Source: Bacteroidales bacterium
GTDB lineage: Bacteria; Bacteroidota; Bacteroidia; Bacteroidales; UBA932
Direction: 5' to 3'
Length of the DNA: 64,000 nt
Assembly: GCA_017962235.1 (NCBI GenBank)
Contig: JAGCVS010000016.1
Location: forward strand, 1 to 64,000
The notes below the pieces were generated by a model. The model did no database searches. It saw only the letters and a program-made list of their open reading frames with translations, and was not told the origin of the DNA. The position numbers and the translations under genes are program-made. Of the stretch, positions 1 through 64,000 are shown piece by piece; the first letter of the stretch is position 1; each line of letters starts with the position of its first letter.

Positions 1-906
1 ACGCTTCTTGACCTCGTCGAAGTCCAGAATAACGACCTTGATCTTCTCGTCCAGGGAAACGACCTCTTCGGGGTGGTTTACGCGGCCCCAGCTGAGATCG
101 GTGATGTGTACGAGACCGTCCACACCGCCCAGGTCGACGAATACGCCGTAGCTGGTGATGTTCTTGACAACACCCTCAACGACCTGACCCTTCTCCAGCT
201 TGCCGATGAGCTCAGCTTTCTGAGCCTCCAGCATAGCCTCTTCGAGGGCCTTGTGGGAAACGACAACATTGCGGAACTCGTTGTTGATCTTGACGATCTT
301 GAGATCCAGAGTCTTGTTGACGTATGCGTCATAGTCCCTGATGGGCTTGACTTCTATCTGAGAACCCGGCAGGAATGCTTCGATTCCGAATACATCCACT
401 ATCATACCGCCCTTGGTGCGGCACTTAACGTAACCCTTAACGATTTCGTCCTTCTCAAAGGCCTCATTGACGCGGTCCCAGCTGCGCAGGCTGCGTGCGC
501 GCTTGTGGGAGAGTGCCAGCTGGCCCTTCTTGTCTTCTGTAGATTCTACAAAGACCTCAACCTTGTCGCCAATCTGGAGGGTATCCTCGCAGTATTTGAA
601 CTCGGCTGCGTTGATGACTGCCTCGCTCTTGTAGCCGATGTTGACAACGACTTCGCGTTTGTTCTTGGCTACGACGGTACCTTCGATTACCTCACCGTCT
701 GCGATGTGTGAAAGTGAATTCTCGTAAGCCTGCTTGGTGGCTTCGAGGTCTACGTTGCCTTCGCTGTCGCTCTCAAAAGCGTCCCAGTCAAAGGTGGCGT
801 TGTCTGCGGATGCATTGTCTGCAGCAGCTACGGGCTTAACCTCTTCTACGGGCTGTGCCACGGGCTCCTGAATCTGCTCCTGCTCGAGTTTAGTTTCTTC
901 GTTCAT
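1..906 (-). CDS. rpsA: 30S ribosomal protein S1, N-terminal part (runs off the window)
   Basis: Reading leftward from the ATG at 904-906 there is an open frame of 302 codons that leaves the window at base 1, so the C-terminal repeats are missing. An acidic, Glu/Ala-rich leader of about 45 residues is followed by S1-type OB-fold repeats; glycine-rich strands such as GGMIVDVFGIEAFLPGSQ and VFVDLGGVDGLVHITDLSWG are plain S1 motifs. The protein binds mRNA on the 30S subunit during initiation. The start is supported by a promoter about 80 bases upstream and by the typical Bacteroidota acidic extension. The gene stands alone, with corA behind its promoter in the same direction. Confidence 0.95.
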   Translation of the reverse strand, partial: MNEETKLEQEQIQEPVAQPVEEVKPVAAADNASADNATFDWDAFESDSEGNVDLEATKQAYENSLSHIADGEVIEGTVVAKNKREVVVNIGYKSEAVINAAEFKYCEDTLQIGDKVEVFVESTEDKKGQLALSHKRARSLRSWDRVNEAFEKDEIVKGYVKCRTKGGMIVDVFGIEAFLPGSQIEVKPIRDYDAYVNKTLDLKIVKINNEFRNVVVSHKALEEAMLEAQKAELIGKLEKGQVVEGVVKNITSYGVFVDLGGVDGLVHITDLSWGRVNHPEEVVSLDEKIKVVILDFDEVKKR

Positions 907-988
907 AATTAAATTAAATCTCTGTTTAATAAGTAATTAGACATTATTTATAGACCCCTTACGCGCGCAAACACGCGCAAAGGGAGCG

Positions 989-1019
989 CAAAGATAGTCA
1001 GAAAAAGTTAAAATGCAAA
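989..1019 (-). promoter_or_regulatory. Bacteroidota-type promoter of rpsA
   Basis: Read on the minus strand, a -33 TTTG (1016-1019) is separated by 19 bases from a -7 TATCTTTG (989-996), which matches the TAnnTTTG consensus and the usual spacing. The leader between here and the ATG at 906 contains a GC-rich GCGCG/CGCGC hairpin around 961-978 that could fold in the 5' UTR. Confidence 0.75.
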
Positions 1020-1032
1020 TACAATCAGCGCT

Positions 1033-1983
1033 TTACAGCATCTTGCGGCTGCGGAAAATAATTATGACGATTATCACCAGAACCAGCATGAGGGAGATAA
1101 TCATCACAAAGTCCCAGATACCCCCTATCAGCGGAAGCTGGACGTTCATGCCGTATATGCTGGCCACCAGCGTGGGAGGCATGAGCAGCAGGCTCACCAG
1201 CGTGAAGATCTTCATGATTTTGTTCTGCTCCACGTTGATAAGACCCAGCACTGTATTCTGCAGATACTCCAGACGTTCGAAGTTGAAGTCGGTATGGTTG
1301 ATAAGGGAGGTGATATCCTTCAGCAAGCCGGAGAGTTTGTCGTTTATTTCGTCCGGCGTCTTCTCGCTCTTGAGCACGCTGGAAATCATGCGCTGCTTAT
1401 CCACGATGTTCTCGCGAACCATCATGGTGTTCTCTTGCAACTGGTTGATATCGATGAGGAAGTCCTCGTTGACATCCTCTCCCATGCTCACCCGGCGGCT
1501 GTACTGCTCCAACTCCTTGCTCATCAACTCAATCATGTCGGCGTCCAAGTCGATTCGGTTGTCCAGGATGCCCATGAGCACATGGAAGCCGGTGGGATAA
1601 TAGCGGATGCCGGCGGTGATGCGCCGCTGGATGTCGGTGAAACTGCGCAGGGCAGCCTGACGCACTGAGACGATGGTGTTGCCGCACAGGATGAACGACA
1701 CCGACTCCATGCTGTAGTTCTCCGGACTGGGAATCAGGAAGTTGGTGTTGATGAATATGGAGCTGTCATCCTCACTGTAGCGGGATGAACTCTCGATCTC
1801 TTCTGCCTGCGCGCGGCTCTGGAGGGTTGTGTTCAGGTAGCTCTCTACGGCACGCTTCTCCTCCCCTTCCGGGTCAAACAAATCAAGCCACAGCACATCT
1901 TTGCGCTGCAGGGTATTCAGGATTTCGAGATTGTTTGTGGATTCGAATTTTGATTCCGGGGTCTTGTAAAAAATTTCGATCAT
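1033..1983 (-). CDS. corA: CorA-family magnesium/cobalt transporter
   Basis: A 316-residue protein with the CorA plan: a soluble cytoplasmic alpha/beta and long-helix region (about 1-250), then two transmembrane helices (about 256-277 and 290-310). The signature GMN sits at residues 278-280 at the end of the first helix, followed by the short periplasmic loop VQLPLIGG and a basic C-terminus (FRSRKML). CorA forms a pentameric inner-membrane channel for Mg2+ (also Co2+/Ni2+). Length is normal. It has its own promoter (2114-2142) inside the mntP 3' end and a structured leader, so it is probably transcribed apart from the thiamine operon behind it. Confidence 0.93.
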   Translation of the reverse strand: MIEIFYKTPESKFESTNNLEILNTLQRKDVLWLDLFDPEGEEKRAVESYLNTTLQSRAQAEEIESSSRYSEDDSSIFINTNFLIPSPENYSMESVSFILCGNTIVSVRQAALRSFTDIQRRITAGIRYYPTGFHVLMGILDNRIDLDADMIELMSKELEQYSRRVSMGEDVNEDFLIDINQLQENTMMVRENIVDKQRMISSVLKSEKTPDEINDKLSGLLKDITSLINHTDFNFERLEYLQNTVLGLINVEQNKIMKIFTLVSLLLMPPTLVASIYGMNVQLPLIGGIWDFVMIISLMLVLVIIVIIIFRSRKML

Positions 1984-2002
1984 GACTCTCCAAGCATAAC
2001 AG

Positions 2003-2038
2003 GTTGATAACTGGGGTGATTAACCAACAGATATCAAC
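2003..2038 (-). promoter_or_regulatory. Structured corA 5' leader with competing stems
   Basis: In the 5' UTR of corA, GTTGATA (2003-2009) is perfectly complementary to TATCAAC (2032-2038). Nearly the same bases (2002-2008) can instead pair with ATTAACC (2019-2025), with one G-U. The two pairings exclude each other and lie about 20 bases ahead of the start codon. This is seen directly; a metal-responsive switch is only a guess. Confidence 0.3.
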
Positions 2039-2113
2039 AACCGTTCTCGGGGCGACGTCTTTACGAATTTTATGTTAAGTACCGAAATCATTTCTGATTT
2101 TGAAATTGTCCGG

Positions 2114-2142
2114 CAAAGGTAAGTTTTTTTTCTAAAAAACAA
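2114..2142 (-). promoter_or_regulatory. Promoter of corA
   Basis: On the minus strand a -33 TTG (2140-2142) and a -7 TACCTTTG (2114-2121) are 18 bases apart. Transcription would start near 2107, giving a leader of about 125 bases. The -33 element overlaps the last codons of mntP. Confidence 0.65.
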
Positions 2143-2701
2143 GATGTTCCAGCAAAATCTTGATACCTATGGCTATGAGGATTACGCCGGCGGCGATGCC
2201 AGCCTTGCGCCCCAGCACCTTCTCGAACGCACGGCCGCCCGTCAGGCCGATTGCAGCCACCAGGGCAGTGACGGCAAAGATTGCGGCGAAAGTGACGCCC
2301 AGCTTTACTGCTCCCAGCGACATCATGGCCATGGAAATGCCCACCGCCAGGGCGTCTATGCTGGTGGCGATACCCGCCACAACCAGCGGCCAGAAATGCA
2401 TCAGGTCCGCCTTGTCATCTTCAGATGCGGGCCGCACCGCCTCAACAATCATCTTTACGCCGATGAACAGCAGCAGGCCGAAGGCGATCCAGTGGTCCAC
2501 CGACTCAATCAGGCTCAGGCAGGCGGCGCCCAACGCCCATCCGATGGCGGTGAAGGCGGCTTGAATAAAGCCCAGCGTAAGGTCTATCTTGAGATGAGTG
2601 CCAAGGCCTATCTTTTTACTTGAGGCGCCGAACGCCATGGTCACCGCCAGGGTGTCGGCGCAAAGGCTCAGAGCCAGCAGGAATATCTCAAGATAGGACA
2701 T
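2132..2701 (-). CDS. mntP: MntP-type manganese efflux pump
   Basis: A 189-residue, six-helix membrane protein. The two half-repeats of the MntP (DUF204) fold are visible: the first with ALSLCADTLAVTMAFG (about 11-26) and the second with AGIATSIDALAVGISMAMM (about 109-127), each carrying the conserved membrane Asp (C-A-D and S-I-D-A). The family exports Mn2+ from the cytoplasm. The start codon directly abuts the recR stop, so it is the last gene of the recR run. No yybP-ykoY-like element is visible in front of it, which fits expression by read-through from the riboswitch promoter or from within upstream genes. Confidence 0.92.
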   Translation of the reverse strand: MSYLEIFLLALSLCADTLAVTMAFGASSKKIGLGTHLKIDLTLGFIQAAFTAIGWALGAACLSLIESVDHWIAFGLLLFIGVKMIVEAVRPASEDDKADLMHFWPLVVAGIATSIDALAVGISMAMMSLGAVKLGVTFAAIFAVTALVAAIGLTGGRAFEKVLGRKAGIAAGVILIAIGIKILLEHLVF

Positions 2702-3316
2702 TTAGATACTGAATAACTGCCTGTTTACTATTGCTTTACCAAGGGTGAACTCGTCTGTATATTCGAGGTCGTCGCCAAAGGCCACGCCGCGGGCTATTGC
2801 GGAAATCTTGACCCCGCTGGCCGCCAGCTGGCGGTATATATACAGCGCCGTGGTCTCCCCTTCCATATTGGTATCCAGGGCCATGATTACCTCCTGGATG
2901 CCGTCGCGCTGCACTCTCTCTACCAGAGCCTTGATGGGAAGGTCGTCCGGGCCGACGCCGTCCATGGGGGATATCACCCCTCCCAGAACGTGATACAAGC
3001 CGTGGTACTGGCCGGTGTTCTCTATGCTGAGCACGTCGCGCAGACTCTCCACCACGCACACCAGGCTGCGGTCGCGGGAATGGTCGCCGCAGATGGGGCA
3101 CACCCCGTCGTCGCTAATCATGTTGCAGTCGGGGCAGTAGCGCACCCCGCTGCGCATCTGGCTGATGGCGGAGGTGAACTTCTCTACGTTGGCGGCGGGT
3201 TCGTGCAGCAGGTGCAGGGCATATCGCAGCGCACTCTTGCGCCCGACACCCGGCAGCGAAGCTATCTGCTCCACCGCATCTTCCAGCAGTTTTGACCTGT
3301 AGTTCTGTTTATACAT
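2702..3316 (-). CDS. recR: Recombination mediator RecR
   Basis: 204 residues, normal for RecR. In order: helix-hairpin-helix LPGVGRKSALRYALHLL (21-37), a C4 zinc finger (Cys61, 64, 73, 76), a Toprim domain from VVESLRDVLSIE to DTNMEGETTALYI, and a C-terminal Walker-B-like tail. RecR works with RecO and RecF to load RecA at gaps. The 5' end overlaps the MurQ-like gene by 8 bases and the 3' end touches mntP, so it is translationally coupled to a sugar-metabolism pair, an uncommon location. Confidence 0.95.
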   Translation of the reverse strand: MYKQNYRSKLLEDAVEQIASLPGVGRKSALRYALHLLHEPAANVEKFTSAISQMRSGVRYCPDCNMISDDGVCPICGDHSRDRSLVCVVESLRDVLSIENTGQYHGLYHVLGGVISPMDGVGPDDLPIKALVERVQRDGIQEVIMALDTNMEGETTALYIYRQLAASGVKISAIARGVAFGDDLEYTDEFTLGKAIVNRQLFSI

Positions 3317-3953
3317 TGGCGTTGTATGCTTTGACGGCCTTCTTGACCGAACCGTATCTCTGTATCAGCTTTTCCGCCGTCTCGTTGTCTATGGCGGGAA
3401 TCTCTTTCATAAGCGAAGCGACCGCCTTCTGCATGGCACCGTCGCCCTTCTTTTCAGATTTACCGCCAGCCTGGGCGCCACTCTCTGCCAGCGCAAGCGT
3501 GAGCAGTGCATCCAGCGCCATCTGGTTTGCGACGCGCACCTTGAGCTGATGGCTCTCAGCCACCGTTTCCAGCGTCATCTTCACCGCGATTTCCGATGCC
3601 GACGCCACGCTGGAGGCGGCATCGCAGCAGATGCATGCGGTGAGCATTCCGCGACGGCGCCACGCCCTCATCTGCACCGCCAGATCGCCGGCAGCGCCAT
3701 TGTCAACGGCGATGAATATGTCGTTTTTTGTTACGTGCTCAGGAAGATCACTTTCAGACGATATCGCAAAGAATCTCTCTGCAGCTCCATACTCTCCCGG
3801 GACCTGGCATGTGCCGCCAAGGCAGAATATCCTGCCGCCTACGGCAAGCCGCTCCGCAATCTTCACGGAGAGCCTGCGAAGCACCGGTGCGGTCTGCTCC
3901 ACGGCCTCCGCCATAAGCTTGTTGTTGGAGAATATCGTCTGCAGCAAATCCAT
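3309..3953 (-). CDS. Degenerate MurQ-like SIS-domain protein
   Basis: 214 residues, against about 300 for true N-acetylmuramic acid 6-phosphate etherases. The SIS fold is recognisable: RIFCLGGTCQVPGEYGAAE (about 41-59) stands where MurQ has its GTSGR phosphate loop and a conserved Glu, and SHQLKVRVANQMALDALLT aligns with the MurQ stretch STRLKAGTAQKM. The C-terminus (about 180-214) is a small UBA/CUE-like helical tail. The phosphate loop is altered (GTCQV) and the N-terminal extension is missing, so activity is doubtful. It abuts a MurK-like kinase, which supports a link to MurNAc/GlcNAc recycling. It could instead be a regulatory SIS protein. Confidence 0.65.
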   Translation of the reverse strand: MDLLQTIFSNNKLMAEAVEQTAPVLRRLSVKIAERLAVGGRIFCLGGTCQVPGEYGAAERFFAISSESDLPEHVTKNDIFIAVDNGAAGDLAVQMRAWRRRGMLTACICCDAASSVASASEIAVKMTLETVAESHQLKVRVANQMALDALLTLALAESGAQAGGKSEKKGDGAMQKAVASLMKEIPAIDNETAEKLIQRYGSVKKAVKAYNANV

Positions 3954-4787
3954 CTATTTGGCAGCGTGGTATTTTACAAGCCCTTCCACGGGCTTTGCGT
4001 AAATTGGGCCCAGTTTGTAGCCGGCATTGCGAAGCATCGGCTCCAGAATATCCCGGTAGGCCTCCGCGATGCTCCCCACGAAACCCACCTTGTTGCGGCG
4101 GGGATCGTAGCGCACCACGTTGCGGGTCAGGAACTCCTCCAGACTCTCGCGGATAAGCGTGCGCATATACGGGTGGTTGCGGTGTTCCGAGATGAACATT
4201 GAGAAGCCCGCCAGAAAGCGGCTGGGAGCCTCTTCGCGGTATACCTTGCTCACGATATCTGCATATGTGAGATGATACTGACGGTCAAACTCCTTGGCCA
4301 GAGCCGCCGGCACGAATCCCTTGATATAGTCTGAGATAAGTTTCTTGCCCATGTAAGCACCGCTCCCTTCGTCGCCAAGGATAAAGCCGCCCGCTTTTGC
4401 GGTGGCGCTCATGGCCTTGCCGTCCCACCAGCAGCAGTTGCTCCCGGTGCCCAGGATACAGGCGATGCCCTCACCGTCGCCGAACAGGGCGCGGCAGGCT
4501 GCCAGCAGGTCGCTTTCAACCTCAACCTCTGCCTTGGGAAAGCACTCCACGAGGCATTCCACAAGTGCATCCTTCATCTCCCCCACAACGCCGGCGCCGT
4601 AGAACCATATCTTCTCTACGTCTTCTCCAGCCACGGGCAGGACCTCTTTCTTGAGTATCTTCTTGATTTGTGCGGGCTTGAGATATACCGGGCTGACGCC
4701 CACGGTGGAGGCCTCCTTCACCTGTCCGCCGTCCAATACGCGCCACTCTGTCTTGGTGGCGCCGCTGTCTGCAATTAACTGTTTCAT
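3954..4787 (-). CDS. BadF/BadG-type sugar kinase, MurK/NagK-like
   Basis: 277 residues of the ASKHA BadF/BadG/BcrA family. The first ATP loop is LIADSGATKTEWRV (3-16), the second glycine-rich segment is ACILGTGSNCCWWDG (about 133-147), and GGFILGDEGSGAYMGKKLI (about 156-174) is typical of N-acetylglucosamine/N-acetylmuramic acid kinases. It overlaps pnuT by one base and abuts the MurQ-like gene; kinase plus etherase is the MurNAc salvage combination. In Bacteroides thiamine operons a thiamin pyrophosphokinase usually follows pnuT, so finding this kinase here is worth noting. Sugar kinase is the safer call. Confidence 0.75.
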   Translation of the reverse strand: MKQLIADSGATKTEWRVLDGGQVKEASTVGVSPVYLKPAQIKKILKKEVLPVAGEDVEKIWFYGAGVVGEMKDALVECLVECFPKAEVEVESDLLAACRALFGDGEGIACILGTGSNCCWWDGKAMSATAKAGGFILGDEGSGAYMGKKLISDYIKGFVPAALAKEFDRQYHLTYADIVSKVYREEAPSRFLAGFSMFISEHRNHPYMRTLIRESLEEFLTRNVVRYDPRRNKVGFVGSIAEAYRDILEPMLRNAGYKLGPIYAKPVEGLVKYHAAK

Positions 4788-5407
4788 TATTTCTTACGTT
4801 CTTCCCAGACGCCGTTCTTATTCCAGTTTACGTAGCCAATCACAGCCGTGATCACATAGATTGAGAATAGGATTCCGGTGGGAATCATCCCCAACTTGAA
4901 ATAAAGGATGGCTGCAATAATATCAAACACGAACCACATCACCCATGAGATAATGTAGCGGCGGCCGGTATAGAAGGTAGCCAGCATGGTGTTGGTGGCC
5001 AGCAGAGCGTCCACCCAAGGCTTCCATGCGGGAGTATCACCTCCGGCGACCTTGGCCAGAACAAAGTGGAGCAGGAAGAAGACGCCTATCGCGATAGCGA
5101 TTGAGACGAGTCCCACCTTCCATTCGTACGGCCGGATCATTATCTTGCCCTCGTTCTCCGTGCCCTTTATGCTGTGTTTGCTGCGGGTCCAGTCTATCAG
5201 ACCGTAGATTCCGGCTCCGATAAGGTATCCCTGCACCGCTGCCATTGCATAGAGACCGTTGTGAACATAAACGGTGAGGTATGCCACTGCCGCGACGATG
5301 GCCAGATACCACATCAGCGGCTTTTGCAGAACCTGAAAAATGACATACGTAAGAGCTATGGCCGCAGCCGCCCATTCGAAATAAGTAAAGAAAGTTGCCC
5401 AGTCCAT
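4787..5407 (-). CDS. pnuT: PnuC-family vitamin transporter, predicted thiamine-type (PnuT)
   Basis: 206 residues with about seven hydrophobic helices and the PnuC signatures, including TNTMLATFYTGRRYIISWVMWFVFD split around residues 138-160. PnuC proteins are facilitators for vitamin B1 or B3 forms that depend on a cytoplasmic kinase for trapping. Two things favour thiamine over nicotinamide riboside: the gene starts 2 bases after the stop of a TonB receptor, and that receptor is preceded by a TPP riboswitch. The vitamin assignment rests on the riboswitch, not on residues. Confidence 0.85.
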   Translation of the reverse strand: MDWATFFTYFEWAAAAIALTYVIFQVLQKPLMWYLAIVAAVAYLTVYVHNGLYAMAAVQGYLIGAGIYGLIDWTRSKHSIKGTENEGKIMIRPYEWKVGLVSIAIAIGVFFLLHFVLAKVAGGDTPAWKPWVDALLATNTMLATFYTGRRYIISWVMWFVFDIIAAILYFKLGMIPTGILFSIYVITAVIGYVNWNKNGVWEERKK

Positions 5408-5409
5408 TG

Positions 5410-7527
5410 CTATAACTTGTAGCTCAGTTTAACCATACCGTTTGCAGTGGCTGCGGGGAAATATCCGCACTCGTCCCACTCGTAGTCGTACCATGCGTCG
5501 GCGACATACTTCGCATTCAGTATATTGTTTGCGAAGATAGCAATTTTAAGCTTACCAAAGTCATAGCTGAGGGCGAGATTCATGACGTTGTATGCGGGCA
5601 GCCTGTGGGCGGGGTTGGAGCTGTTGTCAAAGTACTGGCTCCCCACCACCTTGTCTGTGAGGGTGACGTTCAGACGGCGGGTGGCATCCCACGAGGCGGA
5701 GAAGGCCCCCACATAGCCCGGAGAGAGCATCAGGTCTGTCAAAGTGCCGTCTTCATTCACAATCTTGTTGAGGCTGAAGGTGGAATTGGCGTCCAGGCGC
5801 AGCGCTTTAATGGGCTGCCAGCCGGCTGAAAGCTCCACGCCCCGGCGGTAGCTCACGGGGATGTTGTCCTTAACAACATGGCCGGTGCTGGTAATCTTGC
5901 CGGTGGCCACCAGCTGGTCTTTGTATTCCATCAGGTAGAAGTTGGCGGCAAAGGCCAGACTTTCTGCTGAATAGCGGTATCCGAACTCATAGTCAAACAG
6001 GTGCTCCGGCACCACCTCCCCGCCGCTGGTTATCGCCTCCTTGAGGTCGCTGCGGCACGGTTCCTTGCCCGCCACCGCCGCCGATGCGTACACATTGCCG
6101 TGCTCGCTCACCTGCCAGGTGGCGCCAGTCTTCGCATTTATAAAATCATATCTGTAATGTGAATCCAGCGGGACATAATCGTCGTCCACACCGCTGATTG
6201 TATAGTCGATGTTGCGCCACTGTACGTCGCCGAAAAGATTCAGGTTGCCGTCCAGAAGATACACCGCCTCTTTGATAAATACGGAGCGGTCGTGCTTGAG
6301 GCCGCTGTTGTCGTAATAGTGCCGCTTTGTATCCACCTCAGGCATCGCCTCCACCCACTTCAAGGTCCCGAAATGGTCGCCGTCGTAGAGGGAATAGTTC
6401 ACACCCGCCTGAATCATGCCGCGCACCGTCTCGTACTTGAGGTTGGCGCTGCCGGAGTAGAAATCGTTGGCCATCTGCTTCATGCGCACCAGGTTGCTGC
6501 GGGTATCGGTGTCAAAGCCATATTTCTTGAGTTTGGCGCTCTCCTTGAACTGCTCGTACCAGCCATCGCCGCGGGTATAGTTGAGGGTGGCGCTGCCGTA
6601 CAGGTTATTTGCAAGCCGCACGGAATAGATTCCCTGCACTATGTGCTGCATGTAGTTGTCGGTTTCGTTGTCGTAATAGGCCAGATTGCCGTCGGCGCCG
6701 GTGTATTCGCCCGCAGGGTTGTAGCGGCGGTCTGCCGTCATCTGGTCCCAGGAAATGCCGTTCCAGGTGATGCCGGTGCGCTGCCGGCCGTGGATGTATA
6801 TCAGTTTGGCACTGCTGCGCTCCCCGTACCAGCTGCCCGCCACATTCACAGAGTGGAGCCGGGCGAACGCGCGGTAGATATACCCCTCGGTGCGGTTGTA
6901 GTTGTAGCCCACATCCAGGCTGAAGCCGTGTTTGCCTAGGCCGGTGCCGGCACGTACGCCCGCCATGGCCGTCATATATGAGCCGCCAGCCAGATCGAAC
7001 TCCGCGTAGGGCTTGGTCATGGGGATGGACGACTGCAGGTTGAGGCTGCTGCCAAAGGCCCCCACCCCGTTGGTGGAGCTGCCAAGGCCGCGCTGCAGCT
7101 GTGCCGAGCTAAGCATGGTGCTAAGGGACGGCAGATTGACCCAGTAGACCTCCTGCGACTCGGCGTCGTTATAGGCGATGCCGTTCAGGGTCACGTTCAT
7201 TCGGGTCGGGTCGCAGCCGCGGACGCGTATCTTGGAATACCCCAGTCCTGTGCCGCCCTCGTTCATGGAGACCACGGAGGGCATCATGTTCAGCATCATC
7301 ACAATGGACGATGAGGGGTTCTGCAGGGCCAGCTGTTTCCTGTCCAGCTCGCTGAAAGCCACCGGATTCTTGTCTGATACACGCGCGGCGCTCACCACGA
7401 TGCTGTCCAGCGCGCTTACCAGCATGCCGTCCTCTACTGGATAAATAGCAGAAAAATCAACGTCTTGCGCCCTCAGGCCGGCGCACAGCGGCAGAAGCGC
7501 CGCAACAGCCATCAAAATCTTTTTCAT
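5410..7527 (-). CDS. TonB-dependent outer-membrane receptor, predicted thiamine uptake
   Basis: 705 residues: signal peptide (MKKILMAVAALLPLCAGLRA, then Gln as the likely first mature residue), a TonB-box-like DSIVVSA, the plug domain (about 45-170, with RVRGCDPTRMNVTLNGI), and a 22-strand barrel ending in an aromatic/Leu C-terminus (MVKLSYKL). There is no SusC-type N-terminal extension, so it is a classic vitamin or metal receptor. The TPP riboswitch immediately upstream and the pnuT gene downstream point to thiamine or its phosphates. Start chosen at ATG 7525-7527, following the riboswitch after a short spacer. Confidence 0.88.
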   Translation of the reverse strand: MKKILMAVAALLPLCAGLRAQDVDFSAIYPVEDGMLVSALDSIVVSAARVSDKNPVAFSELDRKQLALQNPSSSIVMMLNMMPSVVSMNEGGTGLGYSKIRVRGCDPTRMNVTLNGIAYNDAESQEVYWVNLPSLSTMLSSAQLQRGLGSSTNGVGAFGSSLNLQSSIPMTKPYAEFDLAGGSYMTAMAGVRAGTGLGKHGFSLDVGYNYNRTEGYIYRAFARLHSVNVAGSWYGERSSAKLIYIHGRQRTGITWNGISWDQMTADRRYNPAGEYTGADGNLAYYDNETDNYMQHIVQGIYSVRLANNLYGSATLNYTRGDGWYEQFKESAKLKKYGFDTDTRSNLVRMKQMANDFYSGSANLKYETVRGMIQAGVNYSLYDGDHFGTLKWVEAMPEVDTKRHYYDNSGLKHDRSVFIKEAVYLLDGNLNLFGDVQWRNIDYTISGVDDDYVPLDSHYRYDFINAKTGATWQVSEHGNVYASAAVAGKEPCRSDLKEAITSGGEVVPEHLFDYEFGYRYSAESLAFAANFYLMEYKDQLVATGKITSTGHVVKDNIPVSYRRGVELSAGWQPIKALRLDANSTFSLNKIVNEDGTLTDLMLSPGYVGAFSASWDATRRLNVTLTDKVVGSQYFDNSSNPAHRLPAYNVMNLALSYDFGKLKIAIFANNILNAKYVADAWYDYEWDECGYFPAATANGMVKLSYKL

Positions 7528-7534
7528 AATTCTC

Positions 7535-7613
7535 CTTTACGCGGGTCCTAACCCGATCAAGTTCATAGGGTATCATCTCAGCTCCGCACTTTGGTGTGCG
7601 ACGCACCCCTTTC
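7535..7613 (-). ncRNA. TPP (THI-box) riboswitch
   Basis: On the minus strand the conserved aptamer elements appear in order: GGGGTGC at the start, CTGAGATGATACCC (P2/J2-3, consensus CUGAGA..AUACCC), then GAACTTGATCGGGTTAGGACC (THI-box core, consensus GAACCUGAU..GGGUAAUACC, listed here only as landmarks) and GCG closing P1. It ends about 10 bases before the receptor ATG, so control is probably by sequestering the translation start or by termination in the short spacer. It controls a receptor and a PnuC transporter. Confidence 0.93.
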
Positions 7614-7619
7614 TGGCGC

Positions 7620-7627
7620 CAAATGTA
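7620..7627 (-). promoter_or_regulatory. -7 element of the thiamine operon
   Basis: TACATTTG on the minus strand matches TAnnTTTG. The transcript would begin near 7613, exactly at the 5' edge of the riboswitch. No clear -33 element is seen at the expected distance. Confidence 0.55.
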
Positions 7628-7639
7628 GTGGAATTTTAC

Positions 7640-7647
7640 TAATTTTG
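7640..7647 (+). promoter_or_regulatory. -7 element of the fucose-isomerase-like gene
   Basis: TAATTTTG matches TAnnTTTG and ends only 5 bases before the ATG at 7653. It is back-to-back with the thiamine operon promoter. The mRNA would have almost no 5' leader. Confidence 0.5.
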
Positions 7648-7652
7648 TGCTT

Positions 7653-8831
7653 ATGGACGTTATTATTTTCACCTCTTCGCTTCACGACACCTCACTGTTG
7701 GACAAAAAGCGCACGGACGCTCTGCAGCGCCATTTCTGCGGCCGCGAGCTGCACTTTATCAATTATCACGACGGACTTGAAGTGGCTGCCGATGCCGTCT
7801 GCTTTATCGCCACCGGCGGCACGGAGGAGCTTTTCTCGCGCATCTGGGAGAAACTACCGCAGCCGGTGATGCTGCTTTCAGACGGCTACCACAACAGCTT
7901 TGCGGCGGCCCGCGAAATCGCATCGTTCCTGCAGCAGCGGGGCGTGAGGCACACGTTGGTGAATCTGCCGTTGGAGGATGGCGCACCATGTCCTGCAGGC
8001 GATGATGCACCCGCCGCCGGCAGCGCACCCGCCCTTGACCCCTACGCCGACAAGCGCGTGATTAAAGCGCTGGCATCGGCTCGCATCGGCCTTATCGGCG
8101 GGGCATCGGCATGGCTGATATCCTCCGGCATAGACAGGGAAGCGGTCTGCAGCGACTTTGGCTGCGAGTTTATCGACATCCCCATAAGCGAAGTTGAGGA
8201 AGAATACCGCAACACCGCTGCATGCGATACGGCAGAAGCGGCTGCGACATACAGCCGCGAGGCACTTTCGGATGCAGAACGGATGTACCGGGCTCTAAAG
8301 GCAATTTGCAACCGATACCGGCTCACCGCCCTCACCATAAAGTGCTTTGACCTGCTGGGGACATGTCACACCACCAGCTGCCTGGCGCTGGCCTGCCTGA
8401 GCGACGAAGGGATTATTTCCGGCTGCGAGGGTGACGTCCCCTCCCTATGGACGCTGCTGGTTGCACGCACCCTTTCCGGTCGCCCGGCATTCATGGCCAA
8501 CCCCTCTTCCAGCTGCGAGGCGGAGTGCACCGTGGACTTTGCCCACTGCACCATACCGTTCTCAATGTGCGAGAGCTATTCCCTCCCCAGCCACTTTGAA
8601 TCGGGCATCGGAATCGGCGTGGCCGGCATTCTTTCGCCGGGGCCCTGCAAACTGCTCAAGATAGGAGGCACGCAGCTGCGCGAAGTCTATACCGCAGAGG
8701 GAGAAATAGTATGCAATACCCATATCGCCGCCCGCTGCCGCACCCAGGTACGGTTCCGCTTCCCCTCACGGGCAGAATATGTCAGGTTCATGGATTCCCG
8801 ACTGGGAAACCACATAATTCTTTACCGATAG
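7653..8831 (+). CDS. L-fucose/L-arabinose isomerase-like protein
   Basis: 392 residues from ATG 7653; the GTG at 7647 lies inside the -7 element and is not used here. Two Rossmann-like N-terminal segments (IIFTSS..., IGLIGGASAWLISSG at about 147-161) precede a C-terminal half resembling the FucI/AraA family: CEGDVPSLWTLLVARTLSG and a glycine-rich HFESGIGIGVAGILSPGPCK. Proteins of this type interconvert aldoses and ketoses with a divalent metal, but the exact substrate cannot be read here. It is convergent with the nitroreductase gene, with 4 bases between the stops. It may be an uncharacterised branch rather than a true fucose isomerase. Confidence 0.6.
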   Translation: MDVIIFTSSLHDTSLLDKKRTDALQRHFCGRELHFINYHDGLEVAADAVCFIATGGTEELFSRIWEKLPQPVMLLSDGYHNSFAAAREIASFLQQRGVRHTLVNLPLEDGAPCPAGDDAPAAGSAPALDPYADKRVIKALASARIGLIGGASAWLISSGIDREAVCSDFGCEFIDIPISEVEEEYRNTAACDTAEAAATYSREALSDAERMYRALKAICNRYRLTALTIKCFDLLGTCHTTSCLALACLSDEGIISGCEGDVPSLWTLLVARTLSGRPAFMANPSSSCEAECTVDFAHCTIPFSMCESYSLPSHFESGIGIGVAGILSPGPCKLLKIGGTQLREVYTAEGEIVCNTHIAARCRTQVRFRFPSRAEYVRFMDSRLGNHIILYR

Positions 8832-8835
8832 TTAT

Positions 8836-9465
8836 TCAGATCAACAGGTCGTCTACCTGCAGTTTGGGAACATAGTGGATGCCGTCGCGGCGGTAATAGT
8901 TAAGGTCTGCGCCCGCCTCTGCAGGAATCAGGAATATCTTCTCTGCCGGCTTGCCGATGGCTATCACTGCGATTGGCGCCGACGGCAGTTCCAGATTGGC
9001 ACGGACGGCCTCCGCGCGGAAATTCAGGATAAAGATGCCGCCCAGCCCCATCTCTGTAGCCTTGAGCAGCATGCTCTGGGCGGCAATGCCCAGGTCGATG
9101 TCTATCACCTTGTTCTCCGCCTCTGTGGCGCACACCACTATGAATGCCTGTGGCTCGCTGCCGGAGTGCGGCAAATGCTCATCCGGCAAAGCAGCGCCAA
9201 GGGTGATGTGCGGCAATACCTTGCCCGCTTCTTCCTTGGTCACAAGACGATATCTGAGCCGCTGCTTGTTCATGCCGGAAGCCACCAGAGTCGTGGCCGC
9301 AACAATCTGCTTCAACTCTGACTGCGACACCTCGCGGCTCTGGTCAAAGCCCCGCCAGCTGCGGTTCTTCTTGAGCAGAGTATCCAACGACACGCCGGTG
9401 TGCTTTACCACCGGCCGGCGTTGCAGCAGCTCTTGCTCTCTTCTTTCAAGGTAATTGTCTGCCAT
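8836..9465 (-). CDS. Nitroreductase-family FMN oxidoreductase
   Basis: 209 residues. The nitroreductase start RRSWRGFDQSREVSQSELKQIVAATTLVASGMNKQRLRY carries the Arg/Ser FMN-phosphate contacts (about 35-72), and the central TEMGLGGIFILNF with AVIAIGKPAEK near the end (about 136-180) is standard for the fold. These flavoproteins reduce nitro compounds, quinones or similar acceptors with NAD(P)H; the natural substrate is unknown. It is the last gene of the long leftward run, 11 bases after the first DEP-motif protein, and may be carried by read-through rather than by shared function. Confidence 0.85.
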   Translation of the reverse strand: MADNYLERREQELLQRRPVVKHTGVSLDTLLKKNRSWRGFDQSREVSQSELKQIVAATTLVASGMNKQRLRYRLVTKEEAGKVLPHITLGAALPDEHLPHSGSEPQAFIVVCATEAENKVIDIDLGIAAQSMLLKATEMGLGGIFILNFRAEAVRANLELPSAPIAVIAIGKPAEKIFLIPAEAGADLNYYRRDGIHYVPKLQVDDLLI

Positions 9466-9476
9466 CCGGCTTTTTA

Positions 9477-10673
9477 TCAGTATTTGATTACCAGCATGTC
9501 GCCCTCGTCTATCGTGAGGGTGTGGCTGCCGGGGGTGACGGCAGTCACGGCGCCGGTGCGGTCAATGAGTTCGCAGGGGGCGGTGAAAGTGATGCCGACA
9601 GTGCACTTCTCCTTATCTGTAGAGTTGACAATAACGATATACCGGGTGCCATCGTTCTCCAGAAACGATACCAGGGCAACGCGGTCGGTGTCCAGAGCGC
9701 TCACGGCGGCGGGCAGGTCGCTGTCTGTGAGTGGCAGGCACGCGAACGGCGTCAGATGAGTGAACCTGTTGGCGCTCACCTTGCAGCCCGCAAATATCTT
9801 CTCCCGGCACTTCATCTCCAGGTTTGCATCCTTCATGATATCATAGGCCTCGGTCCAATTGGTGTTGCCCATGTTGGGAGCCAGGGAGGTGCCGCCAAAA
9901 TCGCGGATGGTGAAATACTGCATCACCTGTGCGCCATAGGCCAGATTGGTGTTTATCTGGAGGCGGACATTCTCAAGGGTGGGCTTCGCGTGCATGTTGT
10001 TGGGCCCTTCGCGGTCTATCCAGCAGGTGGCTGCGAATGCCCAGAAGGGGATATTGTGACGCCTGCAGGCGGCCGCAACGGCCTCGTTGCACATATACCA
10101 CCAGTTCAGGATGCCGTAGCTCATGGCAGGATAGCAGTCGTAAGAGAGCAGCTTGAGGTCGCACTCGCGGGCATAGGTATCTATGTAATCGGCATAATAA
10201 TCGGTGCCCAGGGCACGGATGGAGCCCAGGGGATTGAGGTTGATATACACGGGGTGAGCCGGGTCCAGCGCCTCAACATGCTCCTTTACATATTTCAGGA
10301 ACGGAATCATCTTGAGGCCGGGTTCGTCAAAGATGTGCCAGCCATAGAGTGCCGGATGGTTCTTGAAGCGGTTCACAACGCTGTCTACCTGTGCGAAATC
10401 CACCTCCTCTATAGCTGAACGCCCGGTGTAGGGCGCCAGAACAGCCAGTATCTTGAGCCCAGTTTCCTGCGCCAGGTCAAGTTGCAGTTCTGCGGTATCC
10501 TGATCCAGCTCCAGGGTAATCATATCTATCCCCGCTTCTGCAAGCCGCTGGAAGTTCTCCATAGTGGCGCCGGCGTCACGGAAACCGAGGTAGCCCATGG
10601 ACATAATCTTCTCCTCAGCCCCGAGGCCATGAAAGCACAGCAGCAGTGCTGCAAGAATATAGAGCCTTTTCAT
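9477..10673 (-). CDS. DEP-motif TIM-barrel protein, minimal form (array copy 1)
   Basis: 398 residues: signal peptide type I (cut near GLGA/EEK, no lipobox), then directly the barrel domain (about 25-320) and a C-terminal beta domain ending DEGDMLVIKY. It lacks the N-terminal beta-sandwich and coiled coil of its paralogs. Conserved motifs are YGWHIFDEPG with Asp116-Glu117, HPVYINLNP, LLSYDCYP and AYGAQVMQYFTI. The DEP motif follows what looks like beta-strand 4, where clan-A and substrate-assisted glycosidases place their acid. The family is not one I can name. A secreted glycan-active enzyme or lectin-like barrel is the likely role. It is 9 bases from the FISUMP lipoprotein gene. Confidence 0.7.
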   Translation of the reverse strand: MKRLYILAALLLCFHGLGAEEKIMSMGYLGFRDAGATMENFQRLAEAGIDMITLELDQDTAELQLDLAQETGLKILAVLAPYTGRSAIEEVDFAQVDSVVNRFKNHPALYGWHIFDEPGLKMIPFLKYVKEHVEALDPAHPVYINLNPLGSIRALGTDYYADYIDTYARECDLKLLSYDCYPAMSYGILNWWYMCNEAVAAACRRHNIPFWAFAATCWIDREGPNNMHAKPTLENVRLQINTNLAYGAQVMQYFTIRDFGGTSLAPNMGNTNWTEAYDIMKDANLEMKCREKIFAGCKVSANRFTHLTPFACLPLTDSDLPAAVSALDTDRVALVSFLENDGTRYIVIVNSTDKEKCTVGITFTAPCELIDRTGAVTAVTPGSHTLTIDEGDMLVIKY

Positions 10674-10682
10674 AAAGCCGAT

Positions 10683-11789
10683 TTATTCAGCCTGTTTCAC
10701 GCAACGGACGGGATAGCAGCGGGGACGCAAGTCGCCGTAATAGAGACGAGCCTCGCGGGTGGTGCCGTCCACCTGGGTGCGGCATCCGCCGTCGTCCCAG
10801 TATATGAAGCGGGCGGAGCAGGAGTTCCAGAGCGCGCAATAAGGGCCGGAGGGCTCGCTGCGGTCAACCGCACCTGTATAGAAACCTCCTGCATACGGGA
10901 AATATTCTTTCTCGCCGTTGTCTGCGGCAAAGGTGAAGCCATCGGAGAGGAACTCCAGTTTTTCGGGTACCTGAAAATCTATGAAGGTATTCGAAGGAGC
11001 CACCAGATAACCGGCAGGGCACGGGTCGTAGATGGTCTTTACCATATCCTTAAGAGGGTGGCAGAATGCAAAGTCGGGGTTACCCCAGAGATAATGGTTG
11101 GTCTCGTCTTTGCTCACCACATACCAGTCAAAGGCGTCATATACGTCCCTCCCTGCAACCAGCAGTAACGGACGTGTGGGGTACTTCACGGCATATGCCA
11201 GGGACTTCTCTTCGTTGAAGTACATCTTCTTGAGGACCTGCTTTGCAGTGAACGGATCCTTGCGGCCCCACTGGTAATACAGTCCGTTGGCAGCATCACC
11301 GCTGGTGGCAGTGGCGCCCAGGTTGCGGTCCATCACGGTCCAGGATATCTTGTCACGATTGGTGTGGGTTATCTCCTTAGGGGCGTCGGTACGCCAGATA
11401 TGCCAGCTCCACAGCACTTCGCCGGCAGCATCGTAAACTGCGACCTGGGCGTTGCCAAGCTGATCGCCGGCACGGAAATAAACCTTGCTGCCATCAAAGC
11501 ATACGTCGCTCACGCAGCCGTCGTTGCTCAGTATCTTGGCTGCGGAAGGGGCGATTGTGGTGCTCTCGGTATGGAACTGTGCGCCGGGGATGATGCCCTG
11601 CTGCCCGTTGCCGATAACGGTGGCGTCAAAGCAGTAGAGGCCCGGAGCCGATACGATATAGCAGTTGGCATGGCCGGCGTTGCTGAGATTCACAGCCGCA
11701 TCCCATGCAGAGCCGCCTGAATGTTTCTTGGAGCACCCTGCAGCGGCGATGAGTGCAACCGACATCAACAAAACGAATATCTTTTTCAT
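10683..11789 (-). CDS. FISUMP-type surface lipoprotein
   Basis: 368 residues with a lipobox (IAAAGC, Cys19). A first domain has GHANCYIVSAPGLYCFDATV, a motif found in two other proteins of this window. It is followed by a FISUMP-like domain: VLWSWHIWRTDAP, MDRNLGAT, GLYYQWGRKDPF, IYDPCPAGYLVAP and the closing PRCYPVRCVK. FISUMP (Fibrobacter succinogenes major paralogous) domains occur on surface proteins and their chemistry is unknown. Membership of an operon with barrel proteins suggests surface glycan binding. Confidence 0.7.
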   Translation of the reverse strand: MKKIFVLLMSVALIAAAGCSKKHSGGSAWDAAVNLSNAGHANCYIVSAPGLYCFDATVIGNGQQGIIPGAQFHTESTTIAPSAAKILSNDGCVSDVCFDGSKVYFRAGDQLGNAQVAVYDAAGEVLWSWHIWRTDAPKEITHTNRDKISWTVMDRNLGATATSGDAANGLYYQWGRKDPFTAKQVLKKMYFNEEKSLAYAVKYPTRPLLLVAGRDVYDAFDWYVVSKDETNHYLWGNPDFAFCHPLKDMVKTIYDPCPAGYLVAPSNTFIDFQVPEKLEFLSDGFTFAADNGEKEYFPYAGGFYTGAVDRSEPSGPYCALWNSCSARFIYWDDGGCRTQVDGTTREARLYYGDLRPRCYPVRCVKQAE

Positions 11790-11801
11790 AACCTGAACTT
11801 A

Positions 11802-13298
11802 TTATCTGTATTTGATTACCAACATATCACCTTCGTCTATCACGAACTTCTCCTTTCCGGGCTGATGTTCAGTGAACTTGCCGTCGCGGTCTATCGTATA
11901 TGCCATGGCTGCGAATTCCACCTCGGCGGTGAATTTCTCCATGCAACTGCTGTTCACCACAGCAATGTAGCGGTTGGGGCCGTTCTCCACAAACGATATC
12001 AGCGCTGTCTTGTCGGAGTCTATGGAAACTATCTCCTCCGGCAGGTCCTCCTCCAAGAGCGGCAGGCAGTAGTAGGGAGTGAGATGGGTGAATCGGGTCT
12101 TGGTCACGTTGCCGCCGGCAAACACATAGCCGCGGCGGTGCACCTCAGCGTTGAACTCCTTCATCAGGTCATACAGGTATGTGTACTTGCAGTCCACCGT
12201 GATGGGAGCTATGCACTGCTTGGAGTATGAGCGGTACACAAAATACTGCACCACCGGTGCGCCGAATGCCAAGTCTGTGTAGACCTGCAGACGCATGTTC
12301 TCCATGGTGGGTTTCTGGCGGGCGGGTTGCTCGTAATCCATGCCGCAGGAGGCGGTGAACAGCCAGATTGGAATACCTTTCTCCTTGCCCACCTCATAGT
12401 TGGCTTCCAGGCAGCGGTACCACTCGTTCATCACGCTGCCGTCTATCAGCACCGGATACTGGTCGTATGAGAGGATATCCATATGTGTACCCTCCACCAT
12501 CTTGCGGATATAATCGGTATAATAATCGGTGCCAAGGGCACGGATGCTGGCGTGCGGGTGGAGGTTGATGTGCACCGGCACGTCGGGAGCGATTGCCTTG
12601 ATCCAGTCCCTGCGCTGTTTGAGCTCAGGTATCAGGCTAAGGCCCGGCTCGTCAAAGATGTGTATCATCATCAGGTCGGGGTCGTCCTTGCACCTTTCAA
12701 TCACGCTGGCAAGCTGGGGGTGATGCAGCGAGTACTTGAGGCCGGCGTTCTTGATAAGGCCCAGCTTGAACTCCAAGGTGGCCATCATGTCGCTGTCGTC
12801 CAGCACGCCGTCGCCGTTCATGTCCATTCTCTCGCCACCCTCCAGGGTTATCATGGTAAAGCCGGCTTCAGCCACCTTGTTGTAATCTTCCTGAGTAGTG
12901 TTGACCCTGTCCAGGCCGCCGAACGGGAGCAGGTCCACTTTCTTTCTGGTAGCTGCGGTATAGGGGTCCTTTATCATTATCGGGAGCTTTGCCCATTCCC
13001 GCGTTCCGTCTGCAAATATCGCCAGGGCCTCCAGATCCACCTCCGTAGCTGGGTCGGGAGCGGTGACAACAATGCTGCCGCTGCGTCCGTCGCGCTCATT
13101 CAGTTTCACATCCCAGCCGTAACCCGCCTTGGTGGACACGGCCACCTTTGCATCTGCAGGAAGCGTGTACTCTATGGTGACGCTCTCCCCGGCACTGACG
13201 CCGTAACGGGCTTTGTCAAACGACCATACATTCTCTGCAGCGCCCGCCGCAAACGGCAGAGCCAGCAGAGTAACCAATACCAACAACTTTATTCTCAT
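11802..13298 (-). CDS. DEP-motif TIM-barrel protein with EF-hand loop (array copy 2)
   Basis: 498 residues: type I signal peptide (cut near AAGA/AEN), an N-terminal beta-sandwich (about 25-110), a barrel (about 120-430) and a C-terminal beta domain ending DEGDMLVIKYR. The conserved IHIFDEPG puts Asp216-Glu217 at the presumed active site, with LSYDQYPV and AFGAPVVQYFVY further on. Unlike its relatives it carries a textbook 12-residue EF-hand calcium loop, DMNGDGVLDDSD (residues 159-170), early in the barrel. There is no lipobox or coiled coil, so this copy should be soluble in the periplasm or secreted. Confidence 0.7.
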   Translation of the reverse strand: MRIKLLVLVTLLALPFAAGAAENVWSFDKARYGVSAGESVTIEYTLPADAKVAVSTKAGYGWDVKLNERDGRSGSIVVTAPDPATEVDLEALAIFADGTREWAKLPIMIKDPYTAATRKKVDLLPFGGLDRVNTTQEDYNKVAEAGFTMITLEGGERMDMNGDGVLDDSDMMATLEFKLGLIKNAGLKYSLHHPQLASVIERCKDDPDLMMIHIFDEPGLSLIPELKQRRDWIKAIAPDVPVHINLHPHASIRALGTDYYTDYIRKMVEGTHMDILSYDQYPVLIDGSVMNEWYRCLEANYEVGKEKGIPIWLFTASCGMDYEQPARQKPTMENMRLQVYTDLAFGAPVVQYFVYRSYSKQCIAPITVDCKYTYLYDLMKEFNAEVHRRGYVFAGGNVTKTRFTHLTPYYCLPLLEEDLPEEIVSIDSDKTALISFVENGPNRYIAVVNSSCMEKFTAEVEFAAMAYTIDRDGKFTEHQPGKEKFVIDEGDMLVIKYR

Positions 13299-13308
13299 AT
13301 GCTAAAGA

Positions 13309-14073
13309 TTATTTCTTTTCCTTAAGGGTGACCCTGTACATAGAGGGCCAGTATTTGCCGGTGAGGAAAATCTCACCCGTATCGGGATTGTGCGCGATGC
13401 CGTTCAGCACATCGGTGTGGGCGGTACGCCGCTGCTTTGGCAGCAGTCCGCGGCAGTCTATCACCCCTTCCACCTCACCGCTGGCGGGATCGATAATCAC
13501 AATCTCGTCTTTGAGATATATGTTCGCCCAGATTTTACCATCGATGAATTCCAGCTCGTTGAGATGATTCACGCTCTTGCCCCCCTTGCGCACGGTGATG
13601 CTGCGCACAATGGTGAAGGTCTTGGGGTTGATGAAATATATCTGGGCGCTGCCGTCGCTCATTATAAGCAGCCCGCCGTCTGTGGTAAGCCCCCACCCCT
13701 GGCGCTTGTAGACCTTCTGCCCGACGCGCTTGAAGGTGTTTTTGTCATATATGAGGCACACCCCTTCCAGCCAGGTGAGGATATACAGTTCGTCACCTAT
13801 GGTACAGCTTCCTTCCGCAAAGATCTCCTTGTCCAGCTCTACTTCGCGCTTTGCCTTTCCGGTTTCAATATCCACCTCCATCAGACGCGACTCTTCATAC
13901 TGGCCGGCCGTCTCGAACAGCCTGCCGCCGTCAAAGAAGAGTCCCTGGGTATACGAGAGGGTATCGTGAGGATACTCCTGCTCTACATTCACCACATAAC
14001 GGGTCATCTTGCCCGCCGGCGCACAGCATGCCAGGGCCAGTGAAACAAGTGCGACGGAGAGGAATGCCTTCAT
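13309..14073 (-). CDS. Glutaminyl-peptide cyclotransferase (plant/bacterial beta-propeller type)
   Basis: 254 residues with a signal/lipobox region (LALACCAPAG) and the five-bladed propeller of the plant-type glutaminyl cyclases: YPHDTLSYTQGLFFDGG with the family TQGL motif, ESRLMEVDIETGK, LTWLEG (about 97-102), GWGLTTDGGLLIMSDGSA, VNHLNELEFIDGKIWANIY and DVLNGIAHNPDTGEIFLTGKYWP. The family turns N-terminal Gln of exported proteins into pyroglutamate in the periplasm. In Bacteroidota many signal peptidase I products start with Gln, and several in this window do. It sits inside the DEP-protein operon with 10-base spacing on both sides. Confidence 0.88.
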   Translation of the reverse strand: MKAFLSVALVSLALACCAPAGKMTRYVVNVEQEYPHDTLSYTQGLFFDGGRLFETAGQYEESRLMEVDIETGKAKREVELDKEIFAEGSCTIGDELYILTWLEGVCLIYDKNTFKRVGQKVYKRQGWGLTTDGGLLIMSDGSAQIYFINPKTFTIVRSITVRKGGKSVNHLNELEFIDGKIWANIYLKDEIVIIDPASGEVEGVIDCRGLLPKQRRTAHTDVLNGIAHNPDTGEIFLTGKYWPSMYRVTLKEKK

Positions 14074-14083
14074 CGGTATGATA

Positions 14084-14920
14084 TTAATTGGTGGCTGTTA
14101 CAGCAAGCGATTTTACCACGCTGCGCCCCTGGCCATCCGATACGAATACCAGTATTGAAGAGGAACCGGCTGTCGCGGGAGCCTTGACCTGTATCATGCC
14201 ATTGGCATGGTCTGTCTTTGTCAGGTTCGCCGTCCATGAGTCCTTTGTATAGAGGATAATCTCCGTATGCGCGTCGCCGCCCGCTATTTCATAGCTGATG
14301 GTGCGTCCGCCGCCTGCCTCCATAGTGAGGCTATAGGTGCTCAGGGTAAGCGTCAGCGGCCTGACCTTGACTAGGGTGATGCGCGTCCCGCCGGCAAGCA
14401 CAAACACCACCGACTCTTCGCTGTCAATCACCTCGTCTATCACGGGGACGCCGACTTCTCCCGCGACGGTCCATGTGGCACCGCCGTCCAGCGATACCTT
14501 GATGACGCCATCGGAGACTATGAACTGCGGCGTAACGGAAGCGGTGCAGGCCTCCACCTTGTTGCCGTCGGCATCGGTGAGCCATTTGCCCCCCACCATC
14601 CAGTAATACTTCCCCTCGAAAAGGCCTACCGACACATTCGCGGTGGAGTTATATACGGTGACGGATCCGGAGTTCTTGAAGGTGACGGTGTACCCCACCA
14701 CCTTGCCCCCTTCCGTAACGGGGCTAAAGGAGACCACCTCATCTGCTATCTGAAGTGCCTCAACAAGTTTCTCCAGAGCCGCGACATTGTCGTTCACCTT
14801 GGAGTTGGCGGTTGCCAGCTCGTCCAGCTGCCGCTGCAAATCGGCAATCTCGGTGTCATAATCATGACAGGAGACTGCGCACAGGGCACATGCCGCGATT
14901 ATCAGGAGAAATCTTCTCAT
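14084..14920 (-). CDS. DUF4988-like coiled-coil lipoprotein, short form
   Basis: 278 residues: lipobox CAVSCH (Cys18), a heptad-like segment DTEIADLQRQLDELATANSK (about 22-41), a DUF4988 (PL29 N-terminal type) region with FKNSGSVTVYNSTANVSVGL, YYWMVGGKWLTDADGNKV and SDGVIKVSLDGGATW, then a BACON-like sandwich ending at residue 278. It matches the N-terminal half of the 707-residue protein of the same operon but has no FISUMP domain. No catalytic residues are recognisable; a structural or binding partner on the cell surface is most likely. Confidence 0.65.
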   Translation of the reverse strand: MRRFLLIIAACALCAVSCHDYDTEIADLQRQLDELATANSKVNDNVAALEKLVEALQIADEVVSFSPVTEGGKVVGYTVTFKNSGSVTVYNSTANVSVGLFEGKYYWMVGGKWLTDADGNKVEACTASVTPQFIVSDGVIKVSLDGGATWTVAGEVGVPVIDEVIDSEESVVFVLAGGTRITLVKVRPLTLTLSTYSLTMEAGGGRTISYEIAGGDAHTEIILYTKDSWTANLTKTDHANGMIQVKAPATAGSSSILVFVSDGQGRSVVKSLAVTATN

Positions 14921-14923
14921 TGA

Positions 14924-16507
14924 TTATTCATACTTGAACACCAGCATGTCGCCGCCCTCCAGAGGGAAGCGGGAAATGCCGGGCTGCAGCTCGGTGAATA
15001 CGCCGTCGTGGTCTATCACATAAATCATGTCTGCCACGTCTATTGCAACCTCCTGGGTCCAGTTCCAGAGGCTGTTAACAACAACCATATACTTGTTGCC
15101 CTTGTTCTCTACAAAGGAAACCACGGATTCGCGGCTGGTGTACAGGCTGTTGATCTGAGGAGGCAGGTCGGCCAGGCTCAGGCTCTCGCTCCAGGAATCT
15201 ATCACCATGTATTTGCGAACCTTGGGAACATCGCTACCGGCAAAGACATAACCGCGGTTGTGCATCTCGGTGCAATAGTCCTGACATATATCGTATGCGG
15301 TGGTATATGTGCCGTCTGCCATGACGGGCGCATAGTTGGTACCCGATGTTGCGCGGTATACGAAGAACTGGTTCACCTGTGCGCCGTATGCCAGGTTGGT
15401 GTTGCACTGCAGACGCATGTTCTCCAGAGTGGGGTCTTCCCTGTTCCACTCCCGGCAGCAAAGCGTGAATGCCCAGAACGGTATTTTGTGCCTTAGTGCA
15501 CTCTCGCGCACAGCAGCCAGAGACCTGGGCCAGGAGGGATCCATAAAACCGGCATATACGGGATACTGGTCAAACGTGATAAACTTGAGGTCGCACTCCG
15601 TTACAAATGTCTCTACATATTCAAAGTAGTCGTCCACACCCAGGGAGCCCTTGGAGGCGCTGCTGGGGTGCAGGTTAACATACACCGGATGTGCGGGGTT
15701 GGGGTCCAGTTCCTCGATTCTGTCCTTCTCGTATTTTATCTGACCGATATTCAGGGTGGACGGTTCGTCGTATATCTGATAACCGGCAAGCGCGGGCATA
15801 TCCTTGGCAACGGCGATTATCTCGCTGAGGGAAGTTGAATTCTGGTCGCGGTAATAGTCACCGGCAGGGCCATTCACAAACAACACACCCTTGAGGCCAT
15901 ACTTGTGCGCCAGCTCCAGCTGCTCTTTCCAGTTGTCCACGGACTCTATGGTGAGCATGTTCATGCCGCACTCCGCCATCTTCTGGAAGTGGTAGTCGGT
16001 GGCGATGCCGGGGTGGAAACAGTAATAACCCATTGCAGCCACATCGGTACGGGTGGCGTCGGTGTAGGGGTCACGGACCATCACGGGGAGGACGGTTGTG
16101 GTTCTGCGGCCTTCTGGCGTAGTGGCGGTAACAATCAGGTCGGTAACCACTGCAGGGTCGGGAGCCGTGAGGGTGATGGTACCCGATTTGGAGCCGGAAC
16201 CGCTAACCTTTGCAGTCCACCCTTCCCTGACTATCACACTGACCTCAGCGGCCTCTTCAAGGGTATAGGAGAGGGTTACGCTGCCGCCCGCATCCACTGC
16301 GTAGCGGTTTTTCTCAAATGTAAAACTCAGAGGGCCGCTGCTGTACTCAGAGAGTTCTGAATACTGTGAGTCGGGCACGCCCGGAATCTGCTCCTGCTGA
16401 AATGCAGCTAGGTCCTTCTGCAGCTGTTCCAGCTGATCTTTTTCTTCTTTCTGGCAGCCAGCGGCGATGAGAGCCACGGCGATAAGGATTATATAAAGCT
16501 TCTTCAT
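14924..16507 (-). CDS. DEP-motif TIM-barrel lipoprotein (array copy 3)
   Basis: 527 residues: lipobox LIAAGC (Cys18), acidic residues just after it (a surface-export-like signal), a short coiled coil EEKDQLEQLQKDLAAFQQEQ (21-40), a BACON/Ig-like sandwich (about 58-145, FTFEKNRYAVDAGGSVTLSY), the barrel (about 155-440) and a C-terminal beta domain ending GGDMLVFKYE. The active-site candidate is AGYQIYDEPS, Asp247-Glu248; ITFDQYPV and AYGAQVNQFFVY are the other family motifs. It is predicted to be lipid-anchored and surface-exposed. It abuts its neighbours within 4 bases on each side. Confidence 0.7.
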   Translation of the reverse strand: MKKLYIILIAVALIAAGCQKEEKDQLEQLQKDLAAFQQEQIPGVPDSQYSELSEYSSGPLSFTFEKNRYAVDAGGSVTLSYTLEEAAEVSVIVREGWTAKVSGSGSKSGTITLTAPDPAVVTDLIVTATTPEGRRTTTVLPVMVRDPYTDATRTDVAAMGYYCFHPGIATDYHFQKMAECGMNMLTIESVDNWKEQLELAHKYGLKGVLFVNGPAGDYYRDQNSTSLSEIIAVAKDMPALAGYQIYDEPSTLNIGQIKYEKDRIEELDPNPAHPVYVNLHPSSASKGSLGVDDYFEYVETFVTECDLKFITFDQYPVYAGFMDPSWPRSLAAVRESALRHKIPFWAFTLCCREWNREDPTLENMRLQCNTNLAYGAQVNQFFVYRATSGTNYAPVMADGTYTTAYDICQDYCTEMHNRGYVFAGSDVPKVRKYMVIDSWSESLSLADLPPQINSLYTSRESVVSFVENKGNKYMVVVNSLWNWTQEVAIDVADMIYVIDHDGVFTELQPGISRFPLEGGDMLVFKYE

Positions 16508-16510
16508 AGT

Positions 16511-18103
16511 CTATTTGTATTTAAGCACCAGCATCTCACCCATCTCCAGCCAGAGGTCGTGGGCTCCGGGCCTGAGCTCCTGAAACTGGGCATCTTTATC
16601 GATGAGATATACCGGGCTGCTCAATTCTATGCTTACAACCTGGTTTGCGGTCCAGTAGTTATTTACAATTACGATATATTCATTGCCATCATTCTCAATA
16701 AATGATACGGTGGCGCCAGAAGTAACTTCCAGACTCTTCAGGCACTCCGGGAAATCCAGCACGGAGAGATATTTCTCAATGGGTGCCAGAGGCCCTGTCT
16801 GACGGACGCAGTTCACTTTGGAGTCCTTGAACACAAACGCTCTTTTCTGCATTCTCAGGTTGGCTGCCTTGAGTTCTTCATATGCCTGTGTCCAGGTACC
16901 GTCCCGCATAATGGGGGCGTAATCGGTACCGCTGTAGTCCTGTATGGTAAAATACTGTACAGTCTGCGCGCCATACGCCAAATCAGTATAGATCTGCAGC
17001 CGGATATTCGATGCGGTGGGCTTCTCCCTGCGGAGGGTGGTGCCCGTCTCCTTGTTTATCCAAGTGCTGGCGGCAAATGCCCAGAAGGGTATGCCGTGAC
17101 GCTTGGCGGCGTCCGCCACCGTGGCCAGGCACATATGCCATTCATTCTGAATAGCTCCCACCAGAACCGGATAGATATCGAAAGATATGAAGTCGAAATC
17201 CATATAATCCGACATTATATTAATGTACTCTGTGTACGTTTGCACGCCCATGGAGTTGGGAGAAGCGTTTGCAAGCAGATTGATATAAATCGGACGGGTA
17301 GGATCGATCCTTCTGATTTTATCCTTGACGGCCATAAGCCTCCAGATATCGTCTACACTGGGTTCATCGCACATGTGATACCCGAATACAGAGGGCTGGT
17401 CCTTCAGATAGCCCACCACCTCATCAATGGCGGTGTCTTCCATGTTGTCGTACCAGTAGTTGCCCTGATTGCCCACAACGGCCAGGGTCTTGAGCCCCGC
17501 CTGTGCAGCATTGTCTATATACTGCTTCCAGTCGCCCTCGTCTGTCTCTAGAGTGACCATGGTGAGTCCCGCATCGGCCAGCTTCTGATAATTCTCTACG
17601 GTGGCGTTCCAGGGCTTGAAGCAATAGTAGCCCATCGCCTCCATCTTGGGTTGGTTGTCCTCGCTGTAGGGGTTGCGCACAAGAATGGGCAGTATGGCAG
17701 CGGTACTGCGCCCTGAGGCTGCAGTAGCGGTAACCACAATGTCACGGTAGCTGGCAGGGTCGGGTGCAGTGACCACAATATCCCCTTCGGTACCGCCTGT
17801 AGCGTTCAGCATAACGCTCCATCCTCCCTTAGGCAAAACCTCAACCTCGGCTGCCTCCGGCAGACTGTAATGAATAGTGATGCTGCCAGCCGCGTCTACG
17901 CCGTAAAAGTCCTTGTCAAATGAGAATACAAAATCGCCTTCCAGCGCCGGTTTCAAACCGGAAGCATCGGGCAACTGCGGTGCCTGCTCCTGCTGCATAG
18001 CTGTTAGATCGCCCTGCAACTGCTCCAGCAGCTCCCGCTCCTGCTTGTTGCAGGAGAGTGCCGCCATCAGCATCACAGACAGTATGAGCGCCGCTTTTCT
18101 CAT
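16511..18103 (-). CDS. DEP-motif TIM-barrel lipoprotein (array copy 4)
   Basis: 530 residues with the same plan as copy 3: lipobox AALSC (Cys18), coiled coil QERELLEQLQGDLTAMQQEQ (21-40), sandwich with FSFDKDFYGVDAAGSITIHY, barrel, C-terminal sandwich ending EMGEMLVLKYK. The DEP motif is GYHMCDEPSV (Asp246-Glu247), followed by ISFDIYPVL and AYGAQTVQYFTIQ. LEQLQ in the stalk is identical in copies 3, 4 and 5. The substrate is unknown. Close similarity in length and domain borders shows recent tandem duplication. Confidence 0.7.
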   Translation of the reverse strand: MRKAALILSVMLMAALSCNKQERELLEQLQGDLTAMQQEQAPQLPDASGLKPALEGDFVFSFDKDFYGVDAAGSITIHYSLPEAAEVEVLPKGGWSVMLNATGGTEGDIVVTAPDPASYRDIVVTATAASGRSTAAILPILVRNPYSEDNQPKMEAMGYYCFKPWNATVENYQKLADAGLTMVTLETDEGDWKQYIDNAAQAGLKTLAVVGNQGNYWYDNMEDTAIDEVVGYLKDQPSVFGYHMCDEPSVDDIWRLMAVKDKIRRIDPTRPIYINLLANASPNSMGVQTYTEYINIMSDYMDFDFISFDIYPVLVGAIQNEWHMCLATVADAAKRHGIPFWAFAASTWINKETGTTLRREKPTASNIRLQIYTDLAYGAQTVQYFTIQDYSGTDYAPIMRDGTWTQAYEELKAANLRMQKRAFVFKDSKVNCVRQTGPLAPIEKYLSVLDFPECLKSLEVTSGATVSFIENDGNEYIVIVNNYWTANQVVSIELSSPVYLIDKDAQFQELRPGAHDLWLEMGEMLVLKYK

Positions 18104-18110
18104 TCTTCTT

Positions 18111-19706
18111 TTATTCGTATTTGATGACCATAAGGTCGCCTTCGTCTATTACAAACTCTTCGCTTCCCGGCCGGTGCTCCGTAAAGGAGCCGTCCGGCTC
18201 TATAGTGTACACCATATCGTTGAAGGTCACTTCCACAGAAATCTTCTGGGTATAACTCTGGTTGACCATGGCGATATAACGGTTGCCTCTGTTCTCTATG
18301 AACGATACCAGGGCTGTGCCGCTGGCGGCGATGGATTCTATCTGCTGCGGCAGATTGGCCTGCGAAAGGGCATCGCCCCAGATTGCGGGGCTGTCGGTAA
18401 AGCGGATGTCCTCCACGGAGCAGCCGTTGAACACATATCCGCGCTTCTGGATCTGATGGCAGGCTGTCTTGAGATAGTCGTATGCCTCAGTCCATGTTCC
18501 GTCCAGCATGATGGGGGCGAACGTGGTGCCGCCGTATTGCTGTATGGTAAAGAACTGTACCACCTGGGCGCCGTAAACCATATCCGTGTATGCCTGCAGG
18601 CGCAGGTTCTCTACCGACGGACGGCCGCGGACAATGGTGCCTCCCTCGTTGTCTATGTGGCAGCTTGCAGCAAAGGCCCAGAAAGGTATGCCGTATTTGC
18701 GGGCCATGTCGGACACAGCGCGCAGACACATGTGCCAACCCTGCATGTAGGTGCCGTCTGTGAGTATGGGATACATGTCAAACGACAGGAACTTCACGCC
18801 GCAGTCACGGGCAAAGGCCTCTATGTAATCCCTGTAAGTGGTTGTACCCAGGGAGGCCGACGAGCCGTCGGGGTTGAGATTGATATATACAGGGTGCTCC
18901 GGGTCCAGCGACTCTATCTTCTCCCTGATCCGTTTCAGACGGGGTATCCTATCTGTGCTGGGCTCGTCAAAAACGTGGTATGCCAATGTACCGGGCTGCT
19001 CCTTGAGATAACCCACCAGCTCGTCCAGATACTTGTAATTGTCGGGGTCACCTGCCCAGCGGTCGCCGGCGAAACCTATGATGGCCAGCGACTTCATCCC
19101 TACCTTCCATGCCCGCGCCACCTGGTCCTTAAAGTCGTAATCCTCGCACTCTACCGTTACCATATTCAGGCCGGCATCTGCCAGCTTCTGGAAATTGGCC
19201 TCGGATGCGTGTTGGGGCTTCAGGCTGTAATAACCCAGCAGGTTGGCCTGGGTGCGGGTGGCATCGGTATAAGGGTCGCGGACAATCAGGGGGATGATTG
19301 CGGCCGCGATTTTACCGTTTTCTGCGGTGGCAGTCACCGTAAAGGTTGCGGGCGCTGCGGGGTCGGGGGCGGTAAGGGTAATCGTTCCGGTGGTGGCGCC
19401 GGTGGCGTTCACAGTGGCGGTCCAGCCCTCCCGGGGGGAGACAGTTACAGCACACGCCTCGCTCAGAGTGTAACCGACAGTCACACTGGAGCCAGCATCC
19501 ACGCCGTACCTTTGCTGGTCAAAGACGATGGCAAAGGGGCCATCCGACAGTGCGGGCACGACCGCCTGCGGTACGGCGCTGCCATCGGCGTTCTGCAACT
19601 CTTCCAGAGAAGCCTGTAGCTGTTCCAGCTCCAGCTTCTGCTCTTCGTTGCAGGCTACCGGAATAACCAGCACGGCCAGCAATACGTATAACAGAACCCG
19701 TCTCAT
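18111..19706 (-). CDS. DEP-motif TIM-barrel lipoprotein (array copy 5)
   Basis: 531 residues: lipobox VIPVAC (Cys19), coiled coil EEQKLELEQLQASLEELQNA (21-40), sandwich with VFDQQRYGVDAGSSVTVGY, barrel and C-terminal domain ending DEGDLMVIKYE. The DEP motif is AYHVFDEPST (Asp247-Glu248); LSFDMYPIL and VYGAQVVQFFTIQ follow. It is 7 bases from copy 4 and 3 bases from the 707-residue DUF4988/FISUMP gene upstream, so all are one transcription unit. Confidence 0.7.
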   Translation of the reverse strand: MRRVLLYVLLAVLVIPVACNEEQKLELEQLQASLEELQNADGSAVPQAVVPALSDGPFAIVFDQQRYGVDAGSSVTVGYTLSEACAVTVSPREGWTATVNATGATTGTITLTAPDPAAPATFTVTATAENGKIAAAIIPLIVRDPYTDATRTQANLLGYYSLKPQHASEANFQKLADAGLNMVTVECEDYDFKDQVARAWKVGMKSLAIIGFAGDRWAGDPDNYKYLDELVGYLKEQPGTLAYHVFDEPSTDRIPRLKRIREKIESLDPEHPVYINLNPDGSSASLGTTTYRDYIEAFARDCGVKFLSFDMYPILTDGTYMQGWHMCLRAVSDMARKYGIPFWAFAASCHIDNEGGTIVRGRPSVENLRLQAYTDMVYGAQVVQFFTIQQYGGTTFAPIMLDGTWTEAYDYLKTACHQIQKRGYVFNGCSVEDIRFTDSPAIWGDALSQANLPQQIESIAASGTALVSFIENRGNRYIAMVNQSYTQKISVEVTFNDMVYTIEPDGSFTEHRPGSEEFVIDEGDLMVIKYE

Positions 19707-19709
19707 GTA

Positions 19710-21833
19710 TTATTCAGCCACCTGCTTTACGCAACGTACAGGGATTGCGCGTGCGCGCATGTCACCCTGGTACCAGTAAACGGTGTGTGTTTCCTTATCC
19801 ACAACGGTGACAGCTGCACCTGCGCTCTCGTTGACACCGTATCTGCCTGCGCAGGAATGCCACAATGCCAATTCTCTCCCAACGGTGCCGCCGCGGTACA
19901 TCCTGCCGGCAAAAGGATAGAAGCTTTCCTGTCCGTAATCGCCGCGAACGATCATACCCTCTTCTGTATACTGGGTGCGGGTCTCGTCACGGAAAATCAG
20001 GAAGGCATTTGCCGGGGGAACCATGTAGCCTACAGGGCACGGGTCATAGATACTCTTGCTCAGGTCTTTCAGATGGCGGTTCTTGCCATAATCGGGGTTG
20101 CCCCACAGATAGACGTTGGCAGTTGAATACCAGTTGCCGTCTGAGTTGCCGTCTGCGGTATAAGGGCGCTGGGGATACCTGATTGAGAAGGCGAATGCAT
20201 GGGAACTGTTGTTTGCCATGCTGTTCATTGCGGTATTTGCCTCAAACGGATCCTTGCGGCCCCACTGATAATACACGCCGTGGGTTGCGGTTCCGTCTGC
20301 AGGGTCTGCGCTGGTTGCACCCAGGTTGCGGTCCAGGGTAGTGAACCGCAGAAGGTCAGGATTGGTATGGGTACGTTCCTGAGGTGCATCGGTGCGCCAG
20401 ATATGCCAGCTCCACGCTGTGATTCCACGGGAGTTCTTTATGGCGATTAGTGCATTTCCCTCTACATCGGTTGCATGGAAATAAACCTTGCCATCTTTCA
20501 GGGTGGGTGTACCCGAGATTACATCACCGGTGTTGTAAACTATCTCTACCCTGACAGGTTCCAGTACAGAAGATGCGGGGAAATCGGTATACGGAGCAGC
20601 GGTGCTGGGCATGATGCCGGAGTCGCCGCAGCCTGCCACGGTAGCGTCAAAGTAATAATCGCCCGCCTTGGTAATGATGTAGCAGTTTGCAGTACCGTTA
20701 GCGCTCAGGTTCTCACCGGAATCCACGGGCCTGGGCTCCTGCCATACCATCACTGTCTGGGTATAAGTGTCAGAAGAAATAACAACCTTGGCGCTGCGCA
20801 TTGCTTCACCGTTATTGGGCTGTGCGGTAAGGGTAACGGTCTCCTCGCGGACAGCCTTGGTGCCACCCATGGTAAGCCAGTCGGCACCGGGCTCTATTGT
20901 AACATCGTACTTGTCCAGATTGATATACAGTTTTATATCCACCTGCGAACCGGACCACAATGCGCTGTATGCATCCCATGCAGGGTACATCACAGGGAAT
21001 TTCTCATCCACTTTAAGGGTATCGAAATTGATGGCGCAGGTAACGGTATGACCCAGCCCGTCGCCAAACAGTAGCTGTGCACTCTTGCCGGCAGCGGGTT
21101 CCAGAGCGGTTACTACAACCTGTCCCTTGGTCTCGTTCTCCCAAATAATCTGGTAGCCCCAATGATCGGGCAGAACCGGAATCACGGTATAGCTGTTTGC
21201 CTCACCATCAATAAGAAAATCGATAACAGCGGTTCCTTTGGTTGCCATGGTACTGCCGTCGCCGCTAATCATAACCGCGATGGTTGCATCCTTGGCAAAG
21301 TCCACAACTGTACCGCCAAGGAATGTCACGGCGATATTGGAGCCATCCTCATTTATTGACTGCACCACCGGCTTGTCAGATTTGGAAATCTGCTGCCAGG
21401 TCTTCTGGCCGTCGGTGCTCACCTCAATCGCATCTTCGCTCACACGGAACTCGGGAGCGGTGGCGATGGTGGCGTTCTTGCCTGAAGCATCTGTGAGCGG
21501 AGTGCCGTTGAGAGTCCAGAAATAGTTTCCGTCCTGAACTCCCACAGAAATAGCTGCCGTCTGGTTGGGAACGCTCACGGTACCGTTGCTCATGAACTTG
21601 AAATCGTAGCCGGTTTCTGTCTTGGTAACCGATACAATCGGGTCACCGGACTGCTTGATGAGCAGCACATCCCTGAGGCCGCCGAGAGAGTTGGTAATGG
21701 TTGCCAGGTCCTCGCGGTTTACAATGAGTTGTTCAATCTTCTTCTGCGTCTCTTCTATCTGAGATTCATAGTCCACGCAAGAAGTAACCAGCAGCGCACA
21801 CGCCGCCATGATGGTAAGGATTATTCTTTTCAT
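19710..21833 (-). CDS. DUF4988-BACON-FISUMP modular lipoprotein
   Basis: 707 residues: lipobox LLVTSC (Cys19), coiled coil SQIEETQKKIEQLIVNREDL (24-43), DUF4988-like region (about 55-200: GYDFKFMSNGTVSVPNQTAA, NYFWTLNGTPLTDASG), an all-beta middle, a BACON-like domain (about 300-370: GADWLTMGGTKAVREETVTL), then ANCYIITKAGDYYFDATV and a FISUMP domain (TAWSWHIWRTDAP, LDRNLGAT, GVYYQWGRKDPF, YDPCPVGYMVPP, IPVRCVKQ). It reads like the 278- and 368-residue proteins fused. It is the first gene after a terminator and promoter, so it leads the DEP operon. It is probably a large surface scaffold or glycan-binding protein. Confidence 0.68.
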   Translation of the reverse strand: MKRIILTIMAACALLVTSCVDYESQIEETQKKIEQLIVNREDLATITNSLGGLRDVLLIKQSGDPIVSVTKTETGYDFKFMSNGTVSVPNQTAAISVGVQDGNYFWTLNGTPLTDASGKNATIATAPEFRVSEDAIEVSTDGQKTWQQISKSDKPVVQSINEDGSNIAVTFLGGTVVDFAKDATIAVMISGDGSTMATKGTAVIDFLIDGEANSYTVIPVLPDHWGYQIIWENETKGQVVVTALEPAAGKSAQLLFGDGLGHTVTCAINFDTLKVDEKFPVMYPAWDAYSALWSGSQVDIKLYINLDKYDVTIEPGADWLTMGGTKAVREETVTLTAQPNNGEAMRSAKVVISSDTYTQTVMVWQEPRPVDSGENLSANGTANCYIITKAGDYYFDATVAGCGDSGIMPSTAAPYTDFPASSVLEPVRVEIVYNTGDVISGTPTLKDGKVYFHATDVEGNALIAIKNSRGITAWSWHIWRTDAPQERTHTNPDLLRFTTLDRNLGATSADPADGTATHGVYYQWGRKDPFEANTAMNSMANNSSHAFAFSIRYPQRPYTADGNSDGNWYSTANVYLWGNPDYGKNRHLKDLSKSIYDPCPVGYMVPPANAFLIFRDETRTQYTEEGMIVRGDYGQESFYPFAGRMYRGGTVGRELALWHSCAGRYGVNESAGAAVTVVDKETHTVYWYQGDMRARAIPVRCVKQVAE

Positions 21834-21877
21834 ATTGTTAAATAGTGCATTATTTCAAAATGGGTCGATAAATCGCG

Positions 21878-21909
21878 CTAAGATACCCATTTTTGGGCAT
21901 AAAACAAAA
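21878..21909 (-). promoter_or_regulatory. Promoter leading the DEP-protein operon
   Basis: On the minus strand a -33 TTTTG (21905-21909), a 19-base spacer and a -7 TATCTTAG (21878-21885, seven of eight consensus positions) lie just after the terminator and about 45 bases ahead of the 707-residue gene. Spacing matches the Bacteroidota consensus. Confidence 0.55.
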
Positions 21910-21927
21910 CCCATCGAAATATTACGC

Positions 21928-21959
21928 AAAAAAGGTACCCCGTTGCAAGGATACCTTTT
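21928..21959 (-). terminator. Rho-independent terminator after array copy 6
   Basis: An 11-bp stem (AAAAGGTATCC pairing with GGGTACCTTTT, one G-U) with an 8-base loop is followed on the minus strand by a T run. It begins 6 bases after the stop of the 529-residue gene. Because A and T runs flank both sides it could work in either direction. Confidence 0.7.
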
Positions 21960-21965
21960 CAATTA

Positions 21966-23555
21966 CTAGCGCCACTTAATTACCAGCATATCACCCTCGT
22001 CTATGATGAATCGGGTCTCTCCAGGCGGCTGTTCAGAGAATTCCCCCTCGCGGTCTATCGTATAAACCGCCCGGGTAAAACCGATATAGACTGATATCTT
22101 TTCCTGCCAGGACTTATTGCACAGCACCACATATTCGTTGCCGCTGTTGCGGATAAAGGAGACCACGGCGCTGCCGTCGGTGCTGATGCCGCTTATGGCG
22201 TCGGGCAGATCGGAAGTTTCCGGATATGTGCCGTGAAGATAATAATCGTGGCCTATGTGGCGGAGTTTGTATACATCGCCGCGGGCAAACACGAACTCCC
22301 GGCTGTGCACCTCATGGTTGTATTTCTGTATATCGTAATAGACAGGCTTGTATGTACCGTCGCCCATTATGGGGGCATAGTCGCTGTCGCTCAGACACTT
22401 CCACACAAAGAACTGGTTGCACTGGGCGCCGTATGCAAGATTCACGTTGCCCTGCATGCGGATGTTCTCCAGAGTGGGGTCTTCCCTCCCCTGTAGCCTG
22501 CTGCAAAGCAGGAACGCCCAGAAAGGCACTCCGTGACGCCGGGCCGCGTCACGCACTACATTCAGCGAATGGTACCACGAATTCTCCACCCCTTCCAGTC
22601 GCACCGGATACTGGTCAAAGGTGATGAACTCCAGATCGCAGACGCTGGCAAAATGTTCTACATACTCTTCATAAGAATTCGCTCCCATTCCTGCCGTGGA
22701 CACCGTGCTGGGATGCAGGTTTATATAAACCGGACGGTCGGGGTCCAGTTCGTTTATCCTCCTTTTGGCAGTGGCAAGACGGTTGGCAATTGCGGTGCTA
22801 GGCTCATCTGCAATCTGATATGCGCAGATGGCCGGATATTGCTTGGCCTCTGCAATCAGGGCATCCAAACCCTTGTAATTAACGGGGTCATCGGAATAGA
22901 GACCGGCGGTGTAATTGATAAACAGGACCACCTTGACACCGGTCTGCTCCGCATAGCGGCACTGGTCGCGCCACCATGGGCCGTGTATCAGATCTTCTCC
23001 CTCTACGGTAATCATGGTCATTCCCGCATCGGCCAGCTTCTGGAAATTCTCCAGAGTGCCGAGAGTCCCATTCAGCCCGTTATAACCTAGCGATTCAATG
23101 CGGGGGCTTTGGGTATTGCAGAAAGGTTTGCGCACGAATACCTGGAAGAAGGTTTCCGCCACGCTGCCGTTCTGGGTTGTCGCCTTAATTCTCACTATTG
23201 CGGGCGAGGCGGGATCGGGAGCGGTGACTTTTATGGTTCCTTCATTTTCACCGGACTGCGCATTCTCCACCACTATACTCCACCCTTCCCCGGCCTCAGT
23301 CTCCAACGTGGCGGGCTGGTTCAGGGTATAATGCACCTCAAAGCTCCCCCTTGCATCTACCCAGCAATCGCATTTGTCCAGAGCGATACTCAAATCGGGC
23401 AAGACAATCTGCTGCGCATCCGGCAACCCATACGTCGCACCCTCAAGCTCCGACTTCTGCTCTTGCAGTTGGGCCAGCTGCTCCTTCAGCTCTCCGTTGC
23501 ACCCCGCAAAGAGAGCCGCAGCCAGCATCAGTATTAACAACGATAACCTGCGCAT
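21966..23555 (-). CDS. DEP-motif TIM-barrel lipoprotein (array copy 6)
   Basis: 529 residues: lipobox ALFAGC (Cys19), coiled coil GELKEQLAQLQEQKSELEGA (21-40), sandwich (about 55-142) that is Cys-rich at KCDCW, barrel and C-terminal domain ending DEGDMLVIKWR. The DEP motif AYQIADEPST gives Asp250-Glu251; ITFDQYPV and AYGAQCNQFFVW follow. It is separated from the other five copies by a terminator and promoter and lies 13 bases behind gmhA, so it is probably expressed with the glycoside hydrolase run rather than with the other copies. Confidence 0.7.
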   Translation of the reverse strand: MRRLSLLILMLAAALFAGCNGELKEQLAQLQEQKSELEGATYGLPDAQQIVLPDLSIALDKCDCWVDARGSFEVHYTLNQPATLETEAGEGWSIVVENAQSGENEGTIKVTAPDPASPAIVRIKATTQNGSVAETFFQVFVRKPFCNTQSPRIESLGYNGLNGTLGTLENFQKLADAGMTMITVEGEDLIHGPWWRDQCRYAEQTGVKVVLFINYTAGLYSDDPVNYKGLDALIAEAKQYPAICAYQIADEPSTAIANRLATAKRRINELDPDRPVYINLHPSTVSTAGMGANSYEEYVEHFASVCDLEFITFDQYPVRLEGVENSWYHSLNVVRDAARRHGVPFWAFLLCSRLQGREDPTLENIRMQGNVNLAYGAQCNQFFVWKCLSDSDYAPIMGDGTYKPVYYDIQKYNHEVHSREFVFARGDVYKLRHIGHDYYLHGTYPETSDLPDAISGISTDGSAVVSFIRNSGNEYVVLCNKSWQEKISVYIGFTRAVYTIDREGEFSEQPPGETRFIIDEGDMLVIKWR

Positions 23556-23568
23556 CAGCGGATAGAAA

Positions 23569-24141
23569 CTACTTAACCAGTTGTTCTACCGCCTCTATGA
23601 TGATGTGAACTGCGGTGATGTGCATCTCCTGGATGCGGTCGCTGTAGCCCTTGTGGGGCACGGCTATCACGGCGTCTGAGAGCGCCGCAAGCGGATTGTC
23701 TCCGGCACGGGTGAAGCCAACCACCTTCATCCCCTTCTCGAGGGCCACGCGGGCTGCCTCCACCACATTCTTGGAAGTGCCGCTGGTAGAAAAGCCGCAC
23801 AGCACATCGCCGGGGCGGCCCAGTGTCTCCACAACGCGGGAGAAAATCTTCTCGAAAGAGTAATCGTTGGTGGTGCAGGTGATGTGCGCCGGGTCGTTTA
23901 TGGCCATTGCCGGCAGCGGGCCGCGGCTGTCGCGGAAGCGTCCTGTAAGTTCCTCCGCAAAATGTGTGGCATCGCACAGCGACCCGCCGTTGCCGCAGGT
24001 GAGCACCTTGCCCCCAGCCTTTATGGAATCGGCTATCAAATGCGCCGCCTTATTGATATTCTCCACCGTAGCGGCATCGCCCACAAAGGCCTGCGCCACG
24101 CTGAGGTGTTCGTCAAGACTGTTCTGAATCAATTGTTTCAT
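23569..24141 (-). CDS. gmhA: Phosphoheptose isomerase-like SIS protein (GmhA)
   Basis: 190 residues, normal for GmhA. SIS motifs are GGKVLTCGNGGSLCDATHFAEELTGRF (about 43-69, with the HFAEEL acid/base and zinc region) and VLCGFSTSGTSKNVVEAA (about 113-130), followed by DRIQEMHITAVHIIIEAVE near the end. GmhA converts sedoheptulose 7-phosphate to D-glycero-manno-heptose 7-phosphate for envelope glycans. Its position within a polysaccharide locus, between a phosphodiesterase-like gene and array copy 6, is unusual for a core LPS gene, so a different sugar phosphate is possible. Confidence 0.82.
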   Translation of the reverse strand: MKQLIQNSLDEHLSVAQAFVGDAATVENINKAAHLIADSIKAGGKVLTCGNGGSLCDATHFAEELTGRFRDSRGPLPAMAINDPAHITCTTNDYSFEKIFSRVVETLGRPGDVLCGFSTSGTSKNVVEAARVALEKGMKVVGFTRAGDNPLAALSDAVIAVPHKGYSDRIQEMHITAVHIIIEAVEQLVK

Positions 24142-24187
24142 AATCTTCAGATAAAATCAGGACGAAGGTATGAAAAAATACCGATTC

Positions 24188-25129
24188 TTATTCGAATATC
24201 GACGCAGGGACTTCGCCGGTCCAGACCAGAGGCTGCTCCAGCCCGAAAAGTTTAAGCACGGTGCTGGCGGTATTGACGGTATTGTTGGGCTCCTCCATTG
24301 TGAACCCCTTCTTGATGCCGGGACCTGCAATGACCCAGGGGACAATCATCTCCTCCGGAGTTACGCCGCCGTGACCGTCGTGGATACCGCCGTGGTCGGT
24401 GATGAACATCAGGTGGGAATCGTCGTAAAGTCCCTTTTCCTTGAGGAAGGCAACCACACGGCCGACCTGCTCATCACCCTGCTCGATGGCCTGGATATAC
24501 TCCGTAGACATCCAGTTGTGCTGATGTCCCATCTCGTCAGGCCAACAATCGTAGAGGAAAACAAACATATCCTCACCCCGGTTGGCGGAGATAAACTCCA
24601 TAGCCTTGTCGCACAGTGCAGGATAGTTGTTGTCCGCCAAAAGCAGTTTATCGTCGAAATACTTCTGATTCAACGGATACACCAACTGCTGCCAGCCCCA
24701 GTAGTATGCAGTCTTGACCCCTTTCTCGTGGAGAATCTTGTATACCGACGGGAAATAACCATCTTCATCGGTCTCTACGGCATCCAGCGCGTGCCGCTTT
24801 CTGGTCCAGTCGTTATTCACTACGCCATGGATCTCCGGCCCCGCACCCACAAGGTGGCTGGTAAAGTTGGGTAGCGTCATTGAAGGCATCTGCACACGGG
24901 TAGTGAAAGATGCGCTTCCTGCAGCTATCAGAGCATCGATATTGGGAGTATTGGCCTGTTCCAACCCGTCTACGCGGACTCCGTCAAAGGCAAAGATGAT
25001 AACTCTTTTGCCCTTGCCTGTCTCGGCCGCATTGATATCCTTGCATGATGAACCAAGAAGTGACGTTGCAGCAACGGCTGCTCCGGCCGCCACTGTTTTC
25101 TTTACAAACTCTCTACGGGATATTTTCAT
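24188..25129 (-). CDS. Type I phosphodiesterase / alkaline-phosphatase-fold protein with Tat signal
   Basis: 313 residues. The start MKISRREFVKKTVAAGAAVA is a Tat signal (RR at 5-6) and continues into LLGSSC, so it may be a Tat-exported lipoprotein. The alkaline-phosphatase superfamily metal site is clear: FDGVRVDG (Asp49), MPSMTLPNFTSH with Thr85 as the likely nucleophile, LYDCWPDEMGHQH (Asp198, His202) and ITDHGGIHDGHGG (Asp245-His246). The Thr nucleophile matches nucleotide pyrophosphatase/phosphodiesterases, not sulfatases, which need Cys or Ser for formylglycine. It may remove a phosphate or phosphodiester substituent from the target glycan. Confidence 0.8.
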   Translation of the reverse strand: MKISRREFVKKTVAAGAAVAATSLLGSSCKDINAAETGKGKRVIIFAFDGVRVDGLEQANTPNIDALIAAGSASFTTRVQMPSMTLPNFTSHLVGAGPEIHGVVNNDWTRKRHALDAVETDEDGYFPSVYKILHEKGVKTAYYWGWQQLVYPLNQKYFDDKLLLADNNYPALCDKAMEFISANRGEDMFVFLYDCWPDEMGHQHNWMSTEYIQAIEQGDEQVGRVVAFLKEKGLYDDSHLMFITDHGGIHDGHGGVTPEEMIVPWVIAGPGIKKGFTMEEPNNTVNTASTVLKLFGLEQPLVWTGEVPASIFE

Positions 25130-25144
25130 ATGATGTGTTTTTAT

Positions 25145-27700
25145 TTATCGCAGATATGTGGCACTAAGGTGCATGACAGAAAGTGAAGAGACGAATCGGT
25201 CAAAGTCATCAAACCCATTCTTTGGGGTGAAGACCAATTCTACCGGACGGCCGGGAAAGAGGGTGAAGCTGTTGTCGTTGAATTCTCCGGGGATGTTCCC
25301 TACTCCAACCCAAGTGAAGAATGCCGGTTTGTCAGTGGTGAGAGTCACCGTCCAGTGACCGTCACGAACGGCCGGAGTACAGGAAACCGAGGCCTTCTCC
25401 AACGGACTGTTCTTGAATTCGTCGAAAAGCCAGGTGTTATAGGCCACTGGCTCACCAGCGCATTCCAGCGACAGTTCTAGGAAACGGCACTTTCTCTCCG
25501 CAGCCGAGCCGAACTCGGCAAGTGCAAATTCTGCAGCCTTCAGGGACGAATCCTCACCGGCGCTAACCTGGACGGTCTTCTCCCATATCACATTACCGTC
25601 AAATGACCACAACCGCAAGACAGCGTTGTAAATCTTATCGGCGCCTGTGTCATTCACCACCCACACACCCAAACCGCCATCATCCTCAGAAGGCACTGCG
25701 GTGATGATTTCGGGCGCGAAGAACCTTTTTGCGTGATAGTGACTCTGTTTCCATTTGCCGTCATATTCTACCGATGCCCAGGATGTTCCGGGCCAGATGT
25801 CGTTCAGTTGCCAGTAGATGACGCCCATACAGTTTGGTTCCAGAGTGCGCCAATATTGCGAACAGGTCTCGAGGCCCATAGCCTGCTCTACCTGAGAGAG
25901 ATAGCACAGGTCCTCCATCCTGTTGGGGAAGTAGAAATGCAGGCGCAGCCGGTCCATGATTATTTGGTTGCCGCGACGTCCGTCGGTTACCTCCTTCACG
26001 TGATGCTCGAACTCCGGCGACCAGATATTGGCGGCGCCGGGCGACGAATACTTCACCACCAAATCGTATCTGGGGAATGAGGAATGGCCTATTTCAGAGC
26101 AGAAGCGCGGCCTTACCTTGTAATAATCAGAAAGCGGCCCTGCAAACTTGGAGACCGACCAGAGGTGCATGTCACCCTTGGTATCCTCTTTCCAATTGTC
26201 TGTCTGATAATCGCCCGGGCCAGCGCAAGGCGAACTGGGCCAGTAGACGCGAGCCGGATCCACCTCAGCCACGACACGGCCGCGAAGCTTTATCAAAGTG
26301 TCCAGCTTGGAAGTATAGAAATGACGGTTTTTACGGGTCACGTCCCACCATCCAAGTGCACCCACGCATTCGTTATCCCCGCACCACATCGCTATGCAGC
26401 TATGGTCGCGAAGGCGGCGCAGCTGATGGTTCAGCTCTGCCTCCACCTCGTCCAGGAAGTACTTGTCTGCAGGATAGATAGCGCAAGAGAACATAAAGTC
26501 GTGCCAGAGCATCAGGCCCAGCGAGTCACAGATATTGTAAAACTCCTCGTGCTCAAACTGGCCGCCGCCCCAGTGGCGCAGCATATTCATGTTGGCATCT
26601 CGGGCGCTGGTCAGGAAATCGGCATAGCGTTCATACGTCTGGCGGGATTCAAACAGCTCGCACGGCACCCAGTCGGCGCCCTTTGCAAACATATCGCGCC
26701 CGTTGATACGGAAAGTCATGCACATCCCCTCCTTGCCATAAACGGTGTCGGGGTGATTCACCACCTCAACCTGCCTCAGACCAATCTTTTTGGAGACACG
26801 ACAACCCTCTACGGCCACTTCAAGAGGATACAGATACTGCTCCCCCATCCCGTTGGGCCACCAGAGGCGGGGATTCCTCACCGCAAAATCAAAAGAGACG
26901 ATGTTACCTCCGGCGGCAAGCTTAACCTTCCGGCTCTTTTTCTGACCCGCAAACGATGCCGAAACGACCGATGAACCACCTGCGGGCGATGTTATCTCGA
27001 CATTTACCTTGACTCCGACGCGCCCCTTGCGGGAGAAATCCTGGTCGCAATAGACATAATCTATGCGGGCGGCATCAACGGCGATGAGTTCCAGCGGCCC
27101 GGCAAATCCGGTCACCATCTGGCACGGGCCCCAGTCCCAGCCGCCGTGGCAGGTCGGCTTGCGGATGGTGTTGATGTCGGGCACAAGGCCCACCTCCGAC
27201 ATCGGCATCGGATAGCCATAACCCTTCGCAACCTTTTCGCACTCATTCCAGGCGCTGTGAAAAAAGCCCTCAATAACGTTTTCGCCCGCCTTGAGATACG
27301 GCTTCACATCCCACTCCCAGCGGCGGAAACGGTTAGTGGTACTACCCACTTTATGTCCGTTTATAGATATATCGCAGAATGTATCCACATCCTCTGCACG
27401 CAGATATACAGCTTCATGCGCCAGAAAAGAAGCATCCAAAACAAATGTCTTGCTGAGAACCCAGTCTTCTCGCCCTACCCAGAGATTATCCAGTTCGTTG
27501 AAGGCATAATACGGGTCTTTTATCAGGCCTGCCTCCAACAGTGCAGAATGGACATCTCCCGGCACAGTAACTGCCAGATTCCGCGGAGCATCTTTACCGG
27601 CAATATCCAGCCGCCACTCACCGGAGAGGTTCAACAGCTCGCCCGCAAAGGCAGAGAGCGACAGTACAAGGGCCGCCGCAACTGTGATTATTCTTTTCAT
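25145..27700 (-). CDS. GH2 family beta-mannosidase-like enzyme (first copy)
   Basis: 851 residues: signal peptide (MKRIITVAAALVLSLSAFAG), sugar-binding sandwich (about 25-210), immunoglobulin-like domain, TIM barrel (about 325-640) and C-terminal beta domains. Acid/base Glu444 lies in WCGDNEC and nucleophile Glu536 in RFCSEIGHSSFP, both in the pattern of GH2 beta-mannosidases (retaining). The N-terminal GEWRLDIAGKDAPR and VPGDVHSALLEAGLI also fit mannosidases rather than galactosidases. It overlaps the GH39-like gene by 4 bases. Likely action: removal of terminal beta-mannosyl units in the periplasm. Confidence 0.85.
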   Translation of the reverse strand: MKRIITVAAALVLSLSAFAGELLNLSGEWRLDIAGKDAPRNLAVTVPGDVHSALLEAGLIKDPYYAFNELDNLWVGREDWVLSKTFVLDASFLAHEAVYLRAEDVDTFCDISINGHKVGSTTNRFRRWEWDVKPYLKAGENVIEGFFHSAWNECEKVAKGYGYPMPMSEVGLVPDINTIRKPTCHGGWDWGPCQMVTGFAGPLELIAVDAARIDYVYCDQDFSRKGRVGVKVNVEITSPAGGSSVVSASFAGQKKSRKVKLAAGGNIVSFDFAVRNPRLWWPNGMGEQYLYPLEVAVEGCRVSKKIGLRQVEVVNHPDTVYGKEGMCMTFRINGRDMFAKGADWVPCELFESRQTYERYADFLTSARDANMNMLRHWGGGQFEHEEFYNICDSLGLMLWHDFMFSCAIYPADKYFLDEVEAELNHQLRRLRDHSCIAMWCGDNECVGALGWWDVTRKNRHFYTSKLDTLIKLRGRVVAEVDPARVYWPSSPCAGPGDYQTDNWKEDTKGDMHLWSVSKFAGPLSDYYKVRPRFCSEIGHSSFPRYDLVVKYSSPGAANIWSPEFEHHVKEVTDGRRGNQIIMDRLRLHFYFPNRMEDLCYLSQVEQAMGLETCSQYWRTLEPNCMGVIYWQLNDIWPGTSWASVEYDGKWKQSHYHAKRFFAPEIITAVPSEDDGGLGVWVVNDTGADKIYNAVLRLWSFDGNVIWEKTVQVSAGEDSSLKAAEFALAEFGSAAERKCRFLELSLECAGEPVAYNTWLFDEFKNSPLEKASVSCTPAVRDGHWTVTLTTDKPAFFTWVGVGNIPGEFNDNSFTLFPGRPVELVFTPKNGFDDFDRFVSSLSVMHLSATYLR

Positions 27701-29361
27701 AGAGGTTTGATTTCCAGAAACAGTACGTTGCTCGCCTCAATCCTTTCGCTGCCCAAAGTAAGCACTCCCTTCTTTACATCCGCCTCCTCCGTCACAGGCG
27801 TCAGGCGCGAGCATTCTATATACTTTTCTCTCTTGGTTTTATACTGCCGGATGGCGGAAGCACGATTTAGCGTCACAGTCATATCCAGCAACGGGTCGTC
27901 CGGACTCCAGGAGAAGTCGGACGTCGTGATGCCCAACTCCTCCCAGTCCGCTAACCAATCATCAAAAAAGTTGCAATCGTCATTTACAAGATATCTCGTA
28001 ATCTGTACCTTCTTTGCGTCGAAAGGCAACTTAATTTGCATACCATAATTGAAACGCCTGGAATAGTTCAGGGCGTTCTTGAAATTATAAACCATAACCC
28101 TGACGGTACTGCCGTCGGTGGCGGCAAGGCAATCCACTTCAGAATCATCCAGCGCCTCTATAGAGACATCAGTCTTGGCCCTGTTCATCCCCTCGAATTT
28201 GGCGATATTGCGAGCCACGTGATAGCTTATGATGGGATATCCGTACACGTTGCCGCCGGTTAGGAAATTCCAGGTGGAGAAATAGTCCAGGCCATTGTCA
28301 ATGCCCTGTTTGAACAGGCGGGCATCGTAGGCCGCCTGCCAGGTATAGCCGGTGGTCCTATTGTAGAGTTCCTTGCTGGACTGCCCTGCGCGAAGGCCGC
28401 TCAAGATGCGTCCCTCGTCAATACCGAAGATAACTCCCTGAAGACCCGCCTTGGAGGCGGCATCCTTCAGTACCTTGATAGTACCGGGCAAATTGTGGCC
28501 GGAGGTGAAGGTTCCGGGACAGACATCGTAGAACGATGCCGACAGGAATTTAATGGGAGTGCCCTTGCCGCCGTTGGCATAGTTGGTGCCGGAGGCGCAG
28601 TGCTCTATGAACATAGCCTCGTCCCAGCCGCCTTCCGTGACGGTCATACTGTGCGCCCCCACAAACACGTCGGGGCCAAGCACATCCACCAGAGCCTGTA
28701 CGGTGTAATCATACAATTTACAATAAGCCTCACAACTGTCGCTGCCCAAGCCGCTCTTTGCCTTGAACCAGTCATAATTCTCGTATTCCGTCATACAGCC
28801 AAACCGCCAGGTGCGGACTTCATCCAGTCCGAATTCATCCACTAGTGCCTGAATCACAGCCTTGATGTATGTGTAATACTGATTATAGTCGTCCGGAGGA
28901 TACATATTGGTGCCGAAGGTGCCCGCCACCGGATCGGTCGTGAGCTTGAGGGGCACACTGCCCAGCTTCAAATGGGGCTTCGCCCCCATCGTCAAAACGC
29001 CGCGGCAGTTAGTAATCAGAGGTTCAAAATTGTAATCATCAAGCACACTCCGGTCCCCGGGCCTGCGGAACAAATCCCTCTCCGCACTGCCACCGGTGCA
29101 CTGCATGAACTGCACGTAGCGCACGAATTCAAACACGTTGGCCTCTTCATTAATCTTTGGATGATAATAAAGTTTGCCCATATCCCACACATTGACGTTA
29201 TCCGCTATATTGGGCAGGACATCCCCCCGCTGGGTGGCATCTATGAGGATGCTGTTGCCGTAGATATTGACCGGCTTGTCCTCCGGATCAACGGCAGGTT
29301 CGGGGTCGCAGGCGCAGGAGAATGCGGCAACAACGGCAAACAGCAGTGCGATTCTTTTCAT
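27697..29361 (-). CDS. GH39-like clan GH-A glycosidase lipoprotein
   Basis: 554 residues with a lipobox (FSCAC near residues 14-18) and the acidic post-Cys segment DPEPAVDPEDKP. The barrel resembles GH39: TWRFGCMTEYENYDWF places the likely acid/base Glu192, and GVIFGIDEGRI places the likely nucleophile Glu316. A C-terminal beta domain (about 430-554) follows. GH39 includes beta-xylosidases, iduronidases and related retaining enzymes, so the substrate cannot be fixed. It is coupled by a 4-base overlap to the GH2 gene downstream and is 6 bases from the enzyme upstream. Confidence 0.65.
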   Translation of the reverse strand: MKRIALLFAVVAAFSCACDPEPAVDPEDKPVNIYGNSILIDATQRGDVLPNIADNVNVWDMGKLYYHPKINEEANVFEFVRYVQFMQCTGGSAERDLFRRPGDRSVLDDYNFEPLITNCRGVLTMGAKPHLKLGSVPLKLTTDPVAGTFGTNMYPPDDYNQYYTYIKAVIQALVDEFGLDEVRTWRFGCMTEYENYDWFKAKSGLGSDSCEAYCKLYDYTVQALVDVLGPDVFVGAHSMTVTEGGWDEAMFIEHCASGTNYANGGKGTPIKFLSASFYDVCPGTFTSGHNLPGTIKVLKDAASKAGLQGVIFGIDEGRILSGLRAGQSSKELYNRTTGYTWQAAYDARLFKQGIDNGLDYFSTWNFLTGGNVYGYPIISYHVARNIAKFEGMNRAKTDVSIEALDDSEVDCLAATDGSTVRVMVYNFKNALNYSRRFNYGMQIKLPFDAKKVQITRYLVNDDCNFFDDWLADWEELGITTSDFSWSPDDPLLDMTVTLNRASAIRQYKTKREKYIECSRLTPVTEEADVKKGVLTLGSERIEASNVLFLEIKPL

Positions 29362-29367
29362 ACCGTT

Positions 29368-30918
29368 CTATTTCTGGCAGCAATATACTACACTTTTGGC
29401 GGGGATAACAACCTTGATTCCCCCGCCGGAAGCAGTCACACTGCCGCCGGGCGCAATCAGGGAACCGTCTTCCGGAAGCTTGCCCTCTTCATAACTGATC
29501 AGATCAAACTCTCCCTGCACATCATTCTCTATCTTTAGCTGAAGCTTTCTCTTATCCTGATTGGCGATAACGTAAACCCACTTGCCGTCAGTATTCTTGA
29601 ATGCGGTGGCTGCGGCGAATTCGCGACCTGTTTCAACAGGGTGAATCTCCGCACCTGGCCTTACACGGCTTGAGAGCAGTGAATAAGCATAATACTGCGG
29701 ACGACACTCATAGTCGCACTTGATGCGGGCATATGTGGTATCCTGCGCGTATTCCTGCTTGACGGAACGCCACAGACCAAGCTGCTGCATCTGCTGGTAA
29801 TCCCCCTGGAAACTATAGTACTGGTCTATCAGGCTCCAGTAGCTGATGGCACACGCCCCGGTATTGAAAAAATTTAGGGCGAGGCGGGTGATAAGCACGC
29901 CGCGTTCGTATTCGTCTATATCTCTCTGGCGGGAGGCGCCCACACACTGGTTACTGCCGAATTCGCCCACTATGTGCTTAAGTCCGGCACTCTGGGAAAT
30001 TGCCACATTGTTCCTCTCCCACTCTTCTATCTCTGAATTGGGGGTCGCATAGCCAAAGATATAAGTGTGGCTGTTGAATATATCGGCGATGCCCTTCAGT
30101 TCTTTTGCACAGGCCTCCAGATAATACTGATGGGTATCTATATTGTCGGAAAGGTTGAAGCGGACCTTGTCACGGACGCCCAGACGGCGGAAATGTTTGT
30201 CCAGGGCACGGCAAACCGCCATATAGCCGTCGGGGGCGATGATATCGCCGCCGGGCTCGTTGAAGGGGGTCACTTCGTTTACGCAGGTGTAGCCCTTCTC
30301 CTCTATCAGATACTTGACCAGTGCGGCGAAGTTCTCGCCAAACTCATCGTTGCTCTTGGGCGGACACATCCAGTTCTGGTTGGCATCCCAGTCGCACATA
30401 AAGCAGGTGGTGACATCGGAGTATTCTGCTTCTATCATCGAGACGTATCGGGTGCAGCCCCAGATAGCCAGGCAAACGCTCATATTGTTCTTCTGCGCCA
30501 GATCCAGCACTTGATATAGCGACTGCATCTCCACGGTGTTCCATCTGAATGCCGACATATCGGTGTCAAACGGATCTGCATTGTCGTTGTACGGCTCATA
30601 CCATTGAGGCTGGATCATCACGCGGAACTTCTGCAGCCCCATGCGTGTCACGCGGTCTTCTATGATCTTGAAATCCTCTGCCTTCAGCCCGGCACCAGGA
30701 CGGCCCACCACGTTCTGGGCATAGAAGTGCGGGTCGAACTCAGCGCCTATGGATTCCAGAGCCACCGGTGTAGCATCGGCCAGCTTGACCACGGTGTATC
30801 CCTTGTCGCCGGAATCATTCGGATCATCCGGTTTATTCTGGCGACCGCCGTTGCAGGCTGCCAGCGACATTACCATTGCAGAAACAATAAAGCCGGCAAG
30901 TATTTTACCTGATTTCAT
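29368..30918 (-). CDS. Clan GH-A (GH30/GH5-like) glycosidase lipoprotein
   Basis: 516 residues with a lipobox (SLAAC, Cys22) followed by a polar linker NKPDDPNDSGDKG. The barrel has acid/base Glu221 in VTPFNEPGGD and nucleophile Glu319 in IVGEFGSNQ; both are the classic beta-4 and beta-7 residues of retaining clan-A enzymes. A small beta domain closes the protein (VYVIANQDKRKLQLKIENDV). Family GH30 is suggested by layout, but GH5 cannot be excluded. The 5' end overlaps the second GH2 gene by 14 bases. Confidence 0.7.
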   Translation of the reverse strand: MKSGKILAGFIVSAMVMSLAACNGGRQNKPDDPNDSGDKGYTVVKLADATPVALESIGAEFDPHFYAQNVVGRPGAGLKAEDFKIIEDRVTRMGLQKFRVMIQPQWYEPYNDNADPFDTDMSAFRWNTVEMQSLYQVLDLAQKNNMSVCLAIWGCTRYVSMIEAEYSDVTTCFMCDWDANQNWMCPPKSNDEFGENFAALVKYLIEEKGYTCVNEVTPFNEPGGDIIAPDGYMAVCRALDKHFRRLGVRDKVRFNLSDNIDTHQYYLEACAKELKGIADIFNSHTYIFGYATPNSEIEEWERNNVAISQSAGLKHIVGEFGSNQCVGASRQRDIDEYERGVLITRLALNFFNTGACAISYWSLIDQYYSFQGDYQQMQQLGLWRSVKQEYAQDTTYARIKCDYECRPQYYAYSLLSSRVRPGAEIHPVETGREFAAATAFKNTDGKWVYVIANQDKRKLQLKIENDVQGEFDLISYEEGKLPEDGSLIAPGGSVTASGGGIKVVIPAKSVVYCCQK

Positions 30919-33307
30919 ATATACCTGTTTTATTTATCCAATTCCTGTAGTTCTCAAGTTTGTACGGCGGTTCGCCATACAGATAGTGGTTAGCGTATTC
31001 GCGACCGTCAATCTTGTATTTAATCATCAGCATACCTTGTCCCTTGCGGGAAGGAAGTTTCTTGATGAGGGTGGCCGTATTGGCCGCAGCGGTGAATCTG
31101 CCACTGTAAACGGCCTTGCCGCTTTCCACATCGATAACCTCAACCTCACCATCAGCGTCTGCGAGAGTCTGATTGTCGGCCCTCAGATAATAGTATTTAC
31201 TGTTGGGGCCGTCATCGCTAATAAGGCAGCAAATGTCATGATGGACATTCTGCAGATAGAAGAACGCCCGTTTCTTGCCGCCGTAATAATCGCTGATTGC
31301 ATCGGAGAGCAGCGGCCATCCGTCGCGGATGTTCCACCAGATGATGCCTGTGCGATAGGGTCTATCACCTCTCCAGCGTTCCACAAAATATTTCATCGCC
31401 TCTGCCTGAACGCTCTGAGAGGCGAAGATAAAGTCTTCAAGTTTGGCTGGGATTTCGCCAAAGATGGTCTTGACCTGATTGGTCATCAAATCGTTGCGAC
31501 CGCCCTGGAACTTCTCGTCGTAGATGCGGTTGGCCTTGGTCTGCCACTCATCGTTCCACATCCCGAGTTCTCCGTTAAGCCAGGGGTTGACGCACTCCGG
31601 AGTGAACATTTTCTTCAGAGTCTCCATATTGGGGCAACCGTGGTATCCTATCTCGCTTATGAACTGGCTGGGATTCTTCACATAATAATCGGCCTTGTAA
31701 TAGCCGCGGGGGCCCCATAGGTGGTTCTCCGGCAGGAATTCATCGCCGTTGCCCTGCTCCACAATGCGGGGGCTGTAATAGGGAGAAGAAGGCAGATAGG
31801 GCCGCGTGGGATCCATTTCATATACCACGCGGGCAATTGTCTCGCGCGAGACGCGGTCCCGGTTGGGATCCAGCTTGAAATTGTGCAGACGACCCCACAC
31901 CATACTCTGGTCGTCTTCGTTATTGCCGCTCCAGAGCACCAGAGAAGGGTGGCTGCGCAGCTTGCGCACCACGCTGACGGCCTCCTCCTCTATCATGGCA
32001 GCAAAGTCATCCCGTTGGGAATAGCTACCGCATCCCATGGCGAAGTCCTGCCATACCATGATGCCGTTCTCGTCGCACAGATCGAAGAACCTATGGTCTT
32101 CATATACGTTGCCGCCCCAGCAACGGACGATGTTGCAGTTCATCTCCGTCATAAGGCCAACGGCCTGCTCGTAATGTGAGGCATCGCGGCTGTGCAGGGC
32201 GTCCATCGGCACCCAGTTGGTACCTTTGGCAAACACCGGCACACCGTTTACAACAAACTGGAACTTTCCAGGCTTGTCTGGAAGATTTACATCGTCTATG
32301 TCCAGCCCCACCATCCTGATGCCGATGCGGCGGCTGTCGGTGTCATAAACTTCGCCCGTCTTACAGTCAACAAGCTGTACTATCGCATCATAGAGGGCCG
32401 GCTCTCCATAGCCTCTCGGCCACCAGAAGTCGACATTATCCAACACAAAATCAAGATAGTCAACCGCCTTGCGCATCAGGTGCTCGAGCTCAAACACGAT
32501 CTTGCCTTTGCGCAGCATTGTCAGTTTCACCTTTACATTGTCAAATGCCTCAAAGGGCATCCTGGTTTGCAGGTAAAGATATAAACTTGCCTTGCGGGCG
32601 GGCATATCCATACTGAATGTCATCCAGTGGGCATCCATTATGCTCACCGGATTCTCAATCTTCAGAGTTACGTCACGCCAAAGGCCGGCGCTTACCAGGC
32701 GGGGCATGATATCCCAGCCGTAGGTGCTGGGGGCACGGCGTACATACGCACTCTCTTCGTTGGAGAAATTGCCTATGCTGAGGACACCCAGAAAGTATTT
32801 CTGGGCCTCCAGCACAGACGAACGGATGATTACCTCAAGGGTATTATCGGCTTGAAGCAAGTTTGTGACATCATATTCATGCTCGACGAGCATGTTGGCG
32901 GCACTGCCCACCTTTTCTCCGTTGAGATATATCTCCGCGAAAGTATCAAGTCCCGCAAAGCAGAGGATTATCCTCTGCCCCTCTTTGATTTCGGGACCCG
33001 TAAAAGTCTTTTTGAAGCACCACTGATACCCCTCCCATTTGCGGAGGGTATAGATATTGTTGCCAATCATGGGGTCAGCAATCAGTCCGGCCCGCTCCAG
33101 GTCAATCTCCACATTGCCGGGCACAATGGCCGTTATGGTCGTACCGTCTATGGCGGCCGCCTGCTCAGGCGTCATTACCGCAGCGGGAGGCTGAGGGAAG
33201 AACTTCAGGCTCCACTCCCCATTGAGGGAATACTCCCCGACATGGGCATTTCCTGCAGATGACCAAAGCAGCAGTAAGGCTGCCAGCAACAATATCCTTT
33301 TCTTCAT
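30905..33307 (-). CDS. GH2 family beta-mannosidase-like enzyme (second copy)
   Basis: 800 residues: signal peptide (about 1-21), jelly-roll domain (about 25-215), Ig-like domain, TIM barrel and a short C-terminal beta domain. Acid/base Glu464 lies in LVLWSGNNEDDQ and nucleophile Glu552 in QFISEIGYHGCP. The GNNE and SEIG pair is typical of GH2 mannosidases. It diverges clearly from the 851-residue copy, so the two probably cleave different linkages or act at different places. It starts 5 bases from the GH5-like gene upstream. Confidence 0.83.
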   Translation of the reverse strand: MKKRILLLAALLLLWSSAGNAHVGEYSLNGEWSLKFFPQPPAAVMTPEQAAAIDGTTITAIVPGNVEIDLERAGLIADPMIGNNIYTLRKWEGYQWCFKKTFTGPEIKEGQRIILCFAGLDTFAEIYLNGEKVGSAANMLVEHEYDVTNLLQADNTLEVIIRSSVLEAQKYFLGVLSIGNFSNEESAYVRRAPSTYGWDIMPRLVSAGLWRDVTLKIENPVSIMDAHWMTFSMDMPARKASLYLYLQTRMPFEAFDNVKVKLTMLRKGKIVFELEHLMRKAVDYLDFVLDNVDFWWPRGYGEPALYDAIVQLVDCKTGEVYDTDSRRIGIRMVGLDIDDVNLPDKPGKFQFVVNGVPVFAKGTNWVPMDALHSRDASHYEQAVGLMTEMNCNIVRCWGGNVYEDHRFFDLCDENGIMVWQDFAMGCGSYSQRDDFAAMIEEEAVSVVRKLRSHPSLVLWSGNNEDDQSMVWGRLHNFKLDPNRDRVSRETIARVVYEMDPTRPYLPSSPYYSPRIVEQGNGDEFLPENHLWGPRGYYKADYYVKNPSQFISEIGYHGCPNMETLKKMFTPECVNPWLNGELGMWNDEWQTKANRIYDEKFQGGRNDLMTNQVKTIFGEIPAKLEDFIFASQSVQAEAMKYFVERWRGDRPYRTGIIWWNIRDGWPLLSDAISDYYGGKKRAFFYLQNVHHDICCLISDDGPNSKYYYLRADNQTLADADGEVEVIDVESGKAVYSGRFTAAANTATLIKKLPSRKGQGMLMIKYKIDGREYANHYLYGEPPYKLENYRNWINKTGIYEIR

Positions 33308-33311
33308 AGTG

Positions 33312-34529
33312 CTATTCGGTTAGGGTTTTGAATCTTTCGTTGTATTCGCGCATCAGGTTGAAGGCCATGCTGCCATAAGGCGTATCGGCCCTGAAACTCC
33401 ACTCTATGTCGCCCTTGAGGGCATAATTCCACATAAGGGAAATCTGTACGCGCTGTGCATAATGGGAGATAAAGTGCCTGCGGACCATCAAGGAATCACC
33501 GCCGGCCGTCTTGGGACCGGTGAATTCACCGACATAGTACACTTTACCCAGTTCAGCTGCGACTTGCTTTGCATATAGGAGCTGATCGCTTCTGCCAACG
33601 GTTCCTTTATCTGAGAAGACTCTGGCATCCTCATATATGTGCTCCGACATACCGGTCATCGGGTCCGGGGTGAATACTCCGGTCACCTCTTTGTACTGCT
33701 CATATGAGTCATTGTCCCAGCTGGGGCCGGTCATAAGGTGATACTGCGCGTTACGCATAATGCTGTTGCCGCTGGCTATCACCCGCCCGTGGGGATCCAG
33801 AGCCTTTATATGCTCTGCAAACCCCTTGTATGCGGTGGATATGACCTTTGCAGGTATATCTGTATAACCTGCAGAGCCGATATCCGCAGCAAGGTTGAAT
33901 TCGTTTCCAAACTCCCACATCGCCACGCACTTGTGGTCTTTGAGCGTATTGACGATGTCGGTGGTGTAACTCAGCATGTGGGCGTAAGTCTTACTGGACT
34001 TGTCTCCCCATGCCGTGGCGGCTTCTTCGTAATAATCCGGGACTGAGCCGGTATTCCAGAAGATGGAGGGAATAAGCAGTATATGGGCTTCGTCGCACAT
34101 AGTAGCGAGATAATCCAGGTTGGCGAGGAACTGCTGCTTATTATCCATATAGAAGTGGAACTGACGCGCATAAAAAGGACTGCCGCTGAAGCGGACAATG
34201 GGGACCTGCTCGGTCTTGAGCACCTCCACCGTCTTTACCATATTATCGGTTTTCATACCGTTTGATTCGTGGCACTGTACAAACAGGTTGTAACAGTTCA
34301 TGCCGGTCACATAAAGCAGTTTGCCGCCCAAGTACATACGTGGTACCGAGGCTCCATTGATTATGCATTCCCTCTGATGAATACCCAAATCCCCTGTATA
34401 GTCATCCGCCCAGTAGCGCTCCAGCGCACTGCGGGTATCCTTCACAGGGTCTTCTGCAGGATCCTTACCACAACCGCCGGGCAATATACCCAGCAGCAAT
34501 GCCGCCGTCAGCAACACTATCCTTTTCAT
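33312..34529 (-). CDS. GH5-like endo-glycosidase lipoprotein, tandem copy A
   Basis: 405 residues: lipobox GILPGGC (Cys20) with GKDPAEDPVKD behind it, then a barrel starting GGKLLYVTGMNCYNLFVQ. Acid/base Glu210 is in MWEFGNEFNLAAD and nucleophile Glu335 in YYVGEFTGP, the GH5 arrangement; the GKPLYVTGVNCYNL-type opening is common in mannanase-type GH5 members. It shares most of its sequence with the next gene. It is predicted to be a surface endo-acting enzyme. Confidence 0.75.
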   Translation of the reverse strand: MKRIVLLTAALLLGILPGGCGKDPAEDPVKDTRSALERYWADDYTGDLGIHQRECIINGASVPRMYLGGKLLYVTGMNCYNLFVQCHESNGMKTDNMVKTVEVLKTEQVPIVRFSGSPFYARQFHFYMDNKQQFLANLDYLATMCDEAHILLIPSIFWNTGSVPDYYEEAATAWGDKSSKTYAHMLSYTTDIVNTLKDHKCVAMWEFGNEFNLAADIGSAGYTDIPAKVISTAYKGFAEHIKALDPHGRVIASGNSIMRNAQYHLMTGPSWDNDSYEQYKEVTGVFTPDPMTGMSEHIYEDARVFSDKGTVGRSDQLLYAKQVAAELGKVYYVGEFTGPKTAGGDSLMVRRHFISHYAQRVQISLMWNYALKGDIEWSFRADTPYGSMAFNLMREYNERFKTLTE

Positions 34530-34533
34530 AAAA

Positions 34534-35763
34534 CTATTCGACTACCGTTTTAAATCTTTCGTTGTATTCACGCATCATGTTGAAGGCCATTCTGCCGTAC
34601 GGATGGTCTGCTTTGAAACTAGCTTCGATATCCCCGTTGAGAGCATAGTTCCACATCAAAGAGACCTGAACCCGCTGCGCATAATAGGAAATGAAATGCT
34701 TGCGAACCTTAAGGGAATCCCCCATGGCATCGGAACAACTTGGGCCGGTAAACTCGCCCACATAATAGACCTTACCCAACTCCGCAGCCGCCTGCTTGGC
34801 GTATGAAATCTGGTCACTGCGACCCACTTTACCTTTATCTGAGAATTCACGGGCCTCTTCGTAGATATGCTCTGACATCCCGTTCATCGGGTCGGGATTG
34901 AAAATGCCGGAAACCTCTTTGTATTGCTCGTATGAATCCTTATCCCAGCTGGGGCCGGTCATAAGGTGATACTGTGCATTGCGCATAATGCTGTTGCCGC
35001 TGGCGATAACACGGCCGTGAGCATCCAGTTTCTTGACCTGATCGGCAAAACCTTTATATGCAGTTGAAACAACTTTTGCCGGGATATCCTTATAACCCGC
35101 CGACCCGATATCGGCCGCCAGATTGAACTCGTTGCCGAATTCCCACATCGCCACGCACTTATGGTCTTTGAGGGTATTCACGATATCGGCAGTGTAACTC
35201 AACATATAAGCGTACGTCTTGCTGGAGGGGTCTCCCCATGCTGTGGGATCTTCTTCGTAATATGCAGGAGCCGAATTCGTTTGCCAGAAGATAGAAGGGA
35301 CGAGCAGTATGTGCGCTTCATCACATAAGGAGGCCAGGTGCTCCAGATTCTCCAGAAATTTCTGTTTTTGGTCAAAATAGAAATGGAACTGGCCCGGATA
35401 ATACGGGCTGCCGCTGAAGCGGACAATAGGCACCTGCTCCTTTTTCAGCACCTCCACCGTCTGTTCCATTCTCTCGGTTTTCATTCCATCGGAGTCGTGG
35501 CACTGCACGAACAGGTTGTAACAGTTCACCCCTGTCACATACAGCGGTTTGCCTCCCAAAAGCATGCGTGGCACCACAACACCCTTTACATTGCATTCTC
35601 CCTGCTGGATGCCTATTTCACCGGTATAGTCCTCCGCCCAGTAACGCTCCAGCGCACTGCGGGTATCGTTGTCGGGGTTGTTTGAAGGGTCTTTCTCACA
35701 ACCACAGGCCAACAGTGCAAGAATCACAGGCAGAGCAGATGCAATATTTAACAATTTATTCAT
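34534..35763 (-). CDS. GH5-like endo-glycosidase lipoprotein, tandem copy B
   Basis: 409 residues: lipobox LLACGC with EKDPSNNPDND behind it, and the same barrel as copy A. Acid/base is Glu212 (MWEFGNEFNLAAD) and nucleophile Glu337 (YYVGEFTGP). Stretches of 15-20 residues, such as DIVNTLKDHKCVAMWEFGNE, are identical in both copies, while the substrate-facing loop after GEFTG differs (PSCSDAMGDS here, PKTAGGDS in A). It is the first enzyme gene after the terminator hairpin at 35778-35808. Confidence 0.75.
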   Translation of the reverse strand: MNKLLNIASALPVILALLACGCEKDPSNNPDNDTRSALERYWAEDYTGEIGIQQGECNVKGVVVPRMLLGGKPLYVTGVNCYNLFVQCHDSDGMKTERMEQTVEVLKKEQVPIVRFSGSPYYPGQFHFYFDQKQKFLENLEHLASLCDEAHILLVPSIFWQTNSAPAYYEEDPTAWGDPSSKTYAYMLSYTADIVNTLKDHKCVAMWEFGNEFNLAADIGSAGYKDIPAKVVSTAYKGFADQVKKLDAHGRVIASGNSIMRNAQYHLMTGPSWDKDSYEQYKEVSGIFNPDPMNGMSEHIYEEAREFSDKGKVGRSDQISYAKQAAAELGKVYYVGEFTGPSCSDAMGDSLKVRKHFISYYAQRVQVSLMWNYALNGDIEASFKADHPYGRMAFNMMREYNERFKTVVE

Positions 35764-35777
35764 ACTCGATTAATAAA

Positions 35778-35808
35778 AAGGAGGCCGGCCGGATGAGCCG
35801 GCCTCCTT
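35778..35808 (-). terminator. Strong terminator hairpin between the surface genes and the enzyme genes
   Basis: A perfect 12-bp stem, AAGGAGGCCGGC (35778-35789) with GCCGGCCTCCTT (35797-35808), and a 7-base loop are followed on the minus strand by TTTTTATTAA. It lies between the stop of the 442-residue lipoprotein and the start of the first GH5-like gene, and there is no room for a promoter after it. Confidence 0.85.
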
Positions 35809-35829
35809 AGAAAAGCAATTAAGATGTGA

Positions 35830-37158
35830 TTATTCTGCGAACTTCACGCAGCGTACAGGGTGGCCTGTTGCGCGGTCGTAGTTGTCACGAGCGTCGTCGG
35901 TGGAACGAAGACGGAATGCATTCTCAGTGTTACCCCATGAGGTAGAGCAGGTCCACAGACCAGCCCAGCCTGAACCGTCGGCATCGTACCAGCCATAGCC
36001 ACCATTGTAGATGAAGCCGGCTGCGGGAACAAGGATCTTGCCGCCAAAGAGAGTTACAGAGTTGTCACTGTTCCTGGAGCACTCGTTGAGACCTGCTGCA
36101 AGGCAGTTGGGCGTAGCAACAGCATAGCCCTTGGGGCAAGGGTCGTAGACGCTCTTGAAAGGCTGGAAGTCAATATTGCCGTCAGCCTCCCAGTTGATAC
36201 CCCAGAGGTAGCGCTGGTTGGGCTCAATGAGCCAGTCGCAGTTACGGTTGGATTTTGCTATGTACTCGATAGGATGTGCTACGGAGTATGCAACGCTGTG
36301 AATTTCAGCATTTGTTTCGTCGTCACCACCACCTACTACAGGGTGATACCAGCCTTCACCTGCTGCGCTGTCAAATGCCAGAATTGCAGAGAAAGGATCC
36401 TTGCGGCCCCACTCGAAGAACAGGCCGTCTGCCTCATCACCGGAAGCCATGGTTGCACCAAGGTTGCGGTCCATAAGTGTCCATGTTCCGCAGTTAACGT
36501 CGTTGGGTGCCTCTGCGCTCCAAATGTGCCAGCTCCAGAGAATGTTGCCGGAACCATCGGTAGCTGCCACAACTGCGTTGCCGTCTTTGTTTGCGCAAGT
36601 GAAGCAGATATAGCCATCCTGAAGCTTAACATCGGAGATGAGACCTTCAAGCTCCTGCCATACCAGAACTGCACCTGCAGGGCTGATTGCGGTTGAGGTG
36701 ATAGGGAATGAAGAGTGCAGACCTGCATCGCCGTTACCCATAACGGTAGCCTTGATCTTGTAGTCGCCTGCTGCAGTTACGTTGTAGCTGTTTGCGGGGC
36801 CTGCAAGCTCTGTATACTCCTTGGGCTTGGGTGCAGCTTCCTGGCTGACTGCCAGAACTGCGGATGCTTCACCGCATGTGAAGGTAACCTTACCGGAACG
36901 TGCCTCGTATGCAGGATTGGCTGCCACAGTAACGTTGGTACCAGAAACGGTAATCCAGTTTACATCAGGCTTTGAAGTGAAATCACCGCTGGCCGTTACA
37001 GTAACTGAGAATGTCTCGCCGTCAAAAGGAGAAGTCCAACTCTCCGGGCTCACCTTGATGGAATCCTTTACTTCGGGTTCGGGTTCGGGTTTCTCGGGGC
37101 ATCCCCAGAGAAGCATCATGCAGCATACAAGAGCTGCCAAAGAAAAGATTTTTTTCAT
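35830..37158 (-). CDS. BACON-FISUMP surface glycan-binding-type lipoprotein
   Basis: 442 residues: lipobox MLLWGC (Cys20), acidic linker PEKPEPEPEVKDS, a BACON domain (about 36-107: WTSPFDGETFSVTVTASGDF, VNWITVSG), the shared ANSYNVTAAGDYKIKATV segment, and a FISUMP domain (ILWSWHIWSAEAP, LMDRNLGAT, GLFFEWGRKDPF, VYDPCPKGYAVATP, HPVRCVKFAE). It directly follows SusD, the usual position of a surface glycan-binding protein (SusE/SusF/SGBP), and BACON domains are frequent in such proteins. This placement is the best clue to what the other FISUMP proteins in the window do. Confidence 0.75.
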   Translation of the reverse strand: MKKIFSLAALVCCMMLLWGCPEKPEPEPEVKDSIKVSPESWTSPFDGETFSVTVTASGDFTSKPDVNWITVSGTNVTVAANPAYEARSGKVTFTCGEASAVLAVSQEAAPKPKEYTELAGPANSYNVTAAGDYKIKATVMGNGDAGLHSSFPITSTAISPAGAVLVWQELEGLISDVKLQDGYICFTCANKDGNAVVAATDGSGNILWSWHIWSAEAPNDVNCGTWTLMDRNLGATMASGDEADGLFFEWGRKDPFSAILAFDSAAGEGWYHPVVGGGDDETNAEIHSVAYSVAHPIEYIAKSNRNCDWLIEPNQRYLWGINWEADGNIDFQPFKSVYDPCPKGYAVATPNCLAAGLNECSRNSDNSVTLFGGKILVPAAGFIYNGGYGWYDADGSGWAGLWTCSTSWGNTENAFRLRSTDDARDNYDRATGHPVRCVKFAE

Positions 37159-37209
37159 TTGATTGTTAATTAAGATGTTAATTGGTGAATATGAATAAAT
37201 GTGTATGTA

Positions 37210-39135
37210 TTAATAACCGGGATTGGGAACCAGATTGGGATTGACGGCGATAGTACCGTTGCCAATCGGGAGATAATAATTGCTTACAGGGAATACGGGA
37301 TCCTTGGTCTTGCTGTCAATATGGTCTTCAAACTCTATCCAGAAACGGGGCTCGGCTGTACGTTCTCCCTTTTCATTCAGAGAAGCCTCGTACGAAGCCC
37401 AGTCAAGGACATAGGATATACCCCAGTGAGGTTGTGACAGCACTGTTTCAGCCTCTCTCCAGCGTCGCAGATCCCAATAACGATGGTCTTCAAAGCAGAG
37501 TTCGCAAAGACGCTCCTTGCGTATAGCCTCTCGGGTAATACCATCCAGATCAGCGACTCCGGCACGGCCGCGAATCTGGTTGACTGCATTCAGGGCATCA
37601 CCAGTACGGCCAACCTCAAAGCATGCCTCTGCATAGTTCAGAAGTATCTCTGCATATCTGAAGATGATATAATCAGTGGTTGAGCATACGAACCAGTTCA
37701 TGCAATCACTGCCGGGTTCCAGATACTTTGCTACGCCAAAACCGGTATGATACAGGGAACCTCTTGCAAATTCATTCATCTGGTCGCCCCAGCACATCAA
37801 CTTGCCGTTGTAAGTGGGATGCGAGATGTCAAAGTAATCGCTGCCGTCAGGCAGGCGGATACCGCGGTAAAGACTCACAGTATCATTACCCCAGGGAGAA
37901 CCCACGGCGTCTTTCCAATGATAGCCGTTGGTCCATACCCACGCCCGCAGACGAGGGTCACGGTCTCCCCACAGTTCATCCATTGTCCATGCCTTGGACT
38001 CCAGCACACTGTGATCAATCTTGCCTGAACGGCCGTCCACAAAGTCAAACTGCTCCACAAAGTCGTAATAAGGGTGGGCATATTGACCCACGCTCCATGC
38101 ATTGGGCTTGGGCGACATACAGATGTCCCAGCTCCAGAGGTCGGTGCTCTGGTCACCTGCATTACCGGAATGATGCTTTGCAAGCAACACCTCAGTATTG
38201 TTCTTTACAAGGAATACATCTTCCAGATTCTTGACATAACCCTTGCCCATACTGCCCTTGTACAGTCCGTGACCGCTCTTGGTCATAATATCTTCACAGG
38301 CCGTAATTACTATGTCGTAATAATCCTTGGGGTCTGCATCAATTCCCAGAACGCCGTCCAGCTGAACCGTGCCGTACTGGGCTATGCTGCCGGCATAAAG
38401 GGCAGCGCGCGAAGCCAATGCCAATGCCGACCACTTGCTGGCGCGACCGCTTACAGGATTCTCTTCAAGATACTCTGCAGCATCAAGGGCTTCCTTGATG
38501 ATAAAGTCCCAGCAATCCTTCTCTTTGTCGCGGGGAGGATATACCTCCTCTTCCCCAGCGTCAATCTTGGTCTCCTTCTTTATCAGCGGGACACCGCCGT
38601 AACGCTTGACCATTGCAAAGTAGTTGAAGGCCCTCAGGAAACGTGCTTCCGCCTCACGGGCCTTGGCATCGCTCAGGGTAGATGTCTGCATACTTTCTAT
38701 GAAGTGATTCAGCTGACGGTTCAAATAGTAACCGTTGCTCCACCAGCGCAGATAGTTGCTGCTGTTCTGGATACCGTACATCTTCATGGGGTGGTAATTG
38801 ACCTGTGCACCTCGCTCGCTGTATTTAGCCTCATCTGCAATGGTGGTGGTATGAACAGGTCCCTCTCCCTGGGCGGAAAAGCCCAAGTTTGTGCTCCAGC
38901 CGTCCCACTGATAGAAATCGATATTGACAGGCGAGGTACCATAAGTACACAACGCATCGTTTATCATGAACACACTCATAGCGTAGAGGTTGGCCAGATG
39001 GCTCTCTATAAGGAAATCATCTTGCCATACCTGCGCATCGGTGTATTGATTGGTGGGTGTCTGATCCAGAGGATCGGTACAGGAAACAGCTGTGAAAAGA
39101 GCTGCCAGAATAAAAGCGTATAATATCTTTTTCAT
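37210..39135 (-). CDS. susD: SusD-family surface lipoprotein
   Basis: 641 residues from ATG 39133-39135; an upstream in-frame ATG would overlap the SusC stop and lacks a signal peptide, so MKKILYAFILAALFTAVSC is taken as the start (lipobox Cys19). Acidic and polar residues CTDPLDQTPTNQYTDAQVW follow as in most SusD proteins. Tetratricopeptide-like helices carry AREAEARFLRAFNYFAMVKRYG, and the C-terminal RYAEILLNYAEACFEVG, AIRKERLCELCFEDHRYWDLRRW block is diagnostic. It forms the lid of the SusC transporter and captures oligosaccharides. Confidence 0.95.
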   Translation of the reverse strand: MKKILYAFILAALFTAVSCTDPLDQTPTNQYTDAQVWQDDFLIESHLANLYAMSVFMINDALCTYGTSPVNIDFYQWDGWSTNLGFSAQGEGPVHTTTIADEAKYSERGAQVNYHPMKMYGIQNSSNYLRWWSNGYYLNRQLNHFIESMQTSTLSDAKAREAEARFLRAFNYFAMVKRYGGVPLIKKETKIDAGEEEVYPPRDKEKDCWDFIIKEALDAAEYLEENPVSGRASKWSALALASRAALYAGSIAQYGTVQLDGVLGIDADPKDYYDIVITACEDIMTKSGHGLYKGSMGKGYVKNLEDVFLVKNNTEVLLAKHHSGNAGDQSTDLWSWDICMSPKPNAWSVGQYAHPYYDFVEQFDFVDGRSGKIDHSVLESKAWTMDELWGDRDPRLRAWVWTNGYHWKDAVGSPWGNDTVSLYRGIRLPDGSDYFDISHPTYNGKLMCWGDQMNEFARGSLYHTGFGVAKYLEPGSDCMNWFVCSTTDYIIFRYAEILLNYAEACFEVGRTGDALNAVNQIRGRAGVADLDGITREAIRKERLCELCFEDHRYWDLRRWREAETVLSQPHWGISYVLDWASYEASLNEKGERTAEPRFWIEFEDHIDSKTKDPVFPVSNYYLPIGNGTIAVNPNLVPNPGY

Positions 39136-39152
39136 AACCATTTCTCGTTTAA

Positions 39153-42100
39153 TTATAATACAATGTTGCAACCGAGACTCATTGTGTACTGCTGGGGATA
39201 TGAATAACCAACAGTACCCGTTGACTCAGGGTCGACTCCATATTGGCTGATATTGCTCAGGGTAAAGAGGTTCATACCGCCCGCATAAATGCGGAACTTG
39301 GTAATGCCTATCTTCTTGGTGAGCCTTTCTGGGAACGTGTACCCTACTGCCAGATTCTTCAGGCGCACGTATGCGCAGTCCCTGTAATAGAAATCTGTAG
39401 TCCACCAGTTGGGAGTGGCTCCCGCGGGGCGGCAAATCAGAGCGGATGCATCGGCATTGTGGTTCTGGTCAAAGTACAGATTGCAATATGTAGAAGTGTT
39501 GTTGTCGTAGGAAAGGCCTATCGTATATCCCCAGGCCCCCTGGAACAGTGCCTGAAGGTCGATGCCTCTCCAGCCAAGATTAATAGTGAGACCACCCATC
39601 CAGTGGGGGGTGCTTCCCTTGCCGATAATCTGCTGGTCGCGCCAGTTTATCACACCGTCGTCGTTGGTGTCAAGGTATTTGATATCGCCGGCCCTCAACG
39701 TAGCGTTGTCGTTGTCAAGTTCGTCAAAGCTATAGGGCCATGATGCTACTTCCTCGTCGCTGGCAAACAGCCCGTCCGTCTTGTATCCAATCTGGCGGTC
39801 GGTATATTGTCCCACATTCTGATAAAGTCGTATACGATCAACGTCGGTCTCCTCTGCCTGGTCGTAATAAGTCCATTTAGTCCTGTTGTATGAGACATTG
39901 GCGCTAATATCGTAGAAGAAATCGCCCACGTGGTTGGCAGTACCAAGCATCACCTCAAAGCCGCGGGTGCGGGTTGCGTTCAGGTTCTCCTGAGGGAGGG
40001 TCGCGCCGAATGTGGTGGGCAAACTCTGACTGCGGTAGCCGGGGATGCCGGTGCGGTCACGCTGGAAGACATCCACCTCACCATAGAGCTTGCGAGACCA
40101 TACGGAGAAGTCGATACCGACGTTGTATATCCGCATCGTCTCCCAGGTAAGGTCTTCATTTGCAAGACCCTTGGAGATGAGGCCGTTATAGCTCTCATCA
40201 CCAAAGACATAGGAAAGGTCGTAACGATATCCCGTCAGATAGTTGAAATCTGCCACTGCATCATAGCCGGAAGTACCCATACTTGCGCGAAGCTTGAGCA
40301 TATCAAATGCACTGCCTGCCATAAATCCTTCCTTGGCAATGTTCCAACCTGCCGATACGCTGGGGAAAAAGCCCCACCTGTGTCCCTCGGCAAAGCGTGA
40401 AGAGGCATCGGCACGGAGGGTGGCCTCGAACAGGTATTTCTCTGCATAGCTGTAATTCAACCTGCCAATCCAGGAACGGCGCCCGTAGTTGCTGCTGCCG
40501 GAGTCATTTACCGTTGTCTCCTTGTCGCCGGACATCATCTCCTCAATGATTGTTGAGTTGAAGTTCTCGCGCTTTGTCCAATAATTCCGATAGTGGCTCA
40601 GCGTGGTCTCGTACATTGCCAGAGCGGATACGTGATGCTGACCAAAATCGCGGTCATAGTTGAGTGAATACTGCTGAACGATGGTGCTGCCCATGCTTGT
40701 GTCCATACGGAGGCTGCTGGGAGCCACACTGCCGCCGGCGAATGCATATCTGTCGAGAGTCTCGTTATAAGTGTAGAACTGGCCCCTCTTATGCATCCAC
40801 TTCAGGTCGTTGGTTCCGTAAGTATAAAGCAGATTCGCCTTTGCCTTGAGTCCGGGTATATACCTGAAATTATACTCGGCGAAACCGGTAACCTTGAAGT
40901 TATTGTTGTTGGTACGGTAGTAACCGCTGTTATCGATATTAACTGCCCATATAGGTGATCCGTTCTGCATGTTTGCCCAGGAGAGCTTGTTCTCATCAGG
41001 CAGATAAAGCGGATATCTGGGGTCTGCGGAGTAGATTATGCCCTGCCAGAAGTTGACACCGTCCTGATACAAATCACCGCCGGAAGGATAATTCTTGCAG
41101 TCCTTCATATACTGCATATTCATACCGGCGTTAATCTGGTCGGTCACTTTGGCTTCTACGTTAGTCTGGAAATTGAACCTGTCATAATACCCGCTGTTGG
41201 GTTTGAACTGCAGTTCCTGACGGTTGTATCCAAAGTAACCGTAGTATTTGATGCGGTCCGTACCGCCGCTTATTGACATGTTGTGATTCTGCTGCGGGGC
41301 ATACTTACGGACAACCTCGTGATACCAGTCAGAGTTAAGATATGCGGGGTCTTCACCAAGGGCATAGGCCGCCAGGTCTTCTTCTGAATAGGGCACCCTG
41401 TTGGGATTGCCTCCCTTGTTCAAATACACATCGTTCTGGTATTGCGCCCTCTGCAAGGCACTTGCCGGGAGAGTAGTTACGATGTTGCTCTGCATTGTAA
41501 CTGAAGAGTTCACCGTTACTGTGGATTTGGCGTTTGCTCCGCGTTTTGTGGTAACCAGAATGACACCGTTGCCGGCACGGGCACCATATATGGAACCGCT
41601 ACCGTCCTTCAGGATGGAGATGCTCTCTATCTGTCCGGCATCCAGATTCTCGATGCTGCCTTCTATACCATCCACGATAACCAGAGGACTGCCGAAACCA
41701 CGGATGTTGAGACTTGCGTTATCCTGACCGGGCAGACCGGAAGTCTGCTTTGAAACCAGACCGGGAAGCTGACCGGCAAGGACATGGGTGGTGTTCACTA
41801 CCGGCGCCACATTGATCTTTTCCGATTTGATCTGCGCCACGCTACCCGTAAGCGTAGCGACGCGTTGCGTACCGTAACCTACCACCACCGCCTCGTCCAG
41901 GAATTCATTGTCGGTGACAAGCACCACCGTCATAGAAGGGGCCGCCTTTACATCCTGGGTAACATATCCGATGCAGGATATGGTCACAGAAGCCTTGTCG
42001 GCCACGATAATGGAGAAGCGTCCGTTCGCATCGGTAACTGCACCGTTGCGGTCATTGCCCTTCTCCACTACATAAGCGCCCACCACAGGCACGTTGTCGG

Positions 42101-42221
42101 AATCCACAACCGTACCCTTGGCCGTTATTCTGCCCTGCGGCTCGTTTGCTAAAGCGGTTAAGCAACCGCATATAAACAAAGCGAACAACGCAAATACAGA
42201 AAATAATACTGATTTTTTCAT
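39153..42221 (-). CDS. susC: SusC-family TonB-dependent oligosaccharide transporter
   Basis: 1022 residues: signal peptide (about 1-25), carboxypeptidase-D-like regulatory domain (about 30-110: GTVVDSDNVPVVGAYVVEKG, TDANGRFSI), a TonB-box region, the plug (VVVGYGTQRVATLTGSV, NIRGFGSPLVIVDGIEG) and a long barrel ending YTMSLGCNIVL. It imports the oligosaccharides released at the surface. It starts 27 bases after the GH78 stop and its 3' end is 17 bases from SusD, so the order is enzyme first and then SusCD, the reverse of most loci. Confidence 0.96.
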   Translation of the reverse strand: MKKSVLFSVFALFALFICGCLTALANEPQGRITAKGTVVDSDNVPVVGAYVVEKGNDRNGAVTDANGRFSIIVADKASVTISCIGYVTQDVKAAPSMTVVLVTDNEFLDEAVVVGYGTQRVATLTGSVAQIKSEKINVAPVVNTTHVLAGQLPGLVSKQTSGLPGQDNASLNIRGFGSPLVIVDGIEGSIENLDAGQIESISILKDGSGSIYGARAGNGVILVTTKRGANAKSTVTVNSSVTMQSNIVTTLPASALQRAQYQNDVYLNKGGNPNRVPYSEEDLAAYALGEDPAYLNSDWYHEVVRKYAPQQNHNMSISGGTDRIKYYGYFGYNRQELQFKPNSGYYDRFNFQTNVEAKVTDQINAGMNMQYMKDCKNYPSGGDLYQDGVNFWQGIIYSADPRYPLYLPDENKLSWANMQNGSPIWAVNIDNSGYYRTNNNNFKVTGFAEYNFRYIPGLKAKANLLYTYGTNDLKWMHKRGQFYTYNETLDRYAFAGGSVAPSSLRMDTSMGSTIVQQYSLNYDRDFGQHHVSALAMYETTLSHYRNYWTKRENFNSTIIEEMMSGDKETTVNDSGSSNYGRRSWIGRLNYSYAEKYLFEATLRADASSRFAEGHRWGFFPSVSAGWNIAKEGFMAGSAFDMLKLRASMGTSGYDAVADFNYLTGYRYDLSYVFGDESYNGLISKGLANEDLTWETMRIYNVGIDFSVWSRKLYGEVDVFQRDRTGIPGYRSQSLPTTFGATLPQENLNATRTRGFEVMLGTANHVGDFFYDISANVSYNRTKWTYYDQAEETDVDRIRLYQNVGQYTDRQIGYKTDGLFASDEEVASWPYSFDELDNDNATLRAGDIKYLDTNDDGVINWRDQQIIGKGSTPHWMGGLTINLGWRGIDLQALFQGAWGYTIGLSYDNNTSTYCNLYFDQNHNADASALICRPAGATPNWWTTDFYYRDCAYVRLKNLAVGYTFPERLTKKIGITKFRIYAGGMNLFTLSNISQYGVDPESTGTVGYSYPQQYTMSLGCNIVL

Positions 42222-42248
42222 AGGCGTATTAGTTTGATATATTGTATT

Positions 42249-44843
42249 TTATAATATTTGCACAGTATGTGTTCCTCCATGGAGTTCCTTAACTGTATCG
42301 CCCCACTCCACGGTCGCCTTCATATTTGCCGGGACGGTCACCTTCAGTTCGATGCCACTAGCGGTACGGTGCCATTCGCTCTTTATCAGGCCGCGGACTG
42401 ACTTGTATTCAGCCTTGGCCCAGTCCAGGCCTTCGGGTGTGCAGGGTTTGAAGACCAGCGTGCAGCCGCCGTCCGCATCCATTTCAAATCGGATTCCCGC
42501 CAGATACTTCACCATCCAGGCGCTAATATCGCCCAAGAACACGTGATTGGCAGATGAATCGCGAAAACCCACCATATCCAGCCGCCACACCTCTGCAAGA
42601 GTGGTCAGCCCCTGCTTGATCCATGCACCCCAAGATGGGATTTCTTCCTGACACATCATTTTGTATACGGTGTCTGCATATCCGTATTCCGCCAGCACGC
42701 GCGGTACGAATTTGCTGCCCACGCTGCCAAAGTTCAGGAAGTAGTTATTATCCACTATGCTCTGGTTCAGATTGGCCGCAACCTGCGCCTTATATTCCTC
42801 CGGTACTATGTCAAACATCAGAGCCATTCCCTGCCCCGCCTGCGAACCGTTGCCATAGAGACATGTCTCCTTATTAAAATGCTTCCGGTTAATCAAATCT
42901 TTCAAGAAAGAGGCTTTTTCCTGATATTTTTTTGCGTCGCGGCCCAGAATCTCCGCAAAGCGTGTCATCACCACATTCTGCCAGTAGTAGAAAATGGATG
43001 TGCTGTAATCGGTCGGAGTCGGGGTGTCGTAATAAACCCAGTCGCCGATACCGTAGGTTACGGTGCCGTCGGGGTCCAGCCGGCTGCCCAGATAGTCCAG
43101 ATAGCGGTCGCAGGTCTCAAAGATGGTCTCGATGGCCATGGTGTCGCCGTAATAGTGCATCAAAGCGTCGGGCACCATGCAGAAGGCGGAAGCCCAAACG
43201 GGGCCGATCCAGTCCTCATAGCCCCAGCCGGCGGTGGGCACGATTCCAGGGACATTACCCTCTGCGTTCTGGCTATCAACCATATCGTTCACCCACTTCT
43301 CATAAAAGGTGAGGCCGTCAAAATTCAGCAGGCCGAGGTCTATGGAGAGGTTGGCATCTGCAGTCCAGCCGTTCTTCTCGCGCTGCGGGCAGTCGGTGGG
43401 AATAGTCACCAGATTGTCCAGATAAGAGAGTTTGGAGGCTGCATTTATCTGGTTTATCAAATCGTTGGAGCACTCAAACTTGCCCACCGGCTCCACATCG
43501 GTATGGATAAAGAGTGCTTTGAGCGACTCTTTGGTAAGCACTATGGGAGCACTGGATGCTACCTCCACAAACTGGAATCCATGGTAAGTAAAGCTGGGGG
43601 TATAGGTTTCTTCCCCACCCTTGGCATAATAGATATCAGTCTGCATCTCAAAGTCTGGCTTCGGATAGAAGTAAATATCTATGTTGCCCATCTGCAGCGA
43701 ACCGTCTTCTTTCCTGAGCTCGCCGTGACGCAGGGTAATCTTGGTACCCGGCTCAGCTCCGCTGAGAGTCAGCTGACTCACACCGGCAATATTCTTGGGG
43801 AAAGAGAACACATACAGAGTGTCTGAGAACTTCTTCATGTCCACAGCCTGCAACTCTTCGCAAAGGCGTGCGGGAGGGTTCTGCTGCGCCACCAGCTTTC
43901 CCGAAGGGGCCTCAACCGTTACGGCGGCCGCCCACGCACTGTCATCAAAGCCGGGCAGCTCCCAGCTTGCTATCTCTTCTCTGGCGTCGTAGATTTCGCC
44001 GCTATAGATATTATTGGAGAGATAGGGGCCTGTTGCGGTCTTCCAACTTGCGTCCGTAGAAATCACCGCTTTGCCTCCATCCTTATAATCAATATGGAGT
44101 TCGGCAATCATCCGGGCGCGGCCACGCCAATGGGCCTTTTCAAAATCCCAGGTGGCCACCGGCTCTATCTCATTGTAGAAGCCATTGCCAAGCACGGCTG
44201 CAATAGCGTTGGTGCCTGTTTGCAGCCAGTCGGTTACATCATAGACAGAGTAGAGATTGCGCTTGCTGTAATCGGTGTAGCCCGGATCCAGAGAGATTGG
44301 ACCGAGAGGCTTGCCGTTTATGCTAATCTTATAATAGGCGGCGGCGCTTACATACAGTCTGGCAGCTGCCACGTTACCCTCCGTATCAAACTCTTTACGC
44401 AGCATAGGCGCCGGAGCGAAATCCTTGTCATGTCCGTCTGAAATCCACTGCGCCTGCCACTCGCTACCCGGCAGAAAAGCAGTCTCAAAGGTCTGAACCT
44501 TGCTATTGAGAGTGGCGCCGCTCTCCATTTTGGTGGTTACGCGCCAGTAATATTTCGAAATGGACTCCAGAGGCTCGCCGGCATATGTTGTGCGCTGAAT
44601 GGTAGTTTCCGTTTCGCCGCTGTCCCAAATCACATCGTTAAAAGAGGCGTCGCGCGCCACCTCAACTCTGAAGGAGGTCTGCATATCGTCAGCCGCAGAA
44701 TACTCCCAGCTGAATCGCGGTGCCGGACTGTCAATACCCAGCGGCGCCGCCTGATATTCGCAGCGGGGGTTCAGGATCGATGCCCTCTGCTTGCAGGAAA
44801 TTGCCAGCAGTATGATGACGATTATATATAATACCTTCTTCAT
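42249..44843 (-). CDS. GH78 alpha-L-rhamnosidase
   Basis: 864 residues: lipobox LLAISC (Cys17), N-terminal fibronectin-like domain (RCEYQAAPLGIDSPAPRFSW), Bac_rhamnosid N domain (about 150-320), then the (alpha/alpha)6 catalytic domain with TDCPQREKNGWTADANL, a hallmark of GH78, and HVFLGDISAWMVKYLAGI near the end, and a C-terminal beta domain. GH78 enzymes are inverting and release terminal alpha-L-rhamnose. The gene begins one base after the LacI stop, so it is co-transcribed with its probable regulator. Confidence 0.9.
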   Translation of the reverse strand: MKKVLYIIVIILLAISCKQRASILNPRCEYQAAPLGIDSPAPRFSWEYSAADDMQTSFRVEVARDASFNDVIWDSGETETTIQRTTYAGEPLESISKYYWRVTTKMESGATLNSKVQTFETAFLPGSEWQAQWISDGHDKDFAPAPMLRKEFDTEGNVAAARLYVSAAAYYKISINGKPLGPISLDPGYTDYSKRNLYSVYDVTDWLQTGTNAIAAVLGNGFYNEIEPVATWDFEKAHWRGRARMIAELHIDYKDGGKAVISTDASWKTATGPYLSNNIYSGEIYDAREEIASWELPGFDDSAWAAAVTVEAPSGKLVAQQNPPARLCEELQAVDMKKFSDTLYVFSFPKNIAGVSQLTLSGAEPGTKITLRHGELRKEDGSLQMGNIDIYFYPKPDFEMQTDIYYAKGGEETYTPSFTYHGFQFVEVASSAPIVLTKESLKALFIHTDVEPVGKFECSNDLINQINAASKLSYLDNLVTIPTDCPQREKNGWTADANLSIDLGLLNFDGLTFYEKWVNDMVDSQNAEGNVPGIVPTAGWGYEDWIGPVWASAFCMVPDALMHYYGDTMAIETIFETCDRYLDYLGSRLDPDGTVTYGIGDWVYYDTPTPTDYSTSIFYYWQNVVMTRFAEILGRDAKKYQEKASFLKDLINRKHFNKETCLYGNGSQAGQGMALMFDIVPEEYKAQVAANLNQSIVDNNYFLNFGSVGSKFVPRVLAEYGYADTVYKMMCQEEIPSWGAWIKQGLTTLAEVWRLDMVGFRDSSANHVFLGDISAWMVKYLAGIRFEMDADGGCTLVFKPCTPEGLDWAKAEYKSVRGLIKSEWHRTASGIELKVTVPANMKATVEWGDTVKELHGGTHTVQIL

Positions 44844-44844
44844 A

Positions 44845-45864
44845 TCAGTGGAGTTTCATTTCGCAGTTGATGGTTACGGTTGTACCTCTGGCGTCGGTGC
44901 CGTTCTCTATGTTCTCCAGCAACAGATCCACCGCTCTGGCACCCACCTGCTCGATTGACATGCGGGCAATGCTCATGTTGGGAAGCAGGATTTCAAAACC
45001 CGGCAGCGAATGGAAGCAGGCCCAGCCTGCTCCCCCCTGCGGCATTATTCCACGGTTTGTGAAATGGACATAAGTAGGAAGCACCAGCACGTGGGTGGTA
45101 AAGAAAAAGCCGTCAAGATCCGGCACCAGCCGCAGCAAATCGTCCAGCTCGTCCTCCACCATCTTCTGGTTATAGACGGAGGTAACATCGCGGATAAGCC
45201 GGGTATCAACGGGGATGCCGGCATCCTCGAGTGCCCTTACATAACCAGCCTGACGGGCCTTCATATTAACCAGATTATGGGCTGTGGTAAACATGGCTAT
45301 CTTGCGGCAGCCCTTTTCAATAAGATTGCTTACCAGACGATAAGAACTCTGCTCATTGTCTACCACAACAGACGGGATGTCGCTTCCCGGCACGGCACGG
45401 TCGGCAAACACCAGCCGGCCGCCGGCATTGGTGAAACTGTCCACCCAATCGGCACCTTCTGTGGGCGTGACAATAATGCCGTCCACCTTCCTATATGAGA
45501 AAGTACTCACGAGGGAGGCCTCGCGTTTACAATCAGACTCGGATGTGGCTATCATCACGGTGTAGCCCTGCTTTTCTGCCTGACTCACCACCGCCTTGGC
45601 GATGCTTGAATAAAACGGGTCTGAAAGCGAAGAAATCAGAAGACCGATGGTCTTGGAGCGTCCGATGCTGAGGCTACGAGCCAGCATATTGGGCTGATAA
45701 TTGTGCTTTGCCGCAAACTCTTTTACTCTTTTCTGGGTTGCAGGGCTGATGCGCCGACTGTCACCCTTGCCGGAGAGTACCCAACTTACCGTGGCTTTGG
45801 ACAGACCGAGAGCCTCGGCAATATCGTTTAACGACAGATTTGTTTTTGCAGTTTGGGCAGCCAT
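44845..45864 (-). CDS. LacI-family transcriptional regulator of the glycan locus
   Basis: 339 residues: N-terminal helix-turn-helix LSLNDIAEALGLSKATVSWVLSGKG (about 10-34), hinge helix YQPNMLARSLSIGRS, and a periplasmic-binding-protein-like effector domain (KTIGLLISSLSDPFYSSIAKAV onward, ending TVTINCEMKLH). A perfect 16-bp palindrome lies 3 bases before its start codon, between the -7 element and the ATG, so it should repress itself. A second close copy of the palindrome sits in front of the GH106-like gene. It is the first gene of the PUL; the effector is unknown but should be a sugar from the locus. Confidence 0.92.
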   Translation of the reverse strand: MAAQTAKTNLSLNDIAEALGLSKATVSWVLSGKGDSRRISPATQKRVKEFAAKHNYQPNMLARSLSIGRSKTIGLLISSLSDPFYSSIAKAVVSQAEKQGYTVMIATSESDCKREASLVSTFSYRKVDGIIVTPTEGADWVDSFTNAGGRLVFADRAVPGSDIPSVVVDNEQSSYRLVSNLIEKGCRKIAMFTTAHNLVNMKARQAGYVRALEDAGIPVDTRLIRDVTSVYNQKMVEDELDDLLRLVPDLDGFFFTTHVLVLPTYVHFTNRGIMPQGGAGWACFHSLPGFEILLPNMSIARMSIEQVGARAVDLLLENIENGTDARGTTVTINCEMKLH

Positions 45865-45867
45865 TTT

Positions 45868-45883
45868 ACTTAACCGGTTAAGT
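45868..45883. promoter_or_regulatory. Perfect palindromic operator for the LacI regulator
   Basis: ACTTAACCGGTTAAGT is a perfect 16-bp palindrome with the central CG typical of LacI-family sites. It lies in the lacI 5' UTR and just upstream of the expected -33 region of the ROK kinase promoter, so one site can act on both directions. Confidence 0.85.
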
Positions 45884-45889
45884 ACTTTA

Positions 45890-45897
45890 CAAAGTTA
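45890..45897 (-). promoter_or_regulatory. -7 element of lacI
   Basis: TAACTTTG on the minus strand fits TAnnTTTG. The start point would fall at the edge of the palindromic operator, a position suited to repression. Confidence 0.55.
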
Positions 45898-45911
45898 TAA
45901 ATATTTTTTCT

Positions 45912-45919
45912 TACTTTTG
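45912..45919 (+). promoter_or_regulatory. -7 element of the ROK kinase operon
   Basis: TACTTTTG fits TAnnTTTG, 18 bases before the ATG at 45938. It is divergent from the lacI promoter, with the operator between the kinase promoter and the lacI coding region. Confidence 0.6.
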
Positions 45920-45937
45920 TACAAAACAGAAAGATTT

Positions 45938-46912
45938 ATGAACAATATTTTAGGACTTGACATCGGCGGCACCAAATGCGCCGTGATATATGGAGTTTTG
46001 GAGAACGGGATGCCCCGGATTGAGGATAAGATCCGCTTTGACACCACCTCCGCACCTGAGACGATAGAGAACCTGCTCTCCAATACGGAGAAGATGATGG
46101 CGAAGCATGGCCTTACTCCGGAAAGTACCGGCGCGATTGGCATCAGCTGCGGCGGGCCTCTCTCCAGCGCCACCGGCGTGGTGATGTCACCTCCCAACCT
46201 CCCCGGCTGGGACAATATCCCAATTGTGAATCTGGTGGAAAAACGCACCGGCGTCAAGGCCAACCTGCAGAACGACGCCAACGCCTGCGCCCTGGCGGAG
46301 TATAAGTTCGGCGCCGGCCGAGGATGCCGCAACATGGCCTTTCTGACTTTCGGCACCGGCCTTGGAGCAGGTCTGATAATCGACGGCAAGCTCTACAGCG
46401 GCACCAACGACAACGCCGGCGAACTTGGCCACATCCGCCTCTCCGAATTCGGCCCGGTTGGCTATGGCAAGAAGGGCAGCTTTGAGGGGTTTGCCAGCGG
46501 CGGCGGCATTGCCCAGATTGGCAAGACATTCGTGATGGAGGCCATCCAGAACAACAAGAAGGTATCATGGTGCGCACCTGACAAGGTGAATGAAATCACT
46601 GCCAAACATATTGCAGAGGCAGCAGCCTCAGGCGATGAGATGGCCATCGAGATATATCACACCTCCGCACGTTATCTGGGCAAGGGGCTCTCCATAGTGA
46701 TTGATATTCTCAACCCAGAGCTCATAGTTATCGGCAGCGTTTATGCCCGCAACGAAAAGCTTTTCTACGATGAGATGATGAAAGTGATTCGTGAAGAAGC
46801 CCTCGCCGGCGCCGTTGCCGTATGCAAGGTGGTTCCCGCCGCACTGGGCGAAGCCATCGGCGACTACGCATCGCTCTCAATCGCCGCCAACCTGATAGAG
46901 ATGCAGCAGTGA
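45938..46912 (+). CDS. ROK-family sugar kinase without the zinc cysteine motif
   Basis: 324 residues from ATG 45938; the longer open frame reaches back into lacI and ignores the promoter. The ATP loop is GLDIGGTKCAVIYG (about 5-18), the ROK core IGISCGGPLSSATGVVMSPPNLPGW (about 67-91), NDANACALAEYKFGAGRG and FLTFGTGLGAGLIIDGKLY. At the usual CxCGxxGCxE zinc site it has GYGKKGSFEGF, with no Cys. It has no DNA-binding domain, so it is a kinase rather than a NagC-type repressor. It probably phosphorylates the monosaccharide released by the locus, and it overlaps the MFS gene by 4 bases. Confidence 0.88.
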   Translation: MNNILGLDIGGTKCAVIYGVLENGMPRIEDKIRFDTTSAPETIENLLSNTEKMMAKHGLTPESTGAIGISCGGPLSSATGVVMSPPNLPGWDNIPIVNLVEKRTGVKANLQNDANACALAEYKFGAGRGCRNMAFLTFGTGLGAGLIIDGKLYSGTNDNAGELGHIRLSEFGPVGYGKKGSFEGFASGGGIAQIGKTFVMEAIQNNKKVSWCAPDKVNEITAKHIAEAAASGDEMAIEIYHTSARYLGKGLSIVIDILNPELIVIGSVYARNEKLFYDEMMKVIREEALAGAVAVCKVVPAALGEAIGDYASLSIAANLIEMQQ

Positions 46913-48078
46913 AAAAAACGCGGCTGCTGACAGCGGCACTGCTGTGCTTCTTTGCCATGGGGGCGCTGGACCTGGTGGGTCTGGCGACCAACTATTTCAA
47001 GGCAGACATGGCCCTGAGCAACTCTCAGGCCGGTTTCATTCCCGGCCTGGTGTCGGTGTGGTTCCTGCTGGTCAGCATCCCCGCCGGACGGATGATGCAC
47101 TTTCTGGGCAAGCGCGTCACGGTGATGAGCGCCCTGCTTATCATCTGCCCGAGTTTAATAATAGCATTCTTTTGCAAATCATATTGGAGCATGCTCGCCG
47201 CGATGGCGATGATGGGCATCGGCTGCACGATTCTGGTGGTTTCCCTTAATCCGCTGGTAGCATCGTTGGTCTCCGGGCAGCATCTGGCCTCCACCCTCAC
47301 GGCCGGGCAGTGCGCCAAGGCCTTCGCGGCCCTGGCGGCGCCCGCAATCGCAGCGCTGGGTGTCAGATATATCGCTCCCGAAGGCGGATGGCGGATAGTC
47401 TTTGCCGTCTTTCTGGTTATGTCGCTGCTGGCGGCGCTGCTTCTGTCTTTTTCCGGACAATCGGACTCCGAAACCACAGACTCCGGCACTTCTCCCACTT
47501 CGCTGCGTCAATGCCTGGCATCGCTTCGCAAGCCCGCCATCCTGGCGGCGTTTCTCGCAGTATTGTGCCATGTAGGCAGCGACGTCGGCATCACGGTTGT
47601 GCTTCCGCAGATTTTCCAGAAGCGGCTTGCCCTGCCCATTCAGGATGCCACGCTCTCCGTCACGGTTTATTATGTGGCCAGGCTCGCAGGCGCAATGGCA
47701 GGCATCCTTATACTGAGAAAGATATCTATCAAGAGCGGCCTGATTACGGGCGTGATACTGCTGTTTGCCGGGTTGGTTCTTGCCGGACTTGCGCAGTCTT
47801 ACTGGAGCCTTTATCTGGCGGTCGCACTGCTCGGGTTTGGCAATGCCAATATCTGTGCGCTGATTATCTCCAGGGCGCTACTGGCCGTGCCGGACGAGCA
47901 GAACACCACCAGCGCCGTGCTCACGATGGGCTTTGCCGGCGGTGCGCTGTTCCCCCTGCTGATGGGCTTTGCCACCGACAGTTTCGGCATTGCCGGAGCC
48001 ATCGTGGTGATAGCGATTTGCACCGCAGGCGTGCTGGTTTATTCACTTAATTTGAGATCAAATAAAGAACAGATATGA
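46909..48078 (+). CDS. MFS sugar transporter
   Basis: 389 residues from GTG 46909, which overlaps the kinase stop as GTGA; earlier in-frame starts lie inside the kinase gene. Twelve hydrophobic helices are visible, with AGRMMHFLGKRVTVMSALLI as the motif-A-like loop between helices 2 and 3 and a polar cytoplasmic loop (SGQSDSETTDSGTSPTSLRQ) in the middle. Gene order kinase-transporter-esterase and 4-base overlaps on both sides argue for uptake of the same sugar that the kinase uses. The fucose or rhamnose permease group is possible but not provable from sequence alone. Confidence 0.85.
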   Translation: MKKTRLLTAALLCFFAMGALDLVGLATNYFKADMALSNSQAGFIPGLVSVWFLLVSIPAGRMMHFLGKRVTVMSALLIICPSLIIAFFCKSYWSMLAAMAMMGIGCTILVVSLNPLVASLVSGQHLASTLTAGQCAKAFAALAAPAIAALGVRYIAPEGGWRIVFAVFLVMSLLAALLLSFSGQSDSETTDSGTSPTSLRQCLASLRKPAILAAFLAVLCHVGSDVGITVVLPQIFQKRLALPIQDATLSVTVYYVARLAGAMAGILILRKISIKSGLITGVILLFAGLVLAGLAQSYWSLYLAVALLGFGNANICALIISRALLAVPDEQNTTSAVLTMGFAGGALFPLLMGFATDSFGIAGAIVVIAICTAGVLVYSLNLRSNKEQI

Positions 48079-48908
48079 AACGTTTAATCTCCATCCTTGC
48101 GCTGGCAGCGCTTTTACTCACTTCCTGTAAATCCTCTGAATGCTTCGACCACCCCTGGAAGGGGGCCACAGTGGCATATATCGGCGATTCCATAACCGAT
48201 CCTGGCAGCGTTCCGGAGGGTCACGACTGGACCGGACAGGAGAACTGGCACTACTGGGGATGCCTGCAGCAGTGGCTGGGCATCAAGCCTTATGTCTATG
48301 GCGTCAGCGGGCAGAAATGGTGCGACGTGGTGCCGCAGGCGCAACAGCTTCAGGCCGAGCATGGCAGCGACTTTGATGCGATAACCATATTTATGGGCAC
48401 CAACGACTATATCGCCGATGTCCCTCTGGGAGAATGGTACGACGTCGCACCCGACACCATGATTGCCGCTCTGGGCTATCCCGCCACGGAATATGTGATG
48501 CCCAAGCGCACCCCCTCCATGGATCCGGAGACACTGCGCGGCCGCATCAACATAGCCATCAGCACCCTGAAGGCGATGTATCCCGACAAGCAGATTGTGG
48601 TGTTCACCCCGCTGCACCGCGGCTACTCCACCTTCGGCGAGCAGAACATACAGCCAGACGAGTATTTCCCCAACCGCATAGGTCTTTACATTACAGACTA
48701 TGTGGATGTGATTAAAGAGACAGGAAATGTATGGGGCGTGCCGGTAATTGACCTCAACTCTGTATCAGGCCTGAATCCGATGGTTCCGGAGCAGATCCGC
48801 TACTTCTCCAACCCTGAGACCGACCAGCTGCATCCCAACGCAGAAGGCCATCGCCGCATGGCCCTCACCCTGATGTATCAGTTGCTGACCCTTCCCTGCA
48901 AGCTATAA
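48075..48908 (+). CDS. SGNH/GDSL hydrolase lipoprotein
   Basis: 277 residues: lipobox LLLTSC (Cys18), block I VAYIGDSITDPG (nucleophile Ser39), block II GVSGQKW, block III FMGTNDY (Asn110) and block V DQLHPN (Asp250, His253). All catalytic residues are present, so it should be active, most likely as a carbohydrate O-acetyl esterase. It overlaps the MFS gene by 4 bases and the convergent GH106-like gene by 6 bases at the 3' ends. Confidence 0.87.
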   Translation: MKRLISILALAALLLTSCKSSECFDHPWKGATVAYIGDSITDPGSVPEGHDWTGQENWHYWGCLQQWLGIKPYVYGVSGQKWCDVVPQAQQLQAEHGSDFDAITIFMGTNDYIADVPLGEWYDVAPDTMIAALGYPATEYVMPKRTPSMDPETLRGRINIAISTLKAMYPDKQIVVFTPLHRGYSTFGEQNIQPDEYFPNRIGLYITDYVDVIKETGNVWGVPVIDLNSVSGLNPMVPEQIRYFSNPETDQLHPNAEGHRRMALTLMYQLLTLPCKL

Positions 48909-50867
48909 GACGTACAGCAGAGTCTGGAGGGGCTTGAGACTAATCGGCAGTGATGTGCCGTCACTCTTGACAGATGAGATTTCTCCCGAATCGGGATCGA
49001 GGACACGCCAGGTGCCGCCTTTGGTGACGCTGAGCGTGCCTTCATAGTCGCTTTCGGAGGAGTTCAGCACCAGATAGATCGTGCGGCCGTCGCGGACGAA
49101 TTTGCCATAGACGAGCTGCGGCAGCGCCGGCTCGAAGCACTCTGCCGGGGCGATGGCTTCCTTGATAAAATCAGGCGTACACTCCACGGGCGCAGCCAGC
49201 ACCTTGCCACCCTGCTTCTCCATCGCATCGGAAAGCATGTTGACACCTTCCGGCATAACTATTCCCTGAGGGAAGACCAGGGCGTCGAAGCAATGCCCGC
49301 CAAGGTATATCTTTCCGTCACGCACTTCGGCGTCTTTCAGCGCCAGATAATCGGCCCACACGAACGGTATCTGAGCCTGCGCCAGAGAGCGTCCGGTAGT
49401 GAAAGCGGAGCCTATCACGGTCTTCATCGTCTCGCTCTGGTTATGCTCGTCCATAAGCGGCTCGATCTCGGGGATGAACTCCCGTTGAAGGTCGTAAGCC
49501 GGATAATAAAGCAGCACCGTCTTTACCGGCTCTGCGTCACGAACTATCGCATTGATGCGCCCCACAAACTCGCAGTAGCTTTTGAAACCGGCCTCGCCGC
49601 GATATGGATATTTGGGGCCGCAACTGGTTGGATAATAGAGATTCAACTCGGTGACGCCGCCCGCCATATGGCAGGCCGCAGTGCCTTTCATAGCCTCTAC
49701 AGTGGCCGGGCCGCTGCCCAGCACCGACTGGTTGTGGTCGCTGATTTCTGCAAAAATCTTCCGCTTGCCGTCCAGATATGCCGCCGACTCGGGCAGCGAT
49801 GCAATCAGCCAGCAATCCTTCATATTCCACTCTTCGGGGGCGGTGTCCAGCATATCCAGCCCCGGAATGTCCAAGCCGCGCTCCACCAGCAGCATATTGC
49901 CGTAAAGCGGGGTGTGACGGATAATCTGTTCTTCGCTCAGGAAATGGCCGGAAGAGAGAGTGCCGGCACCCGCGCACCACTTCTCAAGGGAATCACAATA
50001 GTTGGCCCTGAAATGCTCGCCCATCAGCTCCCAGTAACGCTGACGCACCACCTTGTCACCTTCGGCATCGCCGCCAAACAGCGATTCCACGTGCAGTGGC
50101 TCGCCATAGCGCTGCTCATATTCGCTGTCCACGCCGGCGGTCCAGGCCAGCATGGGTAACAGTTTACGCTTGGGGTCGGGCTCATCCACCACCCTCACCC
50201 TGTTGCGCACAACCTCCGGAATGGGACCCAGATTGACGCCCATATAAGACGGCTCATCTGTGAAGAAAGCCTCTACATGTGAGAACAATTCATCTCCAAG
50301 ATGCTCGCGAGTAGCCTGATGGGTCACCTTGGTGAATATCTGCATGGTTTTGGAGTTACCGGGATCGGGATAGCGGCGCAGCGCAGCATAGTTGTTGCAG
50401 GCATGTGTAAACTCGTAGGAATTGCGCACATAATACTGCTTCCCGGCAGGCAGGCTGCTGTCATAAACCATCTCCAGCGCCTCCAGAGTGGGGTCTTCTT
50501 CCAACACGCGGCCGCCTGCAGACGGGCTTGGATATCCTTCTTCATCGTATATCCAAAGCCTTAGCCCGGCATCCACCGCACGGCGGCACGACTCCACGAA
50601 AAATGCCCACACCGATTCGTCTTTCAGATAATCCTTCCCCCTGTAGTTAAGCACAATACCCCCTGCCCCACAGGTATCTTTCAGATACGTGAAGAAATCT
50701 CCGCCGTACGGCGTCTCATCTGCCGGCGCGCCGTGCACGATCTTTATCGGGCGGCAACTTGCAGGGATGTCATTCCAGTCCTTCTCCCAGGACTTGGGCA
50801 TCCGGGCGGAATTGTCACAAGAGGCCAGGAACAGGGTGGCCAAAGCGAGCAGGATGAGTCTCTTCAT
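48903..50867 (-). CDS. GH106-like glycosidase lipoprotein (putative alpha-L-rhamnosidase)
   Basis: 654 residues: lipobox LFLASC (Cys17). The region LWIYDEEGYPSPSAGG (104-119) resembles the GH106 signature (YDExGxPSGxAGG), and HVEAFFTDEPSYMG gives a second acidic pair. The protein is shorter than many GH106 enzymes and lacks clear extra beta domains, except for a small C-terminal one (VYGKFVRDGRTIYLVLNSSE). GH106 enzymes are inverting alpha-L-rhamnosidases, in agreement with the nearby GH78. The LacI-type operator 6 bases before the start places it in the same regulon. Confidence 0.7.
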   Translation of the reverse strand: MKRLILLALATLFLASCDNSARMPKSWEKDWNDIPASCRPIKIVHGAPADETPYGGDFFTYLKDTCGAGGIVLNYRGKDYLKDESVWAFFVESCRRAVDAGLRLWIYDEEGYPSPSAGGRVLEEDPTLEALEMVYDSSLPAGKQYYVRNSYEFTHACNNYAALRRYPDPGNSKTMQIFTKVTHQATREHLGDELFSHVEAFFTDEPSYMGVNLGPIPEVVRNRVRVVDEPDPKRKLLPMLAWTAGVDSEYEQRYGEPLHVESLFGGDAEGDKVVRQRYWELMGEHFRANYCDSLEKWCAGAGTLSSGHFLSEEQIIRHTPLYGNMLLVERGLDIPGLDMLDTAPEEWNMKDCWLIASLPESAAYLDGKRKIFAEISDHNQSVLGSGPATVEAMKGTAACHMAGGVTELNLYYPTSCGPKYPYRGEAGFKSYCEFVGRINAIVRDAEPVKTVLLYYPAYDLQREFIPEIEPLMDEHNQSETMKTVIGSAFTTGRSLAQAQIPFVWADYLALKDAEVRDGKIYLGGHCFDALVFPQGIVMPEGVNMLSDAMEKQGGKVLAAPVECTPDFIKEAIAPAECFEPALPQLVYGKFVRDGRTIYLVLNSSESDYEGTLSVTKGGTWRVLDPDSGEISSVKSDGTSLPISLKPLQTLLYVL

Positions 50868-50872
50868 ATTTT

Positions 50873-50888
50873 ACTTAACCGATTAAGC
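50873..50888. promoter_or_regulatory. Second LacI-type operator
   Basis: ACTTAACCGATTAAGC matches the 45868-45883 palindrome at 14 of 16 positions. It lies between the -7 element and the ATG of the GH106-like gene, the same place as in the lacI leader, and upstream of the divergent serine hydrolase promoter. Confidence 0.82.
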
Positions 50889-50899
50889 AAATGCTTTTG

Positions 50900-50907
50900 C
50901 AAATATA
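50900..50907 (-). promoter_or_regulatory. -7 element of the GH106-like gene
   Basis: TATATTTG on the minus strand matches TAnnTTTG; the start point would be about 5 bases before the operator. Confidence 0.55.
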
Positions 50908-50929
50908 GTCAAATAAACTTGATATTTAG

Positions 50930-50937
50930 TATCTTTG
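50930..50937 (+). promoter_or_regulatory. -7 element of the serine hydrolase gene
   Basis: TATCTTTG matches TAnnTTTG and is 27 bases before the chosen ATG at 50965. It rules out the longer frame that would start inside it. Confidence 0.6.
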
Positions 50938-50964
50938 CTCAATCAAACACAACTATGTCAAAAG

Positions 50965-52194
50965 ATGATGAAACGATTCATTATTGTGCTGGCCGTTTTG
51001 ATGGGATGTATGCTTCCCATGCAGGCCAAAGGACCCAAGGATTCTAAAACCACTTATGCAAAGGAGGCCCTGCAGCCCTTTGTGGACAGCGGCCAGTTGT
51101 CTGGCGCCATCAGCGTTTTGTACGACAACGGAGTCCAGGAAACCTGCTGCATAGGCTACGCCGATGTGGCTGCCAAACGCCGCATCAAGATGGACAACGT
51201 GTTCATGCAGTGCTCCCAGACCAAGGGTTTCTGCGGCGTAACCATCGCCAAGCTGGTGGAGGAAGGCAAGATTTCACTGGACGACCCCGTCTCCAAATAT
51301 CTGCCGGAATTCGAGACCCTCTGGGTTCTGGACGAAGATAAGGACGGCATCCGTAAACTGCACAAGGCAAAGAACGTGCTCACTATACGAATGGTGATGA
51401 ACCACACCGGTGGCTTCCCCTTTGAGATCAGCGCCAAGCGGGGCGACATCAAGGGCGGCGGATGGAGCGGCGGCGCACCTATCCGCCAGACAGCTGCCAT
51501 TGCAGCTGCTTCTCCGTTATACTTTGAGCCCGGCACACGCGAAGCATATTCCAATACCGGCATCGACATCGGAGCTGCTATAGTAGAGGTTGTAACCGGC
51601 ATGAAATGGGAAGACTACCTCAAAAAAGAAGTCCTCGATCCCCTGGGTATGAAATCCAGCTGGTTCTGGCCGACAGACCGCCAACTAAAGCACAAGATAG
51701 AACTCTATGAAAGCCAAGAGGACGGCCCCGCCGTGTGGGTAGAGCAGATGGCTATGCAGCAGAAGCCCTACAACGATTCCCACGTGTTTGCATCTGCCGG
51801 CGCGGGCCTCTGGACCACCGCCAACGACCAGCTTAAATTCTACAAAATGCTGATGAACCTCGGCGTCGGCGACAACGGTGTACGCATCCTCAAAGAGGAG
51901 ACCGTGAAGAATATACTGGCTGTTTCTTCCCGCCCTGCAGGGATGGGAGGTTATTCCCTGGGCCTGGTGGCTCCCGAGCAGGACAATGAAGACGCCTGGT
52001 TCGGCCACGGCGGTGCCTGGAGCACCAACTGCATTGTCAACTGGCACAAGAAACAGCTGCGGATGTGGATTCAGCAGCGCGCCGGCGGCCCCGAGCCGTG
52101 GGATCCCGCATACAATGAGGCCGTGGAGAAGTTTTTCTCACAGTACCTTGGCCAGAGCGGCGTTGAAGCATACACAGGAAGGACACACGAGTAA
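50965..52194 (+). CDS. Beta-lactamase-fold serine hydrolase (class C type)
   Basis: 409 residues starting at ATG 50965 (ATG 50968 is equally possible). A signal peptide is followed by the three class C motifs: SxxK as CSQTKGF (Ser84, Lys87), YxN as EAYSNTG (Tyr195, Asn197) and HGG at 348-350 in FGHGGAW. Such exported proteins are often esterases, D-amino peptidases or carbohydrate esterases rather than antibiotic resistance enzymes. Its promoter faces away from the GH106-like gene with the LacI-type operator between them, so it is likely part of the sugar regulon. It is followed after 3 bases by an oxidoreductase. Confidence 0.85.
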   Translation: MMKRFIIVLAVLMGCMLPMQAKGPKDSKTTYAKEALQPFVDSGQLSGAISVLYDNGVQETCCIGYADVAAKRRIKMDNVFMQCSQTKGFCGVTIAKLVEEGKISLDDPVSKYLPEFETLWVLDEDKDGIRKLHKAKNVLTIRMVMNHTGGFPFEISAKRGDIKGGGWSGGAPIRQTAAIAAASPLYFEPGTREAYSNTGIDIGAAIVEVVTGMKWEDYLKKEVLDPLGMKSSWFWPTDRQLKHKIELYESQEDGPAVWVEQMAMQQKPYNDSHVFASAGAGLWTTANDQLKFYKMLMNLGVGDNGVRILKEETVKNILAVSSRPAGMGGYSLGLVAPEQDNEDAWFGHGGAWSTNCIVNWHKKQLRMWIQQRAGGPEPWDPAYNEAVEKFFSQYLGQSGVEAYTGRTHE

Positions 52195-52197
52195 AAT

Positions 52198-53259
52198 ATG
52201 ACCAAAATCCGGGTAGCGACCATCGGGTCCAGCAGGATTGCCGAATCGTTCCTGATGGGGGCGCGGCACGATGCACGCTTCTGCCATGCGGCGGTGTATT
52301 CGCGCACCCTTGATCGGGGCCGCGAGTTTGCCGCAAAGCATGGCGTGGAGAAGGTTTACACATCTCTGGACGAGCTGGCCGCAGCGCCCGACATCGACGC
52401 CGTATACATCGCCTCGCCAAATATCTTCCACGCCCCGCAGGCCATCAAGATGATGGACGGGGGCAAGAGCGTGCTGGTGGAAAAGCCGGCCGCCACTTCT
52501 GCTGAGGAGTTCGAGGCGATGATGGCGGCCGCCCGCCACAATGGCGTGAGCCTGATGGAGGCGATGCGCCCCACCCTGGTGCCCAACTTCCAGGCGGTGC
52601 GGGAAGCGCTGCCTAAGATTGGCCGCATTCGCCGATACACCGCCACCTACTGCCAGTATTCTTCCCGTTACGAAGAGTTCAAGCGCGGCATCGTGGCCAG
52701 CAACCTGAGCGCCGACATGCGCGGCGGCGCGTTGTTGGACCTGGGCGTATACTGCATCGCCCCCATGGTGCATCTGTTCGGCGCCCCGTGGGAGGGAGAT
52801 TTCACCCGCGAAAAGCTGGAGAAATGCGTACAGAAGCAGGAGACGATAATTTACCCCGGCAGCGGCAGTGCCAGCGAGAAGGGCATAGACGGTCAGGGCT
52901 CCATGCTGATAAAGTATCCCGGTTTTGAGGCGATGATATCCTACTCCAAAATCGGCGATTCATCGCTGGCGGCGGAGATCCAGGGCGAAGACGGCTGCAT
53001 TGTGATAGACCGCATCAACCTTATGGTGGGTCCCAAACTGGTGATGAGAGTGGGCTGCGGCACCCGCGGCGACACGGGATTCTCCGGCGGTAACGGCGCC
53101 AGTCAGAGCGGCCCGGTGGACCTCAGCCGCGACACCATTAAAGACAACATCTACTATGAGGTGAAGGAGTTCCTGGACCTCGTAGAAAACCGGCGCCCGG
53201 AATCGGCAGAGAACTCGTGGCGCTCCAGCCTCATCCAGGCGCAAATCTGTTCCAGATAG
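52198..53259 (+). CDS. Gfo/Idh/MocA-family NAD(P)-dependent oxidoreductase
   Basis: 353 residues. The Rossmann start is VATIGSSRIAESFLMGA (about 6-22), and the family EKPAATS motif is at about 98-104, followed by the C-terminal alpha/beta domain (DMRGGALLDLGVYCIAPMVHLFG). The usual GxGxxG is replaced by GSSRIA, which is common in this family. Members act on sugars or inositols. It is translationally close to the serine hydrolase and would take part in catabolism of the released sugar; the substrate is unknown. Confidence 0.85.
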   Translation: MTKIRVATIGSSRIAESFLMGARHDARFCHAAVYSRTLDRGREFAAKHGVEKVYTSLDELAAAPDIDAVYIASPNIFHAPQAIKMMDGGKSVLVEKPAATSAEEFEAMMAAARHNGVSLMEAMRPTLVPNFQAVREALPKIGRIRRYTATYCQYSSRYEEFKRGIVASNLSADMRGGALLDLGVYCIAPMVHLFGAPWEGDFTREKLEKCVQKQETIIYPGSGSASEKGIDGQGSMLIKYPGFEAMISYSKIGDSSLAAEIQGEDGCIVIDRINLMVGPKLVMRVGCGTRGDTGFSGGNGASQSGPVDLSRDTIKDNIYYEVKEFLDLVENRRPESAENSWRSSLIQAQICSR

Positions 53260-53268
53260 TTTATCACC

Positions 53269-53340
53269 CCTGTCATCTCGAGCGAGCACAGCGAGTCGAG
53301 AGATCTCTCCACGCGCCCTTCGGGCTTGGTCGAGATGACG
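53269..53340. repeat. Palindromic intergenic repeat element
   Basis: Ends GTCATCTCGA (53272-53281) and TCGAGATGAC (53330-53339) are exact inverted complements; the middle has smaller inverted motifs (CGAGCGAGCACAGCGAGTCG). The pattern GTCATCTCGAGCGAAGCGAG is typical of dispersed REP/MITE-like repeats in many genomes. It fills the space between two convergent genes and may also act as a bidirectional terminator. Confidence 0.7.
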
Positions 53341-53347
53341 TACCGGC

Positions 53348-54712
53348 TTACTTCATCAGTAAATCCAGCCCCGACATAATGTCGCGGCGAAGGCGCTGCG
53401 TCTCGTTCATGGTGGGATCACTGTGTATCTTGAGCCAGTACTTGCGGATGCGTGACACAAGGTGGTGCGAGAGCATGCGCACGGTGTGGTACATCCACAT
53501 GGTGGCGGGCAACAGCAGCAGCGTAACCAGCGCAATCCAGAACTTGCCAAAGACAATCCAGACCACGGCAAAAATAATCAGGTACCACACGAGGAACAGT
53601 ATCAGGCCGGAACCGACCTTCATGGTGGGCCTCAGCATCGGGTCCTTCATCTTGTTTGCCATGCTCCGGGCGATACGGTGCGGCAAAAAGTTGATTATCG
53701 TGGTGATTGCGAACACCGGCAGCAGCACAATCCAGAGCAGGGTCCTGGCAGCAAAGCTGAAAGGATTCGCACGCTCTACCACGCCGTCTTCAAGCTTCAG
53801 TTTCTTCAGGTTCTCCAGATATTTGGAGGCATCCGCCATAAGCTTTGCCACCGGCTCCGACTCCCTGCCGTAATCTGACTCCTTCAGTTTGGCGTTCACC
53901 GCCTTGCGCGCTTCCAGATCGTTCTTTATCTGGCTCTTGCGCAGGTGATGCTTTTTCTCGTATACCGGCACATACATCAGGCACAACTGTTCCACAGCCT
54001 GGTAATTATCCTTCTCCTCAATATTGAGAACCATTGAGTTCACCCGCTCGCGGGCCTTCTGTGTGAGAAGGTGGAGTCCGCGCTCCGGGTGCTCTTTATA
54101 CACGTCGTACAGTTCCTCAAAGGTAAACGGTTCGCCGATGGTGAACAGAGCGTCGTTCTGTATGGCAGTGTATCCGAGGTAGTGATGTCCCAGCGGGAGA
54201 ATCTTCAGATCCTTGGTAAAGTCGCACGCCTGCTCGTAGCCGAAGGCCATACGGGCGAACCCTTTCTTGAAGGGGCCCAGATAGTGATGGTTCTGGTGGC
54301 CCGCCTCAGGGAAGAGACATACCGACACCCCGTCCTGCATCAGCTTGATGCACAAATCAAAGGTATCCTGGTTCTTGTCCAGATTCTCCACTCCGGCATC
54401 ACGCACGCGGAACACCGGCAGCATGCGCAACAGACGCAGCAGCCGGGCCGTGGAATCCTTCATGAAGATGTCGCCTCGCGACAGCAGCACCGGTTCTCGG
54501 GGATACAGGGAGTGGATAATGGTAAAGGCATCCAGCAGGCCGTTCTGATGGTTGCAGATTATCAGAAAGCCCTCTTTCTTGTCTTTGGGGATATTCTCCC
54601 TTCCCACCACCTGAAGCTTTCTGTAACAGATAAACCTCAGGGCGGGCGTGCCGTACCAGTACAGGAACTTGTACAGCAGGTTGGGCTTCTCTATCCCTTT
54701 AAAGCTTATCAC
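53348..54712 (-). CDS. PlsC-type 1-acylglycerol-3-phosphate acyltransferase, extended
   Basis: 454 residues, against about 250 for simple PlsC. The acyltransferase domain (about 20-220) has CNHQNGLLDAF for the HX4D motif and LFPEAGHQN for the acceptor-binding motif. A long linker and helices follow, then two pairs of transmembrane segments (about 325-350 and 380-425). It adds a fatty acid to lysophospholipid or a related acceptor at the inner membrane. It is 6 bases from gdhA upstream, in the same direction. Confidence 0.85.
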   Translation of the reverse strand: MISFKGIEKPNLLYKFLYWYGTPALRFICYRKLQVVGRENIPKDKKEGFLIICNHQNGLLDAFTIIHSLYPREPVLLSRGDIFMKDSTARLLRLLRMLPVFRVRDAGVENLDKNQDTFDLCIKLMQDGVSVCLFPEAGHQNHHYLGPFKKGFARMAFGYEQACDFTKDLKILPLGHHYLGYTAIQNDALFTIGEPFTFEELYDVYKEHPERGLHLLTQKARERVNSMVLNIEEKDNYQAVEQLCLMYVPVYEKKHHLRKSQIKNDLEARKAVNAKLKESDYGRESEPVAKLMADASKYLENLKKLKLEDGVVERANPFSFAARTLLWIVLLPVFAITTIINFLPHRIARSMANKMKDPMLRPTMKVGSGLILFLVWYLIIFAVVWIVFGKFWIALVTLLLLPATMWMYHTVRMLSHHLVSRIRKYWLKIHSDPTMNETQRLRRDIMSGLDLLMK

Positions 54713-54718
54713 GGCGGT

Positions 54719-56062
54719 TTAGATTACACCTTGTTCAAGCATCGCTACCGCCACCTTCATGAAGCCGGCGATGTTGGCTCCCTTCACATAGTCGATATGT
54801 CCGTCGGGCTGGGTGCCGTATTTCACGCACTGCTCGTGGATGGAGCTCATAATCTGATGCAGTTTCGCATCCACCTCGGCGCCGGTCCATGAGATATGGG
54901 AAGCGTTCTGGGTCATCTCCAGGCCTGAAGTGGCCACGCCGCCGGCATTCACAGCCTTGCCGGGAGCGAAAATGACACCTGCGTTCTGGAAGGCCTTGAT
55001 AGCCTCGGGACGGCAGCCCATGTTGGAGACCTCGCAGCAGCAGAATGTGCCGTTCGCGATAAGCTGTTTTGCATCATCCTCGTCCAGCTCGTTCTGGAAA
55101 GCACACGGCAGGGCAATGTCGCACTTCACGCTCCACGCCTTCTTGCCGGGGGTGAACTTGGCCTTGTCGGGGAAACGGTCTGCCATCATGCTCACCTGGT
55201 CGCGGTTGGAAGCGCGCATAACCAGCATGTAGTCAATCATCTCCTTGTCTATGCCGCCGGGGATCTCGCACACGCCGTCGGGGCCGCTTATGGCAACCAC
55301 CTTGGCGCCCATCTCAACCGCCTTGGTTGCGGCACCCCAAGCCACGTTGCCGAAGCCGGAGAGGGCGATGGTGTGCCCTTTGATGTCGCGGCCGGCGGTG
55401 GCGAGCACCTGCTTTGTAAAATAGAGCGCGCCGAATCCGGTAGCCTCAGGGCGAAGTATGGAACCGCCCCAGTTCAGACCCTTGCCGGTGAGCACGCCGG
55501 TGTTGTATTCGTGAGCCAGCTTTTTGTACATGCCGGTCAGGTAGCCTATTTCACGGGCGCCTACACCCACGTCGCCTGCAGGCACATCGGTGTCGGGGCC
55601 AATGATTTTCCAGAGTTCAAGCATGAACGCTTGGCAGAAACGCATAATCTCGGCGTCGCTCTTACCCTTGGGGTCAAAGTCGCTGCCGCCCTTGCCGCCG
55701 CCCATCGGGAGGGTGGTGAGGGCATTCTTGAAGGTCTGTTCAAAGCCCAGGAACTTGAGCATGCCGGGGGTTACGGCACGGTGGAAGCGGAGACCTCCCT
55801 TGTACGGGCCGATTGCAGAGTTGAACTGCACACGGAAGCCGGTGTTGGTCTGTATCTGACCCTGGTCATCTACCCATGTCACCCTGAAAGAGAGGATGCG
55901 GTCGGGTTCTACCATACGCTCTACAATACGGTTCTTTTCAAATTCGGGATGCTCGTTATAAACTTCCTCTACAGACTCCAGCACCTCGCGGACAGCCTGC
56001 AGATACTCCGGCTCGTAAGGATACTTACGCTCCAGAGTAGCCATTACCTGAGAAACTTTCAT
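54719..56062 (-). CDS. gdhA: NADP-type glutamate dehydrogenase
   Basis: 447 residues, standard for the hexameric bacterial enzyme. GPYKGGLRFH and TTLPMGGGKGGSDFDPKGK (with the catalytic Lys) are the substrate-binding motifs; ALSGFGNVAWGAATKAVEMG is the nucleotide-binding turn. It makes glutamate from 2-oxoglutarate and ammonia, a main nitrogen entry in Bacteroidota. It starts 28 bases after the GH123-like gene, which may share its promoter; no clear own promoter is seen. Confidence 0.96.
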   Translation of the reverse strand: MKVSQVMATLERKYPYEPEYLQAVREVLESVEEVYNEHPEFEKNRIVERMVEPDRILSFRVTWVDDQGQIQTNTGFRVQFNSAIGPYKGGLRFHRAVTPGMLKFLGFEQTFKNALTTLPMGGGKGGSDFDPKGKSDAEIMRFCQAFMLELWKIIGPDTDVPAGDVGVGAREIGYLTGMYKKLAHEYNTGVLTGKGLNWGGSILRPEATGFGALYFTKQVLATAGRDIKGHTIALSGFGNVAWGAATKAVEMGAKVVAISGPDGVCEIPGGIDKEMIDYMLVMRASNRDQVSMMADRFPDKAKFTPGKKAWSVKCDIALPCAFQNELDEDDAKQLIANGTFCCCEVSNMGCRPEAIKAFQNAGVIFAPGKAVNAGGVATSGLEMTQNASHISWTGAEVDAKLHQIMSSIHEQCVKYGTQPDGHIDYVKGANIAGFMKVAVAMLEQGVI

Positions 56063-56090
56063 GATACTAATATTGTTGTTATTTGTTGTT

Positions 56091-57875
56091 CTAGAATGTA
56101 TTCAGAATAGCTTTCGCCTCGTTCACGTATTTGTCGGCGCCGCCAAACCACAGGTTGGCGTGGGTAAACTTCTCTATGGCATCCTCCAGCTTTTTGAGTT
56201 TCTTGGGCTGGGATGCGTACTCCTCGCGGAGAATCTTCACCTTCTCATAGTCCTGGATGCCCTCCACAAAGCGCTCCCAGCGGACGGAAGACCATCCCTG
56301 AGGATAAACCAGATATACGTCGCCGCTGGTGAGGTTGTACCAGCGGGTATCCACCATCGGCTCCTTGTTCCAGCTGTTGTATGCCCAGCGCAGGTAGCCG
56401 TCGTAATGGTTACGGAGGGCGTACCAGCCCAGCGCCGCCGACTCTGCCAGCGGCGAGATGGTGAAGGTGTTGGGATGTCCCTCGCCGCAGCAGGTATAGA
56501 AGGTGGTTATCTTACCTTCGCCGTGACGACGGTCGTTTATGGCGCGGCCGTCGGTCTTTACAAAGTAATCGTCGTCCACAGCCAGGCCTATGCAGTAATC
56601 GGCCAGCTGCGCCTCCAGCTCGGGGTGATAGTTGCCCGCCAGGGAGAACTTGAAGGCGGGGTCGGCCTCATGCGCCACTGCCATCACCTTGAGCATCACC
56701 TCCACGCCGCGCTCGTCCACCGCCAGGAAGGTCTTGTCGAACCAACCCTTGGTGCGCAGATGGTCTGCAAAGCTCTTCAGCAGCGGAATCCAGAGGGCGC
56801 GGTATGCATCGTCGCCATAATCGAACTGGACGAAGCGCTGCGAATCGGTGGCCACGTCGTAATATCTGAAGCGGGTCTGCCAGGGGGCTATGGTAAAGCA
56901 GTTTATCTGCTCCGTAATGCCGCAGGAGGCCATGAATTCCACCCAGCGGTCAAAGATGTCATAGTTGTATGTGGTGCTGCCGTCCAGCTGTTTGGTGACC
57001 TGCACCATGGTCTGGAAAAGATCCAGCGTCTGCGGGCCCCAGCAGTCATACATCAGTGTGGCGGTAACGACCTTTTCGCCGCCCTGGGCCAGCTGGGTCA
57101 TCAGCGGACGCATCAGCTCCAGATGGGCATCGCTCCAGGGCTCCACGCCAAAGTAGCGCGCCACCGCATACGGGTTCTGCCAGAGGTCCAGATGGAAACT
57201 CCAGTGCGCCGGCTTGGGGAGCACGCGGTCGCGCACCTCAACGGCGAAAGCGATTTTCAGGGGTTTCTTGAGCTCCTTTGCGGAGAGTTTCACGGTACCC
57301 TTATATGTGCCGGGAGTGGCGCTTTGAGGTACCCAGACCTCTATCCACGCGGGGCGTGCGGTCTTGGCCTCAACCTGCGCCATTGCCGGACCCAGGATTG
57401 CCTCCGGAACCAGCACGGAATCGCGCTTGCTCTGGTCAAAGCCACCCATATCTGCGGGGAAATAACCCCTCTGGCCATCTTCCGCACCCAGGCAGTCGCC
57501 AATCACGTAGCGTTCAAAACCGACCTTGATATCGGAGTTCTTGATGACATTCTTGCGAAACGACAGGTCAGATACCTCTAAGACGACGTCGTGCAGCTCT
57601 TCCGGAGTCCAGAGCACCGGCTGGAAGCTGACGCGCTCTCCGCGCCAGGCCACCTGCTTTGCGACCTTCACCGGCTTGATAACCGGCACGGATGTCTTCT
57701 CATAGCGCACGTCCAGACTGCCCCACGCAAAGCCGGGCGCCTTGACAGCAGCCCACGCAGCATCAGGCGTAAAGGGGAGCTGCACCTCGGGCAAATTCTC
57801 AACAGGGGTAAAACTCTGGGCGCCAAGACCCACCGCGGTGAGCAGCAGCGCAACGGACACTAACAGTTTTCTCAT
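56091..57875 (-). CDS. GH123-like protein with Asp-Glu dyad
   Basis: 594 residues: signal peptide (MRKLLVSVALLLTAVGLGA, then Gln20 as mature start), two N-terminal beta domains (about 25-215) and a barrel (about 220-560) of the DUF4091 type, with HWSFHLDLWQNPYAVAR at the start, Asp387-Glu388 in FLAVDERGVE and NSWNKEPMVDTRW late. In GH123 N-acetyl-beta-galactosaminidases the matching Asp-Glu pair performs substrate-assisted catalysis. The length and layout agree with that family. A possible weak LacI-like site lies in its leader. Confidence 0.78.
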   Translation of the reverse strand: MRKLLVSVALLLTAVGLGAQSFTPVENLPEVQLPFTPDAAWAAVKAPGFAWGSLDVRYEKTSVPVIKPVKVAKQVAWRGERVSFQPVLWTPEELHDVVLEVSDLSFRKNVIKNSDIKVGFERYVIGDCLGAEDGQRGYFPADMGGFDQSKRDSVLVPEAILGPAMAQVEAKTARPAWIEVWVPQSATPGTYKGTVKLSAKELKKPLKIAFAVEVRDRVLPKPAHWSFHLDLWQNPYAVARYFGVEPWSDAHLELMRPLMTQLAQGGEKVVTATLMYDCWGPQTLDLFQTMVQVTKQLDGSTTYNYDIFDRWVEFMASCGITEQINCFTIAPWQTRFRYYDVATDSQRFVQFDYGDDAYRALWIPLLKSFADHLRTKGWFDKTFLAVDERGVEVMLKVMAVAHEADPAFKFSLAGNYHPELEAQLADYCIGLAVDDDYFVKTDGRAINDRRHGEGKITTFYTCCGEGHPNTFTISPLAESAALGWYALRNHYDGYLRWAYNSWNKEPMVDTRWYNLTSGDVYLVYPQGWSSVRWERFVEGIQDYEKVKILREEYASQPKKLKKLEDAIEKFTHANLWFGGADKYVNEAKAILNTF

Positions 57876-57880
57876 ATATC

Positions 57881-57903
57881 AGCAGAATCGGTTTAATTCT
57901 GCT
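57881..57903. promoter_or_regulatory. Inverted repeat in the leader of the GH123-like gene
   Basis: AGCAGAAT (57881-57888) and ATTCTGCT (57896-57903) are perfect inverted complements around a 7-base centre. Around the central CG it agrees with the second LacI-type operator at about 12 of 16 positions. A hairpin in the 5' UTR is the alternative. Confidence 0.4.
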
Positions 57904-57918
57904 AATATAGCAAAAATT

Positions 57919-60027
<2,109 letters not shown>

Positions 60028-60105
60028 TGTAATTTTCTCCTTTGCCTAAGGTTAACTCAACTTATTTGCCATTCCGTTTTTTCTGCCAATTTGTCATAAA
60101 AATGA

Positions 60106-60113
60106 TATATTTG
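60106..60113 (+). promoter_or_regulatory. -7 element of the stand-alone DEP-motif gene
   Basis: TATATTTG matches TAnnTTTG, 18 bases before the ATG at 60131. It lies in the spacer shared with the divergent clpB gene. Confidence 0.6.
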
Positions 60114-60130
60114 TGCATCAAACAAAACTT

Positions 60131-61450
60131 ATGAAAAAAGTCCTTTACATCGCCCTGATCGCTGCCGCAACCTGTTTGTGGCCGGCGTTTGACGCCTTCT
60201 GCCAGAACCGTCCCGAATATGTCACCAAGCACGCCCGTATGGACCGCAGCCGCATCAACATCGGCACCTACCATCTGGCGGGATACGCCCGTACGGAGAC
60301 CCATATCAAGGAGTTGGCGGAGTGCGGAATAGACTTTGTGATGTACATGAACAACGAGCCGGCGACCCTGGACCTGTTTGAGAAATACGGTGTGGGAGCC
60401 ATAATCGTGGGCACCGTGCCTCTGTGGTGGGGCGGATTCGGCGACAACGCCGGCACCCTGGAGGCGACCCATCCGCTGAATAAATATACCGAGGCCGCCG
60501 CCAACTTCAAGGACCATCCGGCAATCTGGGGCATCGCCATCGGCGACGAACCCTCCTGCCTCGATTTCCCCTATTACAACAAGGTCGTGCGGGCGGTGGA
60601 AGAGGGCTTCCCCAACCAGTTCGCCCACCTTAACCTGCATCCAACTTACGCGCCGGGGCCCAGGCGGGAGAACGACCCCACCAGCGGTTCGCTGGGCGCC
60701 GCGACTTATCAGGAATATATCGATTCTTACTGCGAGAACATCCCCTGCGACTATATCGCGTATGATTTTTACTATCAGCACGGCGGAGTGCCGCTGGATC
60801 TGGCCAACATGCGCATTGTGGCCGACGCCTGCCTTGCCACCGGCCGCAGCATGTGGCCCACCCTGCAGGTGAACAGCAACAAGGTGGAGGAGTGGATTTC
60901 CCTGAACCAGCTCCGTTTCCAGGCCTATTCCGCGATGGCTTTCGGCGCGGAGAACATCACCTGGGCCTGCTACACATGGGGTTGGTGGTACAATCAGGTG
61001 CTCTTTGGCAACGGAGACAAGACCCAGCAGTACGACAAGCTCAAGACGGTTAACGCGGAGATTCACGCCTTCTCTCCCAGATACATGAAATACCGCCGGA
61101 TTGCTACCTCCTGCGTGGGCTTCGAAGGCACCGACATGCTGGAGGGGAGCGGGATGGAGAATGTTGAAGTCTATAACGACAAAACTTTCAAGAATCTCAC
61201 CGCCGGCTGCCCCCTGATTGTGGGCGAGATGACCGCGCGCGACGGCGGACGCTCCCGCGCCCTGTTTGTCTGCGTTTCGGACGACCCGTACGACAAGAAT
61301 CCACAGACCCATACCCTGAGCTTAAAATGCCGCCGGAAGATATCGGTAATGAGCAATGAAGGGCCCGTGGAGGTGAAGCGCAAATGCGGCGGCCGCTACA
61401 AGATTCAAGTTGCTTCCAACCAGGGACTTCTGATAGAAGTTGAGCGATAG
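60131..61450 (+). CDS. Stand-alone DEP-motif TIM-barrel protein
   Basis: 439 residues from ATG 60131, after the -7 element. The signal peptide ends near AFC/QN, so the mature protein may begin with Gln. The barrel (about 42-340) has IWGIAIGDEPSCL (Asp139-Glu140), HLNLHPTYAPG, DYIAYDFYYQHGG and AFGAENITWACYTW. It is a distant relative of the six array proteins: at the position of their AYGAQVxQFF strand it has AFGAENITWA, with a Glu where they have Gln. C-terminal beta domain about 350-439. The substrate is unknown. Confidence 0.68.
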   Translation: MKKVLYIALIAAATCLWPAFDAFCQNRPEYVTKHARMDRSRINIGTYHLAGYARTETHIKELAECGIDFVMYMNNEPATLDLFEKYGVGAIIVGTVPLWWGGFGDNAGTLEATHPLNKYTEAAANFKDHPAIWGIAIGDEPSCLDFPYYNKVVRAVEEGFPNQFAHLNLHPTYAPGPRRENDPTSGSLGAATYQEYIDSYCENIPCDYIAYDFYYQHGGVPLDLANMRIVADACLATGRSMWPTLQVNSNKVEEWISLNQLRFQAYSAMAFGAENITWACYTWGWWYNQVLFGNGDKTQQYDKLKTVNAEIHAFSPRYMKYRRIATSCVGFEGTDMLEGSGMENVEVYNDKTFKNLTAGCPLIVGEMTARDGGRSRALFVCVSDDPYDKNPQTHTLSLKCRRKISVMSNEGPVEVKRKCGGRYKIQVASNQGLLIEVER

Positions 61451-61471
61451 CGGCGAATCGGTTCTATTTGT

Positions 61472-61479
61472 TATATTTG
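61472..61479 (+). promoter_or_regulatory. -7 element of the endonuclease gene
   Basis: TATATTTG matches TAnnTTTG, 24 bases before the ATG at 61503. Confidence 0.6.
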
Positions 61480-61502
61480 CATTAGAATAAATCCTCTCTA
61501 GC

Positions 61503-62267
61503 ATGAAACGGCTGTTCAGATATTTTGCTTTGTCGCTGCTGCTCTCGCTATCTGCATGCGGCATCTTCAGAAACTCCGCGGACATCTCTTACCGCAGGAT
61601 GCTCCCTTCGCAGATGAACGACATCCCGGACCAGCTGATATCCCGCAAGGGTTACACCCTCTCTTACAACTGCGAGACAAAGCTCCCCAACTGGGTGTTC
61701 TGGCACCTTAGCGCGGAGCATGCCACTGGTGATGTAGCCCGTCCGATAGCAGCCTATCATGTTGACAGCAAGGTGCCCAAACCCCGCGCCACCGGTGCCG
61801 ATTACCGGCGCAGCGGATACTCCCGCGGACACATGTGCCCCGCCGGCGACAACAAGTGGGACAAGAAGGCGATGTACGAATCGTTTGCATATTCCAACAT
61901 CTGCCCCCAGAAAAGCCAGTGCAATTCCGGCGTCTGGAACGCGATAGAGACCATGTGCCGCGAGTGGGCCAAGGAATACGGCGACGTGTATATCGTTTCC
62001 GGACCCATCGTTAAGAAATTCCCCGACATGCTGGGCAAGAACCAGGTGGCTGTACCGGAAGCCTTCTTCAAGGTGGTGGTATGCCTGAACGGCCGCAAGA
62101 AGGGCATCGGATTCATCTGTGACAACACCGACCTGCACCAGACAATGCGCCAGTGCGTGGTTACCATAGAGGAGATTGAGGACATTACCGGAATCAATTT
62201 CTTCCCCAATTTCAACGAGCGCGACCGCATGGATGTTGAGATGAAGGCCAACCTGCGGGACTGGTAA
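61503..62267 (+). CDS. DNA/RNA non-specific endonuclease (NUC1 type), lipoprotein
   Basis: 254 residues: lipobox LSLSAC (Cys19). The NUC1 active site is SGYSRGHMCPAGDNKW with His110 as general base, and the Mg2+-binding Asn is in FAYSNICPQ (Asn132). The first residue of the usual DRGH is Ser, a frequent variant in Bacteroidota. EWAKEYGDVYIVSGPIV and FFKVVVCLNGRKKGIGFI are conserved fold strands. It probably degrades extracellular nucleic acid at the outer membrane for nucleotide scavenging. Confidence 0.9.
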   Translation: MKRLFRYFALSLLLSLSACGIFRNSADISYRRMLPSQMNDIPDQLISRKGYTLSYNCETKLPNWVFWHLSAEHATGDVARPIAAYHVDSKVPKPRATGADYRRSGYSRGHMCPAGDNKWDKKAMYESFAYSNICPQKSQCNSGVWNAIETMCREWAKEYGDVYIVSGPIVKKFPDMLGKNQVAVPEAFFKVVVCLNGRKKGIGFICDNTDLHQTMRQCVVTIEEIEDITGINFFPNFNERDRMDVEMKANLRDW

Positions 62268-62281
62268 TTCACTCAAAAAAC

Positions 62282-62310
62282 TTTGTTTTTTGTATTTTTT
62301 TATATCTTTG
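62282..62310 (+). promoter_or_regulatory. Promoter of the fimbrillin-like gene
   Basis: -33 TTTG (62282-62285), 17-base spacer, -7 TATCTTTG (62303-62310). Transcription should begin near 62316, about 30 bases before the GTG start. Confidence 0.65.
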
Positions 62311-62344
62311 AAGGATTATACACTTAATCGGCGATAAAAGCACC

Positions 62345-63439
62345 GTGAGATTATCCTTCATTACCCCTCTGCTGATGGCTGCCATTGCAGCAGCCACAGT
62401 TTCGTGCGCGATGAAAATCGACACCCCTGAAACAGTCAATCAGGACCCGTCCAAAAAGCAGGTCACATTCCCCGTAAACGTCACCCGCGACGGCCAGGCC
62501 ATCCCCACCGGCGCCATCACCAAGGGCGGCAACGGCGACAATGCTGTCACCGATGCCGACATGATAGCCACCATGAACAAGGATATCCCCTTTGGCATCG
62601 TGGGTATCGACCTGGAATCAAAAGAGCTGATTCTGGACAACGAAGCCGTGTACACCAACGGCGGCCAGTACAAGGGATTCTTTGATGCCGGGTTGTGGTA
62701 TCTCCCCTTCACCATCACCCTGAGCGCATACTACCCCTATGTGAACAATGTGGTTTACGGCGAGGAACTGGACACTTACAGCATTCCCTTCACCTCTGCC
62801 GAGACGGATGCCGGTCCGCTGATTTCCAAGACTGTGCAGTGCGCGGTGAGCGAGATGAACATGGTGCCGCTGGAGTTCCGCCACATCACCAACGATATCG
62901 GCTTCAAGATCTGCGACGTAACCACCGACCCCAACCTGCAGGGGCTCATCCACCTGCGCAAGGTTACATCCACATATGTGGCATCCGCCGGTATCTTTGT
63001 AAATGACATCGAGCTGGGCAACGGCTACTGGCACCGCCGCGGTTATTATCGCGACGTGGTGGTGTTCGAGGGCGACGCTAAGGTGGGTGTCGGCATGGAG
63101 AACGAGCTGTTCATCGGTAAGGACAAGCTGGTGAGCCGTCTGGCGGAGAGCCACCGCTACTACGGCATCCCGGATGAAATCCAGATGGGCAAGCAGACCG
63201 TAGAAGTCCTGTACGATGTGGAATCCTTCACACTGAACGGATTCACCTACCCCGCCATCAAAGACCAGACCGCCCACTATATGCTGTACGGCGTACTGCC
63301 GGACAACATCTTTGTATACGGCAAGCAGTATACCTTCCACCTGGGATTGGACACCGGCAAACTCTATCCCGAGATTACCTTCGCCGCATCCGTGAGCGGA
63401 TGGGAGACTAAAATCTACGAGCAGAACGACGAGTTCTGA
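62345..63439 (+). CDS. Fimbrillin-like lipoprotein
   Basis: 364 residues from GTG 62345, the only start that keeps the signal peptide (MRLSFITPLLMAAIAAATVSC, Cys21). The layout is that of Bacteroidota fimbrillins: an N-terminal beta domain with KQVTFPVNVTRDGQAIPTGA and a TKG basic region, TLSAYYPYV, and LEFRHITNDIGFKI, which is the classic strand of the family. It could be a pilus subunit (Mfa/Fim type) or a free surface lipoprotein. No anchor or usher genes are in view. The TPR gene downstream overlaps its stop. Confidence 0.8.
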   Translation: MRLSFITPLLMAAIAAATVSCAMKIDTPETVNQDPSKKQVTFPVNVTRDGQAIPTGAITKGGNGDNAVTDADMIATMNKDIPFGIVGIDLESKELILDNEAVYTNGGQYKGFFDAGLWYLPFTITLSAYYPYVNNVVYGEELDTYSIPFTSAETDAGPLISKTVQCAVSEMNMVPLEFRHITNDIGFKICDVTTDPNLQGLIHLRKVTSTYVASAGIFVNDIELGNGYWHRRGYYRDVVVFEGDAKVGVGMENELFIGKDKLVSRLAESHRYYGIPDEIQMGKQTVEVLYDVESFTLNGFTYPAIKDQTAHYMLYGVLPDNIFVYGKQYTFHLGLDTGKLYPEITFAASVSGWETKIYEQNDEF

Positions 63440-64000
63440 TGCGGCCCATGTATAAGCTCCATCAGATTGTACTGGCAACAGTGCTGGGATTGTGCGCGGC
63501 ATTTCCCGCCATCGCAGAGAACAACCAGCCCGCCAACGAAACCAAGGACGTCAAAGACCAGCTTGTCTATTACGAGAGCGTGCTCAAGGACCTGCTGACC
63601 CGCCCGGTTACGGAAGACAACGACGCCCATGTGGAGACTGCGCGGGAGAACTTGAAGAATGCTGCCAGGGAGAAAGGGATGCCCTCATATTTCTACAATG
63701 CATATCAGCTCTCACAGGAATACTACACCCGCCGCGGCGAAAACTACCGCGCGATGCTGCTGATGCAGGAGATGCAGGAGGTGGCCACGGGAGAGAACGA
63801 CAGCTACGGCATATGGCTCAGCGCCCGCTTTCTGGCCGACATGTACATCAAGCAAAACGACTATGTGAGCGCCAAGCCCCACCTGGAGGAGGCCATCAAG
63901 GTGTATAATTCCTCCGATAACGAGGAGATTCTCAAACGGTCTGCCACCAGGATGTACTGCGACTATGCAGACACCTACCCCATAGCTTCAGACTCTGTGA
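63439..64000 (+). CDS. Secreted or membrane TPR-repeat protein, N-terminal part (runs off the window)
   Basis: 187 codons are visible from ATG 63439, whose A is the last base of the fimbrillin stop; ATG 63448 gives a better signal peptide (MYKLHQIVLATVLGLCAAFP). Repeated helix pairs typical of TPRs follow: YFYNAYQLSQEYYTRRGENY, LLMQEMQEVATGENDSYGIW and ARFLADMYIKQNDYVSAKPH. In Bacteroidota such N-termini often belong to TPR-containing sensor kinases or LuxR-type regulators, but the C-terminus lies outside the window, so this cannot be decided. Confidence 0.65.
   Translation, partial: MRPMYKLHQIVLATVLGLCAAFPAIAENNQPANETKDVKDQLVYYESVLKDLLTRPVTEDNDAHVETARENLKNAAREKGMPSYFYNAYQLSQEYYTRRGENYRAMLLMQEMQEVATGENDSYGIWLSARFLADMYIKQNDYVSAKPHLEEAIKVYNSSDNEEILKRSATRMYCDYADTYPIASDSV

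Follow-up and report, generated by a model that had tools for sequence, protein, structure and literature searches.

The window, by which we mean the whole stretch of 64,000 nucleotides analysed here, derives from a Bacteroidales bacterium that is related to genomes from the forestomach of ruminants (sheep, goat, buffalo). The six paralogous genes claimed in a preceding sequence-only reading were present as open frames between positions 9477 and 23555, all on the minus strand, and are numbered B1 to B6; B5, to which the remaining five barrels have 39-45% identity, served as the reference for residue numbering (Asp247-Glu248, Asp310, Tyr312). Read along the minus strand, the block opens with a lipoprotein carrying DUF4988 and BACON (19710..21833), with a C-terminus that is FIS1-like by eye, and continues with B5 (18111..19706), B4 (16511..18103) and B3 (14924..16507), each a lipoprotein with coil, beta-sandwich and DEP barrel. 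These are followed by DUF4988a (14084..14920), a lipoprotein with coil and DUF4988 and without barrel, whose C-terminal stretch matches the beta-sandwich of the barrel proteins weakly; a type I glutaminyl cyclase (13309..14073); B2 (11802..13298), a barrel with beta-sandwich behind a type I signal peptide; FIS1 (10683..11789), a further interleaved lipoprotein; and B1 (9477..10673), a bare GH42-like DEP barrel of 398 residues with a type I signal peptide. The lipoprotein barrel B6 (21966..23555) lies outside this block, as the last gene of an adjoining SusC/SusD run.

Asp-Glu-Pro was found in all six proteins as described (HIFDEPG, HIFDEPG, QIYDEPS, HMCDEPS, HVFDEPS and QIADEPS), and so was the (S/T)(F/Y)DxYP motif; the AYGAQ strand, said to be common to all, is exact in four, and reads AFGAP in B2 and VYGAQ in B5. 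Of the four proteins credited with lipobox, coil and sandwich, B3, B4, B5 and B6 do have a lipoprotein-type N-terminus, a short coil that appears heptad-like by eye, and a beta-sandwich region, but the lipobox pattern, matched by B3, B4 and B6, misses B5 with its P-V-A-C. The two type I secreted, coil-free members are indeed B1 and B2, the sandwich being retained in B2 and absent in B1. After strand 2, B2 contains an EF-hand-like insert, DM(N/D)GDG-x5-D, a loop that would probably form a calcium site. Judged from their N-termini, the four lipoproteins are probably displayed on the outer surface: the residues from the lipobox Cys onwards are CQKEEK in B3, CNKQER in B4 and CNEEQK in B5 (in relatives e.g. 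CNKEDK), and these, as well as most coil relatives, resemble the lipoprotein export signal QKDDE given in an excerpt of PMC5080379, with B6 (CNGELK) showing a poorer likeness. The six are not mutually best matches in the strict sense, as the nearest same-genome protein of B5 is encoded off the array on contig C19 (51% identity, vs at most 45% for array members). In a tree of 55 rows, each of the six barrels was nearest to rows from other genomes, and ortholog groups mostly tracked gene position.

DUF4988 was confirmed by Pfam in the two interleaved lipoproteins described as DUF4988-like (7.6e-13 and 1.3e-07), and DUF4988-barrel fusions exist in two genomes. The label FISUMP is unproven: the two interleaved lipoproteins concerned matched no FISUMP model (Pfam E <= 1; NCBIfam E <= 0.01); FIS1, which has basic residues after the lipobox Cys, matched no family model, and a search of open-licence PMC, in which absence is weak evidence, returned no literature linking FISUMP with a lipoprotein. 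The glutaminyl cyclase was assigned correctly (PF05096, 2.4e-90). It is the single copy detected in its genome, and 21 of the 26 genomes of the genus have a match, one each save G009, where two matches are complementary pieces at contig ends. The cyclase shares a contig with array barrels in 12/12 array genomes; in array-less relatives it adjoins a homolog of the same TonB receptor in five of the six contexts read, and in G011 no receptor lies between the cyclase and the transporter gene. As the only copy detected and one that also occurs in array-less relatives, it is probably a housekeeping gene within the operon, and a dedicated role in the array was rejected on this distribution. Glutaminyl cyclase is essential in P. 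gingivalis, but the enzyme there is type II, which is another class (excerpt of PMC10653852).

For profile-profile comparison with hhalign, profiles were built from 14/20 loci for GH123, 13/30 for GH42, 17/20 for GH20 and 19/20 for AP_endonuc_2, with fragments and low scorers left out. The barrel aligned with GH42 at a probability of 98.5-99.4%, eight controls reaching at most 9.5%, and with E-values of 1.6e-15 (local) and 3.3e-20 (global), which are one-pair values. PF02449 matched 14 of 33 family members at E <= 0.01. The Pfam GH42 cut-off of 21 was exceeded by two of the six window proteins (B2 34.7, B4 21.1), with B1 (20.8), B5 (14.2) and B6 (11.8) under it and B3 without a match; GH42 trimerisation or C-terminal domains were found in none of the six (Pfam, E <= 1). 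GH42 and the DEP-type subset of GH123 reached 59% over 60 columns, so moderate scores are possible between barrels of different families. The best reading of these comparisons is that all six belong to the cell envelope and have a TIM barrel derived from GH42. The profile search that had been proposed for naming the CAZy family thus yields a GH42-like barrel, but membership of GH42 fails on the nucleophile, the catalytic residues not being intact.

In the hhalign alignment, DEP is placed onto the GH42 acid/base motif NEP. When the family is aligned against the solved GH42 structure 3tts, the nucleophile Glu of the latter coincides with Ala or Thr. In hhalign, this Glu of GH42 is displaced by one residue and comes to lie at position 345, next to a gap; position 345 is non-acidic in every row, and Glu at 349 occurs in one row only (L048). 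Position 346, the nucleophile site on strand 7, is A, T, V, L or I in 79/79 aligned relatives. Asp247, Glu248, Asp310 and Tyr312, the last 64 residues past Glu248, are invariant in the 78 rows that cover them, which means that the Glu of the acid/base motif is kept and its preceding Asn is changed to Asp throughout (78/78 each); Asp310, on strand 6, is the sole further fully invariant carboxylate, and Trp343 is found in 77/79 rows. In a diverse set that includes extra-genus relatives, with identity to B5 down to 19%, Asp-Glu and Asp-x-Tyr are kept in 31/31. The 79 rows were collected with the family's own profile, which could miss motif-less relatives, and are related rather than independent; domains scoring 40 or less or not extending past profile position 200, segments of <200 residues and identical segments were left out. 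As the strand-6 Asp and Tyr are also present in a solved GH42, the family is set apart only by the change of Asn to Asp and the loss of the nucleophile. Given the missing nucleophile, ordinary GH42 chemistry was rejected; literature on GH42 without a nucleophile was not found in open-licence PMC, where absence again weighs little.

With one catalytic residue lost and the Asp-Glu pair unvarying, a different sugar-cutting chemistry, or binding only, is possible. By analogy, we tentatively favour surface glycosidases that would have switched to substrate-assisted catalysis and would act on N-acetylhexosamine glycans. The 2-acetamido group of the substrate would substitute for the enzyme nucleophile, as in GH20 and GH123. 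Glu248 would then serve as acid/base, while Asp247 and Tyr312 would hold the nitrogen and the carbonyl of the acetamido group, respectively. N-acetylhexosamine glycans would be trimmed at the cell surface by barrels displayed on stalks of DUF4988-type coils and beta-sandwiches, and the paralogs, which would have been distinct before the compared genomes parted, may differ in neighbouring subsites. In an excerpt of PMC13080975, GH18, GH20, GH123 and others are described as substrate-assisted, with catalytic residues similarly placed despite little sequence conservation. Adjacent Asp-Glu in a nucleophile-free barrel, the GH123-type feature, is found here as a pattern only. Of six distant relatives scanned, three, which all come from one other genus, have hexosaminidase-type C-terminal domains, and one of these was also compared with solved chains. 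Against substrate-assisted catalysis counts the absence of profile similarity to GH20 (0.4%) and GH123 (0.8%) in hhalign, the mechanism being an analogy; CHB_HEX_C, moreover, is a mobile domain, and the four GH2-type genes adjoining the array could hint at a different glycan. The wider proposal is slightly more doubtful: a new GH family would have arisen from GH42 within clan GH-A by giving up the nucleophile, changing Asn-Glu to Asp-Glu and becoming substrate-assisted, and would then have expanded in one Bacteroidales genus as a surface operon, with paralogs specialised for different acetamido-sugar glycans.

The main rival, to which we give a minor though substantial share of belief, regards the barrels as pseudo-glycosidases that lost the nucleophile and act as capture proteins at the cell surface, where they would bind glycans without cutting them, with an own ligand for each paralog. 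The lack of any acidic residue at the GH42 nucleophile site (0/79 rows), the interleaving with DUF4988/BACON lipoproteins and the fact that several barrels sit on coil stalks and begin with export-signal-like N-termini would fit such a role, but the invariance of Asp-Glu and Asp-x-Tyr in both row sets was judged to go beyond the needs of a binding cleft. Glycosidases of another geometry are unlikely; they could be inverting, proceed through an epoxide-type mechanism like that of GH99, or employ a strand-4/strand-6 carboxylate pair as in alpha-retaining clans (Glu248 or Asp247 with Asp310). The full invariance of Asp310 points in this direction, as do a weak GH99 match of B1 (0.00092, below cut-off) and the 31-row profile, which reaches solved glycoprotein endo-alpha-1,2-mannosidases, presumably GH99, at 0.00083; however, the GH99 matches stop short of DEP, and the strand-6 Asp is also found in 3tts, where it is presumably not the nucleophile.

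That the barrels are instead an ordinary accessory part of the adjoining SusC/SusD utilisation locus, acting on the same glycan, is improbable. The array had been described as lacking SusC/SusD, which holds in G006 and G025, where the block stands in the same position although both are missing, but here SusD (37210-39171) and a SusC-type receptor (39153-42221) lie just upstream on the same strand, in a run that also holds GH2, GH30-like, GH39 and GH78 genes. In favour of an accessory role are the shared strand, the close spacing, with B6 starting 13 bases after the run and belonging to it, and the locus marker GH39, which six of the 12 array genomes carry, five of them on a contig with array-type barrels. 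The locus adjoins the block directly in the present genome, G017 and G018. It is not a member of the conserved unit, given its absence in G006 and G025. In line with the expectation of a conserved cluster, the order B3-(DUF4988)-QC-B2-FIS1-B1 is found again in seven further genomes from this genus. Against an accessory role, the other six array genomes have no GH39 match at 1e-30, albeit in assemblies 69-92% complete, the block of G006 and G025 lies between the same flanks on a continuous contig that lacks the locus, and two signals separate locus and block: a terminator-like stem with T run (21928..21950; 1 found vs 0.2 expected in shuffles) between B6 and the block, and a promoter-like element, GTTTTG-N18/19-TA(T/C)CTT(A/C)G (21878..21910). 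The exact Bacteroides promoter consensus was not found before the block; its one-mismatch version occurs in four of six upstream regions inspected (own genome, G006, G025 and the second copy in G018), and in G010 and G023, which have no such element, a coding gene lies directly upstream. The block is probably its own transcription unit, B6 instead closing the SusC/SusD run. Of the surface glycan-processing or sensing module with differing copies that had been suggested, a glycan-acting module with distinct paralogs is supported by the GH42-related profile, the export-signal-like N-termini, the conserved block and the position-following ortholog groups; nothing was found for sensing.

If substrate-assisted catalysis applies, the transition from enzyme nucleophile to substrate nucleophile would be visible within one barrel superfamily, and a multi-copy envelope protein operon would be given a function; if the barrels only bind, they would represent a sizeable surface lectin set built from an enzyme fold.

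Among known systems, the DUF4988-stalked BT_3328 family hyaluronate lyase (NF058554) resembles DUF4988a in its N-terminal part (E 1.6e-13, 49.8 bits), a match far under the model cut-off of 1100 that extends over model positions 1 to 260 out of 840; DUF4988a has no lyase part. GH123 N-acetylgalactosaminidases (PF13320), which have no enzyme nucleophile and are represented in the window by a gene at 56091-57875, share the Asp-Glu pair, with D-E-P in six of 14 members inspected; profile similarity is not significant (DEP-type subset 1.9% vs 0.2% reversed), and Pfam gave no PF13320 match in the six barrels. GH20 hexosaminidases, none of which was detected in the own genome, have an Asp-Glu pair followed by downstream Tyr and Trp (excerpt of PMC11308363), in common with the barrels, but their H/N-x-G-x-D-E motif is not found at strand 4 of the barrels. 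Ancestry from GH123 or GH20 was rejected on the hhalign scores. From GH42 beta-galactosidases (clan GH-A; PF02449, 3tts/3tty), the family differs in the Asp (vs Asn) before the acid/base, in A/T/V/L/I (vs the nucleophile Glu) on strand 7, in the N-terminal coil and sandwich of its lipoproteins, and in the lack of any match to models of further GH42 domains; the two are alike in barrel homology, the strand-4 acid/base Glu, DxYP on strand 6 and GA on strand 8.

The six minus-strand barrel genes that the sequence-only reading had taken for a paralogous array are present: B1 (9477-10673), B2 (11802-13298), B3 (14924-16507), B4 (16511-18103), B5 (18111-19706) and B6 (21966-23555). Interleaved among them are FIS1 (10683-11789), a lipoprotein without a family, the type I glutaminyl cyclase QC (13309-14073; PF05096, 2.4e-90), the DUF4988 lipoprotein DUF4988a (14084-14920) and a DUF4988/BACON lipoprotein (19710-21833). 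The barrel motifs of that reading are likewise real, except that AYGAQ is exact in four of the six barrels and not in the other two.

A profile of 79 aligned relatives (69 rows after the hhalign filter) was compared with 13 GH42 domains, yielding 98.5% (E 1.6e-15) in local and 99.4% (E 3.3e-20) in global mode, both one-pair E-values; GH20, GH123 and AP_endonuc_2 barrels and four reversed alignments, used as controls, reached at most 9.5%. This scale is to be read with caution, as comparing GH42 with a GH123 subset yielded 59% across 60 columns. Taken individually, 14 of the 33 members matched PF02449 at E ≤0.01; B2 (34.7 bits) and B4 (21.1) exceeded its cut-off of 21, with the remaining four of the six below. 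The closest solved sequence to a 31-row profile was the GH42 protein 3tts (E 4.6e-07). By homology, we assign the fold of the array barrels as GH42-derived.

The own genome returned ten matches: the six array barrels, a 51% copy on contig C19, a 31% copy on contig C15, a beta-sandwich-only stretch on contig C9, and a distant barrel in the window (60131-61450, plus strand). The latter, a DEP barrel outside the array, has 22% identity to B5 over the barrel, and matches scoring like it were seen in 10 other genomes of the genus. At E ≤1e-20, 16 of 60 genomes matched, own included, 14 of them among 26 genus members; array-type matches (best E <1e-190) were obtained in 12 of the 26. In two overlapping phylum samples, each with the own genome, at least 2 of 395 genomes matched at 1e-15 and at least 7 of 296 at 1e-12, lower bounds with up to 3 and 6 candidates scored per genome, respectively. 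Five of eight named relatives have titles naming a sheep, goat or water buffalo forestomach. Three genomes of one other genus (L170-L172) encode distant DEP barrels with chitobiase/hexosaminidase C-terminal and F5/8C domains, and with Gln on strand 7. The window also holds a full GH123 gene (56091-57875, minus strand), and contig C10 of G000 (80738-91059) four GH123_cat-like matches close together, each with Y-W-x-D-E-P.

The order B3-(DUF4988a)-QC-B2-FIS1-B1 was kept in eight genomes, having been read through in the own genome, G006, G025, G018, G017 and G023, plus G016 and G019, where a contig end cuts B3 in G019. G006 and G025 lack DUF4988a; G006, G025 and G023 have one or two additional open frames separating FIS1 from B1, and in G025 these include another barrel. 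In several relatives, open frames of 233-246 codons precede B1, following FIS1 or an extra barrel, and are without window counterpart (L023 1519-2256, L026 1605-2315, L030 15552-16250, L165 2507-3241). The front of the block (DUF4988/BACON, B5, B4) varies among genomes, and G018 has a B4-type gene after B1. A 55-row tree, midpoint-rooted, with long outgroup branches and a partly unresolved backbone, contained well-supported cross-genome groups B1, B2, B5, B4 and B3/B6; three front genes, of which G017 contributes two and G023 one, belonged to neither the B5 nor the B4 group.

The same strand also carries LacI, GH78, SusC-type, SusD, BACON, GH2, GH30-like, GH39 and mannosidase-type GH2 genes upstream, and B6 follows this SusC/SusD locus after 13 bases. 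Seven of the 26 genus genomes have its GH39 marker, as do six of the 12 array genomes, and in five of those six it shares a contig with array-type barrels. The block is probably its own transcription unit, separate from the SusC/SusD locus, since G006 and G025 carry it between the same flanks (nitroreductase, beta-lactamase-fold gene) with the locus absent, a terminator-like stem follows B6, and GTTTTG-N18/19-TA(T/C)CTT(A/C)G, one mismatch from the Bacteroides promoter consensus, precedes the first block gene in four of six upstream regions. At 3309-5407 (minus strand), weak N-acetylmuramate-6-phosphate etherase-like and N-acetylglucosamine kinase-like genes, under curated cut-offs, adjoin a nicotinamide mononucleotide transporter-type gene over cut-off.

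The QC gene is read as housekeeping. It was found as a single copy in the genome and matched in 21 of 26 genus genomes, array-less ones included, where in five of six contexts read its neighbour was a homolog of the same TonB receptor. In P. gingivalis, a QC of type II, the other class, is essential (PMC10653852). The sole QC match of G017 (L020 5719-6483) is broken by an in-frame stop, a sequencing error or real. In G020 and G022, two members of the genus without the array, large BACON lipoproteins upstream of QC (L156 11175-14771; L158 2706-9350) carry IgA-peptidase-type M64 domains (3/3 scanned), some also leucine-rich or thioredoxin-like parts.

In the B2 group, all eight rows have an EF-hand-like loop, DM(N/D)GDG-x5-D, inserted after strand 2, which we take to be a calcium-loop pattern. 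The lipoproteins start with CQKEEK (B3), CNKQER (B4), CNEEQK (B5) and CNGELK (B6), and relatives with CNKEDK, CDKESQ and similar; PMC5080379 gives QKDDE as the tested lipoprotein export signal, other species using acidic variants. G014 and G024 have DUF4988 fused ahead of the barrel; among ten proteins scanned, PF16378 was above cut-off in three and slightly under in a fourth.

In the hhalign alignment, the GH42 motif NEP falls on the DEP of the barrels. The strand-7 Glu of 3tts, its nucleophile, aligns with Ala or Thr; hhalign places the GH42 Glu one residue earlier, at position 345 (B5 numbering), with a gap beside it. Asp247, Glu248, Asp310 and Tyr312 are invariant in all 78 covering rows of the 79, Asn276 is kept in 75 of 78 and Trp343 in 77 of 79. 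All 79 rows have A/T/V/L/I at position 346 and none an acidic residue at 345; within 344-349, Glu occurs in one row alone (L048, at 349). Judged by this conservation, the predicted active site of the family retains the acid/base, has Asp in place of Asn and lacks the nucleophile. Because of this pattern, and by analogy rather than demonstration, our tentative first choice is that the barrels may be enzymes, in which substrate-assisted catalysis would take the place of the lost nucleophile; that they are binding proteins, our second choice, is on the sequence evidence almost as likely. Relative to GH42, the block is a conserved, surface-oriented set of derived barrels with a changed active site.
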